A stretch of 64,000 bases of DNA from Bolinopsis microptera. Lineage: Eukaryota; Ctenophora; Tentaculata; Lobata; Bolinopsidae. The stretch is taken from positions 9,091,411-9,155,410 of the forward strand of contig NC_087073.1 in NCBI RefSeq assembly GCF_026151205.1. Reading direction: 5' to 3'. Shown here in pieces: positions 1 through 64,000 of the stretch (positions are counted from its first letter, which is position 1; each line of letters begins with the position of its first letter). Position numbers and translations under genes: made by a program. A model generated the notes under the pieces. It was given only the letters and a program-made list of their open reading frames with translations, had not been told where the DNA came from and did not search any database.

Positions 1-180
1 GCTACACCAGGAAGTGACACATTGGTCAGCTCGCCCGACGACATGTCAACTAGTGACAGACTGGTTTTGCCGCCCCTAGACTCGTTAGAAAGGCCCCCCA
101 TCCCTCCTCGTCCCACCCGGACTCCATCCCGGAGTCCGCCTGCTATTCCCACTTCTATATGTGAGGAGCAGGTCGGCTGA
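1..180 (+). CDS. Last coding exon of an unidentified gene, proline-rich C-terminus
   Basis: The frame starting at base 1 is open for 59 codons and stops with TGA at 178-180. The peptide is Ser/Asp-rich, then strongly proline-rich, with the stretch LERPPIPPRPTRTPSRSPP. This contains PxxPR-type SH3-ligand cores, as in tails of cytoplasmic signalling or adaptor proteins. It ends ICEEQVG. GC content is clearly higher than in the AT-rich sequence that follows, which supports coding. The exon start lies outside the window, so the family cannot be recognised. The gene is convergent with FAIM on the other strand. The only alternative is a chance open frame, which the compositional switch exactly at the stop argues against. 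Confidence 0.6.
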   Translation, partial: ATPGSDTLVSSPDDMSTSDRLVLPPLDSLERPPIPPRPTRTPSRSPPAIPTSICEEQVG

Positions 181-1525
181 GGGACTCACTTTAGGACAAT
201 TATAGTTCATCAGTTCATGTTATGTTTTGTTGTTTCATATCTCGAGATTGTCGGTTCTGGAAAATGCGAAGATTGCTAGACAGTGGTTGTTGTCAGCTAG
301 TAGCATGTTATTGACGCAAGAAAGGCGCAGCAAACTTGACTTTTCTCTGGAAAGAGAATAAGACTGCGAATCTTAAGACTGTTTTTACGATTTTGATGAA
401 TTTAATGATCGATATTTTGATGTGTTGATTGTATTGATAATTTCAAGACTCTATCATCATTTTATTTGTTTATATATGAGGTTGCTGTGATGTTACGAGG
501 CGAAATTAAAGTTTTTACCTCTCCTGTTTATTGTTTATAAAAGGTCTTGCTAGATAAAATGGAAAACGAACTTCCTAGTAGACCTAAAACTAACCCAGTA
601 AATTTATCATCAATTGTATTTATTTCTTAGTTAAATCTTGATTCATTACACACTAATTATTAACGTTTTAGTTGAACTTTAGTCCTAAAATTTATTTGTT
701 TATATTCATATTAACTGTCTTTTGATTTATCATTTAGGTATACTTTAGGTTTTATAAAGTCCTAACACATTGCATAATTGACTGATATTGCATTTTGTTT
801 GGACACGTGGGTGTTGAACATATTTTTAGGCTCGGAATGCCAGAATGAGACTAAGCAACAGGCTATACAATTAACCGTTTTGTTTTATTCGTTTCACTCT
901 GTATCTGCTCATACAGCGTTTATGTTTTCTGTTTTTTTACTGCTTGATATGTAAATATACACATTTCCCGTCATGTCCCTAATGATAGTTAAAATCAAAA
1001 ATGTTAAATTATTTATTTTTTTACAATTACAAATTCTGAGTTTTATTTCTTGATTCCAAAAACATAGAAACGATGGAAATTTTTGAACGAAAAGCATAAC
1101 AATAATTTATATTTTTGGTATTCAATATCAACAATTTCGGAATGGCAATATCCATCACACGATAATCAGATGAATATCAATAAACAAAAAGTCTAGCAAT
1201 TTTCCAGCACACATTAAGAAAATAAAGCCTTGCTTTTCAATTAGCCATATTGAAACGAGAAATCTTCTAGAAGATCGAGGTCCTAATAGAAATATTAGAC
1301 AATCTTCAAATAAATGTTATCTCATCCACTTCTGTTGTCTACGTAGTTTCATCAATTGAAATCTTCAAATTAATGGAATTAAATTGGCGGTCCAGCTAAA
1401 CGGTCCAGCTTACTTAAATTGAAGAAAAAAAACCAAATCCTGTATTATAAAGTTATATTATCAGCATAAAATTTGTTTTTCCTACACACATGCAGCCCAT
1501 AGAAAGTCAAAAATACATTAAACCG
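181..1525. other. 3' flanks between two convergent genes
   Basis: AT-rich sequence without a credible coding exon. It should contain the 3' UTR of the upstream + strand gene: possible poly(A) signals are ATTAAA near 505 and AATAAA near 1225. The short open frames here are low-complexity and AT-driven. Confidence 0.5.
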
Positions 1526-1531
1526 TTTATT
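1526..1531 (-). terminator. Poly(A) signal of FAIM
   Basis: TTTATT on the + strand reads AATAAA on the - strand. It lies about 55 bases downstream of the FAIM stop codon (1585), which fits a very short 3' UTR. Confidence 0.5.
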
Positions 1532-1584
1532 ATCGATCGTGTTTGGTGGAAATCCTAACAAATTTCACGATAATTAATATTGTT

Positions 1585-4500
1585 TCAAGACGCCTCTTCC
1601 ATAGCATCAGGAACTTGAGTGTCCCCGATGAAAAGACTGTAAATAATACCTTCTCTTCTTTTTCCTGATGTTACTGCTCTTATCACCGCTGGTTGGGTAT
1701 CGATCATAAAGTGAGTCTCTGTTCCGTTCTCAGTAAACTCACCCTGGAAGGATATATATGTATGAGATATTAGATATGGGATAAAATGTCTGGAATATAA
1801 CAGAATAGTCATGGTATATTTTGTCAAACACACTTTTTATAAAACATATTAATTATACGAAGTTGCAAGTTGATAAAACAATCATTTAATAAAACAAGAG
1901 TTTGGTTGGTGTAACTGCAAATCTTTGCCCATGTCTTCATATGGAATAAAGGATTTCATTGGTTAAGCAGAGGTTGACTCACCATAGCATCGAGCTTTTG
2001 TCCGTCTAACCACACATTAAGACTGTCTCTCTCTGAAATATTAGATATTTTAAACAAAACTATAACATTTTATTTCCAGACGCTGTGCGCGCTTGTGCGC
2101 GCAATACACTGACTGCCGAAAAACGTTTTTTCTATTATAAATTAGACTTCGCCGCGTTATTTTCCTTAAAGTTTTGGATTGTAATACAGGTTGTAAATTT
2201 GAAGGCCAATATACAGTAGTAGTTTTTATAAGCACGTTAGGCACATCTAGACTTGCTTTCAATTTCAAGTAGAACACATGACATAGTCTGCGCGAATATT
2301 CTTCATCCAGCGACCTATATCATGAGATAACGAATCAAGCTGAGAGCTATGAAATTAGTTATTGAATTCTGAGAATTATTAGTGATAAGGCGATGTTAAT
2401 AACAAAATCAACGGGCAACGAGTGAGGCTGACGTTGACACTGTGCTCCCTGGCCCTGTTCCAACACTTTAACCATGACTCGTCACGAGATTAATTTTGAA
2501 GTTCGGAATTGTCAATTGTGATGTCTGGAGGCTTGGAGCAGTAGCAGATGCTAAGAAAATTTGACTATATTTTTTAGTGCGGTTTAATAAAATTGGCCCC
2601 AAGTATTTGCGGGAGGTGAGAAACTATTTGCACATGCCAGCAGCTCATATACTTGATAAGCAGCTGATTACCCGTTACTGCAAGCGGACTTGTTAGAGCT
2701 AGTTGGGAGTATGATCAGATATTTCAGCACTTTTTTGTTTGTTAAATTTTAGTGAGATGGTTCCAGTCAACTTTTTGCATATCTCGAACTAAAGTTCGGA
2801 CTTGCTTGATTTAGGCAAGCTTATTATTGGTAATAATCAATGTCATGTGTATAAACAATATAATTACTCCACCTCCTAGAAACGCAATCTTGGGGGTGGC
2901 CGACAACTGAACCCAATTGAACATAATTCCCACTTACCAATCAGCTTGATTGGTTAGGGTTGGGGTTAGGGTTAGGGTCAGGGTTAGGGTTTGGGTTAGG
3001 GTTAGAGTTAGGGTTAATCTAAATGTCTTAATTGGGTTCAGTTGTCCGGTAGCCAATATTGGTTCTTAATGTGACAGAACGTGGGGTCCTCAGTGGAAGT
3101 AGTAAATACTTTACATATTATACATCCTGGTATATACTTAATTTATAAGGTATTACGAATATTCTTCGAAACAGAATATAAATTATTGTTTAGAATTTGC
3201 TCTTCGTCGAACATAGTAAAATTCAATTTTTTGACATCTTTGATTTGATTTGACTTCAAGAGTAAGTCTCGGGCACAGCCTCAGCAACACTGGACTGATA
3301 TTGAACGTGAATTGCCGTTTTGACAAGCAATACAAAATTCAGCAATAAAAAAGACAACAAAGTAAATTTAGCATGTAAGAGCTTTTAAGATTTCAAATGA
3401 CACAGCTTGACAAAACTCATTAAACATTAATAAAGTTATACCATGAGAGATTTTAGCTCTGTACAAAATACAAAATCATGAATTATTCTTCAGTTAATTT
3501 CAGCTTCAAATTGTACCTAACCCTCAATCTATTTTCTTATTTTTAAGATTCAAAATCTTACGAGCACGTCCCCGATTCCATTATATAATCAGTCGTTCAT
3601 CAAAAAGTGACCCAGAATTTAGGTCTAACGCACATAACATCATACAAAACAAACACTTCAGGATCCGCTACATTGTTTACACAAGACTGATAAGGACTCC
3701 CATCCTCTGATACGGGCGGCTTTGTGTCCCCTGGTTTACCTCTACAGTAATTCGCCACCACCACCTCACACAGCACGATATCACGTGACTGCGAGAAGTG
3801 GAGAGCGTATGATTCGTCACGTGCCAAGTGGAGACCAGTTCCGTACTTCTTCATAAGAGGAGGTGTGTCGTTCAGGAGGAGACCATGTTGGGCTACAGCC
3901 GTGAGGTCGGTCCCCACAGCAGGGTGGAACAAGTGTAGGGTTTTGTTTTCTTTCAGCCTTTTTGAGAACTGTTTATCTAACAAGTTAGAGGACACAGATT
4001 GGATCTTCGTTGGATTTTCATCTGATTTTAGACATGACATGACAAACTCCTGCTCATCTTTAGTGGCCTCCCTGACACAAGTGTGGTATTCGTGATCTGG
4101 ATCCTCCTTGCCTGTCACAATTCCCGCACATCTCGGTACAGAGCGGTGTATGGGTCTCCTGCAAATCTTCCTGATGTTTCTGCAATTATCCTCCTTCATC
4201 TGCATCCCCCCGAACAATAGCACAAAATCAGAGTCTGATATCTTGAAATGCTGTTTCTCACTCCCGTTAAGATAGGCTGTCTCTATCACGTGACTTGGCA
4301 ACTCAAGTTGAGGAGTGTGTTTACCTTGAGTTACACAGGACGGGAACTCATGCCACACGTTATCCATCTCCTCCCAGTGCCAGTGGTAGGCAGTTGCCAG
4401 GGAGCCCAGGTGTCGTCCTCCATGTACTGGACCCGTGGACATACGCCGTATCCGGAAATCTCCATCCATCATAGTCATAGTAGGGAAGTCTATGATAGCA

Positions 4501-7500
4501 ATACTGCCATTAATCTTGATCTCCACTGTCCTAATAATAGGATTACAGTAAGCTTTCTCCAGGATCAGGACACTATCCCTGTCCCAGTTGTCCCAAGTAG
4601 CATCTTCTGTCATGTATTGCCACCAGAACGGCAAGTTTATGTGGTGAAATGGACACGAGTCACTTTTACCACACTTTCCCACCAAGTTCCACACACAAAT
4701 CTCACAATCGTGGTTGTGTATTTTCGTGTCATTTTGCAGCATGTTCATAGCAATGGCTGTCACTGAAGTCTGAGAGTTGATAACTTGAAGGAGGGCTTTT
4801 GAGTCCATGCGTAGGCCCCCACAAGTATCGACTATCTTCCGATTATGCTTGGAATTCATATCATGGGAGTGGGAACAGGAGGCATCAAAATTCTTACAGT
4901 GTCCAGATGCGAACTTCTTGCACAGATGGAAAAAGAGACAAGGTCCAAGACATCCTGTGTCACTGTTGTAATATTCACAAACCTGCGGAAATCTCAACTG
5001 ATCCGGGGTGCACTTCTCGAACAAGATCGGAGTTTCCGGCCGGATAATGAACTTTGTGTATTTCAGGAGACGTTTCAGAAGTATGGGACTGAGTTTCTGC
5101 AACAAAGGATATTTCTTGTAAATGACAGCATTGTCCGGGTTTTTACTGATGTTCTGTCTACACGTCTTGCACGTGCTGATCTTGCTAGGCCAGTGTGTAC
5201 ACACGTGGAACGCGCCACACTTACAGTCCTCATCACGGCACACCATGAAGGGTACCGAGATAACAATCCTGTTCTCCTTTCCTCGCTTGATAAGAGAGCA
5301 GTGATTGTCAACAAAGAGCAGTGGACCTCCTGCACCAGCTACAAGTTTGAAGTACTGTTTGTTTTGTCCGTACACCCGGTTGAAGAGTTGTAAAACATGC
5401 TGTTTTCCACCAACATCCAGCAGGCTGACCAACAGATCTAATTCCACTTCTTCAGCCATGTTCTAACCGAGGTTCTCCTAACAAACTTCCTGGTTTCTTG
5501 GTTTAACAAATTAAAGTGGACGATAAAGAAGATACACGCGTTAATACACGACTATAATTCACAAAGAGACAATGTATCGCTACGGCAGCTTGCAAGATGA
5601 ATCGAAAAAGAACATGTTTGCAATTCCTTCGTGACTATAGAATCCGTGCTTGCCACCCGCCATCACACCAATGTTAGGTGCAATAGTCTGCTTCATAATC
5701 GTGATTATTTAACATTGTGATAATTTCGTGAACCATGTTGATCCATTGGCATGCACAATATTGCGAGTAATGGACTATTCCACAGAATTGAAAAAACGAT
5801 AAACGAGACATGCATAATATTGAATAATTACTAAATCGGAACCAAATAGGGGCATACAAACTGGACTGCAATGTAATATGTAGTACCGTAAAGTACGCAA
5901 TTCTTGGGCAAATTAGTGAATCTGTTGCCATGGGCACACTGTAACGGAGAAACTCGAGGGGGCCGGCATATTTACTAAGAGCTGACAATTAGGACACTGC
6001 TACTAGACCAAGAGTATGTAAAGAGCCGAGCATCATAGCATGCCTGCATAAATTATGTTCCGAACTGAATGAAACATAATATACCCCATGCAACTAATTT
6101 CTCGAATTTCAACTGTTAATTTTACAAATTTTAAGTGCGAACAATAACATTCGGAATAAGCATTCTAAATATGAATATGGGGTGTTAACATTGTTGCGAA
6201 ACGTTCATTTTTTCAAAGTTTAAAGACCAAAATCGAATTGAGCATTGACCGGCACGGATGACTTTGAAGCATGAGTTTTGGGAATGAAATTAGCTGGGTG
6301 TTTTTTTTGGTGTAATATTTCAATTTGTGTTCAAATTTTGTTCGCATGATTTCAATTAATATTTTTCATTCGTCTTCATCCAATCATGCTCATGACTCTA
6401 AATGGTAATATAATATTTTGTCTGTTAGATTACATTAATCAGATAACTTGTAGATAAATTAACAGATTAATAAAACACAGATTAAATTATAACGAACCGA
6501 GGACGACTCTGTGAGGGTTTCCTCCTACTCGTGGTATCCACGTTCTACATACTTTCTTCCTGTTTTCAACAAATCTCTTCAAACTCTTCCCATCCACCTC
6601 CAGTATGTAGGTGTAACTAAGGGGAATTTAGTATGATTAATAGAATATATTTAACATTCAAGGGGATACTAATTTTGTTAAAGCTACATGGCAATTCTTA
6701 TTTCTTCGTGATGTTCAACTAACTTTGTTGGTCAGCTCATTTAAGTTTTGCAAAAACGAAAATAACTTGGATAAAACGCTTAGTCGGTGTGCAACTCATA
6801 ATTTGACAGTTATTTATTTACATAATCAATGTGAAATATTATGAACATAACTCGAAGCACACCTAGATCAGCACACCCCATGCAAATCAGCAGCAGAGCT
6901 GGTTTGTGTTTATAATTATAGACAAGTATTCGTGTTGATTATTGGACAAATACTACAGTTGAAACGCCATCCACGAAATTTCATGGTATTCCACCATAAT
7001 ACAAAGAGGAAATTCGATCACCATTTGTTGCCCACAGGAAGGACAGAATTAAACTCACTAAGATTGTTTGAAACTTCCTTCATAGTCCCCATGAAGGGAC
7101 CTGAGAATTATATAATAAAAATCAATACAACAGGATTAACTATTTAATAATTGAATCTAGCGTCAAGAATCCATTTTCATACCACATTTTCATACCACTA
7201 GACAAAAAAAAATTGAAAATACCGATACCCAAAGCCGCACCGAACGGAATTGATTCATTATGGCACTTACTTAAGACCATTTGCTTCGATAATGACACAA
7301 GCTTTGTATTTCCCTATCAAGAAAGACTCCTTGCCAACAAGTTTAAACTGCCAGCCTGTGTTCCGGACTTCTTTACCGTCAACTAAAATAACTCTCCGGC
7401 CACTGGTTGTACCGTGCTGAAACCTAAGCAATTCAATGTTAATTATTAATTATTAATTAATTAGTTCAACGTTTATTAAAGAATCTATAATTGAAGTTAG

Positions 7501-7726
7501 CTATCGGAAGTTCTAGCCAATTGGTTGGTTCTTCTGGTCAGTGAGAGGAACAATCTGTAATGTAGTATAATATGTAGTTTAAATATAACTGTCTTTACAA
7601 ATTCAAGTTAAATTTCAAAGGAGTAAAGACCGAATGTGGGGGTGCACACCTGACACAGTGTTTTCCATCGGGTAAGTTGAGATCCCACTGCGCTACATCA
7701 TCATAACTTTCTAAGTCATTTGACAT
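1585..7726 (-). CDS. FAIM: Fas apoptotic inhibitory molecule (FAIM), complete, five exons
   Basis: Five exons on the - strand join in frame with GT-AG borders: 7726-7650, 7423-7271, 6616-6498, 2032-1983 and 1743-1585. The protein is 185 residues, against about 179 for vertebrate short FAIM, and it matches that family from end to end. Recognisable blocks are AQWDLNLPDGKHCVRFQHG, then VDGKEVRNTGWQFKLVGKES, YILEVDGKSLKRF, ERDSLNVWLDGQKLDA and GEFTENGTETHF, ending near SGKRREGIIYSLFI. FAIM is a small cytosolic all-beta protein that protects cells from Fas-induced death and counters protein aggregation; this is family knowledge. The start ATG at 7726 gives the family's usual N-terminus (MSNDLE...). 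Introns are 226, 654, 4465 and 239 bases. The third holds a complete PARP-family gene in the same orientation. A tandem satellite begins about 45 bases upstream of the start codon. Identification is secure; 5' noncoding exons were not located. Confidence 0.93.
2893..3056. mobile_element. Small inverted-repeat element with a TTAGGG-like core
   Basis: The arms CCGACAACTGAACCCAATT (from about 2899) and AATTGGGTTCAGTTGTCCGG (to about 3050) are near-perfect inverted repeats. They flank a tract at about 2952-3016 made of TTAGGG and variants (TTGGGG, TCAGGG, TTTGGG, TTAGAG). The whole is about 160 bases, like a MITE carrying interstitial telomere-like DNA. No transposase is present. Simple decay of an old telomeric insertion would not explain the flanking inverted repeats. 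Confidence 0.6.
3600..5459 (-). CDS. PARP12/ZC3HAV1 (PARP13)-like CCCH-WWE-PARP protein, single exon
   Basis: A 619-codon uninterrupted frame starts at ATG 5459. The N-terminus matches the winged-helix start of PARP12/PARP13, followed by a Cys/His cluster at residues 74-87. CCCH fingers are at C161-C170-C174-H178, C180-C188-C195-H199 and C255-C263-C269-H273. Two WWE-like modules follow, at about 277-345 (FWWQYM...WDNW) and about 355-430 (YHWHWEEMDNVWHEF). The PARP catalytic fold spans about 455-619, with LFHP (H512), YGTGLHLARDESYALHF and SCVNNVADPEVFVLYD. The family binds RNA through the fingers and mono-ADP-ribosylates targets, or in PARP13 is inactive and directs viral RNA decay. Here the usual catalytic tyrosine of GxYFA is H544 and the third position is V602, so activity is doubtful. 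The gene lies within FAIM intron 3 on the same strand and has no introns, which suggests a retrocopy origin. Many open frames on the opposite strand are shadows. Confidence 0.9.
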   Translation of the reverse strand: MAEEVELDLLVSLLDVGGKQHVLQLFNRVYGQNKQYFKLVAGAGGPLLFVDNHCSLIKRGKENRIVISVPFMVCRDEDCKCGAFHVCTHWPSKISTCKTCRQNISKNPDNAVIYKKYPLLQKLSPILLKRLLKYTKFIIRPETPILFEKCTPDQLRFPQVCEYYNSDTGCLGPCLFFHLCKKFASGHCKNFDASCSHSHDMNSKHNRKIVDTCGGLRMDSKALLQVINSQTSVTAIAMNMLQNDTKIHNHDCEICVWNLVGKCGKSDSCPFHHINLPFWWQYMTEDATWDNWDRDSVLILEKAYCNPIIRTVEIKINGSIAIIDFPTMTMMDGDFRIRRMSTGPVHGGRHLGSLATAYHWHWEEMDNVWHEFPSCVTQGKHTPQLELPSHVIETAYLNGSEKQHFKISDSDFVLLFGGMQMKEDNCRNIRKICRRPIHRSVPRCAGIVTGKEDPDHEYHTCVREATKDEQEFVMSCLKSDENPTKIQSVSSNLLDKQFSKRLKENKTLHLFHPAVGTDLTAVAQHGLLLNDTPPLMKKYGTGLHLARDESYALHFSQSRDIVLCEVVVANYCRGKPGDTKPPVSEDGSPYQSCVNNVADPEVFVLYDVMCVRPKFWVTF

Positions 7727-7769
7727 ATCTAACAAGAAAACTGAGATGGATTTTTCAGATGAAGACAGC

Positions 7770-9197
7770 TTTAAATGATGATGATATGAAACCAAAATAA
7801 GGTACTGGGAGTCAAAATCCCGAATAGAATCGCAAAATCATATTGTCCCAATCTCTGTCCCATTTTCAGTTTTTGAATCTATGAAATTTCCAGGACCAAA
7901 ATTTTACAGTTTTGACTGATTTTTGCACCCACAACTAACTAGTAAGTCAACTATAGATGCCATATGACACGATTGAGTTGCTGGAAGTTTTATTTTGGTC
8001 GGAGGAAGCCCACAGAAGATAGCTTACCAAAACGAAAAGTTGTATTTTCAAAATCCTGTCCCATTTTCAAATATGAAATTTTCTGAACACAAATTTGACA
8101 GATTGGATGAACTTTTTGCCCAGAAACCAATTAGTCAGTTAATTGATGATGGTATGAAACCAAATCGAGGTACTGGGAGTCAAAATCCCGAATAAAATTG
8201 CAAAATCATATTGTCCCAATCTCTGTCCCATTTTCAGTTTTTGAAGATGAAAATTCCACGACCGAAATTTTACAGTTTTGACTGACTTTTCACCCACAAC
8301 CAATTAGCAAGTCAACTTTAGATGCGATATGACACGATTGAGGTGCTGGAAGTTTTATTTTGGTCGGAGGAAGCTCACAGTAGAAAGCTTAACAAAACGA
8401 AAAGTTGTATTTTCAAAATCCTGTCCCATTTTCAAATATGAAATTTTCTGAACACAAATTTGACAGATTGGATGAACTTTTTGCCCAGAAACCAATTAGT
8501 CAGTTAATTGATGATGGTATGAAACCAAATTGAGGTACTGGGAGTCAAAATCCCGAATAAAATTGCAAAATCATATTGTCCCAATCTCTGTCCCATTTTC
8601 AGTTTTTGAAGATGAAAATTCCACGACCGAAATTTTACAGTTTTGACTGACTTTTCACCCACAACCAATTAGCAAGTCAACTTTAGATGCGATATGACAC
8701 GATTGAGGTGCTGGAAGTTTTATTTTGGTCGGAGGAAGCTCACAGTAGAAAGCTTAACAAAACGAAAAGTTGTATTTTCAAAATCCTGTCCCATTTTCAA
8801 ATATGAAATTTTCTGAACACAAATTTGACAGATTGGATTAATTTTTTGTCCAGAAACCAATTAGTCAGTTAATTGATGATGGTATGAAACCAAATTGAGG
8901 TACTGGGAGTCAAAATCCCGAATAAAATTGCAAAATCATATTGTCCCAATCTCTGTCCCATTTTCAGTTTTTGAAGATGAAATTTCCAGGACCGAAATTT
9001 TACAGTTTTGACTGACTTTTTCACCCACAACTATAGATGCCATGTGACACGATTGAGGTGCCCACAGTAGAAAGCTTAACAAAACGAAAAGTTGTATTTT
9101 CAAAATCCTGTCCCATTTTCAAATATGAAATTTTCTGAACACAAATTTGACAGATTGTATGAACTTTTTGCCTAGAAAGCAATTAGTCAGTTAAGGT
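7770..9197. repeat. Dimeric ~365-bp tandem satellite, about four copies
   Basis: The landmark GGTACTGGGAGTCAAAATCC recurs at 7801, 8169, 8534 and 8899, giving a period of 365-368 bases. The last copy carries an internal deletion near 9030-9060. Each unit is itself two diverged halves of about 180 bases. Both halves share CTGTCCCATTTTCA, an ACAG...TTTT...CC core, ACCAATTAG..AGT, a GATG..ATATGA/GGTATGA block and GAGGT.CTGG.AGT. The array starts just upstream of FAIM exon 1, so it occupies the FAIM 5' flank or 5' UTR. The copies are very similar, so amplification is recent. Confidence 0.9.
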
Positions 9198-9509
9198 GAC
9201 ATACAAACATTTTGCAATCTACAGGAGGAATTACTGGGTTGGGTGCCAAATATACAAATAATCACTTAATTCAACTATAATCACTAAAATATATATTTTG
9301 ATTTCCGCTTTTTACATAATGACATGATTGGTCATCTGGCCAAAAATATCATGGAATTCAGAACCTTTATTGGCACAAGCTACAACATGAAATACCGTTC
9401 TAAGTAATACAACATTTTGGGGTAAATCACATTTAGTATAATAATTTAATTTAATTTGTAAAGTTCGTAGATTACTCTACAGGGTCATCGAATAGTTCGA
9501 CCGCCCTTG
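9198..9509. other. Gene-free stretch
   Basis: Unremarkable AT-rich sequence between the satellite and the SINE. I see no coding or structural signal. Confidence 0.5.
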
Positions 9510-9750
9510 TTTTACAGTACACTACATTGTAGATGTTCTGAAGGAGTATCCTAAGATTCTTGATCTTTTGGCACAGGCACCCCTCCTCATTTAACCCTCA
9601 ATCAAGTTTCCTATCATTCGGCTGAGTCGACCGAAGAGATCGCATAGATCCAATGAATCCTTAGCTACTCCCTGACTGAGTGAAACTGGGATTCGAACCC
9701 TGAACCTTCTGTACAGAAGGCGGAAGCTCTAACCACTAGGCCACCCAGCC
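9510..9750 (-). mobile_element. tRNA-derived SINE, full head
   Basis: Read on the - strand from 9750, the element begins GGCTGGGTGGCCTAGTGGTT. It has an A box (TGGCCTAGTGG, 9733-9743) and a B box (GGTTCGAATCC, 9689-9699) at tRNA spacing. The putative anticodon arm is degenerate (CCTTC/GAAGG with a six-base loop), so it is not a working tRNA gene. A body of about 170 bases follows. The body recurs without the tRNA head at 25157-25310. No clear target-site duplication was found. Confidence 0.8.
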
Positions 9751-10024
9751 ATAGTAACTACAAACAACATACCCAACCTTACCATCCTCCCTCATTATTA
9801 TTTTAAAAGTAAAAAACATACAACAGCAGTAAAATGGACAAAAATACTTACGATCTTAGATGTGAGATATAGTATTTGGGCAGAAAACATATTTCCACAG
9901 TTAGATTACGAAAAATGTATTCGTTATTAAAAATTGTAAACAAATGGTGGTAAACTGATGGTGTATAAACTTTAATAAACTAAACTATGTGTTAGGTGCA
10001 TAGGAAAAATATTTCATATAGTAT

Positions 10025-10500
10025 AAAGCTACAGAAATCAGTGACGAATATAAAGTTGGTTAAATTATTATATTGTATGTACAAAACACAATAAATATAT
10101 ATACACTAATAATTATAAATCTAGGCATTAAAATCTGAATTCTAAAGTAATCACATAAAAATGATAATATAAATGTGGCATAAAACATCACGATTAGATA
10201 TAAATATTAATTACACAGTATTGAATAAATTATAAGGCTAATTCTACAACATTTAGCAAAAAATTTCAACCCTTTAAATCTATGGCGAATATAAAGTTGG
10301 TTAAATTAGAAACAGACAGTTGTATGAACAAAACATAATATACACTAATAATTATGAATCTACATATTTAAATCTGAATTCTATTGTAATCACATACAAA
10401 TTATAATATAAATGTGGTATAAAACATCACGATTAGATATAAATATTAATTACACAGTATTGAATAAATTACAAGCTAATCCTGCAACATTTACCAAAGA
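10025..10500. repeat. Local tandem duplication, ~239-bp period
   Basis: Segments containing GAATATAAAGTTGGTTAAAT and CGATTAGATATAAATATTAA occur twice, at about 10044/10285 and 10191/10430. Small differences point to an older duplication. It lies just downstream of the SDR stop codon and may contribute to that gene's 3' UTR. The stretch 9751-10024 shows nothing else. Confidence 0.75.
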
Positions 10501-10550
10501 TTTTCAACCCTTGAGGCAATCTGGTACAGTCTGTAAGAAATAGAAACAAT

Positions 10551-11642
10551 CTATGATGTATCCTTGGATTCCAGAAACTCCTCAACAACCTTCATGCTGA
10601 CCTCCCATAACTTCAACTGTACATCTTCATCAATCTGCTTCTCATTAAAAGCTCGCAACTCCGAATTCACAAAATAACATCCATTCCCTTCGCCCAAATC
10701 AGCTGTAGCGCAGTAAATACTTGTCTGCGCACCTTGCTCAGGAGTTTTCCAGTATTTTCTCATACAGGAAGCAATACAGAGGTAAAGTTTACCAGATGAG
10801 CGATAGACCTCGGTATCTATAGTGCCAGGGTGTAAAGAAGCACAGGTGAGCTCAGGGTAGCGCTTAACAAGCTCACGCGCAAAAAGCACACGTGCAATAT
10901 TGCTTTTGCAATACTGCTCAATCTCAGAATTTTCTACTGGTTTGAAAAGTTCTGGGTTTTCTCCTTCCAACATCTGCAGGGTAATTCCGTAGTACTCATA
11001 TGCTTTAGAAGCCACCATCACTACTCTACCTTTCACAGGAATCAGAAGATCTTTTAGCAGATGAGTGAGGAAGAAATGTCCGAGATAGTTGATACCAGTA
11101 GTGGCTTCAATTCCTTGTTCTGTTTTATTGATGGGAGGTCTAACAACTCCAGCATTGTTTACAAGCATGTCTAATTTTGTATGAGCTGCTTTGTACTCAT
11201 TGGAAAACTGCTGTATAGCAGAAAACGAAGCCAGATCAACTATCTTGAACTCGACCTGAAAATGAAAGCCAAGTTGAACACATTTTGGAAGGGAACAGGG
11301 TTAGCAAGTGTACAAAGGTCAAAGTATCTTAATATGTAACGAATTATCATCATAGCAGTGAGTATAAACTTTTGAGTAAAATTGTGAGATTCCTAAATCA
11401 TAACAAAGTAATTTAATAAGTGACTGATCCACAAAGAAAGATAGCCAAAAAATGTTATAAAATGAACCCACTTTTTGATTACCAGTAGTTTCAGTAATCT
11501 CATCAACAGCTGCACTGCAGGTGGCCTCATTTCTCCCAATTATAGTAACATTAGCTCCCAACCTGGCAAGTTCCAGAGCTGTAGGTCTTCCTATCCCAAC
11601 ATTACCTCCGGTAACTATAATATTCTTCCCAGATAAATCCAT
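10551..11642 (-). CDS. Short-chain dehydrogenase/reductase, retinol dehydrogenase 11-14-like, two exons
   Basis: Exons 11642-11472 and 11255-10551 join in phase 0 (donor GTGGGT, acceptor TTTTCAG) to give 291 residues. The Rossmann dinucleotide motif TGGNVGIG is at 11-18, NNAG at 90-93, and INYLGHFFLTHLL at about 112-124 with the active-site Asn at 113. The catalytic Ser is in VMVAS (140) and the catalytic Tyr is Y172. The family normally has YxxSK; here it is YCKSN, so the catalytic Lys position (176) is Asn. The C-terminal half keeps HPGTIDTEVYR and the RDH-like CATA block. RDH11-14 relatives reduce or oxidise retinoids and other carbonyls with NADP(H) on membranes, but this protein lacks their N-terminal membrane anchor. 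Substrate and activity cannot be inferred safely, given the missing Lys. The start ATG at 11642 gives the family-standard MDLSGK opening. Confidence 0.9.
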
Positions 11643-12162
11643 AATCTAAAACCTGTTGTTATCTTTTCAAAGCTCAAATTATGATTCAGGGTTAAAAAGT
11701 TAGGGGTAGCAGGGAGTAAGCTTGTACTCAATCCAACATTAACATATCTCAGCCACATAAAACTTAATCCTTGACAATATTATAACATAAAATGAAAAAT
11801 GTAATCTTGCGAAATATCAATTTAATCGTTGCACTTTAAGGCAGAAATGAATCCTTGACATTATTAGCATCATTATCAGTCGGCCTTTACAATTAAATAA
11901 CTGTAATTGTAAAATTGTTACATTCTTCCGAAATCTGAATACCAGTCTGCAGAAGCACTCAGTTTGTATTAGACAATATATTTAATTATTGGCAATTGAG
12001 CACAATCATTTTGTTCATGTTTCAAGTGTTCGTTTGCGCAAATAAAGGGGTTTGCAATAAAATCATGTAAACGTTATTTTATCATAAATAAATGTACAAC
12101 TCAATACAGTGAACTTGTCGAGTTATCAATAAAATAGTTAATTTAAGGCTTTCAAGATATTG
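11643..12162. other. 5' flank of the SDR gene
   Basis: AT-rich, with no coding exon seen. The sequence just before the SDR start ATG (- strand) contains a possible splice acceptor, so an untranslated first exon may lie here. Confidence 0.4.
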
Positions 12163-12485
12163 TAGGTTTATAACCTACCAGGACGCGCGCCGAGTTGGAC
12201 TCGTCGACGGTTTATTAGCAGGATCCCGTATAACCCTAAAATGATGTCAAGACTCAAAAGACTAAAATAATTATTACCTATTTAATTCGCGTTTTTGACA
12301 CCACTTGGGAGTCCAAATTTTGGGCTCTAAAATTCCTATTCATTGGCCAATTTTTCATTTTTTCATGCTGATTTGGAGGCCATTAAAGCATTTGACCCAG
12401 TCAAAAAAGTTTCAGTTGTGTATCTTTTACGGTTTTTGCGGAAAGTTGCGTTAAAGTTGATGCCGTGGTGTCAGTAAAATGGTAC
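12163..12485 (+). repeat. Dispersed repeat, copy 1 (transposon 3' region)
   Basis: From about 12231 to 12485 the sequence matches, in reverse complement, 44690-44930. Shared blocks include AATTATTACCTATTTAATTC, CGCGTTTTTGACACCACTTG, TTTTTGCGGAAAGTTG and the GTGGTGTCAGTAAAATGGTA end. It abuts a broken transposase reading frame, so it is probably the flank of that element. The leading module at 12163-12208 (CGCGCCGAGTTGGACTCGTC) is repeated in direct orientation at 13623-13672. Confidence 0.75.
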
Positions 12486-13000
12486 GAATAAACATATATA
12501 TATCGTCTCGCTTTATATATACATATAAGATCCTTATCATGTCTGCCTTCTCATCTTCATTCTCGAAAAAGTGAGATCCGAAGACACCACGGTTACCGAG
12601 ACCTATCCAAACAGTCACCTTCACCTTGGTCTTTGGACCTTCCACACTCCACAGTTTCAAATTTCTTCACCTGTCGTTGAATAGTCTTGGGTTGATTCAC
12701 GATGTCAATCCTTCGCAGCTCGGTGAGGCACAGTGGTGCATCTCGCCGATCTACCGAAGTGGTATTATTTGATGCGCGCGCGACCCAGTAGTGCATCGCG
12801 CTACAAAGTCTTGGGATGAATTGTCCTGCCTGATTTTTCGTATTTATTCGAAAATGCACTCCTAGCAGCCGTCCAACTGCTTCCGTTGACACAAAGAAGC
12901 TTAACAATATCAACTCTCTTCTCGTTAGGGCTAAAGAAGAAAATTTCGAAAGAATGCAAAATTGTGAAAAAATGGTTTTTTGCAAAAAATGATTTTTCAA
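12451..13000 (-). pseudogene. Degenerate Tc1/mariner-like transposase fragment
   Basis: On the - strand, two overlapping frames carry transposase-like pieces. One contains KVKVTVWIGLGNRGVFG followed by SHFFENED. This resembles the VTVW...RGxxGPxFFE block of Tc1/mariner DDE transposases (family knowledge). The upstream frame (LTRRELILLSFFVSTEAVGR) resembles their N-terminal helix-turn-helix region. The join between them is replaced by an unrelated GC-rich module (12695-12808) that also forms the arms of the MITE at 13992-14302. The frame is broken and no full DDE triad can be read. It is a relic, not a gene. Confidence 0.45.
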
Positions 13001-13989
13001 GAAATAACTAAAATGTAGAACCTAACAAGCATTTCTAAACCGATTTTATTTAATTTCATGCTCCTTTAAAAAATAGAAAAATTATAATTTCAAATTTGGA
13101 CACGAGTCTCGAAACACCCTGTAGTTAGATATATATAGTATATTCCTTGGTAATAGAATAACTTTAAAGTTTTTCAAATTGTTCATGTTGCTACAATTGA
13201 TTTAAATAAAAATTTGTTGTTTTCTTGTTTGAAACAAATATTTTACGAGTATCACCAGTTAATCAAGAGATGGAGAAATTGCGATAAATAGTAATTATAA
13301 ATTGGTTAATGATTAATGCAATGTGTTTTAATTGCATGGATAATAATTTGAGTTTGATCATGGATTAAAAATATAATAAGTAACTCGTGCTTCAGTAATT
13401 TTACGATTTTTACATAATCATGATAATCACTTTTAATTTTTGAATACAAACTGCAAAACAGGTGATAAATATTCAACTTTTTAGCAAAATAAGTGGCGAA
13501 CCAAATCTTTGAATACAGTATCATTTCCTTTCACATAGCCATGTGTATACTGTATACGCGTACTGCGTGACGCGCGCTACTGCAAGCAAGAGGGCTCTGG
13601 TTAGAACAATCATCCCCTAAAAAGATTTACAACCTACATACCAAAATGCGCGCCGGGTTGGACTCGTCGACGGTCTTGGAACAAATATTTTACAATTATC
13701 GTTTTTAATATTTCCCTGATGCAGAGGCCGGGGACGATCCAGCCATCTTTTAAAAATGACGATTAAGTCATTTTCAAGTCATAACGTCATAAAATTTAAA
13801 ATAAATATCACTAAACTACATTACTGGGCCGCGCTCAGCCTGTCATTCCGCCAAATCTTTATTCCGCCAAATCTTTATTCATCTTTAATGAACATAATAG
13901 CCTGGGGTCCTCAGGTAATAAACTACAGCATTGATTCACGATGTCAATCGTTCGCAGCTCGGCAAGGCCCAGTGGTGCATTAAATTAAC
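13001..13989. other. Repeat-rich gene-free stretch
   Basis: It holds direct repeats of modules found nearby: ACAAATATTTTAC at about 13225 and 13680, GCGCGCTACTGCAAGC at about 13572 (again at about 15947), the GTTGGACTCGTCGACGGT module at about 13654, and a 16-base doublet CCGCCAAATCTTTATT at about 13849-13880. No gene was recognised. Confidence 0.6.
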
Positions 13990-13991
13990 TT

Positions 13992-14302
13992 AATTGACGA
14001 TGTCAATTCATCGCAGCTCGGCAAGGCACAGTAGCGCATTTCGCCGATCGTTGCGAGAATCATAATTGAGTGCGCGGCGCGGGACAGTTACGCATTGCGC
14101 TTCAATGAATGAACAATGTGGTTGCGAAAAGAATTATTTGAGGCGCAGCATAATCCAGTAATGCATCGAGCTACAAACTACAGCACCGAATGATAATTAT
14201 TTGTAGCGCGATGCACTACTGGGTCGCGCGCGCATCAAATAATGCTTCTCGCAACCACATTAAGCAGATCGGCGAAATGCGAAGGATTGACATCGTCAAT
14301 CA
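13992..14302. mobile_element. MITE-like element with long inverted arms
   Basis: The left end AATTGACGATGTCAATTCAT and right end (reverse complement TTGATTGACGATGTCAATCC) are inverted repeats. Inside, GCAGCTCGGCAAGG..CAGTAG on the left is mirrored by GCGATGCACTACTGGGTCGC on the right. A third copy of one arm is at 12695-12808, in inverted orientation to the right arm, and a partial fourth is at 13933-13980. No coding capacity. Target-site duplication is unclear. Confidence 0.65.
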
Positions 14303-15866
14303 AGATAATTATAAAATATTTTAACAATTTCACTGTACAATTTTACTTAAAATTGTGTGCACGCCGCGCATATTATATGTTCAATTAAATGGCGCGCCTC
14401 GCTTATTTTGTATTTTAACCGATGATCTATATTGTATATTGTATTGTGAAAATTGAGCGCTACGCGGACAACCGGTCACGTTAACACTTATTGTAAATTT
14501 CTTGTCAATGTACTGCTCGTCACATCAAAATCGTTGACTGAGGGAAATGTGATCCAAGGCTATTGTGAACTATTGCTTTCTGGACTCACTTGATGTTTCT
14601 CAAAAGAATTGTATTTTAATGGCACATTCGTTTATAATGTATCATAACATCTGAGCATTTTTGTCTTTCTCGATCATCCTGTATGTGCCTTTTCAAGTTT
14701 GGTGACATTAGTCTGCCATTACATCTTCCTTAATTATTGGGTTTGAATTGGAAGCAGCTTGATTTTATTATGTTCTGGGTTTTCTCTTATGCAAAAGGGG
14801 CATTGATGTGTAATATACTTGGGATGGAAACTCTTTTCGTGGGACCTTTTGCCAAACACAGTGGCAGAATTTGGCATTGAGCTGACTGCTGTGCCTCTTC
14901 TGGATAAATCATTAAGTAAAACAAAATTTAAAGTAAAACAAAATTTAAATTTGATTGCCATTACAATGAATAATGTTATCATAATAAATATAAGTAGACA
15001 TCCGATAATAAACTTGTTAGGTCCAGTACAACCCAAGATGTCGGCCGACTAACAAAATAAAGAAAGCTAGCATGTTCATAGTTTTTCAAACGAGCATACT
15101 TAGGCTGTATGTCAATGATCATTGATAGATCATTTACTCTGACTATTTTTGTTAAAATTGAACCTCTATATGCTGGGCCTCTCTGGGAAAACAAAGTGTG
15201 CACGGTGTAGAGAAGTTCACATGATCCCACTTCCAAGTACCATTTATTCCATTAGTGGTCTTACATGCACATAATGTGTCGTATTGCGATGGGATACAGC
15301 TAAATATGTAGTCATAGTGCAGCTCTACCAAATGCAATGTCAAATGCATCTGTCGGCTTAGTAGTTCACCTAACCATGTGCTTTCGCGCCGCTGCGGGCG
15401 CGCTTGTTTCACAAGTCAAGAAAAGCACCTATCCACGAACCCCGATGGGAAGGTTCGTGCGCGCGTGCGCAGTGCTGACAACATCGTCTATGTAGCGCAG
15501 GTAGTCTTGGCACTTCTCCCTCCAGTATGCAGTAACCACTTTTCAGGTTTCTATAATGCATAGTGACAGTGTATAGGGGTTAATTAGGTATAAACTACAA
15601 TACAGCTGTACTTACACTTACATTCACAAGCATGCAAGCTCATCTGGTCCAATGAGCGGGAAACGGAGGACAAGGTCTGGTGACGTCATAGTCACGTGAC
15701 CTCATAGGCTCATAATCACGTGACCTCAGACCCAATCAATGATCAATTAGGTTTGGGCATGGTCAGCCCCCTGTCACCCGATCTTGAGGTGACGTACGAC
15801 ACCTCGTTTACGCAATCAATGTCTGAAAGGCTACACACGTCGCATATGAGGACAAAAGCGCGGGAA
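14303..15866. other. Gene-free stretch with E-box/CRE doublets
   Basis: Several overlapping open frames on the - strand (14734-15412), one with a membrane-like segment, show no family match and no consistent splice structure, so no gene is called. At 15681-15728 a TGACGTCA site is followed by two copies of CACGTGACCTCA, 24 bases apart. A short hairpin CACGAACC/GGTTCGTG lies at about 15434-15461. Confidence 0.4.
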
Positions 15867-15898
15867 ATTTTGGCACCACTGTAGAGTGGTGCCAAAAT
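15867..15898. repeat. Perfect 14-bp hairpin
   Basis: ATTTTGGCACCACT (15867-15880) and AGTGGTGCCAAAAT (15885-15898) are exact inverted repeats around a four-base GTAG loop. There is no coding context. A copy of the GCGCGCTACTGCAAGC module follows at about 15947. Confidence 0.85.
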
Positions 15899-17280
15899 CG
15901 TTGGGTGGGTTCATGGCTAGAGCCCTTTTTACCGCCGTGAGGCGGGCGCGCGCTACTGCAAGCGCAAGGGCTCTGGATAGAGCAAGCTTAGTAGCGTAGT
16001 TGGCTAAAATAAAATTCAGTTCTCAAAAACCTTACCTTTGAGCCTCAAATCATGTCCCAAAAATACATTGTTTTAGAAAGAAGAAAGTATCTTTTTAGTA
16101 ACGCTCAGCTTAACTAACATAAATGTGGGTTGCTTTTTCAGGTTTTATTGTATCCTGAACTGTTTTCGTGGCACACCTGTGCATTTTAAGTTGTTGTGCC
16201 ACTATAATATAAAAGTTTAAATTATTATTATTATTATTAACTAAATAGGAACGACCATGACAAATCACCAAACCATGGTGTTGCCTAGCAAAAAAAGAGA
16301 CAGGTAATATTGCATCATGCATGTAGGAAACCAGTAACACGGGGTCCATGCCCTCATAGGTATGAGCTGAAAAAGTTTACCCAAGTTGCATTGCATAGAG
16401 GAGTAAATTCCTCTTGCACATGTATATGTGGGATATGACCAGCAGACGCATAATTGACCAATGGGAATGTTGTTATAATTATTAAAATGGCAAATGAATA
16501 TGGTTAACAACTCAGTGTTTGTTAACGAAATGGTATCCTTACAAGAGTAGAAATCTTAATTCATAAAAAAATGTTTATAATACAATTGCTTAAATATATC
16601 ATGTATGCTACCAAGCTCTTACCAAATAACTGATTTCCTGGAATTTTAAAATCTGCAAGCTCAACAGTTTTATTGGAAAAAATGTGGCCTCATTTCACAT
16701 CTACAAAGCTCAGTTCAGCACATAAAATCAGGATAGGATACAAGGATACAAAGGATACAAGGATAGGATACAAAAGTGATAGTTATTTTATTGAATTCAC
16801 AATAGTTATAATTCTGAAATAATTTAAGGTTACACAATTCTAGTTATTAACAAATGTGTAGGGATAAAATAGAAATGTTTTATAATACTATTTTTCTATT
16901 AATAGATCGGATTTGTAGATTTCGATCTTATTTTGAGGTCCTATAGCATTATGCATTGGCCAGTATTTGAGTGGAAATCTGGGCTCTTATAGTAGGCTGT
17001 AAATTGTTCGTTCACAAAGAGAATTGAATGGATTGCTCTTGCTGTGGCAGTAAATTTTGTAGGGTCTAGTGTTTTATCGGATAGCAAACCGGCTAAGTCA
17101 GTAATATTTTTGGGATTGAAGTTAAAGGTGATTGTATTACTTGATCAAGTGCCACTCTTGTTCAGAATATAACATGGATTGATTATCAATTTTCAAAGAT
17201 AGATTTTTGTTTAACCATTTCATTTTACTTCATCAGAGTTATGATCTGCTAAATTTCTAACTTCTAATTATACCATTAGG
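15899..17280. other. Upstream region of the semaphorin gene
   Basis: It contains a (TTA)n tract near 16220-16240 and an irregular GGATACAAG minisatellite at about 16728-16772. The last few hundred bases are AT-rich and should include the promoter or a 5' UTR intron of the semaphorin. A possible acceptor (CCATTAG) lies immediately before its ATG. No distinct promoter motif can be claimed. Confidence 0.4.
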
Positions 17281-20200
17281 ATGAACCGGTTACTACTCCT
17301 TTTGATCTTTGACTTGGTATCCGGTCAGCAGTACAGCAAGCACATTACCCCAATCGACTATGAGGTGCCACATGAACGTAAGTTGTTTATTTGTTATTTT
17401 TAGATCAAGGTGCAGGAGGAGTTTTTGATATATTTTATAAGGTTAAATTGTATGCATTATGGCGGATTATGGTTGGGACTAGATAAAGTTCGATTAGTTT
17501 TGAATTAGTTTTAGGTATGCTTATGAATTCATAGTTGTCTATGATACTTACAACTCAGGTCTGGTGTGTCATAATTTGTTTTACTGACACATTGAGCTGC
17601 TAGACTATTGGAAGCATCTCGTGGTTTCTAAATCTTGACCCTTCTCCGATTGAAAATGATATCCCGGAAAGTCTAAATTGAAATCATTTCCGCCAATTGA
17701 AAATGACATTCAAGAAAATTGTCACCGATTAAAAATTATTAAGCTGGCAATAAGTTGCTCGTAATGTTTTGCTTTTCAGGAGAGCAATTTCAATAGGATA
17801 AGTAGCGACATATTTTCACCGAAATTTTGACTATTGTAAGAAGTCATGATAATTGCCATCCGTCTAAGAATTCAAACATTTATTGTTATGAGCCTTTCAT
17901 AAATATACAAATTCATGATCATTAATGCTCTTGATTCAATGCCAATAAGTTTTCATATTCCAAAGTGTTGCCATGGCATCTTGAATAAATTCTTCATTCG
18001 TGAATTCCAAACCTTTGCCAGCAGACATCTGCAATATGACCTAAATTCCTGAGGTACTGTGCCAAATTGTCCCAATTAATTAAGCTGTGCAATGTAAAAA
18101 CCCGGTAAGAACGAGCAACATCACAGTGGCTTCATTTACTATAAATATTCGCCCTATCCTGTTTCTTGCCATATTTACCATTTACCCGGCCCTGGTTTCT
18201 ACAAATATAGTGCAGGTAGCTCTCGTCCAATTGCAGAAATTACATCATCTTGAGTGTACCATAAACTAGTGGTAGGAGTGTAACAATTGTGGTATGGGAG
18301 TGATTTGTGTGTGTTTTCCTCGAATACTGAGCAATGAGGGGTAGAGGAGCACCTAACGAGCCCTATTACTCGACTTTTCTCCGATGTTATTTCCTGGTTT
18401 TACTAAGTTACATGTCGGGCCAGGTTTGAAGATAAATAATTGCTTCAACCATGGCGTGGTTAGTTAGTAACCGGGTCGTGAAGAGTTAATCTCATATTAC
18501 AAGTTGATCAAATAATCATGACATAATGAAAATAATTTGATTTCTTAATCAATTATTGACGTAGCATAATATTATGCTGTAGTAGAATATTTGATTTATT
18601 TTATCTTCTGAAGTATTTGTCAGCATCATAAAGCCATATAAAATTACCTAATTACTATTCTACACCATATGAACTATGAAGCACGAGATCATTACTTTCC
18701 CAAAATTACAACCTTTTAAACTTCCTATAAATCAGAGCTATGATGACGTCTAGAAGTTGGCTGCTATGCCGATAAGCTTCAATTGAGTCTTGAATGCCTT
18801 CATTGTGGTTCAATTATCAAATATTCATTGTCTATTGTGGTAAAACAATAAGGCACGAATATCAAGTTATTTGTCAGATAACTAAGCAATTCTCATGCTT
18901 GATATATTTAAACCACGGAGTTAAATGTAATTAGACAAATAGCTTGGGATTCGTAGTCTACTAGTCTCAGTGACAGCTTCAGACCCTTACAGATCGGTTA
19001 AAAGCTAAACCGTATAATTTAAATATTAACAATGTACATCTTGTCGGCAGATCATAGCTTGATTGATATATATCCCGATTGCTCTGAAGGTAGATCGAGG
19101 TGGAGCCGTGATTCAAGTCACACCTAGAATAGATCATTTTAAACAGTTTGCATGTATGCCTAATTTGCAGAAAATGTTTTATTGATTATATACTCCAGAC
19201 TTCGATATGTAATTACTACTATCGAGAACTGGATATATTTCAAGGAACGATAATGAATAGAATTATGGGATGTAAATTTAGGGAGTTAGCTGGTCTGATT
19301 ATATACTGACAAAAGATGAATTATTAATTAGAACATTAATTTATCATAAACGTTTTCTGTTCTAACTTTTCAAATGGAAGGAAATTGTTAATTTCTGGTG
19401 TAATGCTATTAAATTTTTAAATTTGTCTGTCCGCTTTAACAATTAATCCTGGCCGCCGTCATCAACTCTCATGACAAATACAATTAATGTGACTATGAGA
19501 AAGTTTAGGACAGAAGAGTTTTGCTCGAATGTTTAGTCGTAATTATGAATGATTATTATCCGTACTCCACGAAGCGGCAAGTTCTTATAATATGTTACAT
19601 ATGTAAATATATTATCTTTATAGGTTTATACACCCAATCGATAATGAAATATAATATACAGGAAGTTTTAGGGCACACCGTATAACTGCGTAATTTATGA
19701 TAGCAATGATCTAGAATTTCAGGGATAACGATTAATGCGAAATGATGTCATAAATCGGAAAAAATGAATAGATATCTGGATTCTGGCATGCTTGGACAAA
19801 TTCAATGGCTTTTTGTGACGTCCCAAAGTCGGGATATGATTGATTAGCTAATCGCCAAATCGTTGTATCAATGATGATGAGCAATTCAGAATTAGACAAC
19901 GTTTTAAAAATTCCCGGAGTCTGGAAAATAATTTTTGTTCAATGTATCAAGTTCCCCAAATCAATATAAGGGCGGGTAGCTACATACATTTAATTTCATT
20001 GCCATATAATGGTGTACGTGTGTAATCTGTAGTGAAGCCCCCCATACGTCCTACTCGTACATTAAAAGAGAGGAAAACCAAACTGACACACGTGCTCCCT
20101 AAATTATCAATTTCCTGTAATCCAATATAACCGATTATCTACTGAATCACACTGATAATGTACCAATACCGCAAATCTGGTGAATATCTTGACCACCCGG

Positions 20201-23200
20201 CTATCTTTCCCGGCCAGTACTCAGTTCAAGATAAAAAGTGTCACTCCCTGTTACAACACATGGTCCGTGCCCGTGGTAAGTCTTAGTTTCTCACGAACTT
20301 TCTCCCAAGCTACAGGATGTGAAATCTTGAATCTTCTCCGGGGATCTGTCAAAGGAGTGCCGTATCTGCTTTTCGTATCTTGGTTCTTTTGAACTGAAGA
20401 TTGCCACGACAAACTTCCAGGAACTGCATGTCCATATTTGGATATCAAAGATGTATGGACAACTTTATCTTGAGTTCTGAAGTTAAAACTGAAAGTCTAG
20501 TAGATTCCAGATCTGTGTGGTTCGGTACATGGACTCAGGACTGGTACTTGATAAATCACGTGACATGATGATGTCTGACAGTGTTGTATTGCTCTTTTTG
20601 TAAGGACGTGACGTTTACATTGTACAACTACAAGGTACGACGGATTCTACCGAAAGGAGTGCATCTCTTATCATTCGTTTCCTCAGAGAAACGTTTCTTC
20701 TGGAATCATCCTAATGAAGTCATAAGTGTACTCACAAGAGCTAGGTAAAGTGTTGGCGATTCGGCGCCAAATATCTTAGGACTTAGTCTACTGGTTTTAA
20801 TCAGCCCATTCAATTATATTCATATGGGAATGTAAAAATCGATAATTTTTTTATGAAGGAGCAAATTTTGAAAGGTGAATTGCTATCAGTTCATAAACGT
20901 TACAAATTTCATTCTTGCCTCTCATTTGATTCTAACTCATAATTTGGTTGATTTTTGGCAGTTTTCCAAAAATTCGTAAATTCGTCCTAATGGGGTTCTC
21001 AAATCGCGTGCCCTGAAAATCGAGTCTAAAAATCTATCTTCTTCTACATTTTTTGAGCAATCACCCTGAAACTTTCATGTCAGGATATGTTTTAGGGATC
21101 ATTTAGAAGATATGAGCCGGACAGAATTTTGAGAGAGGCCTTTAAAAAAATTTTATTCGATTTTGAAAATCGTGGACCTCGAAAAACCATCAAAAAACGA
21201 GGTCCAAGATTTTAAAAATCGAATAAAAAATGTTTAAAGGCCTATCTCAAAATGTTGTCGGGCTCATCTCTTCTAAATGATCCCTAGAACATATCCTGAA
21301 AGTTTCAGGGTGATTTCTCAAAAAATGTATGAGAAGATAGATTTTTAGACTCGATTTTCAGGGCACGCGATCAAAAATCGCTCGCGCAATACAATTACCA
21401 CACACGCGCTGACCTTTGACCGGCATTAATTTCGGCTAGGAACGATATTTTTCCACGGGATCAAAAGCATCTGATAGATATTGCTCCCCTCTATCAGAAA
21501 CAACTAAAAAGTCGATTTTGAGAACATTTCCACGAAGACCCCCCCGCCCCCTTAATACAGTCAAGTCGGCTATAGACAATTGTCTTACACGTTATCAACA
21601 TGTCCTATCAACAATAAAGGACAATGGGTTGAGCAAATTAATACTTATTAAGTATTTTTATTGCATTATTATAATATTTAAATATTTTCATTACCTAAAT
21701 ATGCAAAAATTAAGTGGAAATTTCATTTGTCAAAAAAATTAGAGCCATTTACTTTCTACACACTATTTTCAACTCACCCTGTAATTGGGAAGCCTGGGTT
21801 ATTAGGGTCGTTTATAAAAACCTAGTAGAGACGAGAGATCAAAACCACAGTTCTTCTCGTGTAGATTCTGTAGAAATTTGTATGTTGGTAACCTCGGCAA
21901 TCGGCATTTCTAACCGAATCATACCTCCTTATTCAGGAGCTGAAATTAATTTAAACCAGGACTCAAGGTTGCATGTCGAGGTTGACCGAGCCCGGGATTA
22001 ATGGGATTATATCGGGCAATAAGGCGGGGAGGGAGCATTGAGACAAACCTTACTTTGACAATACTCTATTATCACTACACCGCCTACTAGCTGCTTCAAT
22101 CTTGTAGTTACTGATCAGATCAGACTGATGTCATGATACATAATACTCTCAGTACAAGAAGGTTTATTACATCACTTTGTACTAGTTCTATAGAATGTGA
22201 ACAAAGTAGCTGAGGATCTGTTCAGGAGCACTGAGCAGGTGCTCAAAGACAATATTGTAGGGGGCTGCCTTCTTCACTCCTTCTTGTGGAGTGTCTGTGT
22301 GTGTGTGTGTGTGTGTATGTGTGTGTTTGTGTCTGTGTGTGTGCTAAAAGTGCGCATGATGTTAACATATCTGGCTGATTTTCAGAAGTCAGCATGCTAT
22401 TATAAACATGTATGCAATCTGTGTTTTAAATCATCCGGTAATCCAACCCCGTAGTTCTTTAATCTTCATGAAATACGCTTCCACATGCTTTGCATAATGT
22501 TTTAGTATGCATGAATATTGAAATATATAAAACAAGTTTCCCAATATCCACCGCTTTAAGTTTTAACCGCAGATAGGTAACGATTCCTTTGTGATGTGGT
22601 AAAACTGATAAAAACACATGGAGATCTAGAAGATTCTCTCCAGACGTGTAGGAAGCCTGATGAGGCTCACTAATTTTTAAACTTATTATCAAGTAATAAT
22701 TAATAAGTTGAGTTTTAACGCATGGTTTTATATAGTTATTACATTCAGATGACATTATTGGGGTGACCTAATCCAATCACACCTGGTGGCGAGCCCCATC
22801 TTCTTCCTCATTGGTTGATTCAAATCTCCTTGTTCCCTGATTGGTTAGCCCCCTGTCAAGCTCCACACCACGTGTAATGATGTATTAGATTGTGTACTAT
22901 ATCAGGATCACTGAAAGATGTGCTGTAAACTACCCGCCACCTTGCCCTCTTTCACCGTAACAACTGCCCCAGCCTTATACACAACCTGAACAACGTGCAC
23001 ACTTTAACAACAGGAGTAGCAGACGGAAAATCTGCTGCTTGGGGAATAATATTCCACTCCAGATTACATTGCTTGTCTTGAAAATGCTAACAATCCACGG
23101 ATTCTGTACTTCGATAATGCATGCCAGATGCACGAGATAAAATGTAACATAATTAATAAATTTGCTGGAAAATTTTCTCACTGTTCGACAAGTTTCTCAG

Positions 23201-26200
23201 ATCGCTCAAGGTCTAATAAGCGCGAACTTTGGAGACAAGCTAATCTGTTACATCCTCTACATAATGGCTGGCTTATTTTGATTTAAACTAAGCTGCACGA
23301 CATGTCTGAGTATCTAATGTTTATTATCCTGGTTTTGTTTCATCACGAGAACTGTAATCATTACGTCATAAGTGATGACGTCATGATCTCACTCTGTGTT
23401 GTGTATCATGTTATAGATCAGCAACTAACAACAACACATCATACGTAACTATCTCTAAACAATAGGTAAGTCATGATAAATGTAATTCGATCTGTGACAA
23501 TGGGGCTATTGGACCTTGGTGATTTGTAATTATGTTCCGTCCACAAGACGGGTGGTTATGAACGAAGGATGAATGGCAAAATTAGAAACTTAGGTAACTT
23601 AGGTTCCTGTTTGAGTTTGATTGACATGGGACGGTTACATCATACATAATATGTGGTGATTTCATTGTCACCTGAAGTAGCAAGTTTTTAGTTTGCCAAG
23701 TCAGGCTTCAAGCTGTGTGTAGGATCTATGTTCTATAATTAGAATATAAAACGGTTTAAAACTTGAAGCTCGGCCAAATTTGAAGATAAACTAATTCACA
23801 GCTTGAACGATTAGGGGCAATAGGCATACATATTATATCGGTAAGAAGTTAATCTAATCATGGCCTCGAATTTTCTGAGAGCTTAAGACATTTGGAATAT
23901 GTGCTTCCTCTCTTCTTCCGGTATCATTTTTCAATGAAACCCCCGTTTTATAAATGTAAAATGAGCAGTGAGCATGCGTGAGAGTAATGTGATAACGTTT
24001 GTTTACACTTATAATTTACATAAGTTCACAATTATCCTGGTGCCCGGTCACATGATGCAAGTGGTGTTGGTGTTCAGATGGGTTTGGTCCGGGGCACCGT
24101 GTTACTATGATGTCAGTAACCTGACAGATACTTGCCACTATTCGGCACGAGGCGATGCACTGAGACAGTCAGGCTCGGGCAGGCTAGGCATTCGCTCATG
24201 AGGGGTAAAAAGTCGATCATAGCAGCTATTATACCCTTCTTAGCAGCTATTTCCTCATAGTTAATTCGCTATTTAAATAAGCAGGGCTAGGGTTACATAT
24301 CCACTAAATGGCGTGCATCTCACATGACTATGACGCAGGAAAGGAACGAATTGCAATCAGGAACTGGCCGTCGGCTACTTCAACTCTGAGAAGCGTCTTG
24401 TTTAAGAGCCTTCTTGTATCCTTTGTCCTGTCTCCCTGCCGACTAATGTGCGTATCATCTACTTGAATCCCAGATAGATCTTACCTACTTTCTCATTCAC
24501 ATACCCCAAGATCTCCTCTACCTGTCATCAACCACTGCGGAAAAACCGCGGCTCACCACTCAGCACCGCGGTTTCTGCAGTCTGTAGACTCAAATAATCC
24601 GATATATAACTTGAGGACAGCTCTCACTCTCGGCTAAGTCACAACACATCACAGTAGCGAAACCAACCGAACCTCCCTCTCTCAATTTAAAAATTTGTCC
24701 TGTCCAGATCACAGTCTCCCTCAAAACTGACAGTTTTGTTGAGCTTAAATGTATAATTAGCTGCTGAAAGGGCGGATATTTCTGAAAATACATCCTCGCA
24801 TAATATAATAATAATAGACTTAACGAATACAGCCGGGCAGTAGAATAGTTCCTATAACTCACGTACTCTGTGTGTTAATTCTCCCTTATAATGTACTACA
24901 CAGCTCAATACTATCACATGAGATGAAACTCATAAATATATATGCAGAGAAAGAGCATTGTGCGTTATATTATACTGCGCAGTAGTCAACAATACTGTAC
25001 TTGAAAATATCCACCAATTACTGACTGACTTTCAGTCAGCAATACTCTACTTTAAGGCAGCTGCACTTTAGTGAACCCTAATTATGACTTATGAGTTTAC
25101 TTTCTGGACGGAATCCAGCCTAAAACCTAGTCTGGTTAATAGTTAATAGTACCATGTTTACAGTATACACTGAAGGGGTATCCTAGGAAGTTTCTTGAAC
25201 TTTTAACAGGTACCCCTCATCATTTAACCCTCAATTAAGTTTCCTAACATTCGGCTGAGTCGACCGAGGAGATCGCATAGATCCAATGGATCCTTAGCTA
25301 CTCCCTAGACTGGCCATAAGAGGTAGTACTATATTAATATTATACAAAAAAAGGCTTCATTTGTATTGTTAATCAAAGGTGGACCCCGAGGCAGTATAAT
25401 AAGACTTGGGTGGCCATTCCCATGCACTTCTTTTAGTATAATTAGGTCTAATTAGAGGTAGTACGTTACATTCAAGCAGAGAGTTACACTCACCACCACA
25501 GCGCGAGCCTCCTTATTTGCTGAAATCACGACCCACTAGCAAGTATTGCACGAATTGTCGAGATATCAGGTTACTGTTAATGTCATCTCTCCTCCTCTAC
25601 TGTGGTTAGTGGTTACCGGTTGTATGTATAAGCGGGGTTATTCATTCCAAGACATGTACCGGCAGCGGGCGGTTATCAGTACAATATTATACCCGCCAAG
25701 CATTATCACAATTCTGTTTCCCGGACTAGTAGGTCTTTACAACTAATAATAGTCTGCCACAATACTGATCTGGCAAGGAGGGGAGTTGTGGGGGTAAAGA
25801 CCGACCACTTTCAGGCCATTAGTCCTCGTTATTGCGGATAACGTGTTGCCTAGATACAAGATGTGTTGATGTTAATGTTTGACACGTGCAGTGAGCCCTG
25901 TGTGGTTAGTGGTTATTATTGTGTGGTGTAGTGAGTGGTATCTTTAGCAGGATACATGTTGCGTCATCCTCCCACCACCACTGACCACTATGAGAACAAA
26001 CCTTATCCAAAGTTTATGTAAACTAAAAATGTTGTGCCACGCACTGTTACTTGTCGGTAATACTACTGAATCTGAGGAACTTGGGCATTTACTGCCTCTA
26101 CGTCCAGGGAAATAGATATCAAGTTTGTGATCTACGAAATAGTTTACATTTCCACAGAAACGTGACTTTAGTAAAGAGTACAGTTCTGCTTCAATTAGCA

Positions 26201-29200
26201 GACTGTCTTGCAGGGTTATCTGAGCTTGTACTGCTAGTATTATTAGCCTGCTACGAGCAATATAAAATATAATATACAATACAACACTATCACCGTCAAT
26301 TGTATTTTAGCACTCATCGCCTAAACTCTGAACTCCAATTAGGGTGGTAGGTCAGGAGACAAGTCACTCCACTGCCAACTTCCTGTTTTACCAGATCCGT
26401 ATCTTGCCACTTCCTCCAACACCGCCTCCCTGCAGTTAGCTTTATAAAGTGCTAATAACAAAATAGCGCCCTGTAACTGGCGTGTCGAGTTGTCCAGACT
26501 CACAGGAAAGATCTGAAGAATGTCACTAATTGTTGTTTATCCCCCTGAGACTGCTAAAGTTGTCATCTGTTTGACCTGATTTAACTATAACATGTTTGTG
26601 CCAACTCTCCGCATGCTTTGCATTCTTCTGAACAGCATATTATTCAGTTTAACGGAGTACTAGCCCGATAATATGAGCTGTTTTAACTAAGGGTTGGCAA
26701 GCCAGTTACTATAGAGCGTGCTAGTTCCCTTGACACTTTGGCAAGGTAGGAGAAGGAAGACACTAAAACACGTACTTACCATGTGATTATCTCTAGAGAA
26801 CGTATCTCAATACTGCGGAAAAGACAGCACGTAGAAAACTTATTGAGGACCACGTATTTGGCATAGGACAATGAGATCAATACCATACAATCAGTGTACA
26901 TTCTTGACAGCGGCCTCGTGGTTATTGCACCAAACCAAGTCATTGAGAGTTGTGCAGTACCTGCTATTAGGGGCTTTTAAAAGGTCTTTGGTCGTGATCT
27001 TTAGATCTACGTGACGGACGGGTCTCGAAACTCGATCGACAGGTATCAAGTTTCCCAGTAAACATTATTCGTTAATATACCTACATCTTTTTAAGTGCAC
27101 CAGCTGCATCTTAGCTGAACTCTCTCGAATATTATACACGGTGTAATTATGGATAAGATATACTCGAAATTTGAATTAGAGAGTCTGACTTATTATATTC
27201 ACTAGCACGTTATAGTATTAGTATCCGGCCTTGTACGTGACTCAAAAATGATGTATACCAGAAATGAGTGGAGGTATTATGACAGTTTTAATTTAGTAAG
27301 ACAGTATGTCTCGCAGCATGCAAGACGATTAGGGGCCCCCTAATTGGTAATCCATTAAATAGATGGGATCCACTCTTTCCACTACGTTTTGCTATTGTGG
27401 TCCTTTGCAAGCAATCAGTCACCTGTACACATGTGTTATTGTGTATGTTGATCAAGCTGTGTGTTTATGTGATTTACCAGAATACATTATACATGTTACT
27501 GAGTGCATGCTGGTGAGAGTATGTTGGTATGTTTACCCCTAGGGTTAAATATCTAAATATCTTTAAAATGTTTTGCTTCAATGACAGCCACAGCTGTAGA
27601 CTTTGACTCAAACTTGGGAGGTAAGGTCGCAATATTGTTGAGTAAAATGTGGAGATCTTGGTTATTCACGTTTTATTGAACACCTTGAGCTCATCAACCA
27701 TCTAATTTAGCTGTAGTGGGTTTAGAAACGCAGACATTTATAATCAAGATTTTGCTCTGAAAGATAATGCATGTATTGCTGATATTAGCTTTGCTATTGC
27801 AGTGTGAAAGTTGCAGGCTAGGTCACAGGACTGAGATGATCGATGTTATCTATAGATTGCAAGGAAATTTAGATCACACTATTTAAAAATAAATCGAAAC
27901 CTCAAACCTGAAGTTGAGCATTTACGTCAGATATCAGAGGTCATAGGTCACAGGTCATGTGATTTGGCCTTTGAAATTAACCTGAACATAATGCGTGACC
28001 TGGCATGATGGAAATTCTAGATCTCTCCGTATATTTAACTATCGCTTCCCAAGAGTCAACCTTGTCCGTATCTTATTTCCCAGGAATCGAGACGGTCACA
28101 GAATTGCACAGTGAATAGATCGATAGAATTTGGAATATGATTTATTAGCTTCTGACGCAAGCAATGAGAAATTCGTTTTAAATTCCACTGAGAACACAGA
28201 ACAATCTCCGGCATCCCAGCCTAGCCCGATATATTGTGATACAAGGTGCCACTTTCTCACGGGGAGTTTAGTTCGCTACTTATCGGTTAGCATTAAAGTG
28301 CATGATCTGTAACAATCAAGTTCACTCAAGTAAAACTTAGTTTCAACATGTATCCACTTCTGAAGCTGGATCAATGGTAATAGAATCTCCTTTGTAGCGC
28401 CCAATCCAGTGTCAGAGTTGTTCTTGCTGAAGTTTAAACATGAGGTATTGAAGACACGGCCTGGAGAAAATACGGTTAAACTTTAGCCATCCAGTACTTG
28501 ATTTGAGATTTTCTCACAGATTGTGAACGTAAAGACGGCTGTCTGGAATAACACCATCAAGTATACTGTTGACATATTATGTAGTCTGAATATTGTTCAG
28601 CGTTACTCTTATTCTACCGGAACCAAACTGTACATATAAACACACAAGCATAATAATATATGTATGCATTATACCGACTACACGAAGTTGTACTTGTAAA
28701 AAGTAATGTAAACACATAATGATATTATGTACTTCAGTCTACAGTTTGCATGGTACTCAATTGAGGGTATAGTACAGTAAGCGTCAGATTAGTTGACCCG
28801 CGCGGTCCACACTTTACAGGACGTGTAATGTGATATCGGGTAATGTGATAGCTGACTATTATTAGCTCCCACGGGTTAGGCTATTGTTTCATGTACTGTA
28901 ATAATTATCCTTTAAATAGTCTTTTCAGACTAAGTTAGGTTGATAGCTAACGTTAGTTTTAGCCTATTACTCAATAGTAAACATGTCGGGTGATATTGGC
29001 GTCCGGTGGATGACTTTCCGTAGCCCATCGACGTTTTAATAAAAAATTATGGTCTTAAATTTGCCTCGATAAGTCCATCCAATCAGCTGTGACAAATAAA
29101 TGTCCCTAACATTCAAAAATGATGACAAATATCGACTCATCACTAATTTAGGAAAATGATAACGCTAGCGATGATGGATTAGCTTTGCCATGTGCAACTT

Positions 29201-32200
29201 TGCTCAATACCGATATTAGCAGTCGAATTAACACATTGACATTTCCCAACTTTTCTAATACCTGAACTGTTCAAACCCTGATATATGGAACAGCGGACTT
29301 GCCTTTTTTAGGTAGGTTCAAAGATCTGTTGCAGTGCAGTTTAAAGCTGTTCACCACTTTAAAAACAAATGTTATTGTGTTACACCATTAAACAATACCA
29401 TAAAGCTTTGTATCGCTACAAGCATGCAACTCAATGTGTTACCAGCACAACAGTGTGTAGTGTGTGTTCTACACTATTGTTTCACTGCCGCAAGTCAAAC
29501 ACAAACAAAACACCCCAATACACCTAACAAAGCGCCACAATACAAGGCACTTCCCCCGACGCAGCACACGTGCACTTCTCCTCTACTTCCCACACTTCTG
29601 CCACCTCTCTGGTCCCCATTGGGGGTCTGTCCGTGTGTGTACAGCACAGACAAGTAGGAAATACCTCTCCTATTCAAACAGCACGTGGGCATGTGAGATA
29701 AAGTGTGTAGTAGGGTGAGTAAGTCTCAGGGTGAGTGGTTCTGTCTGGTAAAACAAGGATTTAGACAAGACTCCATGTCCCTAACCGTCAAACATGTCTA
29801 GAGAGAGAGAAGGAGGGAGGGAAAGAAGGAGGGAGAGAGGAGGTTTACATTTTGAAGTGGTTCCTTGTACTGTGTAAATATTATGTTATGCTTTACTAAG
29901 AAAGCCTGAGTTATAGTATAATTACTGAATATATCAATGCTTGCTTTGTCTGAGAAAGTTTATATCCAGTTACAATATGAGTCTTGAAGTTACGTAAATG
30001 ATTGAAACTTTCTGGCTGAATCAGAGACTGCAAGGTTGGTTGCCAGCTTACAGCTCTTCAATCGTCACTAAACCTAAACTGAGAGGGTGTGTGTGGTGAG
30101 AGCATGAGCTCATCTCCTCCCTAAATAATAACCTGGTACATTATATATTATATAAATTATTAATATTACATTATACTAAGAGTAAATTGTAAACAGCAGG
30201 GAATGTTCCAGTAACACAGTCTGAGACTAACAGTCACTAACAAGGCTCTAGTTGAGAGTTCTATAAACTGTACCTCTCTCTATAAGCTGTAACCTCTCCA
30301 CACCAATTAGATAAGCTTGTGTCTCCGGGTTACACCCATTTTAGCGGTCACCCCGGCCTTACATTCGCACTGTTTTAGCAGTGTGTTTGTAGCGAACTGT
30401 TTTGTAACTTCACGTTTAGTTTATTAAGGGACTGTCATGATGTGTTAATGAGAGCTCGGTTTTAAAAATTGAACTCCTGCGGTGGTGAGGGACAGTCTAG
30501 ATGGATTTTAAACTTGTCGAGAGTTCAGATACCTGAACTGTCGGTGATATAGAAAATTTACGATAAGTTGTTACTCAGTAATACTGGACATCATTACGTG
30601 ATGCCATAACAAAAACCAAAACCGAATTTGTTTGGTTTTGTATCATATCAGAGACTGTAAAATCCGTATTGGAATATTATTTATGAGTCGCATAGTTGAA
30701 ATGTTTTCTTGGGTAAATTTCTATTAATCCCGTTTGATAGTTTGATGCGATAAGGGAAAGGCTCTTATCAGGAGAGGAATTATCATAGACTCAAAGAGCT
30801 GTTATAAATGGCCTGGTGTACGGAGTAGCCAGGCCCTGAATTTCATATGGATGGCCGTAAATATCATGAGTACTAAAGTAAAGCATAGAATTACACACAT
30901 AGTTATTTTAATTAACTATTAAACCCTTTCATCTCAACCCAGCAGCGGTTAACAGTGCGGTGTATCTCCAACACCGCACTATATTATAATATGTACATGA
31001 AGTTCAGTAGCTTGTGGTTTGTGATACTAAAGGATTAATGGTATAAATGACGAATGTAACTTCTCAGGAAACTAGTGTAACCGCTGCTTTAAATGGAATG
31101 TAGCGATTGTTATTGGCCATCCTCTGAGGATCAACTATTTCAGCGCTCTTCATAACAGAGAGAGAGAGACTAATTTAGCTCATGTCTCCAAAGAGAGACT
31201 TGTTTAGCATATGTCTAGCTCAAGTCTACACTGTACGGCTTCAGACAGAAGAAGCACGGTTAGTTTGTGGTATTTTCAACTGACAGCTCCCAGCACAATG
31301 CACAGTTTGGGAATATTGGGGGATACCAGGTTTAGTGTACCGCGCAAGTTTAGTGTAGGGAGTATACCACATGTAGTATATCTACCCCGTGTCATTTACC
31401 CAGTTACTGAGACTGACATTTGATTTTACTGTTATCTGGGACTGGGTGGTTTGGGAGTACCCTGCAGCTGGAGGCGGGTAATTATCTTTTCATCAGCTCT
31501 CTCTCTCTCTCTCTTCTTTGTCTGATGAGAGGTCCAATCTATCGTAGATATTCATTATGAGTAGTGAGTACTAATGAAGGCAGTCCAGAGTTCGACTTTC
31601 TGATTATTATTCATTACTTCCTTTGTCTCGCAAATTGGGCCTAACCGATATCAAAATTAGGGTTGCTTTGTCTGGATGCAAATACGCAGGCTAATATGGG
31701 CAATAGAACGAGAAAGTTCGGTCCTTACTCCCCATGCATACCTTGAATACTTCCAAGTTATCTTGTCCAGGTATCGGACGTCAATACAGCCTGGGAAACT
31801 GGAGGGAACTTCGGTCAGGGACCCGATTAGATTTAGTGGAATTTTGAGACTTGTATTTTATTGTAAGTTATTTTACCCGGAAGAAAGTGTAGCGGTGAGC
31901 TCTGAAGAGACATAACACGGCTGTGGTATCCACTGGTGCAACATGGTGCAACATGGTGCAACATGGTGCAATATGGCACAACATGGTGCATTAAATACGG
32001 GGGTATTTGAGAAACCCTAGACTGTATTTACAAAAGGATCCGTTCCGCTTATTTTAGGAAGGCGGTAAATACTAAAAGGTGTTTACGGCTGAATAAACAT
32101 TCATCTAACTTTCATCTGGGGTGTCAATAAAGCTTTTTAAAGGACATTGTTGATATCTTTATCGTATTAGGATTGAGGACAACGTTCTTAAAGTTTAAGG

Positions 32201-35200
32201 GAACAAATTTTCTAGTATAATTATCTACAAAAACCGTGTTGAGTGGTTTTTATTTCAGTCTTGGGTTGAAAGAAACCAGTGGAAAGTTTGAACAGAACTT
32301 GAGTGAAGGGCTAGGGTGTTGACGTCGCTAAACAGCAGAAATTAGCGGGAAACTGGATATCTGGCTTCCCGAAGTCGCAGCAACCCATGTTTAACAGTTT
32401 GTTAAGATATTTGTTGGGCAGGTCAGCCGGTCGTAACAGTCAGTAAATCTCTGGTGGGTATGAAGCCCTGACTGCACACCCCTCTCTAAATCTTATAGTT
32501 TCGAGGATTCTACTGCAAGCTCAAATTAACCACGAGAAAAGAAAATTCTCGAGCGGATTTATAGAATTTCTATAATTAATTTAAAATCAGGTTCAATTAG
32601 AAGTTCAGGAAGGCTCTTTTACTTCTGCTTTATTATTTCAGTGCGAGGGCTTGAGAAATGTCACTAGCTTGAGAAATGTCACTAGCTTTTAACACATTCG
32701 CCGAGAATGCGATTAAAGTGTGCTCACCGAGAGAGCAAGGTAGCGGAGGCAGCTCTCTTGCTTAGGAATGAAAACCAATCACTAATCAGTAATCATGCAG
32801 AGTAATTATCAGAAATGTAAAATATGCTATCGAATTTCAAATGCCGATTTAGATCGCATGATTGAATATTTATTTAATCGCTGGATCTGGTTAAAGTTGA
32901 AGCCGGCACACGCCGTGTAGATCATAGCTCCTTCCCGGGCCGGGTCTCTCCTACATTCTGCATGGACCAATCATTATAATTTCATGCTATCTGTGACTAC
33001 TCAGCAGCTCCTGACCACAGCCTGTCACGTGACGTACCCCTTCCACCTGATTGGCCTGCTGACAGTCACGTGATTACTAAGGCCGTGTTTGATTGGTGGA
33101 CGTGCGAGAGTCTAGCTAGCCTGTCTTGAGTTAGCCTTGTCAGTGGTGTATAATTAGGATCATTAAGCGTTTGCAGGGGAGATGCTGGCTGTATTTGTCA
33201 TCTTACTCATTATGACAAGTCGGTCCGACCGTACGCTGACCACGTGTCCTTATCTCTGCCAATCAGACCCAGATAATGGGTCACGTGACCCGATAATGAG
33301 CCCCGACGAGGGATTGTAATTGAAGTGATTACAAGCAGGTTATTAATAATGGGAGGTAGTTATTCCTTGTTAACTGGTCTCACTAACACTGACAATATCG
33401 TCAGTTCAACTTACAGACCCTCGTCAGATACAAACTGATACAAACATGAGTTGAACCAAGGTAGTAGGACAGATATAGCAGAACATTGCTCGGTCTAATC
33501 TCATAATACAGTTACACTGAATGGTTCATAATTTACTAATAGTCATAGTCATTATAGGTTTATAGTCATTATACGAAGCTTTCTGTCTGATAGAAGATGA
33601 TTGAATCTCAATTCTAACACGAGAATCTTTGTACTCACACTTTATTTCAATCTAGCAGTGGTCGCCATATAACTGGAGTTTGAGCATTAATAAACGCTCC
33701 GTTTGAAAAATAGCATCATGATTCATGTATTTATCACATCGTGTACAACAAGATTATTTCTAAAGAGGCAAGTTAGAGTTAGTGTTTCAAGTTTGATTGT
33801 CTCTCCGTACGTATCAAGTTTGACGCAGTATTAAGTTTCAAGGACTTGACATATCACATAGCACTATTGTTACCAGTAATGTTACCTTTTTACAACACCA
33901 CATTGAATACAAAGTGTATGTCCTTAGTAATCGGACCACGCACGTGAATAATAATATATGACATACCATTATTACCATGCGCTGCAATAGGATGCATCAA
34001 CTTTTATACATGAACTATGCTAAAGATATCCTGACATGATGTTGATCATGTATTGTATGTGACAAGTGTCAAGGGGGATATGTAGGTTCCGGTAATCTAA
34101 TTACAATGTCTTGTTTATAGGAAATCTAATTAATGGACAGGAAGGCTTGTAGAATTTTGTCAAAAGTTATAACCCATCCTTAACACAAGTGATCGGAATT
34201 CAAACTAGGTCCCGCCTGTTTCAAATTATAAACAATCTTATTGAAACATAATTTAACATTCCATGGTGTACGGAATGTACAGAAGATGATATCGCGTTTA
34301 ACTGCCACTCACTTGTCACAGTGACTTATCACATTTAGTTTTAATGTTCTACTCGACACACCTTGATACGATTCAATGTAGGTTAATTATACAAAAGTAT
34401 TTGTAGTTTGTAGTAAAACTGCGCAGCTACATATCAATATCTACACACTGTTACATACTGTTCGACCCTGTAAATTAGTGTCCCTTGACAAACATTGAAA
34501 TCTGCCCAGCGAATAATTAAGTTTGGTAAGCATTCATTTTCATTAAGTTTAGACCAACAGAAAAACTTGATGTTAAAAGAATGTCTTCGTCATGACTTTC
34601 TGTCGCAAGAGATTCCACAGTATTAATGTCAATAATACGCATGGAGCGTGACTAATCTTGACGGAGTGCAACTTGAACAATTTGTGTTTTTACACATGGC
34701 CACATCTGATATTTCACCAAGGAATGTGCTTGGCGCCTCGATACGATACACGTGAACATGAATGATTTGATCTGATAGAGCTATCAACGACACGTGTTTG
34801 CTTGCTAGATATCAGTGACAACTGACAGGATATGGATCAAGTTTGACTTCTGTGGTTACGGCTCACGTTCAATGATTCGATTGAACATAATGCCTTTAGA
34901 AGTTAGTTAGGTTGTACGTTGTAGGGCAAGGAATCGAAGATAAGGAAATATCCGTGCAGATACTCTTACAAATATAGTCCACATTGAACCCAATATTAGT
35001 GGTGAGTTAGTGTACCTTGTCTTTGTTACTGAGCAACCATCTGTCCCGCCGTGAACCGCTGAGAGTATATGTATAATATTCCTTGCCTTTGTGGTGGACT
35101 CTTGAGAGGCAACTTTCAAACGAATTGAAGTGCATGTTTGGCACGCGCGATGACATTTTTTAGAATTATTGGCGCGCGCGCCATATTTACGGCGCGTGCG

Positions 35201-38200
35201 CGTCAGCGATCGATATAATATATGTATCAACTTGATAACATGCACCAGAATGTGTGTGTGTGTGTCTGTCTGTGTGTAATTTCCGAACGGTTATACAAAA
35301 AAACGGTAAGAGTTACGGGACTGGTTTTTTCGGTATAGTGCGGACAAAACTCTGATGAAGCCCATAAGCAAATTTTTAAAAAATTGGCCGGTGGTAAGTG
35401 GTTTAATTGACGGTTTTGTACCACAAATGTTGCATAAAATGACTTGAGCAGAACGGCAAGAGTTACGGGGCTTGCTCTCTATATCTCATTACTGTATAAT
35501 ATGTAGCTGCATTTAAGTAGCGTCTTAATTGCGTTAGCCCGGGAAGATTCGCTGTAATGTAATACCATAAGCTTATTAGGGGAGGGGGACTGTTAGTGTT
35601 TGGGGTCTGTTTGGACTGCAGAGAGAGAGAGTTCATACGAAAATGTTATGCGTGTTTTCAAATATAATATGCGGGTGTGGTGCGGAGTTAACAAGGGTTA
35701 ATTTCTATAACGATTTAAATAAAAATAGAAAGCGGTTCAAGACGGGAGTGATGAGGTGTAATACTCGGTGTTCAGACCTTATGATCATGGAATGTGGTGC
35801 CTCATGGCTAATAATGACTTAATTATCCACAAAAATTAACTGATTATGAGATTATTGTTTAAGAAACTATTGGGTCACCTAATGCGGGTTTTGACTCAGC
35901 GGGTAATTACTCCTACCCTTTTTAACTGCGGCAGTGAAATCCCGGCCGAAGGCCCGGTTACACTAGTATATAATATTCGCGTGCGTGATGATGTCGAGTG
36001 ACAACATGGTCCGTCACAAGGCTGACATTTTCGTTATAAATTAGGGTTGGTCTCAATGAATTAAGGACTTATGGGTTGTTTTTCGTCTTATCGCTTTCAA
36101 GATTGCTCAGATTTTAGAGCCTCAATTGGGATTCGCCTATTTCACCGCGAGAGTCGCTAGGATGAAGGATCTGTGAATTCCAGAGCACAATTGGATATAA
36201 TGCGCTTGGATCTGATAGATTTGTATAGCTATGGGTTCCAATTAAGAGCTTATCTTTGTGGCAACTGGACTTGACAATTCTGTGAATTGTTAGTATTAGC
36301 TTTGAGTTTTATAATTCCTGTCTGGAGGACTCCGGTTCTAGATATACCTCACCTGAGCGCAAATAGACAATAGGCCCATCTATTATATGTATTAGGGAGA
36401 CGGTTACCACATGATACGTGAACCAATAAGACATGTCATTAATTTGCGTCAAATTTGATTCTTTAAGCTGTCTTTCTTTCTTAGTCCGATGGCCTCCCCA
36501 CATAAGTAATCCAATCATTAGCATGCATCGTTGTAAGAAATGATTAGAAGTAGATTATTAGAAGTAGATTATTAGAAGTAGATTATTAGAAGTAGATTAT
36601 TAGAAGTAGATTATTAGAAGTAGATTATTAGAAGTAATGACTGATACCCTGTACAGTGTACAGCGAATTCAGCCGTCCAAATAAAATAGTCCATAATTAA
36701 CCCAACCTATTAATCTAAACAATTAATTTTTGCTAGCAATTAATCCTGTCTTTGGACCCAAAAATCCGCGAAAATTTGCGCAGCGAAATTGATTGCTGTT
36801 AACTCATTGAATCATTTGATTCCGAAAATAGGTGCCCTAAAAATATCTGGTTTTACAATTTACAGTCTCCTCTTTATATTGGATGTTTCCGAAACTGTGA
36901 CAGTCATTTAAATCATGTCCTTTAAAAAAATCAGGTTTCCTTCTTTTGCCACCCACTGGGAGTATTTTGTACCCCAATGATTTTTTTTTGTCTTCCGAAC
37001 GATCAATTCTCCGTAATCATTCAACATGATTTCGGCAGAATTAGGGAAGCCCAGCACAACTCTGGAGAATTTCACGGATAGATATTGGGTGAAGCTTCAC
37101 CGTTATGTTATGTTCTGTGGAATTCTACAGCGGGTTCTAAAGAGATCTGTAGTGTGTCGGGAGCCACCCCGAATATTAAGAAAGATAAATACTGACGCAC
37201 AAATGTAAGAGATTTTGTTAGTTCTGATGAAATTTACATTCTGTAGTAATCCTTCAACTTCCCTATGATTAAGATTTAATCAAATCCATTTAAAATGGTT
37301 ATCAGAATTGAGTCTCTGTGCTTCACAATAATTGAAATGCAATGTCGTATGTAAAGAATTGTTCGAATTAAAAAAGGAGTTTAGATCGGAAATCTGGTGG
37401 ATGCGATAAGTTCAAAATATGTCTCTACATTAAAAACGCCATAAAAAGTTATTTCAAAATGGCAAGGGTTTGTTCACGGTTCAACACCCCCTCGAAAGTT
37501 CGGTCACGAGTCTTAGTTTGTGTTCTTCTTCGTAGGGGGCTGTGGTCAAGATGACCACCAAAAGATAGAGCCATAGAGTAATAAGTGGAATATAAAAGTT
37601 CGACTTTTAATTTTTCAGTTTTCAGTTTAGCATTGGATGGTGTTGGTATCGTTCTCTATCTCCTTGTATTCTGAGACACGAGATATTTCTGTGGTAAAAC
37701 CAACATTCTAAGATGTAGTCTGTTGGTCTTGTCATTCAGAGTTGAGGTCGATAGCGTTTAGTAACTTCTCGCTAAGTTTTGTGTGGCGTGTGCGTACTGC
37801 GTGGTGAGGTCACTATTTTGATTTACCATAGGCTCACCTACCTATGTCACCTATACTGTATAGCTCATATTATATGAACTGTTTGTTAGATTTGAGTCTA
37901 AGAGCTCCTTTTGCTGCTTCTTATTCTATCACTAGATCGATGGGAATGATTCCTGTGGCGATGTTTAGATCCGCACCAGGAGTGGAAGGTAACCCTCCCA
38001 AATGTTCCCTAGCCGTTCTGCGTTGCTTACTGAATCCCCCCGTTGGCTAGTTCCTGACTGTTTCTGTCTCTGTAGTGAACTCCTGAGGCAGCGTCTTTTA
38101 ATGGAGACAGGACTGCTGACCTGAAAATAATTATACGGTGCACTGCCGCAACAGAGGGTAATAATATTCCGTTGAAACATCCAATTCTCAGAAAAGGCGG

Positions 38201-41200
38201 TGGGTCTAAGGTCTTCAAGATACAAATATTTCGAAGAAAGAGAGCTGGAACCAAAAAGTTTATGTATATAATTAAATACAGATTTTCAATTAGTTGGTTT
38301 CTGTAGTTGCTATTTTGATCGTATAAGTTACCCGTGAATTATAAGACATTCGTTGATATGTTGTCTATATCCATTTATCTGTCCCAATCTTATCGAAGGT
38401 GGTGCTATTCCAGTGTGACTTAGTCTGTCGGCACATGCTCTCTCCAAACCGAGTTCCACGAAAGAAATCACACCGAATTCCCCTTTCCAAAGTTCCTGAC
38501 TGTTTCTGTCTCAAAGTTTCTGCAGTGAACCCCTGAGGGGGAGACAGTAGACTAGACTGCTGCCCTGAAAATGATTATACGGTGCACTGCCGCAACTTAC
38601 TTAAACTAATTATGGATATTTGTTGCCAAATTAGTTCACCTCAAGAGTAAATAGAGGGTTATAATGTTTCGTGGAAACATTCAATTCTCAGAAAAGGCGG
38701 TGGACTTTCAAGGAGAAGAGATTCCGTTGAAAGAGAGCTGTACAAAACATCAATGTTATTTTCAATTAGTTTTGGTTTGGTTCGGTTTTGGTTCAGGGAG
38801 CAAACTTGCCACAGAGATCAGAATATAATACAGGGTGGTCCAAAGTAATCTTCCACCCTGTATAATACTGGACGATTAGGTATGGTACTACTAGCACTGC
38901 TAGAATATGGGACACACTCAACTTCCGTCCCTGTCCCTAATAAATTGAGAGTCCAAAATCTAACGAGATTTCAACAGAGTGTGAACCACTGCCTTAGTTA
39001 GTTTCTGTAGTTGCTTTTTTGATCGTACACAAGAGCGAACAGATTCCTCATTCCAAGTGGGGGTAAGTTATTCGTGTATTATAAGACATTCGTTGATCCT
39101 TTTATGACATGAACCTAAAGACATCAGATGAAGCCAACATAATTTTACTTCAGGAATGTTCATGTCATTTCTGTCTCTGTAAAAATTAATCATAGGTTTA
39201 ATCTCCAGACTCCAATATAAATATTTGTTTTATTTATTGAGTCATGTGATAAGATTTAAGGAATTGATGTTTGAACCGCCAAATTATTAAACTGTGATAT
39301 TAAGAGATTAAGGTCCTTCACACTCTCAGCCCTGTTTGTGAAAATAATTCGTAAAACGTTTCCCCGATCTTTCACACCGTTATCTCCCTAACTCACAAAC
39401 TGTTTGAAAGAGGTCATGACAAATAAGTCTTATCGTTAAACGAAGGAGGGGTTCACCCTTCACGTCTGTAAAGTAGTTCACTTTGCATGAGAAGACAATG
39501 CATTCGGCTTAAATTTCAGAAAATCTCAACAAATTTCATTATTTTTTCCTTCATAATAACATTTTTTCACAACTTACAATACAAAATATAAAGTAAAAAC
39601 AAGATTAGCGTAGAAAAATGTGGAAGTCCAACTTTCGATGTCTCTAATTTTATGAACCGTATTTGATGAAATTGTAAATTTAAAAAACCGGAGAAGCTAG
39701 ACACGTTTAAGGAGACCAGTCACGCACAATCGTTTTCATGAATTCCTAAATTGTATCATCTCTCAAATTATTTGCTATGAAGTAGTAGTGCAAAGAATCT
39801 TGAGACTTGAAAAATTGATTGGCCGATCGCGATGCTGCAAGCTGATTTTTCCAATTGCTGACATTGCCTGAAGATTTATGAAACAGCAAACTTTACGAAA
39901 TCGTGATACTTTCTCTAAGAATTTGGTCCATCATTTAAGAAACGTACGTGACTGGCCAGTGGCCTCTCTAACGTGACGTTAACTCCATAGCCCTCGGTTC
40001 TCAAATAACCCAAAGAATTGTCTTATCTGTAATTGGCTAATCGTCACTACTGGATAACTGATAAACCATTGTGTCAAGTAGTACCTTACTCAAACTTACT
40101 TAGTCATTAAATTTATATTTTTTGCAGAATTTAGACCACGTACACGTTTAATTCTGTCTACTTTCCAGCTTGAGGCGTGACTTTCAATCCGAAACTTGAT
40201 CCTTGAGTAATATCATTGCCAATTGCCATTACCTATAGCATGGCCAATGGTCATGGGTATCACTATTTGGTAGAATATTGTTTTTTATTTCTTGTAGACG
40301 TGATAGGGTGGTCACTGGCTAGGGCCACAGCATGTGTCACGGCCAAGTTTAGCGGAGTTTAGGGATACAGTGTCACACAATTCGCAGAACCGTCAAATCG
40401 TCACCATGACTGTGATTCTCTTGGACTTGCGGTGGATAACATTTTTTCAATTATCTCACAACGGTATTTTTATTTGAATCTCGACAAAATCAATTATAAA
40501 CTTGTGCGTTAGTTTCTTACGATGACATTTTATTTTAGATTTCGGTGTGTCCGTATTTTGAATGCTTGTGTGTGATGATAAATGATACAACACGCTTGAA
40601 ATTAAATAAAATTGGAATACATGTTTAAAATTTATAATTAAAAAGATATGCTCCCTTTCTGTTGGTCGCGGAATCTTGACTCTAAAATGAATATAATATT
40701 CAAAAAACGAATGTATAGTCCCATCAAACTGAATGATTCAGATTTGCAAAATCAATCGTCACAAATAAATACAATCCCTTATATCAGGCTTATTGTATCA
40801 ACAAGCCTTAATTTTTACGCGTTCCAAATCTCAATTAATAATTTAACAATACATATAACAATAAAATCATTCAAATATTACTAACCATACTAGCAAACAC
40901 AACAGCCAACGACAAACGATCCTTCGCCGATTAGCCATCATTATATTTATTATAAGGTGACAATCCTACAATTCTACCCGATAAATTGACTAATTGCAAA
41001 TCCGCGACTTGCTCAATCTCCTTATCTCTTCCCGCTCCGTTTCTTCTCCATCTGAATAACGCACTCTAACAGATCGTTAAGTGAGGCTGAGGGGCCGAGT
41101 CGTCTGATTGCATCTTGGGATAGTTGTCTCCAGTTATTGTAGCCCAGTCTCTGGCAGTAAGATTCGAACCTCTCAGTTTTGTGTCGACTGAAAAGTGACA

Positions 41201-44200
41201 TTTTCTATATAAAGGCGAAAGAAAATCGATACGTTTCATCTGCGAAGTTTGTCAAAGTGGTCGTTGTCGACTGACAATGTTCCGTAATAATAAGGTGTTT
41301 CATGAAAATAAAATTACCGAAAAATTGCTCGTAAATCAAACTTACTCTGACTGGCACTTTCTGTCATGATTCTTTCGTTCCGACTCAGAGTTAAAATGTT
41401 TCCGACAAAATCTGCACTCTACCATGTTTAACCTTTCCTGATATCAAAACTTTTTTAAACACAACGCATGAGAAATATACCAAGGACTGGGCAACCGTGG
41501 CCTTTATACCCCGGCTTATCAGATATAATTAACGTCGGGTTATACAGAATTTGAAATCTAACTGGGAGCTCGAGTTTAACCGGTGCTAAATTTCGTAGAA
41601 AACGTTTCAAATTGATCTCATAATTTTGTTTATTAAGTTCTTTTTCTTTTACCTCTATTTTCTCCTGTAACATAGTACGTCTATAGGGTTGACTATATAT
41701 GTATTTGTGGAGAGGCTGGGCCTGGGTGGCCCACGAGAGGATAGCATGTGGATGCTTTGCCTACCTCTGGGGTATGGCAGTCCTATGGGAGGATGCCGGT
41801 GGAATCAGAATGTGTAATCTAGGATGATGGTTAGTGTTGTGAGATATGTCATAAATGAACGCTTAAGTGGTAGCTGGGTGTGGAAGAGAGAGGTGAAATA
41901 AGAGAACGTGTGAGTAGTCACTAGTCGCTCTGTTACAACAGTCTGGTCCAGCTCCTCTGGCACAATTAAGCGTTTAGTGTGGTTTGCGAAGTTGATGATA
42001 GTGGAGATGTTTTGGTTGTCGAATATGTCATTGACGGAGAGGTAGTAGTCCTGGAAATATTGCTCTCTTATTTGGGCAATAGCCAGGCACTGTCCAAGAA
42101 AGTGTGAGACAGTCTCCTCTTCGTCGCCGCACATAGGACAAGCACTTGTGCTTGATTTGCGAATGGTATGGAGGTGTTTGTTTAGGCCACAATGTCCCAT
42201 GATGAGGTGCACACCTTTTCAAACCCACAACTTATAGATTACTGCAGCAGACATGTCTGGGCCAGTTTTCCAATGACCAGTTGCAGTCTGTCATGGTTTT
42301 TTAACATTGCCAGTCATTGCTAATATGAACGTAAGCGCACATCACATACGCTTACGTTCCATATTAAAAATGACTCGCAAAAATGGCAAGTCAGATAACT
42401 GCATATGGATAAGATTTGAGCTTTGTTGAACTTTAGTTGGAGAGAATGAATGGCCAACTAATTTAAGTCTTCTGCTGCTGCAGACATAATTATTGGAGAT
42501 ACGTGATGACTGAACAATTTTAAATAAAAGACAAAAATTTTAGACAAAAAATGAATATTGAAATTTTCATAAGAAGCAAAAATTCTAAATAAAACGAACA
42601 TATTCTCCACATATACAACTACGTCAGGAAGCACTTTTTTGTCTATAATTTATTTTGCAATTTCGCTGCAGGTGTGCAATATCGGGTTTCTCAATTCGAT
42701 TCATTATCATTAGTGTTTTAGTGACGTCATAATTTTTCGTCTATCAGTTACTGATAGTCAATTGCGCCTATACTAGGGCCTCGCCTCTCAGTCTAAAATT
42801 ACATTTTTAGACTGAATTATCACCAATGTATTGGCCCGGAAGAGATCTGCAGTATTCAGATCATGATCACAGGATTTTATTTTAAGATGGAGCATTGGCT
42901 GATCTCTAGTCGCTCTATTACTATAGAAATTTCTTGTCTTGTCAGTAGTCTAGGTCACATACTAGGTCACATACTAGGTCACATACTAGGTCACATACCA
43001 TGATAAGAATTGTATTCTAAATTTAACCATGTTAAATGTTTAAACTTAAGAAATTGAATATGTCTTTCGAAAAGTACAGTAATTGTCGTAATTTTGTGGT
43101 ACTGCATGAGTGATTCGAGACGAATCTTTCGAAAATCTCAAATTCGAATGAATTTATAAAATTTTCTCGAGCTTACAAATTTAATAGCAGTAGCAAGCTT
43201 AGTACTAAGCGTTCAAAGTATTCATTCTAATTTAGACTATTTAATTTCGAGCTTTTCTAATTTGGATCAAGTTGTCCGAAGTTGTTCTTATTAATGTAAA
43301 ATACTGAATATGGCAACACAATACACATGTCACCAAGACATAATTTTTCAAAAATATTTCAAATCAACTACGGTATAAAATTCTGTAAATATTCCCTAAC
43401 TATTCACTATACACTCTACTTCAGCTTTCGTTTATTGAAAACTTATAATGACCAACTTTATTTTCAGTGATATTCAAAGAGCAGTGTTGGAGCACGGAAG
43501 AAGGCGACCTCATCGTACCACAGTATTGTTCCAACACCACTAACTACTGCTCAAAATGCTACTTCAACAAGGACGTCCAAGACTACCGCAACCATTACAT
43601 GTCTTATAACGATAACAGGTTTTAATATAAGGCGGCGCGCGGCAGGCGGCCCACCGCGAAACACTAAGTAAAATTTGAGACTTTCCATCTCTTCAATTAA
43701 TTCGCTCCAATTAGAGAAAAGACGGTGATGTTGAGTGACTCTGTGATTATCGCAACAGAAAAGGCCCAAGGGTGGGAATTTACAGGCCAAACTAGTAGTA
43801 GTAGTAGTAGTACCGGCCATAATAAATATTAGCATAATTATTGTTATTATGGAGTTATGGACCCGGAATCTCAAGTGGTTCAATCACATAGGGTACGAAT
43901 TGCAATTGTAGACAAAATAATGATGGAATCATGAGTAAGTGTGTAGCAAGAGAGCAGGGGTCTTTCCTTCATCGACTGCGATTAATGTACGTTTTAATGA
44001 CTACATCATTAGCAGTTAGCATACTTGTGCCCAAAGTGTTACCTCGTCAAATCCTCAACAATTAACTCACAGATCAAATTTTAATAAAATCATTAGGTGC
44101 CGTTCGGAAATAAGTAATTGTTCACAAATAAGTTATCTAGTATCTTATCCCCTTCCTTTCAATCTTACTAGAAAGAAATTCAACAACTGCTTATTTTCAG

Positions 44201-47200
44201 ACTTATTGTTGGTGCCATGGACAACATATTCGCCTTTGACGTGACAGACAACTTGTTTGAGAAGTTACAACAAGTGGACGCCCGTCATCCCTGTGTGGTA
44301 AGAAAAGTATTTGTGTTGTTTATTAAATTATTACATTGTGAATTAGGTTGTTTATTAAATTATTTAATTATGACGCGGACGGTTCCTTGACGGTAGAAAT
44401 GTCTTAAGATTAACGAAATAAATCTTGTACTGTCATACTTATGCTTTATTAGTGGTCAAAACAGATATAATTTAGTGCGAGCTTGATCTAAAAACTGGCA
44501 TAAAAAACTGAGCATGAGAAGAAACCTCTTGATCATCAAACAAGGTTTTGATTTCAATAATTGGACCTAAAGATCATTTGATCGTACAATTCTATTCATT
44601 AAATCAATCATTCGTGGGTAAATGCAAATTTCGAACGATGGCGATGTCCTTTGTCGTACTGGAATGCATCTTACTATATATAAAGTGAGACGTACCATTT
44701 TACTGACACCACGGCAACAACTTTAACACGACGTTCCGCAAAAACCGTAAAGATATAAAACTGAAATCAGCATGAAAAAATAAAATATAGATCAAGAAAT
44801 AAGAATTTTAGTGCCCAAAATTTGGACCCCCAAGTGGTGTCAAAAACGCGAATTAAATAGGTAATAATTATTTTAGTCTCTTGAGTCTTGACACCATTTT
44901 AGGATTAGACGGGTTCCTGCTAGTACATATAAAGACAATTTATGTATAATTTTATCAAAATATGTAATAACCGCTAAAAGGCGGTGCCATGCCCCATACT
45001 GTCTTAAACGGGAAATTTTTTCCGGATTATTAAATAATCAATATAAAAAGCGTTCGTTCTAGTGAGTCATAGACTTTTAAACTTATTATCTGTTATTTGT
45101 AAATATCCCAGCCAATATATGTATAATAATATGTCATGACCATCTGAAAGTTTCCGTTCTATAATAAATTTAAAAATGTAAAAAATTACTCTGGTAGAAA
45201 AAAGAGAAGCACAGAGCCATCAGAACTTTATCAATACAAAAAAAAGGTGTTATATTCCTGAGAATAAGGGCAGATTATATTGATTTTTCATGTTTCAAAA
45301 ACACGTACAGTTACACTTCATTCGTTTAAACTAAATTAATAAATTAAGTTAACAACCCGATATACGATATGCTGATACTAAAATCTGGTCTGCCGTATGC
45401 CTCCAGTTGTATTTATCACAACAAAAAGGCTCGAATAGAGAGTTAAGTTAAAGCGCTTATCAATTGCATTGCACAATCGACGGCCATTCAGAATCAAAAT
45501 AGATTCCCAATTAATGAAGGATTTCTCAGCTTAAATGGATGGAAGTATCGTTCAATTTTAAGTGCTTGTGGAATATATAAATGATCGTTCAATTCCATCG
45601 ACTGCAACCCCACCCCGCTCACTGAGCTTTAGTTAAGTGGTCTTTTGTTCTACAAAAGTGCAGCGGTAGCTGTACGGGGTGATGCGCCCTCAACTATTAC
45701 AAGATTTTATTTCGCAATCGGCAATGATTTGATCACCAGAATATTCATGCTCTTGTATAACAGAATGGATCTTAGAGTGAAATCATCTTATGCTCGAACA
45801 ATCTGCAAACTTTCTATCGCTATAAGGAACTTTCTAACGCTTTAGCAATCTTTACAAAGGCATATCTTAATCTTTCTCTGGGTTGGGTCAGAAGTCTGAC
45901 CCATATCTTAATCTTACCATTCCAGCCAGTAAACTGCTGGACACTCTGAGCATAAGTAACCGGCAAACTTTTTAACGATGATTAATATGTCTCCTGATTT
46001 TGCAGGAATCCTGCAAGAATTACAACCGGCTGCTTCTTCCTCTCCCAGACACAGGCCAGATCCTGACGTGTGGAACTAACGCTTACGCTTGCCAGATCAG
46101 AGAGGTAAATATTTGAAATATTTGGTTTTTTAAATAACGTAATTAGTTTCGATCTAAGCTGTGGTTAACAGTTTTCAGGATTATAAGTACAATGAATGTT
46201 CACACGGTTATCTTTAAAATTCTGATATTTGGCTTCTGGTGGCATTCCTGGGGCACTCCTGGAGCCACACAGTATTTATCATTATTTGCCGTGATTGATA
46301 CTCAACTATGAACCCTTTTAAAAGCCCACGTCTCTTTGACTTTAGTTTTTCCTCCAAGAATGATTGGATATAATATGTATAATGTATATATAATATATAT
46401 TATAGAATTATCACCATCGACTTTTAGTCTCGTTTATGAATTTCTGATCGGATATTTCTAAGCTGTGTTTATTCTTGTTGTAAGTGTACTAACATCCAAG
46501 GAATCTTGAGATAAGTGTGGTGTTTACCTGAAGCAGAGAATATCGTACAGGAACAATTTATCATATATATTTATTTTCAATATTGTTCAATATTGTTCCT
46601 GCATCGTACAGGAACAATATTGGAAATGAATATATGATAAATTGTTCCTGTACGATATTCTCTGCTTCAGGTGAACACCACACTTATCTCAGGATTCCTT
46701 GGATGTTAGTACACTTACAACAAGAATAAACACAGCTTAGAAATATCCGGTGTTTACAAATTTTGAAATGATCCCAGAAATTCTTAAATGAGACTAAAAG
46801 TCGATGGTGATAATTTCTGTTACGCCTCGCCTGCCCTATCCGTTTTTGCAGTATATGTGGTTCAAATGTTGTGGGAAGTAGGATAGGTAACACCGTAATC
46901 TGGATCTTATCTGAATTGCTACGGGGCGTAAATTTAATAACGAGCAGAGAGATAAGAGGATCGTGTTACAGTAATCTTAATATGGGAAATATAAGTCTCA
47001 AGAGAATCAGTTTCCGGGAAATGAGCCTTACTTTATGTTTTATTTTTATGTTTTATTTGCTATCGTTACTTTTCTTTTCCCTAGGGGTAACCTAAGACGG
47101 CGTATGCAATATTATTATTTTTTGATCCGATGAAGTCGTTTGGTTTTATAATAAACTTTAGCGTTAATAGTTGAGCGTCATTGATCAGATGTCTTCCGAG

Positions 47201-50200
47201 GGGTTCCACAGAAACACGAAACCAAGTTAAATAACATTTATACTAATGTGTTGAGAGTTTAATAATAACATACCCCCACGCGTAGTGTCTGGTGAGTTTA
47301 GCTTTACTCTCAAGAAAGATGATAGAATCAGCTGATTGTGGCATGTTCCTAGTGCGACTTGTTATCTGGGGACTGGGTAATGAGCTTTTTGAACTTGCAA
47401 TTGAATAATTGAGTCGTGCAACAAATTATATATTGTCGATTTAAAGGATTCTGAATTTTTGGTGGGTGCTGAGGTTTACAATGATAGGTGTTTAATGACG
47501 GAGTTATTGAGAGTGACTTAGAATAATCAACTTTCATGGATATACCGAGACCACTTTCTTTGGCTTGGACCGAAAATATGCCGGGACCAGGTCTAAAATC
47601 GGGTCTGTGACGAGGATAAGTGCCGATGTGGGCCACATCGCTAGGAATATCACCGACAAAGATTCGAAAGCGCGACACTCCAAGCTACGTATGATCAGGA
47701 ACAAGCTGGATCCAAACCACCGAAATTTAAATGATATAAAATCAATAATTTAATGTTGTTGCTTGGTTTCCCACGAAAAGTGCTCATCTACAGACAAGCA
47801 GGAACATTATATTTCAAACAAGTGAAACAATCAAATAGGTGGGCAGACGAACCGTTTCATGATATAGTTATAAAAACAATATCAATCCTCATATTATCTA
47901 CAAAATGAAACGACGGTTTACGTCAAACAAACGTTTCAATCAATAGAAAAGCATGATCTTTTCTTGTATTCCACTTTAAGCTAGCCGATAGAGCACTGTC
48001 AGCAGACTACACCTCCCAAACGTATAAAATATATATACAGTAAAACCCCGATTTACCGTAATAAAATTAAATAATAATAGATCAGTAGTTAATAAGGAGG
48101 ATAAGATGCAGGGTTTAAGTGAAAAACGGGACTTAAGTGAAAAACGGGACTTAAGTGAAAAACGGTACTTAAGTGTAAAGTTAACCATATTAAAGTTTAT
48201 TAAAGTATATCCCCGGGTCAAAATCGGAAAAAATCCTACATTTTAATATACTTTAATATACCTACAATTAGAAGATTTAGATTCTTCGTTAAGATTTACA
48301 TGATGAACTATAGTTTTCACTCAGATTCGCAAGATAAGCCTGTTTTAGGACTAGTACATGAATTTCCATCCAGATTGGTCAAAAATTGGCTGAGCTATGA
48401 GCTTAAAAAAATATGCCCATATTTGGGCATACGCTTTTGCCCAAATTCGCTTTTGCCCAAATTCGATAAAATTTCAATATTTTTTAATGAGACTAAACTC
48501 TATGTGAAAGATATAACTCAGTGTTTGTTGAATATAGTGGATACTAAGTAAAAAGACCTCCATGAACAAAATTGGGAAAATTGCACATAATATCTCGGTT
48601 CGGAATACCAGCCAAAATGTCTTCATTGAAATTGAAATAACTCCATCAGTTTTCAATATTTTTTCAAGAACTTTTTGGAAGCAAAAAGTATTTCCGAACA
48701 GATACTTAAGTACAAAAACTTAAGTCAAATTTTGTACGATATGTTTTACTTAAGTACATACTTAAGTACGCTGTTTTTCACTTAAAATGTAAGTATGGTC
48801 CGGAGGTTACTTAAGTGCAATAATTATAATTAACTCAAAGGGGAACGAATAATTATGTTATCAAAATGGAAGTAGAATTATTTATGAGATTATAAAAATG
48901 TTTTGCGAACGGAGGAAATTGTGAGACTATATATTACATAAAAAACAATAATTATGCAGTATAATACAATAGCCCTGAAAAATTTCCCAAACAATACATT
49001 GTCCCCCCTCACGTCTTTCTGCACGAAACGTGACTAAGTCATGTTTCAGAAACAACTTAAGCGCGAGTTTCTACTAAAATATGAAACGAAGTTTCGGAAA
49101 CACATTACACAAGTATAGTTTCGGAAACAATTTTTCTAAATTTACTTGGTCTACATATCACTTAAGCATTTTTTTTTTCTTCGGAAAAGGCCCCCAGATA
49201 TATTCTTGTCCCCCGCTCACTTAATCTTCACAGCATGTCCTGAAGAAATAATCTCTGCAGAATTCCTCTGCAAGCGAGCCAAATTTAGATATGTGTGCCT
49301 CGTGGAGCTACGTCCACTGCCCAGTCTATAGTGCTGAAATAAAGCTCTTTGCAATTACCAACAGTAGCGACTTATAAATGAAAGGCATACTTCCTGTCAC
49401 TTCTTGGCCTTCGCGCACTTAACCTTCACGTTGTCCTGCGGTAATAATTTCTGCAGGATTCCTCTGTTGCAAGCGAGTCGGATGGGCTAAAGAAGAGATT
49501 GGTACCAGGTGGAACCCACTGCACAGTCTCTCCTGAGATAAACCTCTTTACCAACTTCAGAACAAGCAAATATAAGATACCTCAACCTGCACTACTCCTA
49601 ACAACTCAAATATATAATGTAGATTCTTGAGAACTCTGAAGACTTGAGGATGGATAAAACAATACCGACTGTGACTAAATTTAATCGGATCATGACAAGA
49701 ATTGGGTGTATGGAGCATATAATTATATCACGTAGAAATGATATGTATTCTTGTGTAAAATTGATATGAAAGAAATGATAAGATGAATTACTTTTTACTG
49801 ATCTTAGTTGAGAAATTTTATAGTAAATATGTTTTTTATAATGGCGGGGAAGTGATCATTATTTTCGACAGAAAACTGAAATAACTCTTACGAGATGCTT
49901 GTGATATTTTGCTTCATGATTATTGTAATTATTGTGGCCGCGGACATTTCACACCCTCTTAAGCAGCTAACCGTAACGGCCTTTCTAATTTTGAGTTACA
50001 AGGATTTCAGAAATAGGGCGATTCTGATGGATCCTTGACTAGACAGATGCTAGCACTATTATACTGCAAAACAAGACGAGAAGGAAGGAAAAGTGGTATT
50101 GTATTCCTCCGCGCATATATCAACTATGCAATGACATTATTTAACCATGACATCATGTTCTTAACATTTCAGATCAAGAACTTAACCAAGTTCAAACGAT

Positions 50201-53200
50201 TGAGTGGTGAGGGGTTTGTCCCTATTAACGAGAACGCACAGAACACAGCTGCGTTCTCAGACAGCAGGATATTTGCTGGTTCTATGATGTCGGGTGACGC
50301 TGCTGACAATGCCTTTGTTGTTGCTAGTGCTAAGGTAGCTAGACCGTCACGCCCCTTATAATTTTCTATGTATTGTATTGTAAAGGACCCGATAAATTTT
50401 AAAAAAGTAAATCTAATATAATATGTGAATGGACAAATGATCAAATAAAGGAAATTGTTGCATAATTCCACTTTTCAGATCGGTAGAGAAGGCGAAAAAG
50501 CTTCCTTTGTAAACATTGTGGCAACTAGCCCCAGTATTGAGGTGCTTAATCGTGCAAAGTTCGTCGCTTCGTTCAGCAGCGGTGACTACGCGTACTTCCT
50601 ATTCCAGGAAATAGAATTCTCCACTGGAGACAGAGTCAACAAGGTGAGTACTGTTACGTGTAGATCGAGAGAAACGGTGCAGTTTTATACTCTTATAAGA
50701 GTCCAATAATATAAATATTATTGGACAAATGGACCATTTGAAATGGTATTTAAACGGTGATCAGAGTTTACTCTAAAAGGATACTTTTTAAAAATAAATA
50801 GCGGCTATTTATTTTGTCATCGTTTAAAAGTTTTAGTTTAAAGAATTTGTAATATTCCGGTTACAGGTTGTATCACGCATTGCCAGAGTTTGTAAAGAAG
50901 ACACGGGAGTAGCGGCAGATCTGGAATATTTCGATAATGCAAAATTGTGGCAAACGTTCGTAAAATCACGGATTTACTGCGAGAACAAGGTCACAGATCC
51001 AACCTTTGGAGAGCAGACCTTTACGTACAACCGTGTCGGTATGTTGAAACACTATTTTAATTTCTAAAGAGGTCACAGTGTCACCATGGATATTCCCATT
51101 CCGTGATCTCGGAACTGAATTAATCTACGCGGCACATTGCAAATGGTAATGTGCCGCTGTTTGCCAATGACTATGTTGAGTCAAATTAGTAGAGCTATAC
51201 ACAATACAGTATACACTCTTGTACTTGATACAATTACCTGCTACAATTTGTATATTCCCTTCCCGATTAAATATTAATAGAAACAATAGAAATACTTACA
51301 TTATTCATTGTTTAGGATGTCTTTCTCATATGACTAGGAAAACTGGTGGTTTCGGATGAACAAACCACGCATATTTAAAGATTTGTTAACTGTTTACTAA
51401 ATTATGTTCAACTCCCAGGAGCTGGTATTATCGACGATAACAGGATTCTGTACGCAGCATTTTCGGAGGGTGACACCTCAGCAAGTGGTTCAGTTGTATG
51501 TCGTTTCAACCTAACCGAGATCGACATTAACTTCAACACCGCTAAATACAATCACTTCAACACTGTTGGCAGCTCCCGACCTAAAGCCAAATCGAGGACT
51601 CCCCCTACTTGTGAAGATATTGGAAATGCGGAATCTGAAGATATATATGTAAGTTGACATAATCCTTGAAAAAACGATTAATACCCTTCTCCCAATGACC
51701 TTTCACCTTGTTTTTTCATAATCTGGTATTATTCTTTTATCGCTCGATTTAATCTGTAGACAATGGTAATGTTTATTAAATTTATTAAATTCGAGGCACT
51801 TTCACAGAAATATTCATTTTTTAAAACTAAGTTAAAATAATGTCAGGAGTTGATGTTGACTGTTGATGACGTCACGTCGAAGGATCCTCCTCTGTTCCTG
51901 CAGTCGGGACCGCAGTTTACTAAACTTCTGGTGGACTCCAACATTAGAAACGTCTCAAACCCTGTTCTCTTCATTGGAACTAGTAAGCAGCTTGTTAAAT
52001 TTCATATGACCGACACGAATAATTTCTATGATTTTTATTGCTAACGTGGCTTGGTTATCTCACTGTCTCTGTAGTTACATCGAAATTGGAGAAAATTAAA
52101 CTATGCATAAACTATGCATAATGTGCATTATAAAAGTATAAAGTTACGTGCTTTCGATATCGATGTCTGCCCATTGACGTCAAAAACCGTTTTAACAAAT
52201 TATGTGGCCTTGTCGTTATGTAGCCTAGCAATCAATATGTTGCTAGCGCTCAATTATTCAAAAATAATTTAATCGGAAAACTTTAATTCCAAAACCTACG
52301 TTTCTAAATATCATATTTATCCCCTCAGACATGGGGAAAGTTCTGAAGGTTACATGGCGCACAGCTGATGACGGATCCTTCAAGCCTATCCTTATTGAGT
52401 CCATGCAAGTTGCTAAAGGAGACACCAAATCAGATTTAAGCGTCAACTTTCTGGCGTTTGAGAAAACTATCGATCCTGTGAGAAATTTAGCGATATCAAA
52501 TCAAATCTTTATTTTCAGACTTCAATAGAACATTGTGAAGTATATTTTAGATAAAAAACAAGTAAAATGGTGTGAACTGCTACTTTTAAAAATACCTTTG
52601 AACCTTTTATTAAAACCTTTTAACCTTTCATCGATCACTCCACATAATCACTCACTCGGACTCACATAAAATGTTGACCCTACTGACGGTGGAATCTCCC
52701 CAGAACTATCTATTCGTGGGTACGGGTACCTCGGTCTCCAAAGTAGTTATATCGCGGTGTCTCCGGTTCCCGAACCTGACCCAGAACTGCTGTTACGCGT
52801 CACTGGATCCCTACTGTGGGTGGTGTAGTGTGATGAGAAAGTGCACCAGCAGACCAGACTGCAGGTTTGTCGGATTCATTTGTCATTCCTGGTTATTCCT
52901 GGTCAGCTTAGTTTATATCCGTAAATTGAGTTTAGGAACTTTGTGTTTTAATATTTTCCTTTTCACTAAACAAGTTAGTCAGTGAAACCATAACAGGATT
53001 GGCAAAGGATTACTATTTTACGTGTCTGACGAGAGCACGTAAGTGCAACATATTGCAGCTATACGTTAATAAATATACCATCCGACTTATGGAGCATTAC
53101 GTAAACAAGCTGGGTTTAAACTATATAATAATAATATTATTATTAATATAATAATAATAAAAACCAGTAAAGGATCAACTTTGTTTTGCTTTAAACTAAG

Positions 53201-56200
53201 CAAATATATTTTCCATAATGGCCTCCCTTTACTCTTCATGTGTAACCTCTGCTTAAAGCTATATCCAGCTACACGTTCATGTAATAACAACTTCTTATCA
53301 AGCGGGGGGGGGGGGTACCAATGGCATAAAATGGCATAAATGGCATACGTTTTATGGCATAAATGGAAATTTTTATTGGCCAATTCTCCATTTATGCCAT
53401 GAATTTAGGTCTTCATATTTGACTATAAATTCGCAAATTATTATTAGTACTTGAATAAGAGACATCTTTCATGCTTTATAACGCTTGGAATGATTGTTAA
53501 AGATTCATATGACAAATAAAGAAAATAGAAATGTATTATATCAAAAATGGCATAAATGGCATACGTTTTATGGCATAAATGGAAATTTTTATTGGCCAAT
53601 TCTCCATTATGCCATCTATGCCATTGGTACCCCCCCCCCCCCCTATCAAGCTAACATAGTCTATCTGTGTTCCTATCTAATGTTGCAGTCAAGCTATTTG
53701 TACATTTTATTCTAGTGGACCCTGTCTGTCATAGCACAAAATAACATAACATTGAGATGTGAGTTTATGTGAAAAGCTCAAGATTCTGTTACATATTATA
53801 TCTATTTTCATTTTTCCCCGTGTTATTTCTATAGAAAATTATGATTAATTTTCATCAGTTAATGAACTGGTAATCATCCACATTCCACGTCCATATTAAA
53901 AACCACATTCTTACTGGATCCCGTTGAATTTTGGCGTTCACTGACACTATGAACGTAGTTTTAAAGCATAGGACGTAATCCGAAACTTGGAAAGTGTTAC
54001 TGTACAATGTACGTCCACAAGCAAGCCATGATATACGTATGTTCTGACTTCTGACGTTTAACAGAAATGTTTCAGCAAGAACTTTAGAGCACCCTAGTAA
54101 TTATCACAATTATTCGTCCCATAAATTTATCTTACCCGGAAAGCTGACTTATCTTGCGCTCTGAATTATCAAGTTTTTAGCAGGAAATTTGCCACGATTA
54201 TTTCCTTTTCGTTTCGAAATTGTTGACGTCACCGCCTATCTTAGCAAAGTTATTCAAAAATGAATTATTTATCATGCCAAATTTGAACATTATCATGATA
54301 AAATGAATTAGTGTATATCATACCCAATTTGAAGATTATTACACTTCGCTGATAGAGGCCTTTCTCTTATCTGAATTGGCGCGTATTTCTAAGATAAAAA
54401 CTTGTCTTATCTGTGAATCTTAAATTGAATGAAATTGAAATATATCAAATTATGGGCTGATCCTTCTGAAAATGTAGGGAATATAAATATACTGTTTTCA
54501 TAATATTATCATTACGTAGACTGTCTAATCTAATATCATAACCTAATAATTTCTTAAGACTGATCTTATTATACCTAAAATTCTTCAGAATATGTTTCTT
54601 AACTGTAACAGCCGCAACCAAGACATGGGTGGCTTTCCCTAAACCATCAACTTTTAAATGAGAAAAACCATGCCGTCAGCAGATGCTCCCATTTATTAAC
54701 TTTACCGGTAACTTTATAACCAAGCACTTAAAAGTTTCTCTCGTGACACATACTCAATCCAGTGATGATGCTGACACAATCTGTTGATGACATCATCAAA
54801 ACTGTGGCAGGTTGATCTTCAATTAACAGTTAAATACGCTACTTGACAGTAGAATAGCTACGGAATGTTATTGCTGAATCATAAAGTCTATTGTCTGGTG
54901 ACGTCAGCTGTTGATGTCTGCCTGGTGACGTCAGCAGCGCTGTCTCCACGGACAGTTTTGTCGCTCTGTGGTGTGATAGTAAGGAAGGGATTAATATTCA
55001 GCAGAAATCAAACAACAATAAAATATTAATAGATACAGGCACGGGTTTTAAAGATGGGATTCATAGCGAAATTATAGTTAAGATACAATTACAATATGTA
55101 CTAAAAGCATCCATTGAGAAACAGCTGTGAATCTCTGCATTGCCTTGAATATCAGTTGCTTTAACAATTAACATGGCAATTGATGAATGGAACGTGTAAG
55201 ATATATTAACCTTCCTTATATTTCAGTTCGGACTGGATACAGAGCCTGACAGCCACTGCTCCTGATGAAAGTACCTGTGAAAGTACGTATCTAATAGTGT
55301 CGTATAAATGTCACGTAATCTCATCCTTCTGTCTTGTGACGTCACGACAGGTATCGTGACGTCACGTTATCTGTCATGACGTCACTCTTGACAAGTGATG
55401 TGACGTGTTCTGTGGTGGTTTTTTGAGTTTGCAGATTTTGTGGTTTTTCTGTTTTTTTTCTCTTTGATGATTTTCGTCTTTCCGATTTAATCAAGCTCTT
55501 TGATAATCACCCATGATAAATCCATTTTCATAAAAAGAATTCTCGGTTGTTCCATCTTTAACTGTGTTAAACCGTGTGTCTTGTTATCCTGTTGCAGTCT
55601 AACCTGCGTTTTGTCTATCACTGAAATCTATACAATTAGAACAGGAGATAGATTCGAATAAAGATTTAAACCCTTTATTCCGAACTAAACAATAGATACT
55701 TTATTCAAGCTAAATAATAAAAGTACACTAGCACGGTGCTAGTAGAAGTACTATAATACGTTGACCGCTGTAGTAATCCGCTGTACTAATATATATGTCC
55801 CCCTGGCCAACAGTTAATCACCACCACACCACGACTCCTCACCACCACACAAGTAAGCACCCTCACTCACTAGACCACCCTACTCTCAATCCAGGACAAG
55901 ATAACACTCAAACGCCTTCGCCGACCACCGCCCCGCCGCCGACAGAGCCGCCGACGACCAAAGGTAACGGAAATCTCCCACTGCCACCCCTCTATCTTTT
56001 AATATCTCGGTAGCATCGGGAGCAAGTTTAATGATCATGAAAATGATTTGTGCTTCAATTCTTTATAATTATATGATCCGTGCATGCAACATACGCAACA
56101 AATCTGTTCTTATATTATCGACCTCAATCCTACAGCTTTAGATTTTTGTGATTCTTTCGATTTTTGTCTGGAGATGTCAATTAATCCTTGCCTTTCTGTT

Positions 56201-57758
56201 AGCCTGTGCAAAAATTGAAAATCATGATTTAAAACAACTTTTCTTTGTAGATCCCGTGATCAAAAAGTAGCATGGTTCAGGGCTAGTATGGTCACTTAAA
56301 ACCCTTCTGAACCTCATTCATTAAAAACTGCAGGTCTTTTAAACAATTTCTTCCTACCCATGGTAGATATCATGGAATCGTTTTTGGCGGTAAGGGACGT
56401 GATGTCCTCGAAACCCTAGAGTTCTGAACCATGGGACTTCGTGCATGAACTAGGGAATGTCTCATGATCTGACTAACTCAAACTCTGACTCAAAACTCTG
56501 ACTGATCTCTGCTAATCTGCTGTTGCTTTTCGTGTCTGTGACAATCGATTCCGCTGATTAAAAGTTTGCGAGCTCCATTTTTTCTCCAAACTCCCGATAT
56601 TTTTATTAATATTCTATGTTGGAATGATTTGCATGCCTATTTGCTTGTGTAACTGTATCTTTGTGATACTATCATATTTTTGAAGTATGTTCAGATCACT
56701 GCTTCACTAAGACAGTGTATGATTTTGTGCTGCGTGTTTGAGTGAGCTAAACTGTGTACGTGAGCTATGTGTTGCGCTATTTCATTGACTAACATGTCAT
56801 AGGACGAGATCCGACTCCCGTTCCCAAACCGACGACCAAGCCGGACAGTCATGAGACAGATCGTCCAAAAACAGAGCCGGAACCGACAGAGCTAGTACCT
56901 AAAACACTCAAACCACCCACCACCAAACAACCACCGCCCGATAAAAGCACGGATATCACCAGGGAGCCCGTCACCGCCACCAGGGAGAGCGTCACCAATA
57001 ATAACAGCACAGGTACCGTATTGACTCTCTCGCGCGTAATGTGATGACGTCACGTTACGCGTGACATGACGTCACGTGATCGTGGTGACGCGCGGAGCGA
57101 TAATATCTTGTCTGGGGTGCGTGTGGTGCGGGTACGTCCGAGTGTTATCTTGTGTAGATATGTGAGAATGCTACAGCACAAACACCAACTCATTGCACGT
57201 GTTAGATATTGGCAAAGCATCCACTTCATTTTTGGGTATCAAGCACATTCCTCTGATCCTCCTCACGTGTGGTAGTATGTGAGTCGCGTGTTATTTTGTT
57301 GTGACCTTGCTTTTTGTAACCTCCTTTTTTCAGGTTCTCACACTTTCATGGTCTACTTTTATAAGACTCAACAACACCAAACATGCTATCAGAAAACTCA
57401 CACTCTCACCACTGTACGAACGTTTTATATATTTGTACAAACTGCATTATGTGAGTGTTTTTCAGCCTGAAATTCTAACACCGAGTAACCCCTAGCCCCT
57501 CCCTTTTCCCGCTAACACAGCACACAAACAACTGCAGGATATTTTAAGATAGTAGTGGACGGTACTGATCCCTACGTCAAGCCTGTTGAACCTTCTCCGT
57601 GCAGCAACCCGAGCATCGCCCCGTCGGAAGGTGTAACATTCATTACGCTTAGCTCGAACATCCGCCACTACAAAGTGTTATCCATAGTGCTTGGAATTCT
57701 AACTTTCGTATTTGCCGCTACTTCCTTCCTCTTGGCGGCCATGCAAATAGGACAGTAA
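17281..57758 (+). CDS. Semaphorin with PSI domain and Pro/Thr-rich stalk, isoform a (short hydrophobic C-terminus)
   Basis: Fifteen exons join in frame with GT-AG borders: 17281-17377, 43468-43618, 44201-44297, 46006-46104, 50173-50334, 50479-50643, 50867-51038, 51419-51648, 51847-51982, 52329-52477, 52704-52864, 55227-55282, 55814-55963, 56803-57012 and 57538-57758. The product is 751 residues. Residues 1 to about 16 are a signal peptide (MNRLLLLLIFDLVSG). The sema propeller spans about 75-490, with NRLIVGAMDNIFAFDV, LTCGTNAYACQI, DYAYFLFQEIEF and SGSVVCRFNLTEI. A PSI domain follows at about 505-540 with DPYCGW at 521-526. Exons 13-14 encode a mucin-like Pro/Thr/His-rich stalk. This C-terminus ends in a hydrophobic segment (about 723-747) and only QIGQ, which suits either a GPI signal, as in SEMA7A, or a tail-less membrane span. 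Semaphorins signal through plexins in cell guidance. The first intron is 26 kb. The subclass was not assigned. Confidence 0.93.
21003..21371. repeat. Long inverted repeat, ~175-bp arms, 16-base loop
   Basis: The left arm 21003-21181 (starting ATCGCGTGCCCTGAAAATCG) and right arm 21198-21371 (ending CGATTTTCAGGGCACGCGAT) are near-perfect reverse complements. The loop AAAAACCATCAAAAAA is at 21182-21197. Differences are scattered single bases and small indels. There is no coding potential. It is transcribed within semaphorin intron 1, so the pre-mRNA would fold into a long hairpin. Confidence 0.9.
22291..22344. repeat. (GT)n microsatellite
   Basis: Interrupted GT repeat. It gives rise to a meaningless Cys/Val open frame. 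Confidence 0.9.
24535..24583. repeat. GC-rich imperfect hairpin
   Basis: CTGCGGAAAAACCGCGG and CCGCGGTTTCTGCAG form an imperfect stem around a 14-base loop. It stands out from AT-rich surroundings. Confidence 0.7.
25157..25310 (-). mobile_element. Truncated SINE copy (no tRNA head)
   Basis: It matches the body of the SINE at 9510-9750 in the same orientation. Shared blocks include TCGGCTGAGTCGACCGA, GATCGCATAGATCCAATG and TCCTTAGCTACTCCCT. The match stops where the tRNA-like head would begin, as expected for a 5'-truncated insertion. Confidence 0.8.
31934..31992. repeat. 10-bp minisatellite
   Basis: About six copies of ACATGGTGCA, one degenerate. Confidence 0.9.
32960..33300. promoter_or_regulatory. 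E-box/CCAAT cluster in semaphorin intron 1
   Basis: Within 340 bases there are four CACGTG motifs (33026, 33067, 33241, 33282; three as TCACGTGA) and four CCAAT boxes in either orientation (32967, 33050, 33092, 33259). The local GC content is above the intron background. This arrangement is typical of bHLH-ZIP/NF-Y bound promoters or enhancers, by general knowledge. A small + strand frame with a signal-peptide-like start (MLAVFVILLIMTSRS, ATG at 33182) lies inside it, so it could be an internal promoter. That is inference only. Confidence 0.35.
36543..36636. repeat. 14-bp minisatellite
   Basis: Almost seven copies of TAGAAGTAGATTAT, nearly perfect. Confidence 0.9.
38046..39100. repeat. Diverged local duplication with rearranged blocks
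   Basis: Blocks recur in the same order: TTCCTGACTGTTTCTGTCTC (about 38050/38490), ATTATACGGTGCACTGCCGC (about 38131/38575), CAATTCTCAGAAAAGGCGGT (about 38180/38684), and TTTCTGTAGTTGCT with ATAAGACATTCGTTGAT (about 38298/39002). Spacing grows from about 440 to about 700 bases, so insertions have separated the blocks. No coding sense. Confidence 0.75.
40990..41202 (-). CDS. Small antisense ORF, 70 codons, unknown
   Basis: ATG at 41202 follows a TATATA stretch by a few bases. The frame runs to TAG at 40990. The peptide (MSLFSRHKTERFESYCQRLG, then YNNWRQLSQDAIRRLG, and a charged helical end) has mixed, globular-looking composition, unlike the AT-driven frames around it. A short upstream frame (ATGACAGAAAGTGCC) ends in a strong GTAAGTTT donor near 41345, so this could be part of a spliced gene. 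I recognise no family. It lies antisense within semaphorin intron 1. Confidence 0.25.
41805..42212 (-). pseudogene. 3' end of a non-LTR retrotransposon ORF2 (LINE relic)
   Basis: The frame reads MGHCGLNKHLHTIRKSS, then CPMCGDEEETVSHFLGQC. This is the GHCxLNxHLxxIG...CxxCxxxEETxxHFLxxC signature found downstream of RT/RNase H in Jockey/CR1-like LINEs (family knowledge). The reverse transcriptase core is absent: upstream sequence on the - strand is broken by stops. It is a truncated relic in semaphorin intron 1, antisense to it. Confidence 0.7.
42950..43001. repeat. 12-bp minisatellite
   Basis: Four copies of AGGTCACATACT. Confidence 0.9.
44680..44935 (-). repeat. Dispersed repeat, copy 2
   Basis: Reverse-complement match to 12231-12485, sharing the GTACCATTTTACTGACACCA end, the TTCCGCAAAAACCGTAAA block and the AATTAAATAGGTAATAATTA block. 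It lies in semaphorin intron 3 and has no transposase reading frame here, so it is a solo fragment. Confidence 0.8.
46404..46817. repeat. Long inverted repeat, ~185-205-bp arms
   Basis: Left arm about 46404-46588 and right arm about 46612-46817 are reverse complements. Shared blocks include CACCATCGACTTTTAGTCTC, TTTCTAAGCTGTGTTTATTC, GTAAGTGTACTAACATCCAA and GAGAATATCGTACAGGAACA. The right arm has an insertion of about 30 bases near 46755-46785. The centre has an extra nested copy of AATATTGTTCCTG. It sits in semaphorin intron 4. Confidence 0.9.
48039..48815. mobile_element. Possible nonautonomous element with 18-bp internal repeats
   Basis: Four tandem copies of ACTTAAGTGAAAAACGGG (48113-48178) and later scattered ACTTAAGT words (to about 48815) lie in a segment starting CAGTAAAACCCCGATTTACC. 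That start resembles pogo/Tigger-type termini. The far end (GGTCCGGAGGTTAC) is only weakly complementary to it, so the element boundaries are uncertain. A frame at 48300-48551 shows no family match. Confidence 0.35.
49195..49560. repeat. ~185-bp tandem duplication
   Basis: CACTTAA.CTTCAC..TGTCCTG, AATAATyTCTGCAG and ATTCCTCTG..GCAAGCGAG recur at about 49215 and 49408, with further weak similarity downstream. A third, more degenerate unit may start near 49005. Confidence 0.6.
52865..55226 (+). other. Semaphorin intron 11
   Basis: Apart from the G-tailed MITE and two CRE palindromes (54899-54906, 54926-54933), no feature is seen. Confidence 0.6.
53304..53643. mobile_element. MITE with homopolymer-G termini and 8-bp target-site duplication
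   Basis: The element starts with 12 G residues and TACCAATGGCATA, and ends with TGCCATTGGTA and 14 C residues, forming perfect terminal inverted repeats. It is flanked by TATCAAGC on both sides (53296-53303 and 53644-53651). Internally a unit of about 70 bases (TTTTATGGCATAAATGGAAA...) is repeated at both ends. There is no coding sequence. The 8-bp duplication suggests a hAT-type mobiliser. It lies in semaphorin intron 11. Confidence 0.85.
55337..55384. promoter_or_regulatory. Three CRE palindromes at exact 20-bp spacing
   Basis: TGACGTCA occurs at 55337, 55357 and 55377, each followed by C and embedded in a loose 20-bp repeat. It lies just after the 56-base exon 12. Further copies are at 54899 and 54926 upstream and at 57045 and 57067 in intron 14. 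TGACGTCA is the CREB/ATF site. Two-helical-turn phasing would put bound dimers on one face of the DNA, but function is inference. Confidence 0.4.
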
Positions 57759-57990
57759 TGTAGTCAGCTGAACTTGCCGTGAATATCGCGGCTTTTAACT
57801 ATATAGCTCGCTCAACCGCTACCTAGCACTCTCTGAAGAACATTATCAAAAGCCCGAAAAACAAAGCACTCGAAGTTGGTGGATATTATCGGACACTATC
57901 ATAGGGACAAAGACAACAAGCCTGACAGACACATGTTACCTTGCTGTTTTCACTAACTAACTTTCTATCTATCAGCCCCATGCAACTCTT

Positions 57991-57996
57991 AATAAA
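57991..57996 (+). terminator. Poly(A) signal after exon 15a
   Basis: AATAAA lies about 230 bases after the TAA of the first alternative last exon. It would allow that exon to be used as a complete 3' end. Confidence 0.5.
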
Positions 57997-58836
57997 GCAA
58001 AGTAGAAGGAGATATCTGGCTATCTTTAAAGTCGTCGTGCAATGTTATATAGCTGATGTGTCACTGAAAGCCCCCTTCAAATTCTTCTCATTCCTTTGTC
58101 ATGTTCCTATTCGCATCTGTAACATACTAATTTTCCCAATGTGTCTTACTGTTAATATAGACTATTGAGATCCGTCTCATTTGTTCGAACGTTGTTGAGG
58201 GAAATTGAGGGACATTGATAAAAACGGATGTATTAAAGTTTAGATGTGGTGTCCCGGTGCTCTCGTAACTTGATGTCCCTCACCTCTCAGTTTTGGAGTT
58301 TTGTGTACAAGAGTGTGTGAATGTTAGTGTAAGAATGTGTGAAAAGTGTGTGAAGCGTGTTACAATTTGTGTGATAATATGTGCATGTCCAATTGTGTGC
58401 TCCTATAAAAGCTATTGCTTCCGCTGTTTGTCTGTCAGTGCGTCTGCGCGTGTGTTATTCTCCCGCTAAACCTATTTAATCTGAATGTTGTTAATGAATT
58501 TGGCAAGCTCCCACTTAACTTAACCCGCAAAATGAAACAGAATGATGCTTACTTATCTGACTAGTTTTCTTCTTTGTTTGAATTGAATTATTTAAAATTT
58601 GATCATTTTTAGGAGCTCGGTAAGGCTCCTAGAAACCAATCATCTATTTAAAATATGTGGGACCTTGCCATTTTCCCGTCTTTTCTTGCTGCTTTGTCCG
58701 CTGTCCCAGAGTGGCACTGCTGAGAGTGAATAGTTTTGTCTGTTCGCGGGATAGTGCCGCTGCTGGAGCGGCAGGACAGGGCCAGGAGAAGGAGGGACTA
58801 CAGCAACCACTTCAACCTTCACTTCTTCAGCCGCAG

Positions 58837-59123
58837 ATCCCGACGGTAGAAATGGTAACGAGGACGCTGTTACGAGTGAAACAGCTGGCTGGAAAAAAAT
58901 TGCCATCGTCATGGCAACCCTGTGTGGAATTTTTGTGTTGATATCAGCGCTGCTGGCCCTTAATCTGGCCAGAAAGTGGTGTTATGCCAGCAGGAAACCG
59001 CCCCAAAAAATGGGAAACAATAATCTTCAGCACAATTACAATCCCCTTGCCTCACAAGGACCCAAATCAGAAGACTTTTCTGACAGAATACCCGTATATA
59101 ATACCAGAACTAACAACGTGTAG
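58837..59123 (+). CDS. Alternative last exon of the semaphorin (transmembrane plus cytoplasmic tail)
   Basis: After a pyrimidine-rich acceptor (CTTCTTCAGCCGCAG) the frame is open to TAG at 59121-59123. The exon starts in the same phase as exon 15a, so exon 14 can splice to either; joined this way the protein is 773 residues. A short acidic juxtamembrane piece is followed by a clear membrane span (IAIVMATLCGIFVLISALLA, about 700-720). A basic stop-transfer RKWCYASRK and a tail of about 50 residues then end in NTRTNNV. Two tandem acceptors six bases apart would add or drop two codons (Ala-Asp versus Asp). An own poly(A) signal lies downstream. The reading frame and phase match make this an alternative terminal exon rather than a separate gene; expression evidence is not available here. 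Confidence 0.8.
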
Positions 59124-59599
59124 TAGTAAAACCATGGTCCTAGATTAAGTAGCGTATTTTCTTCATGTGTTTGTATAATTGTGCCAACAGAACAGATATG
59201 ATTGCGATTTTACAAATTTCAAGCTTGAAAATGGGGAGAACATTGATGAAATGGGTGTACATGCAAAAAAATTCTCACAGATACCGTGCATATCTGCTCA
59301 CAGATTCCGTCACAAGATGTTTGCCTCTGGCGAGGGGAATAACATTTGAGATTTGTTCGTTTACTTTTGACGTTGCGTGAATATTTACCGTTTGTTGTGT
59401 ATTTATTATTTTTACTTCTGTTTGTATCTGTTTTTAAGCATTACAAAATAATGTTTAGTCTGTAGAATTAAGGTAGTGATATGAATTTGAGTGTGTGTCT
59501 TAGCTGCTCATTTTGAGTCATTTCTGAAGTTTTAGGTTCTGAGTTCTGATTGTTTTTCGCTAGTTAACTTTCTCTTAAAAATGAGATAAATATGATATT

Positions 59600-59605
59600 A
59601 ATAAA
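59600..59605 (+). terminator. Poly(A) signal after exon 15b
   Basis: AATAAA lies about 480 bases after the TAG of the second alternative last exon. Confidence 0.5.
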
Positions 59606-61198
59606 CAAAAACTGAACTATGATTGTGTTCTCCTGGATTTCTAGTTGATGTGATCCAGTTACTGCTGACGGACTTTCATTTAAATGCGCAGTTTTTCAGC
59701 GCGGCGCAATATTTCTTGATAATGATAATATAAAATTTAATCAATTTTGGATTTCCACAAGGCGTGACCGCTGATTTTAAATAAGCTGTGATTTTGGTTT
59801 TTAAATGGTTTGATCTAAATGCTGAGCATGGTTTTATATTTTAAATGTTGCAAAGCTCCAAAATGTCAGACTCCGAGGGAAGTCGCGATATTTTACCATT
59901 TAATACTTCCCGGTCGCCCTTTCCAACATACTACATAATATAGGCGAACGAATCAAAATTATTATAAACCAATACTTCAAATATATCTCCGGGCGTGAAC
60001 ATCTTCACTACTATTCATTAGGGTTTGCCTGCTGCACCCCTCTTTGGTCATGTATGGTCAAATTGCTGTAGAAACGAAATGATATGTCGACATTGAACCG
60101 TCAGGTGAAATATATTGAAGTTACCTTTCAATGAATCATGCTTCGAGAACTATTGGGAGTGGGAAAGAATGCGGTGCTTCAAAATCATCCCTGTAAAACT
60201 CACAAAAATGTGATCCTTTACTATGGCTACAAAAATATAAACTAGCTGAAACAATTTTTTATTAAATCTTTTAATGGCCAAGACAATTACTAGATTATCC
60301 TTATGAATTGACTTTAAGCCCTTTATTCCGTCCTGAAGAGGGTGTTTTAGCGACAGGATATTATGTACTGTGTAAATAATTATGCTATTTATTTTGTTAT
60401 ACATTTAATTTATCGTTCATTTGGAGTGTTATGAGGTGCAGGTAAATATATGCACAATGTTTTTGAAGTGACTCCGGTGCTAAGTTTTATAAATTACATT
60501 ATTCACGAGGGAATAAATCTGTAGTTGTCTCACTCGAAAGTTTGTAACCTTAACTTTAAGAGAACGTATTGCCAAAAATATCCTTTAAATTGATATTGCC
60601 TGATATTTGAAACGATTCGATTTTTCAAACAAATTCTCCAATTTATTTTGTTTTCAAACATTCAAATTATCAAACGCTGTGATTGGGTTTAATTGTGAAA
60701 AATATACAGATTTTAATCATCCTTGGAAACTATCTGACGGTTAAAATAGTAAAAAATATCGGTAAGAATATTTTTCATTTACAAACTCTGAGTGACCAAA
60801 GATCAGACAATTTTTAAACGGTTTATTTTATAACTGGTCATCTAACCCAACTTAGAAATAAATATTCTTGCAGAGCTATGTGAAAGATCCTTGGCCACTC
60901 TGTTCACCATACAGTCTTTATTGTTTATTTTCGGTTCTACTTTCAACTTCATTTCGAATTTAAAATCTTATTGCAGCCAAACACTACAATCAGGGCTAGT
61001 CACCGCTGTCATGCCATTAAACTAGCATATCCCGAGATTTTATCTCTGGTATCAGTATTATCCACGAATTTCTTCTCGATATCCAGTCTAAGAACTAGTA
61101 GTAGTTACTCGGACGTAAACATTCGAACTGTTTAATGATTGTCTTGGTGTGTACCTTCTATCCGACACTCCTTTATCTCGAGTAGTGAACACACCCCT
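59606..61198. other. Intergenic region between convergent genes
   Basis: AT-rich, with no credible exon. A TTTATT at 60917-60922 reads AATAAA on the - strand and could end the gene that follows. Confidence 0.45.
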
Positions 61199-63094
61199 CT
61201 ACTTTCCGAGCTGGATATTTTCGACAATGCCCAAGTTATCGTCCCGGGAGGGCTGTTCTGTGGGCCCCTCTCTCAGAGCCAGCATCTCCACGGACTGGGC
61301 CCTACTGACACGGCCCCTGGTCTCGTTATCCAGGTAGTTGTTCACCTCAGAGTAGACATCCAGTTCGTTTCTGCTGTTCGCAAGCGAGGTGTTACTCTTT
61401 ATAAACCTTGGCTCTTGGTTTGACACTGAAGGTGTTTAAGTTGAAGCCAGGTGTTGCAGTGGAATTTGCACACTGATATTTCTTCAGAAAAAGTTATGAT
61501 TTTGCCAGACTTCGAGTAAAAGAAAACCCACTTGGTGCATCACATAACATCTCGTTTTATATGAGTGATTGTGTGGACTCGATACACCCTCACACTATAC
61601 AATCTTACTCACGTTGTGTAGAGTAATCCTCAGCTAGGTACATAAGAGCTGTTTCACTGAACCTCCGGCTAGTTCTCCCTCTCTGTGCCAGCTTGTCTAT
61701 TGAACTGCTCTCTGTCGGAGAGCGGGACAAACTCCGTCTGTAGTTCACACTCCTGAAAGAGGTCGTTTGTTCTGAGGATGTGCCATTGGTGACAAATTTG
61801 GTGGATGATTTTTATCAGTGCAGGCCTTGAAGTGAACTGTGGAAACTGTGAGATAAGATGGGTTATAATAAAAAACGTTACGGTAATTGCAATAATACAA
61901 ACTGTAACTTGGTTAAATTTGAAAATAGCCGTGAAAACCGTGAGCTGTTTACAAAAGGCTGGATCAGGATGATCATAGACCAGGCTTTGCTTTTTCAATT
62001 TGTTGGCTAAATTTTATCCGTATGTGCACGGGCATTTCGTATCATCGGAGGAAATTTCCAGAAGGAAGATACCTCTCAAACTAAGAACTTTTAGCGACAG
62101 TAGCTACGAAACCGAAGAGAATAACCGTGACATTTTGTACAAGGATCACTTTAATATTGCCGAATCATCATTGACCAAATTTGTATTCAAAAGAAAACGA
62201 TCTTGTTCATCTTATAAAATAAATGTAGGATTAACGCCGACAATATAGTCTAAAAATGAATATGTGTCCGGATGAGTCTAAATAAATAAGGATGAGACCG
62301 CTGTCGACTTACCGATACTCTCTGTAACTTGTCGTGTAGCATGAGTTGGCTCTGTTTCGGCAAAAGGTAACTGTTGCTCGAACAATCTCTATTTCTAATC
62401 TACCCTCGACCATATCTTCCAGCGTACTGATTCACAAATTTAAATATATAAGACGGTAACAGCCGAAAGCTAATCATCAAGAATTGAGCTTTTTCTAAAA
62501 CTGTAGCCTTATAAGAAGTAGAGAAACGTGATGGTGCAATAAGTGCGCTATTTAGGTCCTGATATCCATCAACATTTTCGCTATATCGTGAAATCTATGA
62601 TATAACTATGCTCATGATGCTCGAATTTTGATTTAAGTGCATCACGTGACACTAGTTGAGCAAGACTTTGACCCACTGAGATGTAAAAATGCGACTGTTG
62701 GCCACCATAAGACACTGTAGCACTTATGAGCGCAGCAAGAGAGGGATTGAAGGTCCACACTGAGTTGTCACATGATTTAATTGTTGGAGTGATAAAATAC
62801 AAGGTCTCGTGTCTTGTGGCAGCACTTGACTATATTATTTTAGTGCATATATTCCCTTACTTGCCTCATTCTATCTATCTTGGGACCATTATTTTATAAT
62901 TTATTGTCATCTCTATCTGTGCTCTTTAAGAGAGTATTCTAGCCATATTTCTGAAAAAATACATTTATATGAATGATTGTTCCAGTCCCATGGCCATTGA
63001 AGTTGAAAATATCGGTTTTTAGAGTACCTACTAACCCATCTCCATTTTCGTCAAGACTTGACAGGGCCATCACACTCTCTGAATCTAAAAATAT
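61199..63094 (-). CDS. 3' exons of an unidentified gene with an EF-hand-like loop and Arg/Ser-rich tail
   Basis: Four - strand exons join in frame with GT-AG borders: 63094-63036, 62426-62313, 61752-61613 and 61425-61199 (stop). The donors of the last two introns are strong (GTAAGT, GTGAGTAAG). The joined peptide begins ...SESVMALSSLDENGDG and continues TLEDMVEGRLEIEIVRAT, so a DENGDGTLED loop resembling an EF-hand site is created across a splice junction. An Arg/Ser-rich stretch follows (YRRSLSRSPTESSS), then a long polar tail (NELDVYSEVNNYLDNETRG) ending NIQLGK. The family is not recognised; a cytoplasmic tail of a channel, receptor or Ca-responsive protein is possible. The last two exons are the most secure. 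The first has an alternative acceptor a few bases away. The 5' part lies further right or outside the window. Confidence 0.5.
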
Positions 63095-64000
63095 CTGTAT
63101 TTGTGGTATGAGTATGACAGTAACACACAAAGATGGGGCAAAATTAATACTTCAAGGTCTATAACTATAATTTAGATTGAGCTTACTAATAAAATAATTC
63201 CTAAACACAAAATGGTACCCATGAAATAATTCTTTCTAAAGTTCTAAGATATCATTAAAGATATTATCTTCATTGACTTTTATAGTGAGAAATCCACCAA
63301 ATAATTATTTACCACACGGAGGCTTCATCTCTAGATGTTCATCACCGTGCAGTTAATGTTACTCACTTGTTATCAATATCTACATATTAGAGTTACAAGA
63401 GTGGAAAGCTTTACATTCTGCAGGCTCCAAAGGTAAATCAATAATGATATGTTAAATGTTTTCATTTAGCAGTATTTAATTTTAGACTATAAATACTCGT
63501 TCTTCATTCGTAGAACTAAATATAGTTGAAACAAGTCACAACCCCTTTTCATGCCAAGAGAGGCATACAACGTGTAGCAATAGATATAGATATAGAGTGC
63601 ACGCGTCTCCGACGTGATTCGAGAGACATCAGACAATGCTTGTAGAGTTGTGGTTCCAGGATGACAAAGTGATAGACTATATTGCGTTGATTCTTTGGCA
63701 AATGTGATCGGGTTGGAGTCATTTCTACAAGAAGTTCTACAAGCTTGAATTCTACCGAATTCAGAATTAGAACAACTACAAGCAATTCTGAAAGGCAATA
63801 GATGGTTATGGTGATCTTGCAGAAGTTGAATGTTGAACTTGAATAAATGAATACGTGACTCGAACTTTAACTTTTCATTAGTGATACCGACGCTACTGGA
63901 CCTTTGACCGTGTCGAAATGTTTTCGTTCTATTTTATCTTAGTTCCCAAACATATGGCTATGCAAATTTGGGCGATGAAAAATCTCGGCAGCCCTCTCGT
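63095..64000. other. Possible further exons, unresolved
   Basis: A good - strand acceptor (TTGCCTTTCAG, about 63787) precedes two competing open frames to about 63600, one Cys-rich (CSCSNSEFGR, CRTSCRND). I cannot choose between them or link them to the exons downstream. Nothing else is recognised. Confidence 0.3.

Follow-up and report, generated by a model that had tools for sequence, protein, structure and literature searches.

The semaphorin gene and its shared exons

The window (the whole 64,000-nt stretch of DNA that was analysed, C2:9091411-9155410) carries on its forward strand 13 exons, spanning 43468-57012, which by eye and by script show GT/AG borders and consistent phases and join without a stop. 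The predicted gene, very probably that of the ctenophore Bolinopsis microptera, is a semaphorin: its Sema domain is followed by a weak PSI domain and a Thr/Pro-rich stalk. The Sema and PSI portion is encoded by exons 50173-50334, 50479-50643, 50867-51038, 51419-51648, 51847-51982, 52329-52477 and 52704-52864 (all +), assigned by Pfam and PDB matching of the joined protein. In the proteins joined from 50173 on, the Pfam Sema domain scored 62.3 and 63.5 bits (cut-off 23.7), and the PSI domain scored 21.1 and 21.2 bits, under its cut-off of 23.1; a PSI score of 28.7 bits was obtained in the bare frame, but this frame extends past the donor. A PDB search with the 410 residues of exons 50173 to 55282 (8 of the 13 exons) returned Semaphorin-1A as the best match (7.9e-24) and Semaphorin-2A at 8.3e-24, and the 31 distinct sequences among the passing matches are all named semaphorin or plexin, except for two with Drosophila-type placeholder names. 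The identity proposed in the initial annotation is therefore upheld by a Sema score over the cut-off and by the Semaphorin-1A match. No Pfam match to an Ig domain was returned for either joined protein at E 0.01.

Upstream of these, exons 2-4 (43468-43618, 44201-44297 and 46006-46104, all +) were assigned to the N-terminal part of the Sema domain by reading the sequence by eye, without Pfam scoring; they have GT/AG borders and phases that join the next exon without a stop. The exons at 43468 and 44201 were located by eye, and 46006-46104 was taken from the open frame 45982-46113, the one kept of 10 candidate frames (nine dropped). When the N-terminal exons were sought by tblastn with two peptides of the neighbouring gene, no match was obtained, and a motif scan gave no output. 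For exon 1, a strict scan for a signal peptide found none. A loose scan of 625 ATGs gave 21 candidates, of which one was kept; this putative exon 1 (17281-17377, +), on reading its sequence, would encode a good signal peptide and has a donor in the right phase, 26 kb upstream.

The stalk exons are 55227-55282, 55814-55963 and 56803-57012 (all +). Exon 55814-55963 runs from phase 1 to phase 1 and encodes 12 T and 11 P among 49 residues; the last common exon, 56803-57012 (210 bases, also phase 1 to 1), encodes 15 T and 15 P among 69. The numbering of the latter as exon 14 fits the 13 in-frame exons up to 57012 plus a putative exon 1.

Immediately upstream of the window lies a gene for a Sema domain, a PSI domain and two Ig segments (the first below the Pfam cut-off, the second well above it) and, by eye, a membrane span, which is the Sema-IG layout. 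A further locus (L003) was read as one more gene of Sema/PSI type, ending in basic residues, and Pfam backs its PSI domain; a putative plexin (L004, on C5) was read by eye from open frames. One genome search returned five matches, including C2:11178361, and another returned eight, four of which are the gene studied here, the others including C2:17862335 and C5:3276644.

Two candidate last exons

Exon 14 ends at 57012 in phase 1, and two downstream open stretches, 57538-57758 (+, exon 15a) and 58837-59123 (+, exon 15b), both preceded by AG, complete the split codon, keep the frame and end at their own stops. An AATAAA follows each in the sequence scan (57991-57996, + and 59600-59605, +), with an ATTAAA also 3′ of 15a at 58232. 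The initial annotation had described the two as alternative last exons of matching phase with separate stops and poly(A) signals, and in all of these respects its account agrees with our reading. The 15a acceptor (score 4.9) ranks 40th of 360 AGs and that of 15b (score 7.3) ranks ninth; both scores lie between the leave-one-out extremes, −1.9 and 9.1, of the other 13 acceptors. An alternative 15b acceptor, with a start at 58831, preserves the same phase.

Exon 15b, defined by its phase, stop, hydropathy, shuffles and codon score, adds 95 residues with one membrane span (best 19-residue window mean 2.75) and 53-55 residues after the peak windows, 55 of them after the best one. The residues following the span include R, K, R and K, and the sequence of 15b suggests a type I span, positive-inside in pattern, followed by a cytoplasmic tail of about 50 residues. 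This is the topology that had been claimed for it, and the hydropathy profile bears the claim out.

Exon 15a, defined by the same kinds of evidence, adds 73 residues and ends in LSSNIRHYKVLSIVLGILTFVFAATSFLLAAMQIGQ. Its hydrophobic run stops about four residues short of the stop (the best 19-residue window, with a mean of 2.40, closes five residues before it) and is followed only by QIGQ, with no charged tail. The charged residues R, H and K precede the run and none follow it. In type I spans, basic residues lie on the cytoplasmic side (the positive-inside rule); the placement of the basic residues before the run, with QIGQ after it, thus favours a GPI signal over an ordinary span. GPI signals carry small residues at omega and omega+2, then a polar spacer, at a usual distance from the end. 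Judged by this rule, the best omega site of 15a is S685 (S, S, N, with N at +2), followed by 34 residues; the predicted site is mediocre and its distance to the end somewhat long, making it only fair. The GPI layout attributed to 15a in the initial annotation therefore stands as regards the distribution of charges and where the hydrophobic run lies, and is less convincing as regards S685 and the 34-residue distance. Overall, the predicted 15a end may be either a nearly tail-less span or a GPI signal; provided that 15a is used, we lean modestly towards the GPI signal. Matches to GAA1 and PIG-T above the Pfam cut-offs were found in the genome, suggesting that it encodes the machinery for GPI attachment; two internal stops interrupt the GAA1 match with the highest score, and others have none.

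Chance expectation and alternative readings

In 2000 dinucleotide shuffles of 57013-59600, with ends counted from any AG, a 15a-like end arose in 26, a 15b-like end (a span and a tail with a basic start) in 14, and both together in none. When the acceptor was held fixed, a 15a-like ending was found in 1 of 5000 shuffles and a 15b-like ending in 2 of 5000, the basic start of the tail being no criterion in the latter test. Elsewhere in the window, on both strands, there are three distinct 15a-like frames (near 46887 on the + strand and near 53385 and 43738 on the − strand) and one 15b-like frame (near 22207, +), which is a GT repeat. Codon scores, measured against the gene's own introns, were 0.144 for 15a and 0.044 for 15b under a model that is rough because its training set comprised only the semaphorin gene and one or two neighbours; a single one of 61 open non-coding stretches (0.195) scored above both. 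The synonymous-only score of 15b was −0.033. Of 57 null blocks, 8 scored above the 15b tail and 3 above the second half of 15a. At the level of sequence, the two predicted alternative ends are confirmed as a real and coherent pair.

The evidence on a two-ended semaphorin falls on both sides: 13 exons lie in frame with both ends and such endings are rare in shuffles, and against this the acceptors of 15a and 15b are outscored in phase at 57334 and 58291. These two better-scoring acceptors open phase-1 frames (of 45 aa and about 60 aa, respectively) that have no membrane-type end. As they were set aside on their codon scores alone (−0.205 and −0.131, respectively), the gene may also make a third, soluble (secreted) form.

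Our best explanation, offered tentatively and with confidence short of even, is one semaphorin gene with a common Sema-PSI-stalk ectodomain and two last exons, 15a specifying a GPI-linked form and 15b a tailed type I form. If the transcript is cleaved at the proximal poly(A) site, 15a would be retained and the protein would lack a cytoplasmic tail, its hydrophobic signal most likely being exchanged for a GPI anchor; splicing past 15a, joining 57012 to 58837, would yield a semaphorin with a type I transmembrane span and some 50 residues of tail. We infer that both ends are used in RNA, and the resulting functional switch would decide whether the plexin ligand carries a tail.

Of the other readings, the one closest to this would also have both ends used, with 15a forming an ordinary span that bears no GPI anchor and is followed by just four residues of tail, such that the switch is simply between tail-less and tailed forms. 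The hydrophobic run, with its peak mean of 2.40, is long enough to cross the membrane, and the mediocre omega site, 34 residues from the end, fits this reading too; its charge distribution, the reverse of positive-inside, speaks against it, and we regard this reading as unlikely, if deserving of serious consideration. A different division of the region is suggested by in-phase donors inside 15a, after 57561 (score 4.3) and 57630 (3.9), compared with 4.1 for the weakest real donor. Given these donors, 57538-57630 (+, 93 bases, phase 1 to 1, with a weak donor), or else 57538-57561, could be an extra stalk exon joined to 15b, leaving the hydrophobic run of 15a as intron; the gene would then have a single anchor, and its stalk would vary in length. 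Both preceding stalk exons are likewise phase 1 to 1, and the codon score is 0.302 before 57630 and 0.033 after it. Against this arrangement stand the AATAAA at 57991 and the rarity of a hydrophobic-ending frame running on from 57630, which shuffling produced 15 times in 5000 for the stretch 57630-58600 and never in 5000 for 57630-57990; we consider the arrangement rather improbable. A composite exon at 57538 giving both the stalk and the 15a outcomes is possible.

It is also quite improbable, in our estimation, that the gene has a single functional end, the other open frame having arisen by chance or decayed. In favour of this reading, phase-1 frames of at least 60 aa followed some AG in as many as 1789 of the 2000 shuffles, and the mere presence of an open frame says little; the two further phase-1 frames behind the strong acceptors 57334 and 58291 and the other 15a-like frames within the window also favour it. 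Against it, the 57334 and 58291 frames have negative codon scores, unlike 15a and 15b, and the two membrane layouts never occurred together in the 2000 shuffles.

As to the origin of the pair, exon duplication was considered and rejected, as no repeat links the coding sequences of 15a and 15b (six short two-copy families were found in 56700-59700). When the genome was searched with each protein end, the semaphorin gene itself came back together with a single further match at the level of chance (E 1.84 for one end and 0.341 for the other), and a search with the 15a DNA matched only itself. The idea that 15b belongs to a different gene further downstream was rejected because 15b starts at an acceptor and supplies the rest of the semaphorin frame.

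Significance and comparison with known systems

Semaphorins are normally classed as secreted, transmembrane or GPI-linked gene by gene; a gene with two membrane ends would turn the anchor into a splicing decision. Ctenophores are perhaps the sister lineage to all other animals. The origin of their nervous system is debated, and in such an animal a two-ended semaphorin would give a direct test of early guidance-ligand use. That a ctenophore switches one plexin ligand between GPI-linked and tailed transmembrane forms by its choice of last exon is a proposal that we advance with reserve, seeing it as possible but some way from probable. If it is true, neither GPI-linked semaphorins nor anchor switching would be peculiar to vertebrates, and reverse signalling, absent from the 15a form, could be made possible by the tail of 15b.

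Passages of a study of Mnemiopsis leidyi list three secreted Sema+PSI genes (Sema-1A to -1C) and six transmembrane Sema-IG genes, Sema-IG being a class reported there for ctenophores (PMC6374515). The gene studied here resembles Sema-1A to -1C in having Sema and, below the Pfam cut-off, PSI, with no Ig domain found, and differs in that those proteins are described in these passages as secreted, whereas it has a strong hydrophobic segment in both predicted ends (PMC6374515). It shares its family with the ctenophore Sema-IG proteins as described there, but has a Thr/Pro-rich stalk and lacks an Ig match (PMC6374515). Since the ctenophore Sema+PSI semaphorins are reported in that text as secreted, a membrane-anchored member would be new information, and this suggests re-examining the 'secreted' ones for missed 3′ exons (PMC6374515).

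In the literature searched on semaphorin splicing and anchors, which excluded most subscription papers, we came across no semaphorin gene described as giving both a GPI-linked and a transmembrane form, and Sema7A is called the sole GPI-anchored semaphorin in a passage of PMC2008261. The nearest semaphorin parallel is zebrafish sema7a, for which an excerpt of PMC11318972 describes GPI-linked and secreted variants: there, too, an alternative 3′ end of one semaphorin gene alters the attachment of the protein, but the zebrafish pair is GPI/secreted and belongs to vertebrate class 7, whereas the candidate pair here is GPI/transmembrane (PMC11318972). One-gene pairs of the latter kind are known from NCAM, in which alternative splicing gives GPI-linked (NCAM-120) and transmembrane (NCAM-140/180) forms sharing one ectodomain, and from ApCAM, for which GPI-linked and transmembrane forms both exist, according to passages of PMC4810158; these, however, are immunoglobulin adhesion proteins and not semaphorins (PMC4810158). 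The parts are known, and their combination in one semaphorin gene, outside the vertebrates, looks new within the literature searched.

Other genes and repeats in the window

On the minus strand of the window, a 620-residue frame in a single piece (3600-5462) returned matches to the WWE and PARP catalytic domains and a CCCH finger match slightly below its Pfam cut-off, and reads as a PARP12-like gene. A short-chain dehydrogenase gene, likewise on the minus strand (10551-11645), consists of at least two pieces, with an adh_short match covering 10554-11300 and a second piece read by eye. Repeats comprise an interstitial telomere-like array (2952-3016; GGTTAG, approximately 11 copies) and a repeat with a 365-base unit (7771-9031; 3.4 copies, 96% alike).

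Possible mobile elements

Inspection by eye revealed a short element with inverted ends in an intron of the semaphorin gene (53300-53650); a G run and TACCAATGGCATAAA at one end are mirrored at the opposite end, and it is reminiscent of a small mobile element. On the minus strand at 41808-42218, a weak, below-cut-off match to a reverse transcriptase zinc finger was returned, and this stretch is perhaps a retroelement remnant.

Other semaphorin genes

A semaphorin gene of the Sema-IG type (Sema, PSI and Ig domains) adjoins the window on its upstream side, at about 4000-9900 of stretch L001 (G000:C2:9081500-9091410). Sema, PSI and two Ig segments were found in this gene; a span and additional exons were read by eye. 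Another Sema/PSI gene lies on contig C3, with its last exon at 1218-1517 of stretch L003. Its C-terminal tail is strongly basic and lacks a span, resembling the end expected of a secreted semaphorin.
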